A DNA stretch of 35,304 nt from a virus: the IMG/VR virus record IMGVR_UViG_3300012931_000054, positions 1 to 35,304 of that record. One strand, 5' to 3'. Below, in pieces: positions 1 through 35,304 of the stretch. The notes below the pieces were generated by a model. It was not told the DNA's origin and did no database searches. It saw only the letters and a program-made list of their open reading frames with translations. The stretch's first letter is position 1; each line of letters begins with the position of its first letter. The translations under genes were made by a program, and so were the position numbers.

Positions 1-175
<175 letters not shown>

Positions 176-185
176 CACTTCACAC

Positions 186-198
186 AAAAAGCAAGGGG
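186..198 (+). promoter_or_regulatory. Repeated leader element, copy 1
   Basis: The 13-mer AAAAAGCAAGGGG sits 8 nt before the ATG at 207. Identical copies occur at 1096-1108 and 1957-1969, also 8 nt before an ATG. AAGGGG is the Shine-Dalgarno part. The conserved AAAAAGC in front is not explained by ribosome binding alone and may be a translation enhancer or a regulator site. Confidence 0.6.
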
Positions 199-206
199 GT
201 AATACC

Positions 207-341
207 ATGAAAACGGTCTTGAGGAATCACGAGGAAGTGGCCCACATCTGGGTGCAACAGACGCAAGCGGAGGGCCGCGCATCGCGGGTTTTCTTCGACG
301 GGCCGACCCGGCCGGCATTTCCCCATGGCGCGTTTCATTGA
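207..341 (+). pseudogene. N-terminal fragment of a frameshifted phage protein
   Basis: ATG at 207 follows the AAGGGGG ribosome site and opens a 44-codon frame starting MKTVLRNHEEVAHIWVQQTQ. It closes at TGA 339-341, overlapping the next frame (325-1068). Phage homologues as I remember them carry the EVAHIW N-terminus and the MARFID...TTAKH segment in one chain. Here the frames meet at CCCC (321-324); removing one C joins them as ...AFPMARFID. I read this as the N-terminal part of a broken gene rather than a separate protein. A sequencing indel or programmed frameshift is also possible. Even after repair, the stretch between FFDG and FPMARF looks a few residues short. Confidence 0.6.
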
Positions 342-1068
342 CGCCAATACCGCCCTCTTCACAACGCGGAAATACTCCGTATCGACGGCAAAACATTTGG
401 CATACACGCGCCGCGCCATTCCTTCCGGCGTCAAGGTCTTCAATGTCCACGACGTAACCGCAACGAATCACGCCGCGAATATTCAGGAGATGATGTCAGA
501 GGTAGAGAAATTGCGCCGGAAGTCTTTAAAGGCGATCAAGCATGGAGATTGGTACAGGGCGGAGGCGTTAAGGCAGGCGACGGACCTAAAAGAGTTCGCG
601 GCCCGCTTCCCCCACATTAAAGACCCCGCCGCGAAGAAGCGCCTTAAAGCCTTGACGTCAGACGATCTTTTCTCCCCCGCCGCGATAGAGGCCGTCAAGA
701 AATTCAACGCGGAGGAGCGCAAGCGTAAGGCGGAGGAACAAAAGCGCCTTGAGACGGAGAAGGCCGATAAGATTGAAGCATGGAAGCGTGGGGAGAGGAC
801 CTATTTCCCCTCCGGCGTGGATCGTATATTCTTGCGCGTCGAAGAGAAAGACGGGGAGCGGGAGGTTGTCACGAGCCGGAGCGCCCGAATTCCCCTGGAC
901 GTTGCAAGGCGCTTGTGGACGCGGATCAATGATCTGCCCGTCGCGCTTCCCGGGATGTCCCTGGGTCACTACAAAGTTGATTCGTTTGACGGGGCCGTGC
1001 TGAGGGTAGGGTGTCACAAAATCGAGATGTCCGAAATGCAACGGCTGGCCGGGGTTCTGGGCTGGTAA
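325..1068 (+). CDS. Conserved phage protein (EVAHIW family), main body
   Basis: A 247-codon frame from the internal ATG at 325. Residues 1-45 (MARFID, TTRKYS, TAKH, RRAIP) and the last 30 (GHYKV, VGCHKIE, EMQRLA) match a widespread phage family of unknown function. The middle (about 55-155) is charged, Lys/Glu-rich and probably coiled coil. No convincing ribosome site stands before 325; the true start is probably 207 in the frame before the CCCC at 321-324. If the shift is an assembly error, the intact gene is 207-1068 and about 286 residues long. It stands at the head of the rightward small-gene train, with the next ATG 48 nt downstream. Confidence 0.75.
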   Translation: MARFIDANTALFTTRKYSVSTAKHLAYTRRAIPSGVKVFNVHDVTATNHAANIQEMMSEVEKLRRKSLKAIKHGDWYRAEALRQATDLKEFAARFPHIKDPAAKKRLKALTSDDLFSPAAIEAVKKFNAEERKRKAEEQKRLETEKADKIEAWKRGERTYFPSGVDRIFLRVEEKDGEREVVTSRSARIPLDVARRLWTRINDLPVALPGMSLGHYKVDSFDGAVLRVGCHKIEMSEMQRLAGVLGW

Positions 1069-1095
1069 AGCATTAACCGCCCTTCACGGCGGACC

Positions 1096-1108
1096 AAAAA
1101 GCAAGGGG
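1096..1108 (+). promoter_or_regulatory. Repeated leader element, copy 2
   Basis: Exact AAAAAGCAAGGGG copy, 8 nt before the ATG at 1117. It sits in the 48-nt gap after the previous gene, so it could support independent initiation as well as ribosome binding. Confidence 0.6.
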
Positions 1109-1116
1109 AGGATCAA

Positions 1117-1311
1117 ATGAAAATAAAAATTCAGATCAATGCTACCAATGCCGCCTTTGAAGATAACGAGAGTTTCGAGACGGCGCGAATCCTTCGTGAG
1201 CTGGCCGACAAGATCGAAGGACACCCGAACTTTTCCCCCGGCCACGATCAAGCCTTGCGGGATCTCAACGGAAACGAGGTTGGGTTTTTCGGGATTTATC
1301 AGACGAGATGA
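1117..1311 (+). CDS. Small conserved phage protein, 64 aa
   Basis: Starts MKIKIQINATNAAFED after the shared AAGGGGAGG leader, so the start is well supported. It reads as a small fold: an N-terminal strand, an acidic turn, a helix (TARILRELADKIEG) and a closing DLNGNEVG turn. This pattern (MKIKI..AAF......E.ARIL..LAD, then DxNGNxVG) recurs in small phage proteins of unknown function. The stop overlaps the next start as ATGA at 1308-1311, so the two are probably translationally coupled. Confidence 0.75.
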   Translation: MKIKIQINATNAAFEDNESFETARILRELADKIEGHPNFSPGHDQALRDLNGNEVGFFGIYQTR

Positions 1312-1508
1312 GGCCGACCATGCTTAAGAAGACGTGGACAGTGATTTCCATCGACCACAACACCGAGCGCGTCGCCTTCGACTTCGTTGGCGGTAAAAAC
1401 CCGGACGCCGCCGCGCTGGCCGCTGTGATGAAGCGCGGATTTACTCCGGTCGCCGTGTTCGAGGGAGAGACGGCGCCCGTCAAAATGTTTTCTATGGGAG
1501 GGCTCTAA
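1308..1508 (+). CDS. Hypothetical protein, 66 aa
   Basis: The ATG overlaps the preceding stop (ATGA). An in-frame ATG at 1320 (MLKKTWTVIS) is an alternative start. The sequence has alternating hydrophobic strands (TWTVISID, RVAFDFV) and a helix (DAAALAAVMKRG), then VAVFEGE. It resembles no family I can name. The stop TAA shares its last base with the next ATG (TAATG at 1506-1510). It has no Cys, no membrane segment and no signal peptide. Function unknown. Confidence 0.65.
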   Translation: MRPTMLKKTWTVISIDHNTERVAFDFVGGKNPDAAALAAVMKRGFTPVAVFEGETAPVKMFSMGGL

Positions 1509-1747
1509 TGCCTAAGAAAAAGAAAGAAGACCTAAACCAAACCGCCGCCCGCATCGCCAGGGAGACGCGCAACGCTCCCAACAAGTTCCCTCCTCACAAA
1601 AAGGGGGAATGGGTCGGCCGATGGGATTTCCGTTCCGGCGTAGGCGACATTTACGCCGGCTATAGATTGGTCGCCAGCGTCTACAAAAAGCGGGACCATA
1701 AGCTCGTGGTGGAAGTCCTTAACGCTTATTTCAAGAAGGGAAGCTAA
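1508..1747 (+). CDS. Basic hypothetical protein, 79 aa
   Basis: Starts within TAATG after a GGGAGG ribosome site at about 1497-1502. The N-terminus is highly basic (MPKKKKED) and 17 of 79 residues are Lys or Arg. The middle carries GEWVGRWDFRSGVGD and a strand-rich end (LVASVYKKRDHKLVVEVLN), which suggests a small nucleic-acid-binding fold. That is inference from charge only. It is directly followed by the next gene with no gap. No known domain is recognised. Confidence 0.65.
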   Translation: MPKKKKEDLNQTAARIARETRNAPNKFPPHKKGEWVGRWDFRSGVGDIYAGYRLVASVYKKRDHKLVVEVLNAYFKKGS

Positions 1748-1948
1748 ATGCCCCATTCACAGACGGATATTCCCTGCCCGATTTGCAAGGGAAAAGGGCG
1801 CCTTATGCCGCCCTCCCCTCGCATGACGCATCCGAGCAGAAGGGAGGCAGCGCACGTCTTACGAAGCGCGAAGTACTCCCTCCGCCAAATTGCGGCCTTC
1901 CTGGGCTATAAAACGGTCGGAGGCGTTCAGAAGCTTTTGAAGAAATGA
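1748..1948 (+). CDS. Small HTH protein with one CxxC knuckle, 66 aa
   Basis: Starts immediately after the previous stop. Residues 10-16 (CPICKGKG) form a single zinc-knuckle-like CxxC. Residues 30-66 (EAAHVLRSAKYSLRQIAAFLGYKTVGGVQKLLKK) look like a helix-turn-helix: SLRQIAAFLGY is the first helix and turn and VGGVQKLLK the second. It is probably a small DNA-binding regulator in the phage accessory train. With one CxxC only, zinc binding would need a dimer. Its target is unknown, but the repeated leader just downstream (1957-1969) is a candidate site. Confidence 0.7.
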   Translation: MPHSQTDIPCPICKGKGRLMPPSPRMTHPSRREAAHVLRSAKYSLRQIAAFLGYKTVGGVQKLLKK

Positions 1949-1956
1949 GGTCAAAT

Positions 1957-1969
1957 AAAAAGCAAGGGG
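1957..1969 (+). promoter_or_regulatory. Repeated leader element, copy 3
   Basis: Exact AAAAAGCAAGGGG copy. Its AAGGGG is 8 nt from ATG 1978 but only 2 nt from ATG 1972, and it lies inside the longer frame that opens at 1945. It therefore fixes the real start of the next gene at 1978. Confidence 0.6.
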
Positions 1970-1977
1970 AGATGCAC

Positions 1978-2250
1978 ATGAAAAAGGAGAATGAGCTGAA
2001 GCTGTTCGCTGTGGCGGATCTGGTGGAGCCGATCTGCGGGAAGGACAACGACCACGCCTGCGATGTTGCGGAGCAGCCGTCCCACTGGGTGAGCATCAGG
2101 CTGACCGAGGACGTGACGGGCAGGATCAAGGCGGGGATAGACGCCCTGCTGCGAAAGGCTAAATACGTGGAGCGCGGGGACATCAAGGCTTACCGCGCGG
2201 TCATGAACGGGCTGGACGACATCCTCCAGGCCAACAAGGACGCGGCCTAG
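1978..2250 (+). CDS. Hypothetical protein, 90 aa
   Basis: I chose ATG 1978 (MKKENELKLFAVADL). The longer frame from 1945 would translate the leader element itself, and the ribosome-site spacing fits 1978. The protein is acidic at the start, has two Cys in ICGKDNDHACD, a strand (WVSIRLTEDV) and a helical C-terminal half (IKAGIDALLRKAKYVERGDIKAYRAVMNGLDDIL). No family is recognised. The stop overlaps the next GTG start (TAGTG at 2248-2252), so the following exported protein is probably translationally coupled to it. Confidence 0.7.
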   Translation: MKKENELKLFAVADLVEPICGKDNDHACDVAEQPSHWVSIRLTEDVTGRIKAGIDALLRKAKYVERGDIKAYRAVMNGLDDILQANKDAA

Positions 2251-3143
2251 TGTCGAATAAAAAGCTCCTCATCGCGGCGTGGGCCTCGGCCTTCGTCGTG
2301 GCGGCGCGCCTGCCCTGGTGGTCACTCCACCACGGGCAGGCGGCGCCGCCGGTGGCGGAGGTTGAGGTGGACGTAGGGCGAGAGGCCCTGGCCATCTCCA
2401 AACAGCTTTACCCGGACCTGGACGTCGACACCTACGACACGCTCTTAGACATGCTCGTGGAGCGGGTGAGGACCATCACCGCAGGCGAGACGGACCCCGA
2501 CAAGCGCATCCGCGCCATGAACACGGTCATCTATAAGCTGGAAGGCTATAAATACGATAAGGATGCCTACAAAGCCCACGCCGACGACTGCCGCCTCCTA
2601 TCCTACATCTTGCAGCGAAGGACCGGCACCTGCATGGCCCTGGCCACGCTCTACCTCGCAACGGCGCAAAGATTGGGATATCCTATATACTCGGTGTCCG
2701 CGCCGTCCCATATGTTTCTCCGCTACATCGGCCCGGACCTGCAAATGAGAAATATAGAACCGACGGACGGCGGTGGCGAGTCGTCGGACGACGACTACGA
2801 CTCTTTCCTCAAGATCCTTTACACGACGCGAAGGACCGGGGTTTATATGCGGACGATGAGTCATCAACAGTTCGTCTCCTATCTTTACAGCACGGCGATC
2901 CCTGTTGCCTTGGCCCACCGGAACGGGGAGCAAGCGATGGACTTCGTAGAGAAGGCCTTGGCCCTGGACCCGCACAACACGGTGGCGATGGCCCGAGGCG
3001 CCGTTTTCTATCGGAAGCTGGCCCGTGTGAACTATCAGAAGAACGGCGCCGCCTACGGCCGGCGCGCCTCTACTCTGGCATGGATGCTCTCACAGTCCGG
3101 CGATGAACAGGCCGAAAAAGAGATGATGGAGAACCTAAAATGA
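2250..3143 (+). CDS. Exported or anchored transglutaminase-like (SirB1-type) protein with TPR tail
   Basis: GTG start overlapping the previous stop. Residues 1-25 (MSNKKLLIAAWASAFVVAAR) are a signal peptide or signal anchor. Residues about 85-175 match the SirB1/Transglut_core2 fold: the GTCMALATLYL helix with Cys128, then APSHMFLRY with His154, then the NIEPTDGG strand supplying a third polar residue (Asn168 or Asp173). Many SirB1-like proteins lack the Cys, but it is present here. Residues 220-265 (NGEQAMDFVEKALALDPHN) are one or two TPR-like helices. The likely role is a cysteine protease or transglutaminase-like enzyme acting in the periplasm on an unknown substrate. The stop overlaps the next gene (ATGA), also exported, so the two probably act together. 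It is a plausible lysogenic-conversion gene. Confidence 0.75.
   Translation: MSNKKLLIAAWASAFVVAARLPWWSLHHGQAAPPVAEVEVDVGREALAISKQLYPDLDVDTYDTLLDMLVERVRTITAGETDPDKRIRAMNTVIYKLEGYKYDKDAYKAHADDCRLLSYILQRRTGTCMALATLYLATAQRLGYPIYSVSAPSHMFLRYIGPDLQMRNIEPTDGGGESSDDDYDSFLKILYTTRRTGVYMRTMSHQQFVSYLYSTAIPVALAHRNGEQAMDFVEKALALDPHNTVAMARGAVFYRKLARVNYQKNGAAYGRRASTLAWMLSQSGDEQAEKEMMENLK
2303..2347 (+). repeat. Long imperfect inverted repeat inside the transglutaminase-like gene
   Basis: The arms 2303-2321 and 2327-2347 pair over 19 bp around a TCACT loop, with two single-base bulges in the right arm. It starts 53 nt into the gene and encodes the region after the signal segment. There is no T tract after it, so it is not a simple terminator. 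It would be a very stable mRNA hairpin. Confidence 0.7.
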
Positions 3144-3886
3144 AATGGACAAGAGCATTCGCGGCAGTCTTCCTCGGCGCGTCGCTTCATGCGACGAGCT
3201 ACCAGGCAAAAGAATCGCGCTTCCTCTCCGATGATGAGCTGCTGGAATTCCACAAGAGAGCGGAGCAACCCGCCTCCCTCTCTCGCCCGCGCCGCCTCAA
3301 GTTGGACCCGGACATCATCAGAAGCGCCAGCCGGATCACGGATCGCCCCCTCACCCCTGCCGGGGAATGGGTCGCCCGCAACATTAAATATCCCCGGACC
3401 CTGAGCGGCGACGAATTCAACATCATCGGGAAAGTGGCGGTCGACTACATCTTGGACGCCCCCGACCGCGCCAATACGGTGGTCATGGTCCCTGGCGGCT
3501 CCATGATGATGATCGAGAGCAAGAGCCTTGGAAGAGCTGTTTTTTATGAGGAGTTGGCGGGGTTCGTGGGAATGGCGGACCTGCACACGCTTCCCCCTAC
3601 ATCGGACAGGACCTTCCGGCGGACGATGGCGAAAATTTGGGAGGCACGACCAAAGCTCCCCGCCGAACCAAACGAAGGGAAGGTGTTCTCTAGTCCTACG
3701 CCGCAAGAGGTGGATCTGGCTGTCAAGGCTCGGGCCGTTTCGCGGGAGCAAGCGGCTGTACTACGGAAGAAGGGATTCCTGCCCATCAATGAGGTGGCAG
3801 GAGGGACGCCCTGGCATCCGTCGGACGTCGATGGCTGGGTCATACCTTACACAGAAGGGACGAAGACATTTCCACAGACGGAATAA
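3140..3886 (+). CDS. Exported protein of unknown function, 248 aa
   Basis: The ATG overlaps the stop of the transglutaminase-like gene (ATGA). Residues 1-18 (MKWTRAFAAVFLGASLHA) are a Sec signal peptide with an A-x-A-type end (LHATS). The mature part has a central strand-rich region (NIIGKVAVDYIL, ANTVVMVPGGSMMMIESK) followed by EELAGFVGMADLHTLPP. The C-terminal third is rich in Pro and charged residues. I recognise no domain. Tight coupling to another exported protein suggests a shared envelope job, perhaps partner or substrate. Everything after the signal peptide is unassigned. Confidence 0.7.
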   Translation: MKWTRAFAAVFLGASLHATSYQAKESRFLSDDELLEFHKRAEQPASLSRPRRLKLDPDIIRSASRITDRPLTPAGEWVARNIKYPRTLSGDEFNIIGKVAVDYILDAPDRANTVVMVPGGSMMMIESKSLGRAVFYEELAGFVGMADLHTLPPTSDRTFRRTMAKIWEARPKLPAEPNEGKVFSSPTPQEVDLAVKARAVSREQAAVLRKKGFLPINEVAGGTPWHPSDVDGWVIPYTEGTKTFPQTE

Positions 3887-3896
3887 CGGAGACCAT

Positions 3897-4160
3897 ATGA
3901 TCAGCCTCTATATTGCCAAGGACAAGAAAGATGGGCGCCTCTTGCTTATTAAATTTGCGAAAGGCGCCAGCGTTATCCCGACCTGGACTTCCCCCGAGAA
4001 CGCGGTCCCTTATCTGACAGACATCCGCCGTACCGAAGATTATAGTGTTGAGCCAATTAAAATAGAGGAGTGGACCGATTTAAAGGCGCGCTTCGCCCCT
4101 TTCTCAGAGCAAATATTCTTGCACCTCATGGACAATTTTAAGTCGGTGCAAGATTCCTAA
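3897..4160 (+). CDS. Hypothetical protein, 87 aa
   Basis: ATG 3897 follows an ACGGAGA ribosome site. The upstream in-frame extension to 3528 would overlap most of the preceding gene and is unlikely. The protein MISLYIAKDKKDGRLLLIKF begins with a beta hairpin, has a middle with no charged cluster, and ends in a helix (EQIFLHLMDNFKSVQ). No family is recognised. It is the last gene before the terminator hairpin at 4166-4202, so it closes the first rightward unit. Confidence 0.65.
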   Translation: MISLYIAKDKKDGRLLLIKFAKGASVIPTWTSPENAVPYLTDIRRTEDYSVEPIKIEEWTDLKARFAPFSEQIFLHLMDNFKSVQDS

Positions 4161-4165
4161 TTTAC

Positions 4166-4202
4166 CCCCGCCGCAGTTTGCTCCCCTGCTTCTGCGGCGG
4201 GG
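4166..4202 (+). terminator. Rho-independent-type terminator hairpin
   Basis: A perfect 11-bp stem (CCCCGCCGCAG with CTGCGGCGGGG) around a 15-nt loop, 6 nt after the stop of 3897-4160. It is followed by the moderately T-rich ACTCTTTGTT. It separates the first block of rightward small genes from the second, which has its own promoter. Confidence 0.7.
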
Positions 4203-4214
4203 ACTCTTTGTTAC

Positions 4215-4243
4215 TTGATAAATCGCGTCAAGTCAGGCATACT
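4215..4243 (+). promoter_or_regulatory. Candidate sigma70-type promoter
   Basis: TTGATA (4215-4220, five of six matches to consensus) and CATACT (4238-4243, four of six) are 17 nt apart in an AT-rich gap just after the terminator hairpin. The predicted start near 4250 is about 24 nt before the ATG at 4274. No start-site data. Confidence 0.5.
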
Positions 4244-4273
4244 TAATTAGGTTAACTAAAGGAGCGCAGGTAA

Positions 4274-4606
4274 ATGGACAACTCGCATCCCTACGAGCCT
4301 GGAGAGATCATCACACTCCGCAGATTCAAGTTTGTTCCCCGTCGCACGCCGCGCGGGATGCGAGTGATCCCGCTCCACGCGCACTCCGAGGTCGTTTCGG
4401 TCCGCGTGACGAGCCACTGGAAGCTCCACAGCGGCGTCGACCAATATACAGGAGTACCTGCCCAGCCGCATGGCACGGTCGCCATCTGGCTCAAGCGAAA
4501 GGCTGCGCAACTCGACCAAAGGATTTTCTTTGTGAAGGCAGACGTGTTCTCTAAAGCGAAAAAGAGGCCTGTCGATGCCGATGATTATTCGGTGCTGTCT
4601 CTGTAA
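4274..4606 (+). CDS. Hypothetical basic protein, 110 aa
   Basis: First gene after the candidate promoter, with an AAAGGAG ribosome site at about 4258-4264. The protein is rich in Arg, Lys and His, with strands (GEIITLRRFKFVP, MRVIPLHA, VVSVRVTSHWKL, GTVAIWLKRK) and a short helix. It reads as a small all-beta fold such as an SH3 or OB barrel, which is inference from strand pattern. No known domain or catalytic motif. Its end overlaps the next start by 32 nt. Confidence 0.65.
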   Translation: MDNSHPYEPGEIITLRRFKFVPRRTPRGMRVIPLHAHSEVVSVRVTSHWKLHSGVDQYTGVPAQPHGTVAIWLKRKAAQLDQRIFFVKADVFSKAKKRPVDADDYSVLSL

Positions 4607-4847
4607 AACGGAAATTAGGCGCAGGCCAGATGGAGAGGGCGAGTCCCATACCTACTGCCGTCCGTGTTTCTTGGGCTGCGTGGTCAAATGGGGCCTAGCA
4701 ACACCCGAGGAGATCGAAGAATGGAACCAATCAATCCAAAAGACATCAAAAGACTCTCCAGCGTCGAGCACCTCCCCGAAGCCGTCGGATGGTTCGTCCG
4801 ATCCCTCCACGCCTTTTCCGGAGTCCCTTGCGGGACGCGCGGCGTAA
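4575..4847 (+). CDS. Zinc-ribbon protein, 90 aa
   Basis: Residues 7-31 hold two knuckles: CCLCKTEI, then SHTYCRPC. This CxxC-x(19)-CxxC ribbon with an intervening Gly-rich hairpin and ESHTYC is typical of small phage zinc proteins. The helix WGLATPEEIEEW follows, then a Ser/Pro/Asp-rich tail (from residue 49) with no clear structure. That tail lies where the gene overlaps the next one by 127 nt in another frame, which explains its odd composition. Role unknown; DNA, RNA or protein binding is possible. Confidence 0.65.
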   Translation: MPMIIRCCLCKTEIRRRPDGEGESHTYCRPCFLGCVVKWGLATPEEIEEWNQSIQKTSKDSPASSTSPKPSDGSSDPSTPFPESLAGRAA

Positions 4848-5038
4848 TCGATGCCCACTATAAGATCGACGATGACCATGAGGGCGTGATGGTGGCATGG
4901 GACCTTCCCACCCGACCGCTGCCCACCGGATACCGGTTTTACGATGGGCGGCCGGCGATAGTAAGTGGACTTCTGCGGGATGGATTTGGAAGAACGCAGC
5001 GGATGGACGAAACCGAAATGCTGGAGATCATCCAATGA
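4721..5038 (+). CDS. Hypothetical protein, 105 aa
   Basis: ATG 4721 (MEPINPKDIKRLSS) is preceded by CCGAGGAGA. A longer start at 4664 is possible but has no ribosome site. The sequence is a natural-looking alpha/beta protein: an N-terminal helix, then GVIDAHYKIDDDHEGVMVAW, LPTGYRFYDG and a C-terminal helix. It overlaps the zinc-ribbon gene by 127 nt, a large overlap even for a phage. The stop overlaps the next start (ATGA at 5035-5038). No family is recognised. Confidence 0.6.
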   Translation: MEPINPKDIKRLSSVEHLPEAVGWFVRSLHAFSGVPCGTRGVIDAHYKIDDDHEGVMVAWDLPTRPLPTGYRFYDGRPAIVSGLLRDGFGRTQRMDETEMLEIIQ

Positions 5039-5238
5039 ACCCAGAAGAGAGCGCGGCCTGGACAGTTTTTCTGATGAATGGATTGAACCCCAAAGACTGG
5101 CGCTTTATTTCAATTCACCGACACGACATCAATAAGGCTCAAATGGTGATGGAGTTTGAAAACCTATCCACCCGCGATCGGATCTCACTTGAGCATGAAG
5201 AGAAACCAGTCAAAAAGAACGCGAGGATTTTTAAATGA
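5035..5238 (+). CDS. Hypothetical protein, 67 aa
   Basis: ATGA overlap with the previous gene fixes the start at 5035; the longer frame from 4897 is a read-back into the neighbour. The protein MNPEESAAWTVFLMNGLNPK has an N-terminal helix, a strand pair (WRFISIHR, AQMVMEFENL) and a basic end. Motifs are absent. Its stop overlaps the next ATG (ATGA at 5235-5238). Function unknown. Confidence 0.6.
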   Translation: MNPEESAAWTVFLMNGLNPKDWRFISIHRHDINKAQMVMEFENLSTRDRISLEHEEKPVKKNARIFK

Positions 5239-5414
5239 GAAAGCGCATCGTCCGTTGTACGAGCGGCGTCCTTGAGATCCAAACGCCGAAATACATCGTC
5301 ATCTTCAACGTCATCAAAGACAGGCGGAATGAGGGACCCGTCACGATTTTGAATGTAATGGAGCGGCGCCCTCGAGAGCTGGCCGGTTCAAATACTTCTT
5401 TATTACGTCGATAG
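5235..5414 (+). CDS. Small basic protein, 59 aa, convergent with VRR-NUC gene
   Basis: The start is coupled to the previous stop by ATGA. It reads MRKRIVRCTSGVLEIQTPKY, then IVIFNVIKDRR and NVMERRPRELAG, and ends at TAG 5412-5414. The last 74 nt overlap antisense the 3' end of the leftward VRR-NUC gene, so the two transcripts collide here. The first 35 residues look protein-like; the end may only be readthrough to the first stop. Function unknown. Confidence 0.45.
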   Translation: MRKRIVRCTSGVLEIQTPKYIVIFNVIKDRRNEGPVTILNVMERRPRELAGSNTSLLRR

Positions 5415-5742
5415 CCGCTTCCGCTCCAAAACACACCTCCACCCAATAGAATTTGCTCGACAGAAGGCGCATCATCTCCTCCTGAGAATTCCCCAACCGC
5501 CCCTTCCGCGCCTTCAATTCGATAAAGAGACCGTGATATGGACTGCGGCTGAACGCCAAGAAGTAGTCCGGCGTCCCAGGCCTGAGTCCCTCGTCCTTCA
5601 GCCTTCTTCCACCCCAAGGCGTGCGCTTTCCCTCGTTCGGAATATGGATCAGCAGGCGCTGGTCCAGCTTCAAACTATTGGCGTAGTAACTCCACCACTG
5701 GCAGAGCGCCACCGCTTCGTCATGCTCATGGGATGCTCTCAT
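5341..5742 (-). CDS. VRR-NUC domain nuclease
   Basis: Start chosen at 5742 (MRASHEHDEAVALCQWW), where GGAGGG precedes the ATG; the longer frame to 5805 would read through a terminator hairpin. The 133 residues match the VRR-NUC fold of the PD-(D/E)XK superfamily: PGTPD with Asp59, FIELKARKG with Glu75 and Lys77, then SQEEMM with Gln87 and the helix AIDVIKKYL. Such phage proteins cut branched or flap DNA, or act as Holliday-junction resolvases. It is the last gene of the leftward early module, behind a terminator, so its expression may be lower than its neighbours. Confidence in the fold is high, in the substrate low. Confidence 0.88.
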   Translation of the reverse strand: MRASHEHDEAVALCQWWSYYANSLKLDQRLLIHIPNEGKRTPWGGRRLKDEGLRPGTPDYFLAFSRSPYHGLFIELKARKGRLGNSQEEMMRLLSSKFYWVEVCFGAEAAIDVIKKYLNRPALEGAAPLHSKS

Positions 5743-5759
5743 GTGCCCTCCAAAATAGA

Positions 5760-5795
5760 GCGGCCCACCCCTTCGCCGAGTAAGGGGCGGGCCGC
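5760..5795 (-). terminator. Leftward terminator hairpin before VRR-NUC gene
   Basis: Arms GCGGCCC-A-CCCCTT and AAGGGG-C-GGGCCGC pair over 13 bp with one A/C mismatch and an 8-nt loop. On the minus strand it is followed by CTCTATTTT. It lies just after the stop at 5802 and before the GGAGGG ribosome site of the VRR-NUC gene, so it may act as an attenuator. Confidence 0.65.
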
Positions 5796-5801
5796 AGACG
5801 C

Positions 5802-6020
5802 TCATGGAATCTTCGAGAACTTCCGAGACCCCTTGGCGTAAACACCTTCATGGCCGTAGTGCTGGACCAGGCCGTTGATTTCCGTTTCGATCATCGCCAG
5901 CTCTTGCTCGCTGTACCTGTAAGAGCTGATGAGTCGCTCCAGGCGCCGGCCTTCTTCTCCCTTGATCTTGCCGTTTGAGGTGCGCGGGATTTTGGCGATC
6001 AGAGCTTCTTTTGTCAACAT
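5802..6020 (-). CDS. Hypothetical helical protein, 72 aa
   Basis: Start at 6020 (MLTKEALIAKIPRTSNGKIK), where its ATG overlaps the upstream stop (ATGA). The body is helical and charged (GRRLERLISSYRYSEQELAMIETEINGLVQHYG). The N-terminal KEALIAKIPRTSNGKI could be a short HTH-like unit, but this is weak. It lies between a protein of unknown role and the VRR-NUC nuclease in a co-directional early operon. No named family. Confidence 0.7.
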   Translation of the reverse strand: MLTKEALIAKIPRTSNGKIKGEEGRRLERLISSYRYSEQELAMIETEINGLVQHYGHEGVYAKGSRKFSKIP

Positions 6021-6757
6021 CAGATCACATCGTCCAGGGCAATATCCTCCCCCCACTGGGCGATGAAGAAGCGGCGGTCATCGACGCCTTCGACCCGCCC
6101 GAGGAGCAGAGGGTCCTTGATCTTCTCCACCGACGCGATGGTGAAGCTGTCGAAGATTCCGCGCGCCTTGTGCTCCTCCATTTTCAGGAGAACGTCTTTG
6201 GGCGGGACGGCCTTATAGTCCTTCACCGGAGTCTCAACCCAGGCCCATGCGTCGCCGTTGGCGTCGGAGACGTGTAAGGTTGAGCCGTCGAACATCCGTC
6301 CGCCAGTAAAAAAGCGCTCGATAGTCTGCTGTTGCGCTTGTAGCTGATCAAGAATCGTCGACGTCATCGTCGCGCTTCGGATAGTGTAATCCATCCCACC
6401 GCCCAGTCCGCCGAGCAAATTCGACAAAAAACCGCGCGACTGCGAGGCAGAATCGGTCCTGTCAAAGTCGAGATGTTCAGAAATAAAGCGATCGAACCTG
6501 TCCGCCTTTTTCTTTTCTGTTTGGCCCGCCTTTCGCTGGAGAAAGGAAAGGATCTTTTTGTCCGTGATCTCCATGTATTTGTAGTTGGAGATCCGGTTCA
6601 GCTTGGCCTTTAAAGTCGCCTTCGCCATGATCTGCTCGGCTGCCGCAGAAAATCCAAGGTCTCTCAGGTAGTTCGCCTCAGAGATTGCCGCGTCCGTATC
6701 TCCCTTCTCGGGACCCGCCGTGTCGCACTCGTTCACCAGTTCCATCAAGTCGCTCAT
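6020..6757 (-). CDS. Hypothetical early protein, 245 aa
   Basis: Start at 6757 (MSDLMELVNECDTAG) because AAAGGAG stands 7 nt before it; the extension to 6853 overlaps the small Cys-rich gene. Residues 1-100 are helical and charged (EANYLRDLGFSAAAEQI, KKILSFLQRKAGQ). A Gly-rich hinge follows (FLSNLLGGLGGGMD). The C-terminal half is strand-rich (DGSTLHVSDANGDAWAWV) and ends FFIAQWGEDIALDDVI. No catalytic motif. It lies 2 nt downstream of the Cys-rich gene and is coupled to the next gene, so it belongs to the nuclease and recombination operon. Function unknown. Confidence 0.75.
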   Translation of the reverse strand: MSDLMELVNECDTAGPEKGDTDAAISEANYLRDLGFSAAAEQIMAKATLKAKLNRISNYKYMEITDKKILSFLQRKAGQTEKKKADRFDRFISEHLDFDRTDSASQSRGFLSNLLGGLGGGMDYTIRSATMTSTILDQLQAQQQTIERFFTGGRMFDGSTLHVSDANGDAWAWVETPVKDYKAVPPKDVLLKMEEHKARGIFDSFTIASVEKIKDPLLLGRVEGVDDRRFFIAQWGEDIALDDVI

Positions 6758-6758
6758 T

Positions 6759-6905
6759 TTATTCTCCTTTTGGTTTATGGCAGCTGCATTGGCACCGCAA
6801 TTCGACTGGCTTGGAGGGCCACATCGAATGACACCATTCCGGACAGTCTCCATGAATACCGTTCCGGCATTCCCAAAACAAAATTTCGCAGACCTCCAGG
6901 CTCAT
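6759..6905 (-). CDS. Cys-rich 48-aa miniprotein
   Basis: A short gene whose ATG overlaps the nuclease stop (ATGA at 6902-6905); it ends at TAA 6759-6761, just before the next ATG at 6757. It reads MSLEVCEILFWECRNGIHGD then CPEWCHSMW and ends CQCSCHKPKGE. Seven Cys and three His fall in pairs (CPEWCH, CQCSCH), which strongly suggests a small zinc-binding fold. A matching C.C.CH ending is common in small phage and actinobacterial proteins. Coupling on both sides and the filled gap support a real gene. It may be an accessory to the neighbouring nuclease. Confidence 0.7.
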   Translation of the reverse strand: MSLEVCEILFWECRNGIHGDCPEWCHSMWPSKPVELRCQCSCHKPKGE

Positions 6906-7696
6906 CGGTGGCTAACGTGGGAGCAGGTCGCATGGAAACCGCACCACTTGGCCGAACACCACCATCCCCCAGAAGATGCCGGCGTGAAGACTCCGGCTTT
7001 GATCCCTTTCACCACGCTGTTGATCCTGTTGGTCAGCACTTCAAAATCCTCCTGATGTCGATCCGTCATCACGGAATTGACGGTTGGTTCCTTGGCGTCC
7101 ACCAGCTCATCGATCACAAGAGCCTTGGGCGCCCGGCCGAATTTGTTGTGAAAGGCCAGCGCATAAAATGTCAGCTGGGTGTCATTATGAATCTGCTCCG
7201 GCGACGTCTTCTTTGTCCGCGTCTTCAGGTCTTGGATCACATCGTCTTCGGTGATGAGGTCGATTCGCCCCAGAAGATCGTGAGAACTGCGCGGCAGCTC
7301 GATCCGGTGCTCCAGCTCCACGTGCTTGGGCATGTATTTGGGCGCCACCTGCTTTCCAAAGAGCATGGTTAGCCGCGTGGCCATGTCCTTCGCTTCTCCC
7401 AGCACTTTGCTCTTGCCGACTGATTGCTCCTCCGGGTTCAGCCACACGTCTTCATACTTGACGGTCTTTTCAAAGACGCTGGCCGTGATCTCCGCCAGCA
7501 TGTCGGGCTTCATGTCCCGGCGCGTGTGGATCTTCTGGTCGTAGTTGGCCTCAGCGCCCTTGTGAACGGAGGTCCCGCGCAGCGCCGCCACGCCCGGAGG
7601 AATGATGTCCTTCTCCACGTAGCGACGGCGATAGGCTTCGCCGCACTTCGTGTAGAGGGAAATCTGGGAATGGCTGAGGTAGGGCTTCCCCTTCAT
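6902..7696 (-). CDS. RecB/Cas4-like PD-(D/E)XK exonuclease
   Basis: Start at 7696 (MKGKPYLSHSQISLY), which overlaps the upstream stop as ATGA; an in-frame ATG at 7720 is possible. The 264 residues follow the RecB/Cas4 pattern: SQISLYTKC near the N-terminus with Cys18, GTSVHKGAE with His45, LLGRIDLI with Asp146, VIQDLKTRT with Asp156 and Lys158, QLTFYALAF with Gln174. The C-terminal CSAKWCGFHATC could complete a four-Cys iron-sulphur cluster with Cys18. The likely role is a 5'-3' or dual-polarity DNA exonuclease for phage recombination. Its operon neighbour at 7896-8756 is a candidate partner. Confidence 0.88.
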   Translation of the reverse strand: MKGKPYLSHSQISLYTKCGEAYRRRYVEKDIIPPGVAALRGTSVHKGAEANYDQKIHTRRDMKPDMLAEITASVFEKTVKYEDVWLNPEEQSVGKSKVLGEAKDMATRLTMLFGKQVAPKYMPKHVELEHRIELPRSSHDLLGRIDLITEDDVIQDLKTRTKKTSPEQIHNDTQLTFYALAFHNKFGRAPKALVIDELVDAKEPTVNSVMTDRHQEDFEVLTNRINSVVKGIKAGVFTPASSGGWWCSAKWCGFHATCSHVSHR

Positions 7697-7899
7697 CGAA
7701 GGGGGTCCATCCAGTTCCATTCCACTGGTGTTTCTTTCTGTTTAACGTGTCCCACCACATAAATCAAATACGCTCCTGTTTTTTCTTTGATGGCCAACCG
7801 CTCAGCCTCACGTTCTGCAATGGCCCGAGCTTCATGCATTGTTGTGAACGTCGCGGGCCGGTCTGGCCTCGGAACAACGACTGCCCACTTTCCAATCAC
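7693..7899 (-). CDS. Small hypothetical protein, 68 aa
   Basis: GTG start at 7899 overlaps the upstream stop (GTGA at 7896-7899). Its own stop overlaps the nuclease start (ATGA), so it is translationally coupled on both sides. The sequence is a strand (KWAVVVPRP), a helix (MHEARAIAEREAERLAIKEK) and another strand (GAYLIYVVGHV), a compact alpha/beta mini-domain. No catalytic residues are evident. It might be an adaptor between its two neighbours, but that is speculation from position. Confidence 0.75.
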   Translation of the reverse strand: MIGKWAVVVPRPDRPATFTTMHEARAIAEREAERLAIKEKTGAYLIYVVGHVKQKETPVEWNWMDPLR

Positions 7900-8756
7900 G
7901 GCTTCCCGCCGAGCATGTCAGCCGTCTTGATGTCTCCGGTCACGACCTTTGGCCCTTCCTTAAGGTCGAAAACTTCTTGGATCGTGGCCTGCCCGTCTTT
8001 GATGCTGGTGTAGAGCCCCATCAAGTGCGCGATGGTGTCCTCCTCTGTCTCGGTCGCCAGTCCGCTGATGTAGTTCTGAACCGCGGTCTCTGCCACTCCA
8101 AGCTTCACGAAAGCCGCCACCGCCTTCTTGATGCGCCCAGCGGCGGACTCCGGCTTGGCGCCGGGGACGGTCTTGCCACCGGCCACCAGGTGCTTGGCCT
8201 CCGTCATATAGGCCTCCACCATTCCGGCTGGGAGCGACGCCAGGATCGCGTTGCGCACCGCCTTGGACATGCCCGCCTGGATGGCGATGTTCAGCCGGTC
8301 CTCCCGCAGCTTGTAGACGGACTTGGTCGAACTGTTGTAGCCGACCTTTGCCACGGACACCGTGCGCAGCGTCCGCACGTTCGTCTCGTAGTCCATGAAG
8401 ACGCCCTCCACCGTCAGACGCTCGTCCGTCTCATCGACGATGCGGGCCCCATTTGCGCAATTTCCCCAGCGCCGGGCCAGGGCCATAGCCGCCTTGATGG
8501 ACGGCCCTTCCACAGCCACGGTGGTCCCCGTCGCCTTGTCCTTATAGGGGATCGAGTAATACGCGCTCTTGGCGAAATCAGGAGCCAACCGCAGCTCCGC
8601 CACAGCGCCGGCGTAGACCTTCTCTTCGTTCCTGGGCTTCTGGGTGGCGATCAGCTGCTGGGTATCGTTCTCGATCTTGACGACGCGCAGGCCCTGGGCC
8701 ACCAGTTCGGCAGCAGGGTTGGACGGCAACGCGGTGATGACGTCTGTCTCGGACAT
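7896..8756 (-). CDS. Conserved phage protein of recombination modules, 286 aa
   Basis: Start at 8756 (MSETDVITALPSN), with GGAGGG 3 nt before the ATG; the extension to 8936 overlaps the neighbour. The central part has the pattern VEGPSIKAAMALARRWGNC, then a strand pair around VEGVFMDYETNVR, then AGMSKAVRNAILASLPAGMV. The C-terminus is a helical domain (KKAVAAFVKLGV...YISGLATETEE...LYTSIKDGQATI). Phage homologues as I recall them are widespread and often sit beside RecB/Cas4-like nucleases, as here. This fits a single-strand annealing or binding partner, analogous to Red-beta with exonuclease. No biochemical signature proves it, so the role is inferred from context. Confidence 0.7.
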   Translation of the reverse strand: MSETDVITALPSNPAAELVAQGLRVVKIENDTQQLIATQKPRNEEKVYAGAVAELRLAPDFAKSAYYSIPYKDKATGTTVAVEGPSIKAAMALARRWGNCANGARIVDETDERLTVEGVFMDYETNVRTLRTVSVAKVGYNSSTKSVYKLREDRLNIAIQAGMSKAVRNAILASLPAGMVEAYMTEAKHLVAGGKTVPGAKPESAAGRIKKAVAAFVKLGVAETAVQNYISGLATETEEDTIAHLMGLYTSIKDGQATIQEVFDLKEGPKVVTGDIKTADMLGGKP

Positions 8757-8805
8757 GGTCCCTCCAAATTGTCCGCCGCTCTTTCGAGACGGCGGGGACG
8801 ATCTA

Positions 8806-9057
8806 CTACTCCTCAGCTCCGTTCGTGCTGGCGACGGCGATCTTCGCCACTTTGGCCTTCTTCTTGACGGGAACCTGCGCCTCTTCGGCGTCACGGATGA
8901 TGGGAGCAGCCGTCTTGGGCTTGTTCTTGCTGCCAAGCTTCCGACCGCGCCGCACCTTGGGTTTGTCCGTCAGCGCTTCGATTGCGATGGCCACGGCCGT
9001 GCGTTTCATGTCCAGCGATTTCAATTGCTCTTTCAAGGCAACGACTGCGTCACTCAT
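8806..9057 (-). CDS. Basic hypothetical protein with AT-hook-like motif, 83 aa
   Basis: ATG 9057 follows GAGGAGATCAA. An N-terminal helix (VVALKEQLKSLDMKRTAVAIAIEAL) is followed by a very basic linker: RRGRKLGSKNKPK resembles an AT-hook (RGRK), and VKKKAKVAKI resembles histone-like tails. It is probably a small nucleic-acid-binding protein. It is 49 nt upstream of the conserved recombination-module protein and 15 nt downstream of the small membrane protein gene, in the same leftward unit. Confidence 0.75.
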   Translation of the reverse strand: MSDAVVALKEQLKSLDMKRTAVAIAIEALTDKPKVRRGRKLGSKNKPKTAAPIIRDAEEAQVPVKKKAKVAKIAVASTNGAEE

Positions 9058-9072
9058 TTGATCTCCTCTGTC

Positions 9073-9225
9073 TCAGGGTGTAAGAACGACGGCCATGACA
9101 TAGGCCGCCAAGGCCATAAAAGCCAGGAGCGCACCGACCACTACTACTTTTCCCCACGGCGTCAGGATCGGCGCGCGCTTCACGCTGCTACGCCTGTGGC
9201 GCGCGATGCAGATAGGTTGAGCCAT
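9073..9225 (-). CDS. Small single-span membrane protein, 50 aa
   Basis: ATG 9225 with AAGGGA 6 nt upstream; it begins inside the 3' end of the HTH gene (38-nt overlap) and ends TGA 9073-9075. It reads MAQPICIARHRRSS, a basic stretch, then one hydrophobic helix (VVVVGALLAFMALAAYVMAV). Basic residues before the helix predict a cytoplasmic N-terminus. It fills the only gap between the HTH gene and 8806-9057. Possible roles are a superinfection or membrane factor; nothing specific can be said. Confidence 0.6.
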   Translation of the reverse strand: MAQPICIARHRRSSVKRAPILTPWGKVVVVGALLAFMALAAYVMAVVLTP

Positions 9226-9469
9226 CGTATTCCCTTGCCGTAGCCCGTTCGCGCAGAGACAGGAAAGCGTTCAGTTCCTCTTCTCTCGCCAAGAGCCGGC
9301 CGTCTCCGAACACGTCCGTGAAAGCGACCCCTTTAAATCTCTTCTGCGCGATCCGGCGACGAACCGTCATTAAGCTGCACCGACAAACCGCAGCCACTTC
9401 TCTCAACGTCAAATATCTTGGCGTCTTGCTCGTTTTCGCCGGCGCCGCGGCGTCAATCCTGTTGGCCAT
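9188..9469 (-). CDS. Excisionase-like HTH protein
   Basis: Start at 9469 (MANRIDAAAPAK), where GGGAGG is 8 nt upstream; the ATG at 9475 is too close to that site. Residues 17-50 (RYLTLREVAAVCRCSLMTVRRRIAQKRFKG) are a winged-helix unit of the MerR/HTH_17/excisionase type. LLAREEELNAFLS follows as the third helix. It is the first gene of the leftward early operon, just after the operator region, where Xis or Cro usually sit. It probably acts as a Cro-like regulator or a recombination directionality factor. Confidence 0.8.
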   Translation of the reverse strand: MANRIDAAAPAKTSKTPRYLTLREVAAVCRCSLMTVRRRIAQKRFKGVAFTDVFGDGRLLAREEELNAFLSLRERATAREYDGSTYLHRAPQA

Positions 9470-9483
9470 TTTCATTCCTCCCA

Positions 9484-9520
9484 AATCGGTGGCCGATTAT
9501 AACCCCAGGTATATTCCTGG
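9484..9520 (-). promoter_or_regulatory. Leftward early promoter with overlapping operator candidates
   Basis: On the minus strand TATAAT (9501-9496) is a perfect -10. It overlaps the inverted repeat AATCGG-TGG-CCGATT (9484-9498) and abuts a second one, CCAGG-TATATT-CCTGG (9505-9520), which would lie between -10 and -35. A -35 is not clear. Operators placed on the -10 and spacer fit repression of the early operon by the divergent repressor. Confidence 0.55.
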
Positions 9521-9637
9521 CTTGTCTTTTAGACCATTCGGTTGTAAAATTGGTATACGACTGAAAACGAAAGAAACCGTTTGGTTTAGAGTTTTTAAAC
9601 AAGAAATTTACACGAAACCGCTTGACAGGGGTTGGGT
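9521..9637 (+). promoter_or_regulatory. Repressor-side control region
   Basis: AT-rich and without a gene. It holds the inverted repeats AAACC-GTTT-GGTTT (9574-9587) and GTTT-TT-AAAC (9591-9600). A weak plus-strand promoter candidate is TAGACC (9530-9535) with the extended -10 TGGTATACG (9551-9559), 18 nt apart. AGGGG at 9627-9631 is the ribosome site for the TTG at 9638. Confidence 0.45.
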
Positions 9638-10138
9638 TTGAACGCGATTAAGATCGGCACAAATCTGAAAGATGCACGGAAAAACGCCGGCCTCTCCTCC
9701 GGCGCCGCTGCCAAAAAAGCGGGCATCACCGCCATGTCTCTCAGCCGCTACGAGAACGACCACCGTCAGCCGGACGCCGGGGTGCTGCTCGCCCTCGCAA
9801 AGGCCTATGGGTGCGACCTCAACACGCTTGTCCTGGGCGGCAGTGGCCAGGCCCCCATGGCGATCCCCGTGCGCGGTCGCCTGGCCGACCGCAGCAAGTT
9901 TGATCTGGACTTCTCCAAGGCCCCCATCGAAACGCTCTCCATCATGAGCGATAGGCCTGGAGCCTTCGCGGTTCGCGTCGTGGGCCCCGCCATGAGCCCC
10001 ATGGCCTACCACAACGAGTACCTGATCCTGGAGAAGCCGGGCACTCAGGAATTTTTAGAGGTGACGCGCGGAGACGCGCCGGAGCTGGTGCAAGGGCAGA
10101 GCATTGGGAAGATGCTGGGCGTTTTCCGGAAGGCGTAA
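9638..10138 (+). CDS. CI-like repressor, HTH plus degenerate S24 domain
   Basis: Start TTG 9638: an in-frame stop (9623-9625) rules out anything upstream except TTG 9632, and AGGGG is 6 nt before 9638. Residues 1-60 are an XRE/Cro HTH (GTNLKDARKNAGLSSGAAAKKAGITAMSLSRYE). Residues 72-166 follow the LexA/S24 beta fold (IPVRGRLADR, FAVRVVGPAMSPMAYHNEYLIL, IGKMLGVFRKA). Active S24 proteases have G-x-S-M here; this protein has GPAM, Ala in place of the serine. The segment that should carry the Lys is shortened. It probably cannot self-cleave and would not respond to RecA. It is divergent from the excisionase-like gene and probably controls it. Confidence 0.88.
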   Translation: MNAIKIGTNLKDARKNAGLSSGAAAKKAGITAMSLSRYENDHRQPDAGVLLALAKAYGCDLNTLVLGGSGQAPMAIPVRGRLADRSKFDLDFSKAPIETLSIMSDRPGAFAVRVVGPAMSPMAYHNEYLILEKPGTQEFLEVTRGDAPELVQGQSIGKMLGVFRKA

Positions 10139-10150
10139 AGGGAGGCGATC

Positions 10151-11347
10151 ATGGCGTGGATAAAACCTGAAGGCGGCTATTTCTGGCTGTTCGAAAAAGT
10201 GAAGGTGGGCGATAAATGGAAGACCCGGAGCCAGACCACCGGAATCCCCAGCACGCCCCAGGGCAAGCTCGCCGCTGAAAAATTCTGCGCGGACTATAAC
10301 ATGGACAAGGCCCTGGTGAAGAAGGGGCTTCCTCCGGTCAACAAAATCGCGGCACAGCAGACCGGCTGGTGGGCTACCACAAAGGACGTGATCCTTCGGC
10401 ACATCAATGTCGACATGCCCGTGGCGAGCACGCGCATTAAATCCTTGATCGTTCTCCGGGACTTCGAGACCATCATCCGGCCCCAGGATATGACGCTCCA
10501 GGAGTTCAAGACCATGTCTGTTGCTGACCGCTACAAGGAGGCCAGGCTGATGGGTCTCCCTGGCCGGCCGCGGAAAGGGGGCGTTGCGCAGCGCCCCGTC
10601 TCCCGGGCCACGCTTCGCGTGGAGATGTCTTACCTCTCCACGCTCTTCAAGAAGGCCGTTGAAATGTCGGACCGGACTGGTCTTGAGAAAAATCCATTCT
10701 TTGGGATGAAGCTTTGGGGGAGGCTGGAGAGGCGCCTGCCGAAATATTTGCCCCTGGAGACGATCGCCATGATGATCCAAGAGTGTGGCGAGCGTTATGG
10801 CGAAGACTTCCGGATGATGGCGGAGTTCTTTTTCTTCTCTGGAGGACGGCTGGGGGAGGTGCGGCTAATTTCAGCGCCGGACATTAACCTCAAGATGAAC
10901 ACGATCACTTTCTTTGGGAAGGGCAGCAAAGAGCGGACAATCCCAATCCTCTGGCAGCCCCTGCGGGAGAAGCTGTTGGCCCTCCTGCCCCAGCGGAAGG
11001 CGGGTCCGCTTTTCCGGCGCACTGACGGATCCCCTCTCCCGGTCCGCACCATTCAGAGCCGATTCGAGTCCGCCTCGAAGGCCTTGGGGATCCACTGTCA
11101 TCCTCACAAAATGCGGCACAGCATCGCCACCCACCTGCTGGCTAGCGGCAAGGCCTCCGTCGCCGACGTCCAGCAATTCCTGGGCCACGAGAGTCTGGCG
11201 ACGACCGGAATCTACACCCACGCCATCAAAGGGCAGGGAATGGTGGGCGCCGTGCCGCTTCCGATGCCTCCCCAGGTGATGCTGGAAGCCGCCCTCCAAG
11301 CACCCTCCAAAACACCCTCCAAGGGGGCCCTCCAAGGGGACTTTTAG
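10151..11347 (+). CDS. int: Tyrosine recombinase (phage integrase)
   Basis: ATG 10151 after GGGAGGCGATC, 12 nt behind the repressor. The 398 residues have an N-terminal arm-binding part, a helical core-binding domain (about 90-190) and a complete catalytic domain: Arg233 (SGGRLGEVR), Lys257 or Lys260 (FFGKGSKER), His319 and Arg322 (HKMRHSIATHLL), His346 (LGHESLATTG), Tyr355 (IYTH). It should catalyse site-specific integration and, with the HTH protein, excision. The C-terminus has a short repeat tail (QAPSKTPSKGALQ) made by four CCCTCCAA repeats. The att-like region follows at once, the usual int-attP order. Confidence 0.95.
   Translation: MAWIKPEGGYFWLFEKVKVGDKWKTRSQTTGIPSTPQGKLAAEKFCADYNMDKALVKKGLPPVNKIAAQQTGWWATTKDVILRHINVDMPVASTRIKSLIVLRDFETIIRPQDMTLQEFKTMSVADRYKEARLMGLPGRPRKGGVAQRPVSRATLRVEMSYLSTLFKKAVEMSDRTGLEKNPFFGMKLWGRLERRLPKYLPLETIAMMIQECGERYGEDFRMMAEFFFFSGGRLGEVRLISAPDINLKMNTITFFGKGSKERTIPILWQPLREKLLALLPQRKAGPLFRRTDGSPLPVRTIQSRFESASKALGIHCHPHKMRHSIATHLLASGKASVADVQQFLGHESLATTGIYTHAIKGQGMVGAVPLPMPPQVMLEAALQAPSKTPSKGALQGDF
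11292..11335 (+). repeat. Four CCCTCCAA repeats at the end of int
   Basis: Copies start at 11292, 11303, 11315 and 11328, spaced 11, 12 and 13 nt, close to one DNA turn. They lie in the last codons of the integrase gene, next to the att-like region, and could be arm-type binding sites for integrase or its directionality factor. The coding effect is the PSK/ALQ tail. Confidence 0.65.
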
Positions 11348-11384
11348 GATACGTCGGTATATGGTAGAATTACGTCAGTTCAGC

Positions 11385-11486
11385 AGGTTTTCCGTCGGAG
11401 AAAGCGGTTGTCGACGGTGAGAATGGCAGAAGAAACTGATGCGGGTGTAGTACAATGGTAGAGCGTCTGTTTTAGGTTTTCCGTCG
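11385..11486. other. Att-like region with repeated AGGTTTTCCGTCG
   Basis: The 13-mer AGGTTTTCCGTCG occurs at 11385-11397 and 11474-11486. Its CCGTCG part also occurs inverted (CGACGG, 11412-11417). The segment is non-coding, follows int directly and contains the tRNA-Gly-like sequence, so it is the best candidate for attP, attL or attR. The host sequence needed to define the core is not in the window. Confidence 0.5.
11441..11471 (+). other. 5' half of a tRNA-Gly (relic or att core)
   Basis: From GCGGGTGTAG through TACAATGGTA to GAGCGTCTGTT it matches the acceptor strand, D-arm and start of the anticodon arm of bacterial tRNA-Gly. After that the match ends: there is no anticodon loop, T-arm or CACCCGC acceptor strand downstream. 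The D-stem is mispaired (GTAC against GAGC). It is not a working tRNA. Position next to int suggests an att core taken from a host tRNA-Gly gene. Confidence 0.6.
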
Positions 11487-11532
11487 AGGATTTTCGATTG
11501 ATCTGGCGAGCACCATCCAAAAAGCCCACCAA

Positions 11533-11826
11533 CTAAGGCTCGGGGGCCCATCCCGAACAGGCCGCCAGATCCACCCTCTTATCATAGCCGTGCTCCCGCG
11601 CGAAATCCTTCGCCAGCCACACGTCGCCCATCCGACTGGCGCCCGTGACGCGGTAGCGAGTCCCCTTGTAGGAGCAGAAGAGCTTGTGGTCTTTCATGAA
11701 GGTGTGGAAATCTATTTGATTGACCGCCGGCAATCGCATATGGAGGAGCACCCAACGAGCATATTTCTCTTCCCGGGGGCCCTGATAGATGAAGTCATCG
11801 ACGTGGACTTCAAGCGGAGAGGTCAT
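11533..11826 (-). CDS. Conserved Fic-partner protein, 97 aa
   Basis: The ATG overlaps the Fic stop (ATGA at 11823-11826). The C-terminal part, YRVTGASRMGDVWLAKDFA then GYDKRVDLAACSGW, is a pattern I remember from phage proteins encoded beside Doc/Fic-like genes. The N-terminal half is strands and a helix with no catalytic motif. It may modulate or be the target of the Fic enzyme. It is the last gene of this leftward unit and converges on the integrase. Confidence 0.75.
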   Translation of the reverse strand: MTSPLEVHVDDFIYQGPREEKYARWVLLHMRLPAVNQIDFHTFMKDHKLFCSYKGTRYRVTGASRMGDVWLAKDFAREHGYDKRVDLAACSGWAPEP

Positions 11827-12266
11827 CTAAACCACTCGTAGTACTCGTGTCGGCGGCTAGCCAGGATAACGAGCGGCTCCATCTTCTCGTGGACTCGCTG
11901 CCAGTTCATCAGCATCCGGCCGACCCGGCCGTTGCCGTCCCTAAAAGGATGAATCGCCTCGAAGAGAATGTGGTTCGCTTTCCAGGCCAGGCCCGCCCCT
12001 ATCCAGACATCCAGGAATGTCTCGACGTGCTGATACCCTGGCGGGTAGTAACCCCCCACACGAACATCACAGGTCCTGAGTCGGCCAGCGATTCCAGGGT
12101 TCAGATTGCACATGATTCGCTTATGGAGGGCCAAAAGCAGCTCAAGCTCCATCTCTTGGTAGGGAAGGAGCCAATCCCAGGCCGCCAGGCAGCGGGCGTC
12201 CTCTTCGGGGTCGTCGACGTCTTCGATTAGGTTGCTTTCTCTGATCCAATTCACACCATCGATCAT
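11823..12266 (-). CDS. Fic/Doc-family AMP- or phospho-transferase
   Basis: Start at 12266 (MIDGVNWIRESNLIED), after GGGGGAAAAG; the longer frame overlaps another gene. The 147 residues carry the full Fic motif HPFRDGNGRVGR (106-117) with catalytic His106, preceded by the usual helix (ANHILFEAI). N-terminal SNLIED (11-16) resembles the inhibitory S/T-x-x-x-E-G/N motif of Fic class II proteins, with Asp in place of Gly/Asn. Fic proteins transfer AMP or, in Doc, phosphate to host targets. Here it is translationally coupled to a small membrane protein upstream and the partner gene downstream. Confidence 0.9.
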   Translation of the reverse strand: MIDGVNWIRESNLIEDVDDPEEDARCLAAWDWLLPYQEMELELLLALHKRIMCNLNPGIAGRLRTCDVRVGGYYPPGYQHVETFLDVWIGAGLAWKANHILFEAIHPFRDGNGRVGRMLMNWQRVHEKMEPLVILASRRHEYYEWFR

Positions 12267-12370
12267 CTTTTCCCCCAGCTTCCTATACCCCGCAATAGAA
12301 GTCCCCAGAAAATACACCACGCCAGCGTGGTGATCGCATCTGCAATTATTCTGGCAGCCTCGTCGCTCAC
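12263..12370 (-). CDS. 35-aa small membrane protein upstream of Fic
   Basis: A short frame linked on both sides: GTG 12370 overlaps the upstream stop (GTGA), and its TGA overlaps the Fic ATG (ATGA at 12263-12266). It reads SDEAARIIADAITTLAWCIF then WGLLLRGIGSWGKR: an amphipathic start, one hydrophobic helix (LAWCIFWGLLL) and a basic end. Coupling without gaps is the main argument that it is translated. It has no recognisable Fic-antitoxin motif. It could place or regulate the Fic protein at the membrane. Confidence 0.55.
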   Translation of the reverse strand: MSDEAARIIADAITTLAWCIFWGLLLRGIGSWGKR

Positions 12371-12696
12371 TTGAGAGCCTCCAGCACACGCTCCAAAATC
12401 CCCTCCTGTTGATAGGCCTCTTTAATGCGGCGCAGGTCCTTGATTTGATCAAGGACGGCATGGTTCCACCACCAGCGATTTAAGCCAGATCCGCCAAAGC
12501 GGCCACGATGCCTCTTCCGTCGCCCCAGCCATTCGCGCACCCGAGTCAGTTCGGCCTTATACCGATCCACCATTGTTTTGAATCCGACCTTCTCTTTTTT
12601 CCCGCCGCCGCGCAACCACTTCTCGCGCACGGGTTTGGGGCGCACCAGCTCCTTGCGCTTCTGGCCGTTCCAGTCGGTGAAGTCTTTATTGCCCAT
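12367..12696 (-). CDS. Hypothetical basic protein, 109 aa
   Basis: Start at 12696 (MGNKDFTDWNGQKRK), with GGGAGGGG 6 nt upstream. Very basic first half (RKELVRPKPVREKWLRGGGKKEK) and a helical body (MVDRYKAELTRVREWLGRRKRHRG, then DQIKDLRRIKEAYQQEGILERV). It is likely to bind nucleic acid. It overlaps the upstream gene by 11 nt and the downstream small membrane protein by GTGA. No named family. Confidence 0.75.
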   Translation of the reverse strand: MGNKDFTDWNGQKRKELVRPKPVREKWLRGGGKKEKVGFKTMVDRYKAELTRVREWLGRRKRHRGRFGGSGLNRWWWNHAVLDQIKDLRRIKEAYQQEGILERVLEALK

Positions 12697-12862
12697 TATG
12701 GCCCCTCCCACTGGCGCGGATGGCTGAGTCCACAGCTTCACGGGCAGTAACTTGACCGTCTACAGGTTCCTTCCCAATACCAAGGCGACCAAAGATCACC
12801 ATTCCGGCCAATGGTGAATCTTCCAGCCAGTCCAGCCGCATCTTATCGGTGATCTTCTTCAT
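12686..12862 (-). CDS. Small hypothetical protein, 58 aa
   Basis: ATG 12862 after GGAGAGGGCA; ends TAA 12686-12688, overlapping the next gene by 11 nt. It reads MKKITDKMRLDWLEDSPLAG, then MVIFGRLGIGKEPVDGQV and AREAVDSAIRASGRG. The opening (D-x-x-RLDWLE helix) is common in small phage proteins. Composition and ribosome site support a real gene. Function unknown. Confidence 0.65.
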   Translation of the reverse strand: MKKITDKMRLDWLEDSPLAGMVIFGRLGIGKEPVDGQVTAREAVDSAIRASGRGHNGQ

Positions 12863-12886
12863 TGCCCTCTCCGGATGGCCGCAAAC

Positions 12887-13086
12887 TCACTCACCGCCGA
12901 CCTCCTGGGATAGCTTGCGGATTCTCTCCGCTCTTAAACGCCCTTCCGGGCAGTTCCCGAAATGGGCTTCGTCCTTACAGAAGCAGGAGCTTTCATCTTC
13001 CACTCGACTTGTATTTCCCAGTCCCCATCGGTATCTCTTCCGGCATATTTCGTAGCAAAAGACTTCTTCCCGTTAGCGCTTCCCAT
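12887..13086 (-). pseudogene. Frameshifted Cys-rich protein gene
   Basis: From ATG 13086 (MGSANGKKSF) the frame meets TCTTTTG and then turns into unlikely sequence. In the -1 frame from the same point a clear protein continues: FCYEICRKRYRWGLGN, DESSCFCKDEAHFGNCPEG, RAERIRKLSQEV, ending TGA 12887-12889. Joined, this is a 66-residue Cys-rich, probably zinc-binding protein. In its own frame the Cys-rich part has no ATG start and lies in frame with the TAA of the upstream gene (13073-13075). Either one T was lost from the T run, by mutation or sequencing, or the gene uses -1 slippage or readthrough. Confidence 0.6.
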
Positions 13087-13621
13087 TTCCATGCCCTAAA
13101 AGCTTCGGCATCTTCTTCCTAACCACAAGATCCACCTCATGAAACACACGGGACAGCTCAGTGAGGTAGGAGTATCGGCGCTGCAAAGAAATCAGCTCGT
13201 TCGCGGCACCCTCCAACATGCGGTCCCGCAGCTCTCGATTCGACAGCACGTCCCGAATGTGCTCCCGTCCCTTGCTGGCCCCCTTCTCGCCCCCACGAAC
13301 TGACACGCGGACAGGCATCTCGATCTCCTGCGATTTACTCCCCTGCATGATCTCAACCCTTACAACGAGGCTTGACAGAAGAACGGAGGCCTGGATCTTG
13401 CGGAACTTCTCAGCCGCGTCCTCGTTCTCCCAATTAAACATTTGATGCAGCGGGCTGTTTTCATCGCGCGCATCCTCAAGAACCTCCGCCGAAGATGGGG
13501 CATGCCCAAGCTGTTCCTGCAACAAATCGACTCTTTCGCCGAAGATGACAGCCCACCCTCTTGGGGAGTGCGATCCTTTCCTCCAGGCGTAATTTTTAAA
13601 GGTCGCCAGTGCTTTGTTCAT
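13073..13621 (-). CDS. Conserved phage protein of unknown function, 182 aa
   Basis: Start at 13621 (MNKALATFKNYAWRKG), with GGAGGATAT upstream; the longer frame would run into the repeat array. The segment LEDARDENSPLHQMFNWENE then DAAEKFRKIQASVLL matches a common phage pattern (ARD..SPLH..F.W....AAE..R..QA). The second half is helical and charged (REHIRDVLSNRELRDRMLE). The function of that family is not known to me. It is separated from the next leftward genes by the repeat array at 13622-13956 and may have its own promoter there, though none is clear. Confidence 0.8.
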   Translation of the reverse strand: MNKALATFKNYAWRKGSHSPRGWAVIFGERVDLLQEQLGHAPSSAEVLEDARDENSPLHQMFNWENEDAAEKFRKIQASVLLSSLVVRVEIMQGSKSQEIEMPVRVSVRGGEKGASKGREHIRDVLSNRELRDRMLEGAANELISLQRRYSYLTELSRVFHEVDLVVRKKMPKLLGHGNGKR

Positions 13622-13956
13622 ATATCCTCCATTTTTAATCTGCCCTACTCGCCATGAAGTTTCAAGATTGCCATGCCGCGCCAAGCGATGCCCCGCCATT
13701 CCCAGACTGCCCTACCGGACCGCGCTCAACGCTGCCGCACCACGACTGCCCTGCCGTAACGAGCCCGTCCCAGCCAAGCACTGCGACACCATGACTGCCC
13801 GACCTCACCATGCCCTTCCCCGCGATGCCTAGACTGCCCGGCCTCACCCCAACCGACCGAACCTTGCCTAACCCAGACTGCCTCACCGCGCCTGACCTAG
13901 CCATGTTCAGCCGTGGCTGCCAACCCCTGACGTGCCCGAACTGGCCCTGACCAGCC
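13622..13956. repeat. Degenerate NNGGC pentanucleotide repeat array (non-coding)
   Basis: A 335-bp stretch without a credible gene. Read on the minus strand it is a run of NNGGC-type pentamers (for example ATGGC, TTGGC, GCGGC, ATGGC, GGGGC). A longer word built on GACTGCC (plus strand) recurs at 13701, 13740, 13789, 13828 and 13872, spaced 39, 49, 39 and 44 nt, the spacings differing in steps of 5. Open frames crossing it are low-complexity by-products. It sits between two conserved phage genes of unknown function. It may be a binding array, a recombination hotspot or a processed RNA. Confidence 0.7.
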
Positions 13957-14577
13957 TTAACTGCCCTGGACCATAAATCGGCCGCTGCTTCCGTTTCTTT
14001 CGGGACGCCACTCGCCAACGCCCACGGAGAACCCGGCCATGTTCATGAGGTTGATGATCTGCGCCTTTGAAATGGAGCCCTTGTTGTATTGGATCGTGAG
14101 TGTCGCCGCCCATTTCTTGAACTCAGCCCGGAAGCGCACGTCCGCCGTCATCCCATTAAGGCGAACGATGTCCTCTCGCATGGTGGGAGTCCCCTCAATC
14201 TCCACCAAGCCGTCGGCGTCGTCGATCACGAAGAAAGCTCCGCGCAAGAAAGTCATCGGCACGGAATCGATCTGGCGACATGCGGACACGGCCGCCTTCT
14301 TGAACCCGGCCGCTGGGAAGCCGTAGACCCCCTTCTTTCCAGGGATGGGGTAGAGCGAGTCCCGAAAGGCCTGATCCGGGTCCCGCGGCGCACGCTTGCT
14401 GGTGGTCACGCGCGCAGCTTTCGGGGTCAGCATCGCCTCCTTGGCTTTCTGAGAGAACTTGTGGCAGATGAGAGGGCTGGTCCCCACGATTTTCAGCTTG
14501 AACGTTTCGGTTTGGATCGCGGGGATCTGGACGGACTCTTGTTCTATCTTCGGGGGTTTTTCGGTGGTGGCCTTCAT
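13957..14577 (-). CDS. Conserved phage protein with GTSPLI and GVGEWRPE motifs
   Basis: The ATG overlaps the upstream stop (ATGA at 14574-14577). Length 206 aa. Characteristic parts: LKIVGTSPLICHKFSQKAKE (about 27-46), GKKGVYGFPAAGFKKAAVSA (85-104), LVEIEGTPTMREDIVRL (129-145), and an end with VGVGEWRPE and GSSGRF. This set marks a frequent phage family of unknown role. The N-terminal strand-loop and Gly-rich C-terminal loop recall RAMP-type (Cas5/Cas7-like) ferredoxin folds, which is speculation. It lies directly upstream (in transcription) of the repeat array. Confidence 0.78.
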   Translation of the reverse strand: MKATTEKPPKIEQESVQIPAIQTETFKLKIVGTSPLICHKFSQKAKEAMLTPKAARVTTSKRAPRDPDQAFRDSLYPIPGKKGVYGFPAAGFKKAAVSACRQIDSVPMTFLRGAFFVIDDADGLVEIEGTPTMREDIVRLNGMTADVRFRAEFKKWAATLTIQYNKGSISKAQIINLMNMAGFSVGVGEWRPERNGSSGRFMVQGS

Positions 14578-14993
14578 GAGCGGGCCGCCTTACTGCGCTT
14601 CGCCATCGAGGCGGGAATAATGATGAAGCAGTCATAGTGGAGGGAGAATCTGGCGCGGTAGTTGCAGTTCGTTTTCTTGAAATTGCTATTGAGAAGGGCG
14701 GCGATCTTTGTAAGCTCTTTTCTATCTTCGATTTTCTCGCCGCTCACGATGGGCTGAACACCGATGGTCTGGTTTGGATCGTCTTGCTTCTGGACTTTTT
14801 CGAGCACTTCACGCACGAATGGCGCATACTTCGCGTCGCGCGAATATCCAATCATGGCCACGTCGGAAGGAGCTTTGTCGATCACGATGAAATTTGCGGT
14901 GACACCCTTCTTGGCAGGACGGGCCTGAGAAACACCCGGCGGGAGGATGTGCAGGGGAAGCGAGGTCTTCGTCTCTACATGTCCATTTTTCAT
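14574..14993 (-). CDS. Hypothetical protein, 139 aa
   Basis: ATG 14993 after AAGGAGAATCAA, overlapping the upstream stop (ATGA). An N-terminal disordered part (SLPLHILPPGVSQARPAKKG) is followed by a strand (TANFIVIDKA), a helix (FVREVLEKVQKQ) and a second half with ELTKIAALLNSNF, TNCNYRARFSLHYDCFIIIP. It has a basic end (MAKRSKAARS). No catalytic motif is seen. It is coupled on both sides, so it is probably functionally linked to the GTSPLI protein. Confidence 0.75.
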   Translation of the reverse strand: MKNGHVETKTSLPLHILPPGVSQARPAKKGVTANFIVIDKAPSDVAMIGYSRDAKYAPFVREVLEKVQKQDDPNQTIGVQPIVSGEKIEDRKELTKIAALLNSNFKKTNCNYRARFSLHYDCFIIIPASMAKRSKAARS

Positions 14994-15241
14994 TTGATTC
15001 TCCTTTTCTTCTGCGCGGTCCCCCTCGTCGGGTCCTCCGCGATGGATTCTAAAAGGGCGATGAATTTGGGGTCCACAATCATGTCACGCGTGATCCCGCG
15101 ATAGGGAAGCCAGCCGTTGTCCACCAGGCGGAGGAGGGCGCATTTCGGATGGGCGCCGCGGGCAGTCACTCCAGGGATAATCAGGCCGCGATGAAGTAAT
15201 GGTTTATTGCAAATTTCGCAGGACATGCCCCGTGCTACCAT
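14990..15241 (-). CDS. Small zinc-knuckle protein, 83 aa
   Basis: Start at 15241 (MVARGMSCEICNKPLLHRG); ATG 15226 (MSCEIC) is an equal alternative, as neither has a strong ribosome site. CEIC and the later HPKC could form one Cys3His zinc site. The rest is a strand, a turn (YRGITRDMIVDPKF) and a basic tail (TAQKKRRIK). The stop overlaps the next start (ATGA). It may be a small regulatory or nucleic-acid-binding protein. Confidence 0.7.
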   Translation of the reverse strand: MVARGMSCEICNKPLLHRGLIIPGVTARGAHPKCALLRLVDNGWLPYRGITRDMIVDPKFIALLESIAEDPTRGTAQKKRRIK

Positions 15242-15243
15242 AT

Positions 15244-15525
15244 TTATTCGCCCGTCTCAACCAGGCGTGCCTGCCTCGCCACATCCGCCTCACGGCGGCA
15301 TGCCACGCAGGAGCTGTCTTTCAAGCAGGCCAGCGGATGTCCGCAGCGCATAGGCCGGCGCAGGTGCTCCTGGGCTTCCGCCATCAGAGCGAGGGTGTCT
15401 TGGATGAGGTCGTGGTAGAGGTCGCAACGGCGGGTGTTGTTGATGTCGCAGAAACGGTGGGCCTCCACCGTGTCCCGGGCCACTTCTCGAATACGCTTTT
15501 GCAGCCAATCCGGAATTGACGCCAT
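15244..15525 (-). CDS. Hypothetical Cys-containing helical protein, 93 aa
   Basis: First gene of the second leftward early-type unit. ATG 15525 has no clear ribosome site and lies only a few nt after the start predicted for the promoter at 15535-15563, so the mRNA may be nearly leaderless. It has an N-terminal helix (IPDWLQKRIREVARDTVEAH), a middle helix (LYHDLIQDTLALMAEAQEHL) and a Cys/His cluster (RCGHPLACLKDSSCVACRRE), which suggests a zinc ribbon. Function unknown. Confidence 0.7.
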   Translation of the reverse strand: MASIPDWLQKRIREVARDTVEAHRFCDINNTRRCDLYHDLIQDTLALMAEAQEHLRRPMRCGHPLACLKDSSCVACRREADVARQARLVETGE

Positions 15526-15534
15526 TGGCCCGTA

Positions 15535-15563
15535 ATATTACTTCGCAAATTTCAGGGCGTCAA
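15535..15563 (-). promoter_or_regulatory. Candidate leftward promoter
   Basis: On the minus strand TTGACG (15563-15558, five of six) and TAATAT (15540-15535, four of six) are exactly 17 nt apart in an AT-rich gap. The gap 15526-15657 separates the late module from the 15525-to-11533 module. I see no strong terminator there, only a 5-bp GAGCC/GGCTC stem near 15635-15655. Confidence 0.5.
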
Positions 15564-15657
15564 CAAGTTGATCTAATATATTCTGCTTGGGACGTCTGAA
15601 CGCTTTAATATTTTACGCTGCGCCGACTACGGGAGCCTTGGTAAATGCGGATGGCTC

Positions 15658-15939
15658 TTATGAGGACAGCGTCTTATTGGCCGTGATGCGTCCGTGAATG
15701 CCGGCCGCGCCGAGCAGCGTCAACAGATACCCAGGAATCGCCGGCAAATTGATTCCATGCCCAGCGAGCACCTCCTGCAGAAGGGGCCACACGCCCGCCA
15801 CGATCGTCAGCACGTCGCTCCAGATGGTCTGGCTTTTCCACCAAGGCTTACTCGTTTCCATGGGTCCCTCCGTCAGGTCCAACTGCTTTCCGATCTTCTT
15901 GCCGACGAACTTCGCCAGCAGGTTGTCCAGCCACTTCAT
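15658..15939 (-). CDS. Putative holin-like membrane protein, 93 aa
   Basis: ATG 15939 after GGAGGAGGACCCC. An amphipathic N-terminus (MKWLDNLLAKFVGKKIGK) and a linker with KPWWKSQTIWSDVL precede two hydrophobic segments: VLTIVAGVWPLLQEVLAG (about 43-60) and IPGYLLTLLGAAGIHGRITA. The W-x-S-x-T-I-W...G-x-x-GR-x-T-A layout is common in small phage proteins beside endolysins. It is the last gene of the late unit, 23 nt behind the endolysin. A holin or pinholin role is inferred from context and topology. Confidence 0.65.
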   Translation of the reverse strand: MKWLDNLLAKFVGKKIGKQLDLTEGPMETSKPWWKSQTIWSDVLTIVAGVWPLLQEVLAGHGINLPAIPGYLLTLLGAAGIHGRITANKTLSS

Positions 15940-15962
15940 GGGGTCCTCCTCCGAAGCGGATC

Positions 15963-16388
15963 TTAAACAGCTGGATTTTCAGGCCGCTCTTCAACCAGCT
16001 CGAAATGGTCGAGGTCAAAAAAGTTCTGGTCCTTGAGATCGAAATCCCCATCCCAGTCGCCTCCGAACTTGAGCTTGATCCCCATCTGCTCCGCCACGCG
16101 CCGCACGTAGCCGGCGAAGTAATAGAAGCGCCGTGCGCCTTCCTTCTCACTCCAGTCGATGGGATAAGGTGCCGCGTCGACGGCGAGGCTCGGATAGTTG
16201 TTGTGGGCGGAGCCAGGCCATGGCCGCTTGCTCTTTCCCATGGCCACCGCCAAGTCCTGAGCCGCCTGATCGCGGAATCCGCAGATGACCGTGCAGTCGA
16301 CGGTCTTGACGATCTCCTCAAAGAGAGCCCGCAGCTTCGGATGGGCTGTGTCCAGGGCCTTCCGCGACGCTTCGCTAAAAGCTGGCAT
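15963..16388 (-). CDS. Endolysin, M15-type L-Ala-D-Glu (or D-Ala-D-Ala) peptidase
   Basis: ATG 16388 overlaps the upstream stop (TGATG). The 141 residues contain the M15 zinc site: SAHNNYPSLAVD gives His62 and Asp71, and DLDHFEL gives His128. FRDQAAQDLAVA and FGGDWDGD are typical of the phage endolysin branch (T5 and Listeria-phage type). No signal peptide, so release depends on a holin. It cleaves the peptidoglycan peptide for lysis. Two membrane-protein genes flank it, forming a normal lysis cassette. Confidence 0.92.
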   Translation of the reverse strand: MPAFSEASRKALDTAHPKLRALFEEIVKTVDCTVICGFRDQAAQDLAVAMGKSKRPWPGSAHNNYPSLAVDAAPYPIDWSEKEGARRFYYFAGYVRRVAEQMGIKLKFGGDWDGDFDLKDQNFFDLDHFELVEERPENPAV

Positions 16389-16681
16389 CAGGGGTTCACC
16401 TTGGCATGGAAGATAATGCCCTTGAACCAGGCCCAAATAGCGGCGCCGATCCCAAGGAGCGCGGGCGTCCCGGCCACCGCGAACACCTTCCCAGCGGTCT
16501 TCATCGAGCCGTGGAATTCCTCGAGAGGCGGCAATCTCTCAGTGGTGACCTTTTCCAGCTTCGCATAGGCCTTTTCATCATCTTTCACGTGGTCATCGAA
16601 GCGCGCCACAAGGGTCGAGAGCATCCCGTGCATTTCGATGATCAGCGGGTCCGTCCCGCGCCTGCGCTCTCCCTCTGTCAT
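16388..16681 (-). CDS. Putative XhlA-like holin or lysis accessory, 97 aa
   Basis: ATG 16681 overlaps the stop of the polyvalent gene (ATGA). A charged amphipathic N-terminus (LVARFDDHVKDDEKAYAKLE) leads to one C-terminal membrane helix (VFAVAGTPALLGIGAAIWAWF) and a basic end. This order resembles the XhlA haemolysin/holin family and other C-terminally anchored phage proteins. It is directly upstream of the endolysin, TGATG-coupled. Function by context only; a spanin-type role is less likely since no lipobox or long coil is seen. Confidence 0.65.
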   Translation of the reverse strand: MTEGERRRGTDPLIIEMHGMLSTLVARFDDHVKDDEKAYAKLEKVTTERLPPLEEFHGSMKTAGKVFAVAGTPALLGIGAAIWAWFKGIIFHAKVNP

Positions 16682-19600
16682 TTTTTCTTCTCCTCGATAT
16701 AGGACAACATCAAAGGTTTTCCCGTCAGGTGGCCACCCGCCATGGCCTGGGCGACGACCTTGTTGTACTCATCCGGCGAAAGGCTCTCCCTGTAATACTT
16801 GAGCAGCGCCGACCGTTCTTCGTTGCTCCGAGCAAAGACCAGCGCGTTGATGTAAGGGTCCGCCGTCCGCCGGCTGGCGAAGCGCTCGTAGTTCTCCTTG
16901 AACTGGGCGAAGGGGACAACCGACGTTCCTCCCTCTCGCCGCAGGGCACCGGCCTTGATCATCTCCGCGTAGAGCTGTGCGGCCTCCACGGGCCCCGGCT
17001 TCGCGGCAGAATTCACGCTGGCCACGATGGCGTCGCGCTCATCCAAAGCCTTGTTCGCCACCTCCTGCCGCGCCTTGTTGGCAACCGCCTGAATCTGCTC
17101 ATGCAGGCCGTAATTGGAAATCTTGATGAAGCGGCCTAGGATGTTGGAAATGATCGGCGCCCCCAGGACCTTCTCGGTAAGCGTCGACGCCTTCTCCACG
17201 TCGTCGGTGGGGAAGCGGTAGATGAGGCTCGCGCCGCCCTGGTTGGCCAGATATTTCAGGAAGGCCAAGTGGCTCCGCGCACCGCCCGCCTCAAAGACTT
17301 GGTCCGGGATCGCTGTCCGACCGCGGAAGTAGTCGTAGGGGTTTTTCCCCGTCGCGTAGGTCAGGACGTCCATAGCCAGGCTGATGGGCGGCGCCAGCGT
17401 CGGCGCCTGCCCGGCCATGTAGTCCGCCAGGTTCGCCATGGACTGCCCCTTGTTCAGGGTCAGCATCTTCCACAGGAGCCCGCTGGCGAAGCGGCCCGCC
17501 TCGTCCTGGGGCAGCCGCATGTAGACAGCCTTCCCGTTCTCCGTCATCCCGAGCGGGATCACAAGATAATTCGTCTTGTCGTACTCGGAGACCCGGTCGA
17601 AAATGTCCTTCAGGCCCTTCCCCATGGCGCCGATCGCGGCGGCGAACATCAGGATCTTGGGCAGGAAATTGACCTTCGCAGTCTTCGTCCAATATTCCGC
17701 TGGCCGATCGCGCATCACCTCCCAGTCCGAACGCCAACCTTCCTTAATGGAATTGGAGAACATGAAAATGTTGTTGTAGAGACCGTATGAACCACCCCGA
17801 CGAAGAAAGTCCGGGCTTCCGATCTGTCCGCGGATCATGTGGGCAATCGTCATATCGTCCAGGCCCAACTCTTTCTGGTGGTCCTTCAGGTACTGGTAGC
17901 CGGCCAACTTCGGCATGGCTTCGATCGCAGAGCCCACGTCGTCCAGGAGCTTCCCCACCTTTTTGATGGTCTTCACCACGGGGTTGCCATCCTCCCCCTT
18001 GCCGCCAAAGTAGCGATCCATGAGGGCGCGCACCTGTTCATCCTCAGTGGAGATGGACCACTTCTCTTCCATGGTGATGAGCATCTTCTTTTCCAGCATG
18101 TCCTTCACCAGGTTGTCGGGGATGTCGAAGGCCCGACGGAAGGCCGGCGACAGGTTCCGGATGTAGTATTTGGCCACGTCCGCCATGCTGGCGCCGGGCA
18201 AGTTCTTGTAGGCCCGCTTCAGGTCGCGGATGAAGTTGAAGAGCATGAACCCCGGATTTTTCTGAACGAAGATCTGCCGGAAGAATCCCTCCGCCACCCG
18301 GATGCCATTGATGATGGGGTTGAAGCTGTCGGGATTCCGCTGGAAGGCCTTTGCCACCCCCTCGTCTACCACGAAGCCCTTCTGCTGTCCATCCTTCATG
18401 TAGGTCAGCAGCCCTTTCCCCTTGGCCGCAGGCTCCTGCGGTGCCCGGGTGAACCCGTTCCACTTTTCCTGGGCGGGCTGGATCACCTCGGGGCCAAAGT
18501 TTTTTTCCAGGAATTCCGCCGTCACTTTGGCCGCCATGTTCCGGTTGATGGCCTTGATGAGCGAGACACCTTTCATAAGCGTCGCCGTCGCCGGGTTGGT
18601 GATCTCTTGAAGAGTGCCCACCTGTCCATAGATCTTGGCGCCAGCGCCGGAGCCTCCGCCGGACAATTCGTCCGCATGCTTCGTGAACACGTCGAAGGTG
18701 GCGTAGTAGGGGTTGTCCCGAACCTTGGCCATGAGCGCGGGAGAGAGCATCCCGGACTCTTCTAGTTTGTTCACCACAAATTGCCAGCCCGTGCGGAACT
18801 TGTCCACCTGGCCCATGAGGACGCCCCATTTCGCGTCGCCCATCTGCTTGCGCATGAACTCCAGATGCGCCGCGCTGGTGGACGGTGTGAAACCAAGAGG
18901 GTTGGCCAGTCCGCCGCGCTCACCGATCACGCGCTGATGGAAAAGCACCTCACCGAGGTCGTCCCAATGCAGTCCGGCCGCCTCCAGGTCCTTGTAGATC
19001 TGGGTGTAGCCTTCCATCCATGCCTTTACTTCGCTGGCGGAATAATTCATCTCTTCCAACCAGTACTGGGGATTGTCCTCAGCTTTCGGCGTGAGCCCTT
19101 TCTTTTTCATCTGGCGAAGGTAAGCCAGGATGCCCTCGTTCTTATCGACGAGCATCTGGCGGATGCCGCTGATGATGTCGCGTGGCTTTTCCTGGGTCGC
19201 AATCCGCTCGGCGGCGCCCTGCCTCTCGCCGGCGGCGAACATTTCCTCCACGCGACCCTGCCGCGCCTCGACCACTGCGCCGCCCTTGATTCGGTCGATG
19301 ATGCCTGTGTAGGTGTTTCGCACGTCGGGCTTGCGCTCGATGTAATCGAACCAGGCCTTGTAGAAAGCGGGGGCCTCCTGCCGAAGAAGGGCGGGATTGT
19401 TGAAGAGGACGCTGACGGCGTCCGCATACAGCTCGGGGGAGGAATAGCGATAGGCGGTATAGCTGGCGTCGGCCGCCGGATCAAAAGGCTTCCAAACGTT
19501 GGTGATGCGCTTCAGCTCCGCCATGACCTGGGCCTGGGTGATGAGTCCGCGCTTCATCGCCTCGGCCTCGAGGCGCCGCTTGTACAGCTCCGGGATCTGG

Positions 19601-22600
19601 CTGGCGATCTGCTTCCGGAAGGCCGGGTCCTTGATGAACTGCTGCATCGTCCCGCCGGATTTGCGCACCAGGTCCGTCACCAACTGGGCGCGAATGCTCT
19701 CGCGCTCCGCCGGCGTCAACACCTTGCCGGCCTGGTCCGGCATGGCCTCGATCATGTCCTTCATGTAGGAACGCAGACTGCCGATCCGGCCCAGGATATT
19801 CCCGCGGCCGATGTTCTGATCCGGCAACCAATCGATCATGTGGCCGATCTCGTGGGCCAACGTCTTCGCAGCACCGGCCGCGTCCTTAAAAATGGCCGAG
19901 TTGAGAACGATTTTCCCGTCGCGCGTGGAGAAATAACCCCGAGTCCCGGGGTCACGCATCTTCTCGAAAACGACCGGGTATTTCCCTTGCATCAGCTCGT
20001 GAGCCAGCTCAACGATCTCCGGCATCTCGAGCGCGGGCGGCAGTCCTTCGGTGGCCTTCGCCGCGGCAGTCACGGGCGGCGTTCCGCCGGGGAAGGCGGG
20101 CTCTTTATCCAGCAGCCCGGCCTGTCCGGTCATGGCACGCTCCTCCAGCGCCGCCGGAAGAGCCCCGTGCGGGGGCGCGATCTCCTTGCCGATGCCCTTG
20201 GGCTTGGCTTTGACCGGCAATAAATCGCCCGCCTCGACGGTCTGCACTTCGCCCGTCTTCTCGTCTTTGATGCGAAGGAATTTTTCGTTGGGAAGATCGG
20301 ATGGCTCGCGCGGCAACTCTTCCACGACGGTGTATGTGCGGGGACCCGTGCTTTGGAGACGGAACCGCTGAGGAGGAGGGGCTTCTTTGGCCAACCGCGC
20401 CGCGACGCCTTCGCGCGTGGCCTGGCTCAGGGGAACAGCGAGAGTCGACCCAGTGCGCGGGTCGTTGAAGAGCGCCATCGTCTCTTTGCCCGGCTGGCGC
20501 GTCGTTTGAAGCCCGACATACTGGGCCCCGGCCGCTTCAACAGCGGCTTTTACTTGGGATTCTGAGGGTTGTCCCCGGAGGGCGGCAAGAGTGTCTCCGA
20601 CGGAAGGACCTTGCGCAGGTACTCCCGCTCCGCCACCTTGTCCCGCAAGATCTCCGCCAACCGGAAGCCCCCCATGAGGGCCTGCGGGTTCAGCAACAGG
20701 CGCTCCAGAGAGTGGGCCGGGTCCGGCTCCAGATGGTACTGCCGCTTTGCCAGGACCTCCGCCGCCTCCGCCTGCCGGTCCAAGCGCTCCTTCAGCGCCT
20801 TGTCCTGGCGTTGTGACGACTTCCACGCCCGGCGCAGCTCCTCCGCCGGGGCCCGAAAGGCCTTCCACCGGCGCCACGCCAACAGGCCCTTGCGCCACAA
20901 CAGGAGGCTCCATGACACCGGCAGGAGAAGAAGGCGCATTGCCTTCTCCGCCCACGGCCACTGCTCCGCCGCCACCAGCAGGAGGAGTCCCCCGTAAAGC
21001 AGCGCCGCCCCCCAATTCATGACCGGCGCCAAAATCCGGAACTTCGCCAGCAAGCACGTCAAGCCCGCGAACATCAGCAGGAGGCTTGCCGGCAGGAACC
21101 ACGCCCTGAGACTGTAGCTTCTCATATATCCTATTGTATCCCAGCTTCTTCAAAAACTCCACTTCTTTTTCGGCCAGCGGCGTGCCGGTTTTGGCCTTCT
21201 CCAACAGCAAGAAAGCATGGTCTTCTTTGTCCAGCGCCACGCCCTGAGTCACCTTTTCGGCGACCAGATCTCGCCGAACGGTGTCGATGTTGTAGTCGCC
21301 GCTCTTGAAGCGGTTCGACTCGCTGGCGGCCTGGCTGGGCTCGGGCAACCCCTCTTCGGGCGCCGCCACTGGAGTCTGGGCTGCTGGCGGCACGTTCACC
21401 GGGGCCCGCGCCGCGGGCCCCGTGAGCTGGACTTCCGGCCCTACGCCTTCGCCTGCCTTTACGAAGAACTTCACCCGACCGGACATGACCTTGTTGACGA
21501 CGCCTTTCAGTTCCCCCTCAGACAGGTTCTCGGCCAAAGCGCTCAACTTACGGCCGGCGGAAGGGTTGATGCCTTCCACGCTCCGGATGAACCGGCTCTT
21601 TCCATCCGGCATGGACCAAATCTCGCCGCCCACTTCGTCCATGGCGGACCGAAACACGCTGGCCGCATCCGTTAGTCCAAACCGCAGCGCCATCCCCGGG
21701 AAACGGTTGACGACACCGGCCACGACCGCCGGCACGCCCACGCCGAAGATGGCCTCAGTGCCGATGGCTTCCTGAAATTCCGACGGCGTGAACGGCTGGG
21801 CGAGCACGGCCTGCCGTACCACATCCTGGGCCTTGGGCGAGATAGCCGTCTTCCCCGCGGCATCCTCGATCTTTCCAAACATGCCCGGGGGCAACCCCAA
21901 AGCCAGCTCCGCCGGCGCCAGAAGAGTTTTCCCCAAGACCTTGGAGAAGATTCCGGCCTGCGGATGCTCTTCTGTGGCCAAGGCGCCAGCCACAGCGCTC
22001 TTCACCGTCTGGCCCGCCTTTTGAATCAAGGCCGTCGGTTCCGTCACCGCCAAGGGCCCGGCGGGGATTTTGGCTTGCCCTGCGCGGAGCATCTGCAAGG
22101 TCTCACCAACGCTTCCCGGGAGGTGCGGTTTCTGGAAAGGCGATAGGGCCGCAATGGAATCCACGGCTTTGGCTGCCATGCCAGGCAATCCGGAAGCACG
22201 CAGGGCGTCCCGGGCCGCGCCGCTGGCATCGCTCAGCGCTCCTTTTATGTCTTGCATCAGGGTGGGCGGAGCTTCCGCGGACCCTGCGGCCTCAGGAACC
22301 GGTGCGGTCTCTCCTCCAGAGGTTCCGCTACGAAGAACCGCCAGGGTATCCTTCACCGACGGCTGCTTCACCTGGGCCTCGGGAATCGGAGTCAGACCCA
22401 CCTTCGGCATTTGGGCACGGATCCGCGCTGTCTCTTCGGGCGTAAACCCGGCCGCTGCGAATTCCGCGTCGGTGCGTGGCTGTCGCGGCGTGGCACGGTC
22501 CACCACCCCTCCCACCTGCACCACTTCATTGGGACGGATCTGACCATGCTCGGCCGCGTCATAATAAGCGGACCTCGTCGGAAAAGAAGCCTCCGGCGAA

Positions 22601-22707
22601 ACGCTCGCGGGCGCAGCGCTCCGCATCGCGGAGAGCGTTTCCGACACGGAGCCGCCTCCCTCCGAAGGGGCTTCCCTCATCCTGCGGATGGTCTCCGCCA
22701 CGCTCAT
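16678..22707 (-). CDS. Giant polyvalent ejection protein with HEIGH metallopeptidase and LPD38-like region
   Basis: 2009 residues, starting at 22707, 3 nt after the previous stop. Layout: residues 1-720 are low-complexity and linker-rich, with five short motifs S-V-x-E/D-T-L/I-x-x-M/L-R (2, 20, 117, 199, 701); 528-719 is a Gly/Ala/Pro run overprinted by another gene; near 952 the zinc-peptidase motif AHEIGHMID, followed by SPELYADAVSVLF and other helices; about 1470-1800 resembles LPD38 of polyvalent proteins (FVQKNPGFMLFNFIRD, later NYLVIPLG and MRLPQDEAGRF). Such proteins are packed in the virion and enter the host with the DNA. It probably protects or prepares DNA entry, and the peptidase may clip host or virion proteins. 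It is the largest gene here and ends into the lysis cassette. Confidence 0.9.
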   Translation of the reverse strand: MSVAETIRRMREAPSEGGGSVSETLSAMRSAAPASVSPEASFPTRSAYYDAAEHGQIRPNEVVQVGGVVDRATPRQPRTDAEFAAAGFTPEETARIRAQMPKVGLTPIPEAQVKQPSVKDTLAVLRSGTSGGETAPVPEAAGSAEAPPTLMQDIKGALSDASGAARDALRASGLPGMAAKAVDSIAALSPFQKPHLPGSVGETLQMLRAGQAKIPAGPLAVTEPTALIQKAGQTVKSAVAGALATEEHPQAGIFSKVLGKTLLAPAELALGLPPGMFGKIEDAAGKTAISPKAQDVVRQAVLAQPFTPSEFQEAIGTEAIFGVGVPAVVAGVVNRFPGMALRFGLTDAASVFRSAMDEVGGEIWSMPDGKSRFIRSVEGINPSAGRKLSALAENLSEGELKGVVNKVMSGRVKFFVKAGEGVGPEVQLTGPAARAPVNVPPAAQTPVAAPEEGLPEPSQAASESNRFKSGDYNIDTVRRDLVAEKVTQGVALDKEDHAFLLLEKAKTGTPLAEKEVEFLKKLGYNRIYEKLQSQGVVPAGKPPADVRGLDVLAGEVPDFGAGHELGGGAALRGTPPAGGGGAVAVGGEGNAPSSPAGVMEPPVVAQGPVGVAPVEGLSGPGGGAAPGVEVVTTPGQGAEGALGPAGGGGGGPGKAAVPSGAGPGPLSGAPVAEPAGPHGGLPVGGDLAGQGGGAGVPAQGPSVGDTLAALRGQPSESQVKAAVEAAGAQYVGLQTTRQPGKETMALFNDPRTGSTLAVPLSQATREGVAARLAKEAPPPQRFRLQSTGPRTYTVVEELPREPSDLPNEKFLRIKDEKTGEVQTVEAGDLLPVKAKPKGIGKEIAPPHGALPAALEERAMTGQAGLLDKEPAFPGGTPPVTAAAKATEGLPPALEMPEIVELAHELMQGKYPVVFEKMRDPGTRGYFSTRDGKIVLNSAIFKDAAGAAKTLAHEIGHMIDWLPDQNIGRGNILGRIGSLRSYMKDMIEAMPDQAGKVLTPAERESIRAQLVTDLVRKSGGTMQQFIKDPAFRKQIASQIPELYKRRLEAEAMKRGLITQAQVMAELKRITNVWKPFDPAADASYTAYRYSSPELYADAVSVLFNNPALLRQEAPAFYKAWFDYIERKPDVRNTYTGIIDRIKGGAVVEARQGRVEEMFAAGERQGAAERIATQEKPRDIISGIRQMLVDKNEGILAYLRQMKKKGLTPKAEDNPQYWLEEMNYSASEVKAWMEGYTQIYKDLEAAGLHWDDLGEVLFHQRVIGERGGLANPLGFTPSTSAAHLEFMRKQMGDAKWGVLMGQVDKFRTGWQFVVNKLEESGMLSPALMAKVRDNPYYATFDVFTKHADELSGGGSGAGAKIYGQVGTLQEITNPATATLMKGVSLIKAINRNMAAKVTAEFLEKNFGPEVIQPAQEKWNGFTRAPQEPAAKGKGLLTYMKDGQQKGFVVDEGVAKAFQRNPDSFNPIINGIRVAEGFFRQIFVQKNPGFMLFNFIRDLKRAYKNLPGASMADVAKYYIRNLSPAFRRAFDIPDNLVKDMLEKKMLITMEEKWSISTEDEQVRALMDRYFGGKGEDGNPVVKTIKKVGKLLDDVGSAIEAMPKLAGYQYLKDHQKELGLDDMTIAHMIRGQIGSPDFLRRGGSYGLYNNIFMFSNSIKEGWRSDWEVMRDRPAEYWTKTAKVNFLPKILMFAAAIGAMGKGLKDIFDRVSEYDKTNYLVIPLGMTENGKAVYMRLPQDEAGRFASGLLWKMLTLNKGQSMANLADYMAGQAPTLAPPISLAMDVLTYATGKNPYDYFRGRTAIPDQVFEAGGARSHLAFLKYLANQGGASLIYRFPTDDVEKASTLTEKVLGAPIISNILGRFIKISNYGLHEQIQAVANKARQEVANKALDERDAIVASVNSAAKPGPVEAAQLYAEMIKAGALRREGGTSVVPFAQFKENYERFASRRTADPYINALVFARSNEERSALLKYYRESLSPDEYNKVVAQAMAGGHLTGKPLMLSYIEEKKK
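20550..21125 (-). CDS. Overprinted membrane protein inside the polyvalent gene, 191 aa
   Basis: Same strand, different frame, wholly inside the polyvalent gene. It starts ATG 21125 after TAGGAT and ends TAA 20550-20552. The protein looks natural: three hydrophobic segments (about 8-27 WFLPASLLLMFAGL, 37-55 NWGAALLYGGLLLLVAAE, 63-82 MRLLLLPVSWSLLLW), then a charged coiled-coil region (RRAWKSSQRQDKALKERLDR) and a helical end. Its codons end mostly in G or C, as in real genes here, while the large frame over the same bases has many A/T-ending codons and encodes Gly/Ala/Pro filler. Both frames are probably used. It could be a membrane or lysis-related factor; no family is recognised. Confidence 0.55.
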   Translation of the reverse strand: MRSYSLRAWFLPASLLLMFAGLTCLLAKFRILAPVMNWGAALLYGGLLLLVAAEQWPWAEKAMRLLLLPVSWSLLLWRKGLLAWRRWKAFRAPAEELRRAWKSSQRQDKALKERLDRQAEAAEVLAKRQYHLEPDPAHSLERLLLNPQALMGGFRLAEILRDKVAEREYLRKVLPSETLLPPSGDNPQNPK

Positions 22708-22710
22708 GGG

Positions 22711-23550
22711 CTATTTCGCCGTGGGCAGAATGAAGGAGCTGCGGAAGATCTCCTCTGGTGTATGCTTTTTCTTCAGCGGATTATTCCCCGTGACAAGACT
22801 GTCGTACTCCTGCTGGCTGATCGGCGTCAGCTTTTTGTCCGCCGGCAAAAGGTCATTGAGCGCCAACATGCGCGCAGCAGCGGCCCCCTTGACCTGGGAC
22901 AACTGATCAGGCGACAGACGGGTCCCGATCAGGCTCTTCGCCACCTCCGGGTTCATCTGGATCAGGTTCGCCGTCTGCTGGTCCAGCTGCTGCATGCCGG
23001 CCATCTTCGTGTTCATGTCGAAGATCTCTTTCATCACCTCGTCCGGGGTCTTGGCATTCGGATCTTTTTTCTCCCTGGTCGCCGCCATCGCAGTGAGCCG
23101 GTCGCTCACGTCTTTCCGCACCGCCTCCTGCGACTTGGAAAATTCAAACTCCTTCCCAGCTTTCGCGAGGAAGTCAGCGTTATCCTTCAGATACTCGCTG
23201 ATCACGAACGACGGATCCCCCTTACCCTTTTCAAGGTCGGCGATGCCGGCCGCCGCACGCTGGAGAACTGGCGCGTAGTCGGGCACTTGCTCCGGCGTCA
23301 ACGCATGGAACTGAGCGTCCGGGTACCACTTTTTAGTGATGGTATTCGCCTGGTTGACGGAGTCGGCGACGGTTTGCGGGGTGGCATTCTTGGCCTGCGC
23401 GTATTTAAGAAAATGCCCCACCATCTGTATGTCCCGCTGCCACTCTTCTTGCCGGCGCATCTGTTGCGCCTGAGCCACCTGAAGGCCCAGCTGGGCCCCC
23501 GAATGGAAAGACGGCACCAACGCCGAAGTCGGATTTACGATGTCAGCCAT
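22711..23550 (-). CDS. Internal virion or structural protein, 279 aa
   Basis: ATG 23550 after AGGAGGGGAAG. Helical and polar throughout: GAQLGLQVAQAQQMRRQEEW, VADSVNQANTITKKWYPD, PQTVADSV, EVMKEIFDMNTKMAGMQQLD. No membrane segment or enzyme motif. It lies between another Gln-rich helical protein and the polyvalent protein, the place where short-tailed phages encode internal virion (ejection) proteins. That role is inferred from position and composition. Confidence 0.7.
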   Translation of the reverse strand: MADIVNPTSALVPSFHSGAQLGLQVAQAQQMRRQEEWQRDIQMVGHFLKYAQAKNATPQTVADSVNQANTITKKWYPDAQFHALTPEQVPDYAPVLQRAAAGIADLEKGKGDPSFVISEYLKDNADFLAKAGKEFEFSKSQEAVRKDVSDRLTAMAATREKKDPNAKTPDEVMKEIFDMNTKMAGMQQLDQQTANLIQMNPEVAKSLIGTRLSPDQLSQVKGAAAARMLALNDLLPADKKLTPISQQEYDSLVTGNNPLKKKHTPEEIFRSSFILPTAK

Positions 23551-23559
23551 CTTCCCCTC

Positions 23560-24348
23560 CTAATGTCGTCCAGCCAAATAGCCGGCGCCCACGCCGGCGG
23601 CTTCGCCCAACAACTGGTAAGGCAGCATCTTTCGCTGGGAATCCAAACCCGCCTGCTGGAGCTGGCCCTGATAAGTCAGGTTCCGCTGCGCCGCATAAGG
23701 CTGCGCCGCGGCACCATAGCCCGAAGCCAGGCTGCCATAGGCCGGCACCAAATTCGACGGGCTGTAGTTGAAGGAATTCCCGTAGGCCGCCAAAGAAGTC
23801 GATCCCGGCGCAGCGCCCATGCCGCCGGCGGACAGTTCTCCCCGGGCCTCCGCGTCTTGGAGCAGCGCATAGGTTCGGTTGAATTCGCCCAGGTTCTGAG
23901 ACGCGGCGCTCGAGGTGCCGTAGGCCCCTTCCGGCGTATCCCCAACGATGGCGCCGCCGCCGCGGCGTGCCAGGTTCTCTCGCAGCAGATTGAAGTCCTG
24001 CCCTTTCTTCTGAAGCGTTGCCTCACTGACCGGAAGCTCTCCCTTCAGCGCCTTCAAATAACGCTCACTCTGAAGCTGGGAGATCTGGTCGGACAGCGCG
24101 CCATACTGCTCCTGCTGGGCCCGCAGCGCGTCCACCTTGCCCTGGTTTAGCGTGAAGGTCCCATTGGGCCCCTTGTCATAGAGCCCAGAAAGCTGTTTGT
24201 ACAGGTCCTGGGCTTCGGTCTGTTGCCCCTGGGACTGCTTCAAAATGTCGCTGATCGTCCCCAGCTGGGACGTCTGCGCCTTCAGCAGCGCCGATTCCTC
24301 GCCCGAGATCGGCGGCGGCGGCGGAACGTTGACTTTCGTGCTACCCAT
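23560..24348 (-). CDS. Internal virion protein candidate, 262 aa
   Basis: ATG 24348 overlaps the upstream stop by 8 nt. The N-terminus has a proline run and SGEESALLKAQTSQLG, followed by Gln-rich coiled coil (DILKQSQGQQTEAQDLYKQL, ALSDQISQLQSERYLKAL). The second half is Gly/Ala/Tyr-rich (AYGNSFNYSPSNLVPAYGSL, ASGYGAAAQPYAAQ) and ends GEAAGVGAGYLAGRH. This plan is common in podovirus internal core proteins. It is likely a partner of 22711-23550 in DNA ejection. No enzymatic motif. Confidence 0.7.
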   Translation of the reverse strand: MGSTKVNVPPPPPISGEESALLKAQTSQLGTISDILKQSQGQQTEAQDLYKQLSGLYDKGPNGTFTLNQGKVDALRAQQEQYGALSDQISQLQSERYLKALKGELPVSEATLQKKGQDFNLLRENLARRGGGAIVGDTPEGAYGTSSAASQNLGEFNRTYALLQDAEARGELSAGGMGAAPGSTSLAAYGNSFNYSPSNLVPAYGSLASGYGAAAQPYAAQRNLTYQGQLQQAGLDSQRKMLPYQLLGEAAGVGAGYLAGRH

Positions 24349-24727
24349 GGCCCACCTCCATCATCAAGAATGTGTGCCCGTCCTGCTCCGCATAGGGCAC
24401 CGCGTGCAACGCGCGCATGGTCGCGCGAAGAAGTTTCGTCTTCGCCGTCGGCACGTTGATGATCGCCTGCTGGGCGCCCGTCTGGGCGAGGATCGACTTC
24501 AATGCCTTGACCAACCGCCATCCCATCTCCGGGCGGCCGCAGAAGTGGAGCACGTAGGGAATACCATGCTCCTCTCGGAGCGTGAAAAAGCCCCTGATTT
24601 CACCGGCCTCTTCGCAGTAGAGAGTCGTGTGGCCTGGGAGGCCGATGGCCATCTCTTCAGGAGTCAGCCCTTCAGCAAGAAGGAGGGCTTGACAAGCGAC
24701 CTCTTGAGGACCTAAACTTCCAGGCAT
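24341..24727 (-). CDS. GNAT-like internal virion protein, 128 aa
   Basis: ATG 24727 with AGAAGGA 7 nt upstream. The strand-helix order resembles a small GNAT acetyltransferase fold: EIRGFFTLREEHGIPYVLHF (beta strands), RLVKALKSILAQTGAQQAII, a strand, then a helix and HTFLMMEVGHG. Short GNAT-like proteins are known at this place in T7-like phages (gp13 type), next to the internal core genes, as here. A clear acetyl-CoA loop (Q/R-x-x-G-x-G/A) is not seen, so it may be structural only. Its start codon abuts the start of a plus-strand lipoprotein gene. Confidence 0.7.
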   Translation of the reverse strand: MPGSLGPQEVACQALLLAEGLTPEEMAIGLPGHTTLYCEEAGEIRGFFTLREEHGIPYVLHFCGRPEMGWRLVKALKSILAQTGAQQAIINVPTAKTKLLRATMRALHAVPYAEQDGHTFLMMEVGHG

Positions 24728-24907
24728 ATGAAGATCCTTCTAGCCACGCTTCTTTTTTTCACCCTATCCGGCTGCGCAAGCCTTCTAAAGAGGACTCCCG
24801 ACCAAAGGGCGACCGAAATGAAAGGCTTCGGTCTGTGCCGTGATCAAAAAACAGGGGAATGGAAGGACTGTAAATATGACGCAGCGATTTCTCCTACGGC
24901 ACCCTGA
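24728..24907 (+). CDS. Small lipoprotein on the opposite strand, 59 aa
   Basis: ATG 24728 directly abuts the minus-strand ATG at 24727, the two forming CATATG. Residues 1-16 (MKILLATLLFFTLSGC) are a lipoprotein signal with lipobox LSGC and Cys16. The mature 44 residues are polar with two further Cys (LCRDQ, DCKY), possibly a disulphide. It is the only rightward gene in the late region, fills the 166-nt gap between two minus genes, and overlaps the fibre gene end by 14 nt. It may be a lysogeny-expressed outer-membrane lipoprotein, for example for superinfection exclusion. The ribosome site is weak (CCAGG). Confidence 0.6.
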   Translation: MKILLATLLFFTLSGCASLLKRTPDQRATEMKGFGLCRDQKTGEWKDCKYDAAISPTAP

Positions 24908-25940
24908 ATATCGTTAAATAGGTTCCATAGGTAGTATTTCCGCCGGCATAGCTATTGTCATTCCTGATCCCAAATTTATTTCCGCCACCACTATTTACAG
25001 CTGTGGCGGCAAATTCCAGCTTATCTCCTGCTGTCAACGATATGGTGTCGCAGAACCCATCGCTCCTATCGTTAAAATTCCCACCTCCACTCCATCCTTC
25101 GATCGAATGCCTCAGAACAATTGCCCCATTCAAATACATCAACGCCTCGCTTGACGTGAGAACAGTTGTTTCCGATTCAACCAGAGGGAAGAAGCACACC
25201 TGGTAATACCCCGTCGACGTCGCTGTGAACGTTGTTGTTCCCATCTCGCCAAGAGCATCGTACGTATCTGTCCATGTGCTGACTATTTTTATCGAGCCCG
25301 AATTATTCCCGGTCAGATCGGAACTCATCGTGCTCCTTACTTTCGTAGTTGCTGCGGAGGCCAGGACGCCGCTCACTGTCAAATCCCCTGTAATTGCCAC
25401 ATTTGTGGTGACAGCTAGAGATGCCGCAGTCGTCGTCAGATTCCCCGTGATAGTCACATGGCTTGAAAAATAGACCTGTCCATCCACGCCCAGAGTCCCT
25501 GCATCATCGATCGTATAGTCCGGCGTTGTGTCCCCAACCCCCACATTCCCATTGGCCGCGATCGAGAACACACCGGCCGTCGGCGCGTCCTGGTACCAGT
25601 AGGTTATGTTGTTCGGCTGGATCGCCAGCTTCAGCTGAAGAATCTGGTACCGCAGCCGCTCGACCTCCCCCGCCAGAGACGTCGCCAGGCTTTCCGATGA
25701 GCCAGGATAAGGATCCGCCGTGCTCCGCATCTCGCTCACCGAACTGGAATAATCGTCGATCCCCGCCGGCGTCAGGTTGTTCAGAATGTTGTTGAACTCC
25801 GCGTTGAGATCAGAGGCCGTCAGCGTCTCCCCACTCACCCAAGTCTTGATCCGGCTGAACGTAGCGCCAGCGAAGAGGGATACGCCACCCATGATAAAGA
25901 GGCCGGTCAGGAATCCGAAGATCTGCGATCGCTTGTTCAT
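24894..25940 (-). CDS. Tail fibre or receptor-binding protein with C1q-like end
   Basis: ATG 25940, overlapping the upstream stop by ATGA on the other side. Residues 5-27 are hydrophobic (IFGFLTGLFIMGGVSLFAGA), unusual for a fibre and perhaps a signal or anchor. WVSGETLTASDLNAEFNNIL is a segment common in phage tail-appendage proteins. A coiled coil (GEVERLRYQILQLKLAI) and a beta-rich shaft (GNVGVGDTTPDY, VTITGNLTT) follow. The last 130 residues (GYYQVCFFP, ALMYLNGAIVLRHS, SLTAGDKLEFAATAV, TYLTIFRVP) fit a C1q/TNF-like jelly roll. It probably binds the host receptor. Codons in the C-terminal half are richer in A/T at third position than neighbours, suggesting exchange. Confidence 0.75.
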   Translation of the reverse strand: MNKRSQIFGFLTGLFIMGGVSLFAGATFSRIKTWVSGETLTASDLNAEFNNILNNLTPAGIDDYSSSVSEMRSTADPYPGSSESLATSLAGEVERLRYQILQLKLAIQPNNITYWYQDAPTAGVFSIAANGNVGVGDTTPDYTIDDAGTLGVDGQVYFSSHVTITGNLTTTAASLAVTTNVAITGDLTVSGVLASAATTKVRSTMSSDLTGNNSGSIKIVSTWTDTYDALGEMGTTTFTATSTGYYQVCFFPLVESETTVLTSSEALMYLNGAIVLRHSIEGWSGGGNFNDRSDGFCDTISLTAGDKLEFAATAVNSGGGNKFGIRNDNSYAGGNTTYGTYLTIFRVP

Positions 25941-26125
25941 TTCAAGGCTCCTTGATTCAAAGTCATCATCGCCTGCTCAAAAGAAGTCCGTACTATATCG
26001 GCGCCGAACCATGCGATCAGCGCGCCAAGCAGGGCCAGCGCCACATAGACGGCCTTTTTCTTCCCTGGCGTGTCCGCGTAATTATTCACCAACGGCAGCA
26101 ACCACGACTCGATCCACTTTTTCAT
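25937..26125 (-). CDS. Small single-span membrane protein, 62 aa
   Basis: ATG 26125 overlaps the hub gene stop (ATGA at 26122-26125), and its own stop overlaps the fibre gene start. It reads MKKWIESWLLPLVNNYADTP, a basic PGKKK, then one membrane helix (AVYVALALLGALIAWFGADIV) and an amphipathic end. It lies far from the lysis cassette, between hub and fibre genes. It could be a tail-associated membrane-penetrating peptide or a second holin. Function not known. Confidence 0.65.
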   Translation of the reverse strand: MKKWIESWLLPLVNNYADTPGKKKAVYVALALLGALIAWFGADIVRTSFEQAMMTLNQGALK

Positions 26126-27684
26126 GAGGACCCCACTTTGCTCGGCAGAGCGCCCATCACCTTGTTATCGATCATGATCTGGCTGATGAAGAAGTCCTGC
26201 CCCGCGCCCGAGTTGTAAAATTCCAGCTGCAATCGCCGGCCGTAGTAGCCCAGCTCGAACTTCCTGTCCAGGAACTCCGTCCCACCCAAGATGAAGCTGT
26301 CCAGCACGTCCGTATCCAGCACGCCGCCGGTCCCGGCCAGGCTCACCGTCGTCGCCGTCTTCACCTCGCCGTCCACCCAGATGTTCACTTGCAGGCTGTA
26401 AGTGCCTTCGGTCTTTGCCACCACGTATCCGCGGCGGAAGTGCTTGCGCACGCGCGGATTCTCAAAGGGCATGTTCGGCGTCTTGAACCCGCCGTAGTAG
26501 GCGTTAGAGTCGTCGCTGCGTGTCGCCTGGTTCAGCTTCCAAATGAATCCGCTATAGTCCCCTGTGTAGAGGGTGTAGTTACCTTCCGCCGTCCGGGTCA
26601 GGAAACTGCACGAGGCCTTGTAGCCCGAGGCCGTGTTCTGGTTGTCGTGCACCGTCCACGCCTCCTCCGGCGGCCGGTCGATGAAGTAGACCAGTGCGGT
26701 GTCCACCTGCGTTAGACCCGTGCGCACCACCCAGAAAAAGACCGCGCGCAGCACCGGATCGTAGGCCGCGTGAAATTGCTGGATCCGCGTCAGATCCACG
26801 TTCTCGCGGATGTAGTTATCGATGAACGCTGGCCGCGTTAGGGACGCCTGCTTGTAGTCCCCGTACTGCTGCGCCGTTGAGACGGAATAGATGTCTCCGT
26901 CCTCCGCCATCACGATCAGATCGTTGGGCGTCGGCACTATCACCCGCCAGTGCGCGGCGCCGCCGGTCCACTGCGCCTGGGAGTAGCCCCAGTTCGCCGG
27001 GCTCGCGTCGTCGTCTTCTATGATGAAGGCCCGCTTGCGGCCAAAAAGGATCAGCCGGTTTCCGAACTCCACGCCGCCCGTAAGGCCAAAAGCGTCGTCC
27101 ACGCGGATGGGGATCGTTCCGCTGGTTCCGCCTGTTGCCTGTTTCCCATTGTCCAGGGTCGTGTAATACGCCGTGCTGTTGAACAAGAACCACACGCGCC
27201 GAGACACGCCGCGGCCATGAGTGATGACCTGAAAAGGTTGATCGCTGCCGCTCCAGTCTCCATTGGGGGTCGTCAGCGCCGAAGTCGCGCCCGCCGCCCC
27301 ATCCCAGGTCTGCGGCACGGTGTCCCCATCGCAGACGTACAGCTCGCTATTGAATACCGCGAAGGACGGATAATTCGTCGTCGACATTCCCGTCTTCAAC
27401 GTCGTCGTGCTGTTGCTGTAGAGCTTTCCATCGTTCCCAAGGAAAACCTGAAAGGAACTGGACGACAACTGAAAATCGAACCCTCCCATGATCTGGGGCG
27501 ATCCGCTGACGGCGGTTCCGTTGATCTTCGTCGTCCCCCCACGCTTGCGCCGGCCACCCTCATGCAGGTTGATGTTCCGGCTCGGGCTAACGAAGGCCTC
27601 CGGCGGGATCAAGTCCGTGTTCTGGTTATGGTTCAGCCCACCACGATTGCAGGGAATGCGGTAGGTATCGCCTCGATAGCCCAT
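26122..27684 (-). CDS. Tail hub / tubular protein, beta-propeller-like, 520 aa
   Basis: Start at 27684 (MGYRGDTYRIPCNRGG) with GGGAGGAT upstream; the extension to 27804 would overlap the adaptor gene. The start resembles phage proteins with GGLNHNQNTDLIPPEAF and NINLHEGGRRKRGGT. The body is a run of beta repeats (ELYVCDGDTVPQTWDG, LILFGRKRAFII, DLIVMAEDGDIYSV, YTLYTGDYSGFIWKLN) typical of propeller-like tail hubs (T7 gp12 or P22 gp10 class). It sits directly after the adaptor gene, as in podoviruses. The exact homologue is unsure. Confidence 0.78.
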   Translation of the reverse strand: MGYRGDTYRIPCNRGGLNHNQNTDLIPPEAFVSPSRNINLHEGGRRKRGGTTKINGTAVSGSPQIMGGFDFQLSSSSFQVFLGNDGKLYSNSTTTLKTGMSTTNYPSFAVFNSELYVCDGDTVPQTWDGAAGATSALTTPNGDWSGSDQPFQVITHGRGVSRRVWFLFNSTAYYTTLDNGKQATGGTSGTIPIRVDDAFGLTGGVEFGNRLILFGRKRAFIIEDDDASPANWGYSQAQWTGGAAHWRVIVPTPNDLIVMAEDGDIYSVSTAQQYGDYKQASLTRPAFIDNYIRENVDLTRIQQFHAAYDPVLRAVFFWVVRTGLTQVDTALVYFIDRPPEEAWTVHDNQNTASGYKASCSFLTRTAEGNYTLYTGDYSGFIWKLNQATRSDDSNAYYGGFKTPNMPFENPRVRKHFRRGYVVAKTEGTYSLQVNIWVDGEVKTATTVSLAGTGGVLDTDVLDSFILGGTEFLDRKFELGYYGRRLQLEFYNSGAGQDFFISQIMIDNKVMGALPSKVGSS

Positions 27685-27685
27685 C

Positions 27686-28573
27686 TCATCCTCCCACGGT
27701 GAAACCGGTAAAAGCGCCTCCGTACGGGATCTCTTTTGACAGGAGCGCACGCGTCTTGGACTTGAAAAGCTGGTACTCCGTCTGGTAGCGCTGGTCGTCC
27801 TCATCGCGGAGCGCCTTCCACAGCACGCCCTGCTTCAGAACGTCCTGCCAGTTGCGGTAGATCCGCGTGATCCGCGTCGTCGATCCTTCCGTCAGATCAA
27901 TCTGATGGATGTTCAAGAAGAAGCGCGCACGGATTCCATACGTGGCCCGGTCCCATGGGCGATCAAAGATCAGTTGCCGGTTGTATTTGGCGAACGCCGT
28001 CGGTCGGCCGGGCACGGGAGACGATGTGCTCATCTCCGTCAGGTCAATTTCCTCCAACGGATATTCGTTGTCCACCACCAGGTAGGTGGAGCTGGCCGTC
28101 GGCGTCGCCGTCCAGGCCGACTCCACGGTGGCCACCTTCGTGGTGGCGTTGTAATCGGTGATCTGCTTCAGCTCGCCCACACCTGTGCCGGAGGTGATCA
28201 GGATCCATTTTCCTTCCGTTGTGGAGACCGTACCCGTGTCGCCGGAGGCCAGCGTGATCGTGGTTGAGGCCCCCGCCTGCGCCGTGTCATATCGGCTGCC
28301 GTCCAACACCTCCACCTCCAGCTCTTCGTCCATAGTCTCAGCCAGAGCGTAGGTGCGGATGTTTTCCGTGCTCACGTCGATCAGGGTTTCCTGGAGAGTT
28401 TTCAGGCGCGTGTTGCCGGTCGCCACGCCCTCCAACCAGATGTCGTTGAGCACTTCCTGGAGCCATTGCCCGGTGGCGCGCGTCAGCTGCGCGCTGGAAG
28501 GGCTGGACTCTCCGGCGGAATTAAAAGCCTCCGTGACGATGGTCGTGGCGGTCGGGTCCGTGGGCAACGCCAT
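27686..28573 (-). CDS. Head-tail adaptor / tail tubular A-like protein, 295 aa
   Basis: ATG 28573 overlaps the upstream stop (TAATG). The N-terminal helices (TIVTEAFNSAGE, ATGQWLQEVLNDIWLEG) are typical of podovirus adaptors such as T7 gp11 and P22 gp4. A beta insertion follows (residues about 95-165, TITLASGDTGTVS, GKWILITSGTG), then WDRATYGIRARFFL and a C-terminal helix (WQDVLKQGVLWKALRDEDDQ, YQTEYQLFKSKTRALL). It would connect portal and tail hub. The assignment rests on helix pattern and gene order. Confidence 0.75.
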   Translation of the reverse strand: MALPTDPTATTIVTEAFNSAGESSPSSAQLTRATGQWLQEVLNDIWLEGVATGNTRLKTLQETLIDVSTENIRTYALAETMDEELEVEVLDGSRYDTAQAGASTTITLASGDTGTVSTTEGKWILITSGTGVGELKQITDYNATTKVATVESAWTATPTASSTYLVVDNEYPLEEIDLTEMSTSSPVPGRPTAFAKYNRQLIFDRPWDRATYGIRARFFLNIHQIDLTEGSTTRITRIYRNWQDVLKQGVLWKALRDEDDQRYQTEYQLFKSKTRALLSKEIPYGGAFTGFTVGG

Positions 28574-28779
28574 TATTTGACCTCCTTCAAGGTCCCCTCG
28601 ATCTTGTTCGGCACGCGAGCATCGTTCGGATGGACGCCGTCGAAATCAAAGGGACAGACGATCAGCCCCTTCTGCGTCCCGAAAATGCCGCGGCGCATCT
28701 CGCTGAAGCGATAAGTCAACCCGCACACGTCACACTCGACGATGCGGTTCCCAGGGATGTAGACCTGGGAATGCGACAC
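28573..28779 (-). CDS. Small zinc-ribbon structural-region protein, 68 aa
   Basis: GTG 28779 overlaps the upstream stop (TAGTG); the stop overlaps the adaptor start (TAATG). The pattern VECDVCGLTYRFSEMRRGIF then QKGLIVCPFDFDGVHPND is widespread in small phage proteins encoded near head-tail genes. CDVC plus the single Cys in VCPFDFDGVHP may bind zinc, with Asp or His completing the site (the usual CPxC is CPFD here). It is probably a minor connector-region protein; function unknown. Confidence 0.8.
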   Translation of the reverse strand: MSHSQVYIPGNRIVECDVCGLTYRFSEMRRGIFGTQKGLIVCPFDFDGVHPNDARVPNKIEGTLKEVK

Positions 28780-29099
28780 TAGTCCCTCTCCTGCCGATCC
28801 AGATACCCATAGACGACGCCCTCGCCGCTGGTCGTCACGTCCAACCAGATGGCACTCAGGTCGATTTGGGCTTCTCCCAGTCCGAAATCAACCGAGGAAA
28901 GATTCACGCTCCCGCCGGCCGGGAGAGAGACGAAGTGGGTCGTGGAGCTGACGGTGTTGTTTCCAATGAAGACTCGGTTCGTGTTCGCCGCCAACGCCTG
29001 GATGACGATGGACGGTGTCTTGACCGTGTTGGTCGTCAGTTGCTCCCGCGTGCCCGCGGTCGTGACGGTTTTCCTGAAATGCGAAAGTTTCAGTTTCAT
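28779..29099 (-). CDS. Small beta-rich structural protein, 106 aa
   Basis: ATG 29099 with AGGAGGATCCG upstream. The Thr/Ser-rich N-terminus (TVTTAGTREQLTTNTVKTPS) is followed by regular beta strands (IVIQALAANTNRVFIGN, THFVSLPAGGSVNLSS, IWLDVTTSGEGVVYGYLD). Such proteins are common as decoration or minor head-tail components. It probably pairs with the similar 29109-29465 product. No enzyme motif. Confidence 0.75.
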   Translation of the reverse strand: MKLKLSHFRKTVTTAGTREQLTTNTVKTPSIVIQALAANTNRVFIGNNTVSSTTHFVSLPAGGSVNLSSVDFGLGEAQIDLSAIWLDVTTSGEGVVYGYLDRQERD

Positions 29100-29108
29100 C
29101 GGATCCTC

Positions 29109-29465
29109 CTAACGGAACGCCAGGTGGCCGACGACGGCTACCGACGCTGTCGCCTGCTCTCCCTGGGCGTTCCCGACAGAAACAGCCACTCCCACCCCGG
29201 GCCCCACGCGCAATCCTTCCTCGCCCAGCGGCAAAGCGAAATCCTTGACGCCGTCGGCGTTCAGGCGCCAAATAAAATTGCCGTTGGTGTCCTGCACTAG
29301 AACCTCACCGCCGCCACCGGTCGCCGCCCGGGAAACGGAAATCGTGATGCTCTCGATGTAGAGATAAAGAGTCGAACCCGGCGCTGCGATCAAAATCGAA
29401 GAGCCTGAAGAATTGCTCACCTCAGCCACTCCGCTCGTCTGAATGTTCTCGTAACGATTGGCCAT
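29109..29465 (-). CDS. Small beta-rich structural protein, 118 aa
   Basis: ATG 29465 after AAGGAGGCCTGAA. An all-beta sequence: SSILIAAPGSTLYLYIESIT, VLVQDTNGNFIWRLNADGV, GPGVGVAVSVGNAQGEQATA. It ends SVAVVGHLAFR. It resembles jelly-roll decoration proteins of tailed phages, and lies 9 nt upstream of a similar small protein. It may be a capsid or tail decoration protein and, if glycans are made by the neighbouring cassette, a possible acceptor (inference only). Confidence 0.72.
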   Translation of the reverse strand: MANRYENIQTSGVAEVSNSSGSSILIAAPGSTLYLYIESITISVSRAATGGGGEVLVQDTNGNFIWRLNADGVKDFALPLGEEGLRVGPGVGVAVSVGNAQGEQATASVAVVGHLAFR

Positions 29466-29466
29466 T

Positions 29467-29907
29467 TCAGGCCTCCTTGTGCTCGATCTTTCGCGCCGGC
29501 ACGCCGGCCCAGGTCTCCCCGGCCGGCACGTCGTGCGTCACCACCGATCCCGCGCCGATCAGCGCCTTCTCGCCGATGGTGATTCCCGGCAAAACCGTGA
29601 CGGCCGCGCCCAGCCGCGCACCCTTCCGCACCAGGGTCGTCTTCCAATTCTCCCGGCTGGAGGGCGGATACAAATCGTTCGTAAAGGTGCACCGCGGCCC
29701 GATCCAAGCGCCGTCTTCCAGGGTCACGCCCTCGGGGATGAAACACATGGCGCCGATGCGCACGTCGTCTCCGATGCGCACGTCCGGTCCGATCTCCGAG
29801 AAAGCGCCGATGTTGACTCCTTTTCCGATCACCGCGGCGGCGAACACCTTGCTGGGGCTCCAGATCCGCGTGCCCGCTCCCATGGCGATGTAGGCGCCCT
29901 CATCCAT
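29467..29907 (-). CDS. Left-handed beta-helix (hexapeptide) acyltransferase
   Basis: ATG 29907 overlaps the dehydrogenase stop by 8 nt. Repeated [LIV]-G-x-x-x-x hexapeptides fill residues 26-60 (VIGKGVNIGAFSEIGPDVRI, GDDVRIGAMCFI) and 105-132 (LPGITIGEKALIGAGSVVTH). FTNDLYPP and the ending ETWAGVPARKI are typical of sugar O/N-acetyltransferases of the WbbJ/WlbB/NeuD kind. It would acetylate a (nucleotide) sugar. It is the last gene of the sugar cassette, between it and the structural genes. Confidence 0.9.
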   Translation of the reverse strand: MDEGAYIAMGAGTRIWSPSKVFAAAVIGKGVNIGAFSEIGPDVRIGDDVRIGAMCFIPEGVTLEDGAWIGPRCTFTNDLYPPSSRENWKTTLVRKGARLGAAVTVLPGITIGEKALIGAGSVVTHDVPAGETWAGVPARKIEHKEA

Positions 29908-30607
29908 GGCGAAGGACCTCCTTGAGCATGTCGTTGGAGCACATCTCTTCGAGTATCCGCGTTCCCGGGATCACACAGTGGCCGCCGATCTTCCCCGAGC
30001 TGTCTGGCTCTATCAAAGGCCTCTTCTTAGACGGGTACACGCCTTCGTTATAGTTCGCGTCCCAATCCATTACGTGCTCGAAGGGCACGCCGATCTCATC
30101 GCACAGCTTCTGCTGGTAGAAGGCGAAGGCGATCGAGACACCGTACTTGGCCAGGCACATCAGCTTGAGCAGTTCCGTCTCATCGGCCGTCTCCACCGTG
30201 CGGCAGCGTAGGTGCGCTTTCTCGAAGAAGGACGCCGCTTTTTCGGCCAAGGGCCCGCCGATCCATTTCGTGTACGTCTGGATGTCCTCGCGCATGCGCC
30301 CGTGCCGGCCCAGGATTGGACTGTGGACGGCATTCTCGAACTGCTTCGTCGTCCCCACCGGAACTGTCGAATGGATCACCGTCAGCGCGGGCAGGTGACC
30401 GCCTTGATACTCCCACACCAACTCTTTGAAGTTCGGTCCCCAGGGCAGGCACACGTGCAGGATATCCGCCAGCTCCGTTGGCCTTTTGTCGAACCCCTCT
30501 TTTTTGGGGTCATAGCCGAGGATCTCGCCGGGATAGGCTGCGTCCAGCACTTGCCACAGCGGCATGCCCGTCTCTCCCAGCCCGACCACGATCGCCTTCT
30601 TACGCAT
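29900..30607 (-). CDS. UDP-sugar dehydrogenase-like protein
   Basis: ATG 30607 overlaps the glycosyltransferase stop by 8 nt. Residues 5-16 hold the Rossmann motif VVGLGETGMP. VIHSTVPVGTT (78-87) matches the UDP-glucose/ManNAc dehydrogenase family, as does the helix ELLKLMCLAKYGVSIAFAFY (145-164). Near the end GKIGGHCVIPG (206-215) carries the cysteine position of the family (GGHC, Cys211). At 235 residues it is about half the usual length, lacking the C-terminal UDP-binding domain, so it may be a one-domain phage version using another partner. It probably oxidises or otherwise acts on a nucleotide sugar. Confidence 0.8.
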   Translation of the reverse strand: MRKKAIVVGLGETGMPLWQVLDAAYPGEILGYDPKKEGFDKRPTELADILHVCLPWGPNFKELVWEYQGGHLPALTVIHSTVPVGTTKQFENAVHSPILGRHGRMREDIQTYTKWIGGPLAEKAASFFEKAHLRCRTVETADETELLKLMCLAKYGVSIAFAFYQQKLCDEIGVPFEHVMDWDANYNEGVYPSKKRPLIEPDSSGKIGGHCVIPGTRILEEMCSNDMLKEVLRHG

Positions 30608-31250
30608 CGGTCTTCACCATCAGATCGTCGAATCGACCTTGGAAGGTCCAGTCCAAGGGCACCGCGTCCATGTGCTTCGGCCGGATATCCGGATCCACCC
30701 ACAGGCGCATGCCGCTGTCCCACAGCTTTTTGGTGAAGTGCTGATCCAAAGAAGAGAGCCGGGCCATGGTGGTCACGTTGTATCGCTCGCTGAACCAGGG
30801 CCGCGACAGCTTCTCGAAGACCCCGGTTTCGATCAGAAAACAGTTGAGCGAGCCATACATCACCGGCTGGAATTCCACCGGCGTGAAGGGCTGCCCCTTC
30901 TCGTCCCAACACAGCGGCTGAAAAGGCTTTGAACCCTTGAACTGCGGAAAGTACCCGCGGCACGGCTGCATGGCGCCCACTGCCGCCACCCCATGCGCCC
31001 GCAGTTTGGCGTAGAGCCGAATCAGGACATCTTCTTCCACCAGCTGGTCAGCGTCCACAAACCAAATCAGCTCCGCTCCCCAGGCCATGGCCTGCTCTAC
31101 CCCCGCCGTCTTGCGCCGCGCCGAACACCAGCCGGCCGGCATGAACCACTTCAGTTCCGCGCCCGCCGGCGCCTTCACGTTAAGGAACGCCGGCACGGTC
31201 TTAGCCCACAGGAAGGGGCTGTTCCAGGGGATCACGCAGGCGATTTTCAT
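30600..31250 (-). CDS. GT-A glycosyltransferase, DxD intact, 216 aa
   Basis: ATG 31250 overlaps the upstream stop (ATGA). MKIACVIPWNSPFLWAKTVP is the N-terminal strand and loop, AWGAELIWFVDADQ carries the DxD metal site (Asp66, Asp68), then YAKLRAHGVAAVGAMQP and a C-terminal WTFQGRFDDLM. It is a paralogue of the next gene (shared PAGxE, GWC.ARR, GxKPFQPL, TFQ.RFDD). Phage enzymes of this type add sugars to proteins, cell-surface glycans or modified DNA bases. Its acceptor is unknown. Confidence 0.85.
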   Translation of the reverse strand: MKIACVIPWNSPFLWAKTVPAFLNVKAPAGAELKWFMPAGWCSARRKTAGVEQAMAWGAELIWFVDADQLVEEDVLIRLYAKLRAHGVAAVGAMQPCRGYFPQFKGSKPFQPLCWDEKGQPFTPVEFQPVMYGSLNCFLIETGVFEKLSRPWFSERYNVTTMARLSSLDQHFTKKLWDSGMRLWVDPDIRPKHMDAVPLDWTFQGRFDDLMVKTDA

Positions 31251-32029
31251 GCCGCGACCTCCGCGCCCTTCGGCTGGATGATCTGCGGCTCACTCGATTT
31301 CCCCGGCTCCATCCAATCGTCGAAACGATCTTGAAAAGTCTCGTCGATGGCCATATCTGTCAGATGCAGGATCTTGATGGAGGTGTCGCACCAGATGGTC
31401 GCCGCTGCCTCCACGATCAAGCGCCAAGCGAAGCGGGTGTCCATGTTGGCGAAGCGCCGGTAGGTTTTCGGGTCCACGGCCTCCGTGAACCAGGGCCGGG
31501 CCAGGGACAGGATATGGTCCCGGTGGAACATCAGGCACCCGGAACCGATCATGTGCACCTGGTGGACTTCCCCGTCGGCCTTGATGACCTCGATCATGTC
31601 CCCGTCCTGCTCCTGGCCGCGATAGTCGCGCCACACAGGGTTGCCGCTCTCGTCCACGGGCAGGGATTTCCATTTCCAGGCCAAGGGTTGGAAAGGTTTC
31701 GTCCCCACGTTGTGGCCGAAGAATCCCCTCGACGGGACCAGGGCACACACGACCTGCTTCCCTTCCAAGAAGCGAGCGTAAAGTCGCTCGAGCAGATCGG
31801 GAGGCGCGATCTGGTCCGCACCGAAAATGCAGACCAGATCGGCCCCCCAATCCAATGCCTTTTCGATCGCGTCGGTATGCCGCCGCGCCGGGCACCACCC
31901 TTTTCCAAACACCCACTGGATTTCGGTTCCAGCGGGCGCCCGCACCTGAAGAGCCGCTTCGGAGAAGCGGGTCCAGATGAAGGGGCTGGCCCAAGGCACG
32001 CAGACGGCGATCTTGACGCGGTCGGCCAT
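31247..32029 (-). CDS. GT-A glycosyltransferase paralogue with altered DxD, 260 aa
   Basis: ATG 32029 follows the beta-helix gene by 2 nt. Clear homologue of 30600-31250 (VCVPWASPFIWTRF, GWCPARRHTDAIEKAL, GTKPFQPLAW, ETFQDRFDDWM). In place of D-x-D the motif is F-G-A-D-Q (Gly70, Asp72), so the first Asp is lost. An insert follows (DYRGQEQDGDMIEVIKADGE), and the GSGCLMFHRD stretch is well kept. It may have changed metal use or specificity, or act with its active neighbour. The stop is coupled to that neighbour by ATGA. Confidence 0.82.
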   Translation of the reverse strand: MADRVKIAVCVPWASPFIWTRFSEAALQVRAPAGTEIQWVFGKGWCPARRHTDAIEKALDWGADLVCIFGADQIAPPDLLERLYARFLEGKQVVCALVPSRGFFGHNVGTKPFQPLAWKWKSLPVDESGNPVWRDYRGQEQDGDMIEVIKADGEVHQVHMIGSGCLMFHRDHILSLARPWFTEAVDPKTYRRFANMDTRFAWRLIVEAAATIWCDTSIKILHLTDMAIDETFQDRFDDWMEPGKSSEPQIIQPKGAEVAA

Positions 32030-32031
32030 GT

Positions 32032-32955
32032 TTAGCTGGCCGTCGTCGAGGGCACGCGCGCGCCGGTCGCCGTCACGACATCCGTGAAGAAGACCTGCGA
32101 GGTCAGCATGCCGCCCGCATCGAACACGTCAGCCGCCGAAGAAGCGGCGTCCAAGCCGAAGTGCACGTTGCACAGAAGGCCGTCGACCAATCCCGTGGAG
32201 GAGTTGAAGTCGAACGCCGCAACGTTGTCGCCGCCCACCACCGCCAGGCCGTAGAACCCGTTGACGAGCAGGCCCGTCAGCGACTTCTTGGACATGGAGA
32301 TGAAGGCGGTGTCGACATCGCGCACCGAGCTGCCGTGGAAGTACGTGTTCTCCATCAGCCAGTCGGGAGCGATCGCCGTCGCCTCGATGATGATGCCCTT
32401 GTCCGTCCCCGCAGCCGCGCGGAAACGGGTGTTGAGCCAACGCGCTCCGTCGGCTCCCGCGGACACCGTCACCAGGGAGGTCGGCGTCACCCCGCCCTGA
32501 AGTTCCATGTCGATGAACGTCGGGTAGGTCCCGCTGATTTCCAGCAGGGCCGTGACGCTGGCCGACGCGCCCACGATCACGAAGTTGTTGAGCGTGACGT
32601 TGTTCGCGCTGATCGTGAACACATCGATCGCGCTGGCGGCGGAGGTGAACACCGGCCGGTTACGGCCAAAGCCCAGTCCGACGATGGTGCAGCCCGCGAT
32701 CGGGGTGATCGTCGTCGACACCGTCTCCGCGTGTCCGGGCATGAGGATGACCACGTCGCCCTTGCTGGCCGTGCACAACGTCAGCGCATAGGCCAGGGTG
32801 GCGACAGGATGGTCCTTGTCCCGGCCGGAATTCGCATTGCTTCCGGTCGTGGAGTCCACGAAGAAATACGTCCCGGTCGTGGCCGGGATGCGGTTGCCGC
32901 CCATAACAGGCACGCCAAACGAGGTGAGACCGTTCGGGAAGTTCGTAACACCCAT
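32032..32955 (-). CDS. Beta-helix-type virion protein, 307 aa
   Basis: ATG 32955 after AGGAGGCTTCAC. TYFFVDSTTGSNANSGRDKD then HPVATLAYALTLCTASKGDV is the opening seen in many phage pectate-lyase-like beta-helix proteins. Strand repeats follow (VVILMPGHAETVSTTITPIA, NNVTLNNFVIVGASASVTAL, DKGIIIEATAIAPDWLME). No catalytic residues stand out. It follows the major capsid gene after a strong inverted repeat and leads into the sugar cassette. It may be a head fibre, decoration or depolymerase-like protein. Confidence 0.78.
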   Translation of the reverse strand: MGVTNFPNGLTSFGVPVMGGNRIPATTGTYFFVDSTTGSNANSGRDKDHPVATLAYALTLCTASKGDVVILMPGHAETVSTTITPIAGCTIVGLGFGRNRPVFTSAASAIDVFTISANNVTLNNFVIVGASASVTALLEISGTYPTFIDMELQGGVTPTSLVTVSAGADGARWLNTRFRAAAGTDKGIIIEATAIAPDWLMENTYFHGSSVRDVDTAFISMSKKSLTGLLVNGFYGLAVVGGDNVAAFDFNSSTGLVDGLLCNVHFGLDAASSAADVFDAGGMLTSQVFFTDVVTATGARVPSTTAS

Positions 32956-32981
32956 GTGAAGCCTCCTGGTTTAGGAACGCG

Positions 32982-33013
32982 CGACCATATCGGTGATGTC
33001 ACCGATATGGTCG
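32982..33013. repeat. Perfect 15-bp palindrome between capsid and beta-helix genes
   Basis: Arms 32982-32996 and 32999-33013 are exact reverse complements around TG. As RNA this is a long hairpin with a very short loop. No T tract follows on the minus strand, so it is not a standard terminator. It could reduce read-through, set the capsid-to-downstream ratio, stabilise the capsid mRNA or bind a protein. Confidence 0.85.
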
Positions 33014-33047
33014 GCGCCGAGCGGAATCGCACCGCCCCTTACCCGTT

Positions 33048-33953
33048 TTAGATGCCCGGAGATCCGTAGATCCCGCGCCACTCGCTGAACCCGTTCGACC
33101 ACCGCGCGGTCGCCTTGAACTTGGCGTCCTCGGTATCGAAGTCGTTGTCCTGCTCGAAAGCAGGGCGCCGGCGCCAGAAGAAGTTCACCTCGTGCGTGTC
33201 TCCGAGGATAAACCAGGCGTCGGTGTCGGTCAGGTAGTGGTTCACGACGATGCCGCCGGGAAGCGCGCCCTGCGCCGGGTTGATGGCGTTGTTCGCGCTG
33301 TCGGGGTCCTGACCGGAGTTGAGGATCTTGCGGGCATTCCATTCACCCGAAGGAGCGACGAGCAGCTTCATGGGCCGCAGCGCCAAGACCAGCCCGCGAT
33401 CGTCCGTTGTGGCTTGGATATCGATCAGGGCCTGCTCCAGCGAGGTGTCCGTGAAGTCCGCGGCGCTGCTCAGCGCATTCTGCTCGGTTCCGCCGCCCGT
33501 CAAGGGGTGGCTGGTGGAGCAGAGGCAGATGCCGTCGCCGCCGGTGTAGGTGCTGTTGAAGGCGCGGTTGTAGACGTTGGCCGCATCCTGCTCCACGGTG
33601 ACGCTCATGGAGCGCGACAGGGCCTTCGGCATCTTCCGCATCTTCCCGTACAGGTCGTCCTCCCACATCTCGCGGGTGACGCGGAACCCGAGGGCGCGGG
33701 TCGTGTGGGTGTACCGCTTGTTGTAGCCCTGGATCGGGGAGTCGTAGGTGATGCCGACGCCCTCTTCCTTGTCCGGCACTGTCCCCAAGCCGGAGACCGA
33801 GGAATCATCCTCGTACTGCCGCTCCGAGCTGAGCACGTTGAAGATCTTCGGGAACTCCGGCGGGTAGCCGGCAAACATGTTCGCGTCGAAGATCTCCCGG
33901 AAACCCGGTGCCAACAGGTCTCCAAAGTTCGCACGTAACGCCTTATCGGGCAT
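33048..33953 (-). CDS. Major capsid protein (Mu gpT / HK97-fold type)
   Basis: ATG 33953 after AGGAGGCATGCGCC. 301 residues: N-terminal arm (FGDLLAPGFREIFDANMFAG), E-loop-like region (TYDSPIQGYNKRYTHTTRAL), helix region (MWEDDLYGKMRKMPKALSRS), GICLCSTSHPL, LEQALIDIQATTDDRGL, then the typical C-terminal WFILGDTHEVNFFWRR, FDTEDAKFKATARW and WRGIYGSPG. This fits the Mu-like major head subunit group. It forms the icosahedral shell. It lies after a leader with two short hairpins and is not translationally coupled, as expected for high expression. Confidence 0.9.
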   Translation of the reverse strand: MPDKALRANFGDLLAPGFREIFDANMFAGYPPEFPKIFNVLSSERQYEDDSSVSGLGTVPDKEEGVGITYDSPIQGYNKRYTHTTRALGFRVTREMWEDDLYGKMRKMPKALSRSMSVTVEQDAANVYNRAFNSTYTGGDGICLCSTSHPLTGGGTEQNALSSAADFTDTSLEQALIDIQATTDDRGLVLALRPMKLLVAPSGEWNARKILNSGQDPDSANNAINPAQGALPGGIVVNHYLTDTDAWFILGDTHEVNFFWRRRPAFEQDNDFDTEDAKFKATARWSNGFSEWRGIYGSPGI

Positions 33954-33991
33954 GGCGCATGCCTCCTATAGTTGATTTGTGTGGTTCCATG

Positions 33992-34025
33992 CGCCTGGAC
34001 AGGCGGGGCGCCGCGGGAAGCGGCG
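33992..34025. promoter_or_regulatory. Two hairpins in the capsid leader
   Basis: CGCCTG-GA-CAGGCG (33992-34005) and CGCCGC-GGGAA-GCGGCG (34009-34025) lie in the 92-nt gap before the capsid ribosome site. They could shield the 5' end of a processed capsid mRNA or end part of the upstream transcripts. No good promoter was found in the gap. Confidence 0.5.
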
Positions 34026-34045
34026 GAAAAACGGGGCGCTTCTAC

Positions 34046-35304
34046 TTAGGCCCTACAGACGGCCACGTAGTCGCGGGAATTCTTTTTGATGTCGATCTTC
34101 TTAAATTGTTTGCCCAGCGCCGCGCGAAGAGACTCCTCGGAATATCCGCGCACGTGCTCAAAATGACCCTGGATCTCTTCGCGCCACGGCGTCGCCACGA
34201 CGACCGTGCCCTCTGGCTTGACCAGCGCGCGCAGGAGCGACACGAAGCGGTCCTCTTCCTTGATGTGCTCGATCACGTGCGCGCTCACGACGGCGTCGTA
34301 GCTGTGGGCGTCGCCGTTGGGGGCGTAGCTGCGCACGTCGGCGACGATGCCTTTGAAGCCTTTCTTCTCCACGGCTTCGATGGCCTTCTCGGAAAAGTCG
34401 TAGCCTGTAAAAGTGGCAGGCGAAAATCGTCCAGCCTCTAATCCGTGCTCGTTCAGAAACTGCAACAGAACCCCTGTGCCGCAGCCGATGTCGGCGACAC
34501 TCATCCCATCGGCCCCTTTAAGGGCGCCCATCACGTCGCGGAAGGTCTCTTCGTAGCCGCCCATCCGCTCCTTCCCGCGGATCCCCTCCGCCTGCCACAG
34601 CACATCCCAATAGCCGCTTTCAAGGGCCTGTTTCTGCATGGACTCCAGCATGGAGTCGACCATGCCCGAGGAATTGAACCCTTCCGCCCACTCCCGGCTG
34701 ACGTAGGTCATCTTTCCGTGGTCCGAGCACACGTCAGTGTCCACCACGATCTTGAACCCTTTCTTTTTAGCCTGCATGCAGAAATTCACGTCGTGCCCGA
34801 CGATCCGCCGGCCCGTGTCCGGCCGCCAGATGTCCGTGAAGGCCGGCCAGCCCACGGCGTCCAGTACCTTTCGGTGGATCAGCATCCCACCGGAGCCTGC
34901 CCAGTCCACTTCCACGACGCCCTTCCCCAGCGAACAGTAGTTCTCCTTCCAGTCCACGCCGTTCTTGTTGAAGAAGGAAATCGTATTCCCCTCCTCCTTC
35001 ATCCACCCGGCCACCGGCGCGTAAGGCGCGCGGCCGATGTGGTATAGGACCGACACGATCCCCGCCTCATGCTTCTTGGCGGTCTCCATGAGGCGGGGAA
35101 TCGTGTCGGGCGGGAACAATTGGTCCACGTCCATCAAGAACAGCCACTCGGCCCCCATCTGGCAGGCCTTGTACACGGCGTCGTTGATCGAAGACGCCTT
35201 TACCGAGGATTCGCCCTTGACGGCGACGGACCCATTCGGTTTGAACATGCGCAGGTAGCTCCAGAAAAAAGCGTCCGGCAGCATGCAGTGGTTGTTCGAG
35301 ATGC
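34046..35304 (-). CDS. Glycosyltransferase-methyltransferase fusion (N-terminus outside window)
   Basis: The frame runs to the right edge; upstream of ATG 35284 it continues as ISNNHC without a stop, so the true start may be outside. The N-terminal half is a GT-A domain (GAEWLFLMDVDQ with Asp52 and Asp54 counted from 35284, SGGMLIHRKVLDAVGW, VGHDVNFCMQAKKKGF). It is related to the two other glycosyltransferases. The C-terminal half is a class I SAM methyltransferase (VADIGCGTGVLLQFL near 260, FTGYDFSEKAIE, AVVSAHVIEHI, GTVVVATPWRE). It would add and then methylate or cap a sugar. It stands upstream of the capsid gene. Confidence 0.88.
   Translation of the reverse strand, partial: ISNNHCMLPDAFFWSYLRMFKPNGSVAVKGESSVKASSINDAVYKACQMGAEWLFLMDVDQLFPPDTIPRLMETAKKHEAGIVSVLYHIGRAPYAPVAGWMKEEGNTISFFNKNGVDWKENYCSLGKGVVEVDWAGSGGMLIHRKVLDAVGWPAFTDIWRPDTGRRIVGHDVNFCMQAKKKGFKIVVDTDVCSDHGKMTYVSREWAEGFNSSGMVDSMLESMQKQALESGYWDVLWQAEGIRGKERMGGYEETFRDVMGALKGADGMSVADIGCGTGVLLQFLNEHGLEAGRFSPATFTGYDFSEKAIEAVEKKGFKGIVADVRSYAPNGDAHSYDAVVSAHVIEHIKEEDRFVSLLRALVKPEGTVVVATPWREEIQGHFEHVRGYSEESLRAALGKQFKKIDIKKNSRDYVAVCRA

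Follow-up and report, generated by a model that had tools for sequence, protein, structure and literature searches.

In the uncultured bacterial virus of IMG/VR record IMGVR_UViG_3300012931_000054, sugar genes next to the capsid gene are best explained, with somewhat better than even confidence, as a virion glycosylation cassette whose main acceptor is a right-handed beta-helix protein (BH), O-glycosylated on its tail with an acidic, N-acetylated, methyl-capped glycan. Related viruses invariably pair one glycosyltransferase gene, GTb, with BH, and this suggests that sugar is put on a protein of the virus particle itself and is not used to alter the host. The cassette is genuine and recurs in related viruses in IMG/VR.

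Seven genes lie in order on the minus strand of the window (the whole 35,304-nucleotide stretch analysed): GTMT, capsid, BH, GTb, GTc, NDH, and HEX. This order, with sugar genes flanking the capsid and beta-helix genes, is as given in a preliminary description of the sequence, and its report of four genes overlapping by 4–8 nt corresponds to overlaps of 4 nt (GTb/GTc), 8 nt (GTc/NDH), and 8 nt (NDH/HEX). BH and GTb are separated by 2 nt. The features are as follows.

34046..35304 (5′ end cut), minus strand: GTMT, a GT-A-like glycosyltransferase fused to a SAM methyltransferase (Pfam, phrog_1574)
33048..33953, minus strand: major capsid protein, Mu gpT-like (PF25209, E 3e-19; phrog_371, E 1e-23)
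32032..32955, minus strand: BH, right-handed beta-helix protein directly upstream of GTb (AF2 beta-helix), proposed glycan acceptor
32035..32052, minus strand: BH C-terminal tail PSTTAS (residues 302–307), candidate O-glycosylation site
31247..32029, minus strand: GTb, a GT-A-like glycosyltransferase paired with BH (motifs and family GT2 matches)
30600..31250, minus strand: GTc, second glycosyltransferase and GTb paralogue with a DAD motif (weak GT2 and phrog_1574 matches)
29900..30607, minus strand: NDH, truncated nucleotide-sugar dehydrogenase (TIGR03026, E 7e-7)
29467..29907, minus strand: HEX, left-handed beta-helix acyltransferase of the NDP-amino-sugar N-acetyltransferase type (Hexapep, E 5e-21)
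29109..29465, minus strand: sb1, small beta-rich protein 3′ of the cassette, also present in relatives that lack it
28779..29099, minus strand: sb2, small beta-rich protein placed after sb1 in relatives, whether or not they carry the cassette
27686..28573, minus strand: tail-adaptor-like protein closing the cassette interval, in an equal place in L003, L004, L083, L093, and L098

Among ten flanking late proteins, eight have no PHROGs match; the only matches are those of a 2009-aa protein (weak) and the endolysin.

The assignment of GTMT, GTb, and GTc as phage-encoded glycosyltransferases is supported by domain and family evidence. GTMT matches a Pfam methyltransferase (E 1.5e-14), a GT2-like domain (E 1.3e-5), and phrog_1574, so that the fusion first described stands for its methyltransferase half and more weakly for its GT2 half, in a gene truncated on its 5′ side by the end of the contig. 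The ATG from which its ORF is called (35284..34046) is probably an internal start, because the frame runs off the contig end (it is open up to base 35302, and the L003 relative has 423 aa). Three related glycosyltransferase domains had also been claimed; this applies to GTb and GTc, which share 40% identity, whereas the domain of the fusion is only a remote relative. GTb and GTc are named glycosyltransferases on family-level evidence, because their own Pfam GT2 scores (16 and 17.1 bits, respectively) are below the curated cut-off of 23.3 bits: GT2 is matched by 13 of 22 GTb family members (E up to 0.1; best E 2.2e-4), and the DxD/GxD and His residues are conserved. The putative DxD-type metal site reads DVD in GTMT, DAD in GTc, and GAD in GTb, in which the second Asp and a C-terminal His are invariant; in the GTb family, G70-x-D72-Q73 and H222 do not vary. 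A PDB search with the GTb sequence gave nothing significant; weak hits on collagen and arabinose transferases are discounted as evidence.

The pairing of BH with GTb is the central observation. GTb directly follows BH in all 27 IMG/VR contigs found by two GTb-only scans, and the pair occurs with gpT-like, HK97-type (phrog_10), and phrog_14242 capsids, i.e., with unrelated capsid proteins. In 74 of 111 cases, BH has a recognised capsid gene no more than 1.5 kb upstream of it. BH and GTb distances are correlated (Mantel rho 0.51, p 0.0005, n 23), whereas neither correlates with capsid protein distances (BH–capsid 0.06, GTb–capsid −0.09); BH and GTb thus share their evolution with each other, and neither does so with the capsid protein. 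The capsid, the beta-helix protein, and decoration proteins had all been put forward as acceptors. The pairing, the shared evolution, and the BH tail argue for BH, and the capsid is less likely because it has no shared evolution with GTb and the pair occurs with unrelated capsids; the distance comparison likewise lowers the case for the capsid as sole acceptor.

It is nevertheless conceivable, if unlikely, that the virion is glycosylated on a protein other than BH (the capsid, sb1/sb2, or the decoration-like protein encoded upstream of GTMT), BH being a neighbour that was inherited together with GTb on other grounds. All four distinct full-length GTMT genes (420–426 aa; L002, L003, L004, and, more remotely, L194) come directly after the decoration-like gene DECa, and NDH cassettes without BH follow the capsid gene and a decoration-like protein in L085, L091, L092, L093, and L098. 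The acceptors described for mycobacteriophages, as cited in PMC12619734 and PMC11256854, are the capsid and tail tube. This explanation is opposed by the evolutionary independence of GTb and the capsid protein, by the range of unrelated capsids that the BH–GTb pair spans, and by the occurrence of sb1 and sb2 without any of the glycosyltransferases.

The favoured acceptor, BH, offers a C-terminal candidate site, in that a Pro-x-x-Thr/Ser (PxxT/S) tail correlates with GTb over few independent changes. The AF2 model of BH is a beta-helix (pLDDT 80) with low confidence at residues 1–20 and 305–307; the tail corresponds to this low-confidence end and is apparently unstructured. PxxT/S tails are present in 20 of 27 BH proteins with an adjacent GTb-type gene and in 2 of 52 without one, for a motif defined after inspection of the data; two GTb loci found once the motif was fixed both carry it. 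The motif as written misses the GTb-type pairs L180, L182, L187, and L233, and the tail in L187 lacks any Pro. On the tree, GTb presence changes five times (three of these changes being forced). Of 3 supported pairs, 2.4 have the tail changing after GTb, and the opposite order is practically never seen; the 3–5 independent changes are too few for significance of the tail correlation.

NDH is a UDP-sugar-dehydrogenase fold, as judged from sequence and model, that lacks the UDP-binding domain and has kept the catalytic Cys. The AF2 model (pLDDT 95.8) aligns with 4r16 (Z 19.9, rmsd 2.0 over 222 residues), covering residues 1–285 of 418, and for the N-terminal NAD domain and the central helix domain, PF03721 matches 16 and PF00984 matches 25 of the 48 members (E up to 0.1). 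Cys211 and Lys148 are each invariant in all 48; the invariance of Lys148 is partly imposed because this residue lies within one of the two search patterns, whereas that of Cys211 is not. The family has a median ORF of 236 aa, and no ORF extends >100 residues past the match. The dehydrogenase-like character first described is therefore upheld by the TIGR03026 match, but NDH is not filed as a full member of the UDP-glucose/GDP-mannose dehydrogenase family because the C-terminal UDP-binding domain is absent. This absence is counted against the preferred explanation. NDH recurs adjoining four capsid types. In 13 of 21 contigs it lies no more than 9 kb downstream of a capsid gene, against a null mean of 2.8 (5.6 when the strand is fixed, p 0.00035).

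HEX, correctly described at the outset as a hexapeptide acyltransferase, consists of left-handed beta-helix repeats, and its best PDB matches are the N-acetyltransferase 7s43 (E 2e-30), WxcM-like proteins, the LPS acetyltransferase 3mqg, and QdtC. Its closest solved relatives are in the WxcM/QdtC/WlbB group, and an NDP amino sugar is the predicted substrate class. NDH and HEX are fused in other phages (L082, L083, L085, and L120). The Wbp/Wlb pathway (WbpA, WbpB, WbpE, WbpD) makes diacetamido uronic acids. The cassette resembles it in its WxcM/WlbB-like HEX and in the UDP-ManNAc/UDP-glucose dehydrogenase fold of NDH, and differs from it in that NDH lacks the UDP-binding domain and the window contains no aminotransferase, 3-dehydrogenase, or WbpB. 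Because the amino-uronic acid pathway needs both an aminotransferase and a 3-dehydrogenase, these enzymes would have to come from the host, a further point against the preferred explanation. Elsewhere, the L190 cassette includes a WbpB homologue (E 5e-68), and other NDH cassettes include DegT aminotransferases. In the collection searched, neither GTb nor NDH was found in an isolate phage: two records labelled Staphylococcus phage gave weak, partial matches, and an NDH–HEX fusion query recovered mostly short hexapeptide stretches in unannotated records and one weak match spanning most of the query (MT835989, 23.5% identity, E 3e-4).

When uncultured phages carry sugar genes, these are routinely classed as auxiliary metabolic genes that act on host O-antigen, the usual reading in pelagimyophages (PMC7029224) and Patescibacteriota phages (PMC12911398). 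Here, the enzymes would change LPS/O-antigen or capsule while the phage infects or is lysogenic (superinfection exclusion), and BH would be a spike, receptor-binding or depolymerising, that suits the altered glycan. The nearest solved folds of BH (PDB matches) are beta-helix lyases, including polysaccharide lyases, and esterases, so that BH could be an enzyme or receptor-binding spike, which also weighs against the preferred explanation; lysogeny is possible because the window contains an integrase-like gene (10151-11347, identified by eye); and GT9-like genes are present in phrog_1357-capsid cassettes. We nonetheless regard host modification as distinctly unlikely, since the cassette is located in the capsid-to-adaptor interval, its enzymes have no membrane segments, and neither GtrA (PF04138; 0 of 21 records, with the control found in 7 genomes) nor a Wzx-type O-antigen flippase was found in 21 records. 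GtrABC-type O-antigen seroconversion is rejected on the absence of GtrA and of membrane segments. Phage glycosyltransferases also glycosylate DNA in other systems, among those cited in PMC12619734, but base hypermodification is highly improbable here: no thymidylate-synthase-like enzyme (PF00303) was found in the 21 records, which are partial (control found in 9 genomes), and the gene position and BH pairing do not fit. Base glucosylation is rejected, no supporting gene being present in those records. A place beside LPS or DNA-modification genes in relatives had been named at the outset as grounds for refutation; instead, cassette relatives adjoin capsid, beta-helix, and head-tail adaptor genes, and no GtrA, Wzx-type flippase, or thymidylate-synthase-like gene occurs in the 21 records.

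Under virion glycosylation, BH would be made just downstream of the capsid gene, would probably form part of the virion, and would serve as main acceptor. GTb would act in the cytoplasm of the host while late genes are expressed, placing the first sugar on Ser/Thr of the flexible tail; GTc and the glycosyltransferase domain of GTMT may lengthen the glycan, which the methyltransferase would cap. NDH and HEX would prepare or finish the sugar, NDH converting a hexose into a uronic acid by oxidation at C6 with NAD and a thiohemiacetal cysteine, and HEX N-acetylating an amino sugar. The acceptor, the linkage, the order of transfers, and the sugar identity proposed here are inferred; the transfer, oxidise, acetylate, and methylate chemistry suggested earlier is plausible, and the resulting glycan may serve in shielding or adsorption. 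A bolder version, tentative at best, makes BH and its glycosyltransferase a mobile glycoprotein pair that is exchanged among phages with unrelated capsids and bears its glycans on a C-terminal sequon dedicated to them. Serving this pair would be a new, minimal sugar dehydrogenase that, having lost the nucleotide-binding domain, oxidises a sugar either bound by the hexapeptide partner or already attached to the protein.

Virion glycosylation is already known from mycobacteriophages (Che8, Rita; Freeman et al., 2023, as cited in PMC11256854 and PMC12619734). According to these accounts, Che8-type phages likewise encode glycosyltransferases and carry sugar on virion structural proteins, as is proposed here, and their C-terminal attachment parallels the C-terminal tail candidate. 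In contrast, mycobacteriophage glycosyltransferase genes are reportedly near the genome 3′ end (Maravista, PMC11256854) rather than in the capsid–adaptor interval, and their acceptors differ from the beta-helix pairing seen here, which comes with its own sugar-modifying enzymes and is known from genes alone. Chlorovirus PBCV-1, whose capsid protein is glycosylated by the virus itself, also joins a GT-A domain to a methyltransferase, in a64r (PMC4691112); PBCV-1, however, is an algal virus with an N-linked glycan on Vp54, and the likeness is one of domain make-up. Caulobacter flagellin O-glycosylation by FlmG (PMC7591256), a cytoplasmic modification of self-assembling proteins, works similarly, in that a soluble enzyme modifies a structural protein before assembly, but the target differs and the cassette is not counted as a member of that system.

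The BH–glycosyltransferase pairing and the truncated dehydrogenase appear to be new: a literature search, mostly outside subscription journals, found no paper that describes, for phages, a sugar cassette beside the capsid gene or a truncated dehydrogenase. In this virus, gene neighbourhood links sugar genes to one structural protein with a short candidate attachment site. Phage virion glycosylation thereby becomes testable with two small soluble proteins, and the truncated NDH raises the enzymological question of how a UDP-sugar dehydrogenase active site may work without the UDP domain.

The window, a linear IMG/VR virus record of 35,304 bases, has podovirus-like relatives with which it shares its gpT-like capsid gene and its tail-adaptor-like genes. 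The preliminary description placed a sugar-modification cassette, flanking the capsid and beta-helix genes, at 29467-35304, and the gene coordinates confirm that all seven genes are present on the minus strand, with the glycosyltransferase (GT)–methyltransferase fusion gene (GTMT) open at the contig end and thus cut off there. The genes for two glycosyltransferases (GTb and GTc), a dehydrogenase-like protein (NDH), and a hexapeptide acyltransferase (HEX) overlap in turn by 4, 8, and 8 nt, as originally described, and GTb is spaced 2 nt from BH, the gene for a right-handed beta-helix protein that is the proposed glycan acceptor. Two further regions of the window were recorded:
11823-12461, minus strand: Fic-like protein, motif HPFRDGNGR (by eye), with an integrase-like gene nearby at 10151-11347
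16678-22707, minus strand: late-gene product of 2009 aa that finds next to nothing in PHROG (phrog_14770, E 0.001) and may be an ejected or an internal protein of the virion

BH is the gene directly upstream of GTb in all 27 loci (about 24 once near-identical contigs are merged) recovered by scanning with GTb only (25 loci, then 2 more in a second scan), and the pair is seen with gpT-like, HK97-type (phrog_10), and phrog_14242 capsids. Distances among BH proteins track those among GTb proteins (rho 0.51, p 0.0005, 23 loci; rho 0.45, p 0.005 for only the 15 loci with a gpT-like capsid), but neither set tracks the capsid distances (rho 0.06 for BH, -0.09 for GTb); the pair therefore moves as a unit. 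BH also often occurs without GTb, and most of the 80 loci from a BH scan lack an adjoining GTb-type gene. Beta-helix genes occur in tandem in L258 (four paralogues in a row, 5083-8727), L211 (two, 5054-6969), L204, and L205 (two each). Downstream of BH, L217, L219, L237, L239, and L208 share a family of ~200–240 aa proteins whose N-terminus resembles GPSW..CP...EIW; the three members scanned (L217, L219, L239) have no Pfam match, and the family is perhaps another transferase.

BH proteins adjoining a GTb-type gene end in a Pro-x-x-Thr/Ser tail (VPSTTAS in the window, IPATTSTA in L191), whereas those without such a neighbor often have SGYLLPAADS-like ends. With near-identical proteins removed, this tail motif is found in 20/27 proteins with the neighbor versus 2/52 without (Fisher p 6e-11, a value that ignores kinship and concerns a motif set after looking at the data); two later-found loci both have it (L284, VVPVATPS; L292, IVPTATST). 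The following GTb-type pairs lack the strict motif:
L180: IPTATAD
L182: VPIATAQVSAS
L233: MPTTAAA
L187: IAAGMVSAQ
A tree of 76 BH proteins, built without the tail and including 24 strict GTb pairs of which 20 carry the motif, shows five changes in GTb presence; supported branches force three of these. In 2.4 of the 3 supported pairs the tail follows GTb presence, and practically never the reverse (changes too few for a test), a pattern consistent with the tail following GTb. The predicted BH model is a beta-helix with low confidence at residues 1-20 and 305-307; since the latter are low-confidence, the modeled tail can be exposed.

Among the enzymes, GTMT has a clear methyltransferase domain and a GT2-like domain (Pfam). 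The paralogues GTb and GTc share 40% identity, and their individual Pfam matches fall under the cut-off; a GT2 match is found in 13 of 22 GTb family members, and G-x-D and a C-terminal His are invariant across the family. The closest relatives of HEX are NDP-amino-sugar N-acetyltransferases. NDH had been called nucleotide-sugar dehydrogenase-like, which holds in that it matches the nucleotide-sugar dehydrogenase model and that the solved structures closest to it are UDP-ManNAc dehydrogenases, but the UDP-binding domain is missing: the predicted model (pLDDT 95.8; Z 19.9) superposes only on residues 1-285 of 418 of 4r16. In the 90 unfused family members, at most 100 residues follow the match. 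All 48 members share Cys211 (GGHC motif), His102, Asn187, and the Rossmann glycines 11 and 14; they also share Lys148 and the STVP motif, although these two lie within the two search patterns. Truncated dehydrogenase genes also occur as two tandem copies (272 and 241 aa) in the L098 cassette, and in L170 to L175, whose contigs were assigned by binning to Patescibacteria and DPANN archaea.

Relatives collected by capsid-protein and dehydrogenase scans have all, part, or none of the cassette.

Cassette genes in related loci
L003: every cassette gene, plus one extra methyltransferase-like gene
L084: capsid, BH, GTb, NDH, HEX
L002: GTMT, BH, GTb
L004: GTMT only
L005, L006, L008, L009: no cassette gene

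In a phage group with an unrelated phrog_1357 capsid (L083/L092, L085), the capsid gene is followed in turn by those for a decoration-like protein, GT4, a methyltransferase, a second GT, an NDH–HEX fusion, and a GT9-like protein, and then by tail genes; L093 and L098 have a similar order, but with NDH and HEX unfused. Fusion in one protein in some phages indicates that NDH and HEX are functionally linked. A profile scan found many further NDH genes, which adjoin SU10, phrog_267, and phrog_1357 type capsid genes and SU10-type adaptors; frequent companions are genes for LegB-like dehydratases, DegT aminotransferases, UDP-GlcNAc 2-epimerase, cytidylyltransferases, and GTs. NDH lies <9 kb downstream of the capsid gene in 13/21 contigs with a capsid gene found, a tally that takes in seeds of the NDH profile (null mean 2.8 with random strand; 5.6 with strand fixed, p 0.00035). 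Not every NDH contig follows this pattern: in a group of nine (L133, L136, L141, L142, L144, L149, L156, L160, and L163), the truncated dehydrogenase belongs to a conserved cassette with genes for a radical SAM enzyme, a 229-aa protein of no known family, a GT8-like protein, and a carbamoyltransferase, and no recognized capsid gene lies nearby. At 27992-28942 on the L095 contig, the match to the phrog_267 capsid falls into several overlapping pieces with TAA and TAG, which could be a frameshift, insert, or fragment.

If the cassette instead modified host O-antigen, a flippase or membrane transferase would be predicted; none of the 21 records has a GtrA or Wzx-type family member, although the controls respond, and the cassette enzymes are all free of membrane segments. 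DNA modification would similarly predict a base-modifying enzyme, and none of thymidylate-synthase type is found in the 21 records. These absences argue moderately against both alternatives, because most records are partial.

Virion glycosylation by phage GTs is already known in mycobacteriophages (PMC11256854, PMC12619734), and chlorovirus PBCV-1 has a GT–methyltransferase fusion (PMC4691112). In the literature searched, neither a beta-helix/GT pair nor a dehydrogenase lacking the UDP domain came up for phages.

The acceptor protein and sugar chemistry of the cassette are put forward as proposals. NDH and the WlbB/WxcM-like HEX point to an acidic, N-acetylated amino sugar. Because no aminotransferase or 3-dehydrogenase was found among the late genes of the window, the host would have to supply the precursor, or the product would be simpler. 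Sulfotransferase-like genes after BH in L219, L237, and L239, phages without the standard GTb pair, suggest that sulfation replaces or accompanies uronic acids. Given these genes, the WbpB homologue of the L190 cassette (E 5e-68), and NDH with HEX, anionic modification may be the common theme.
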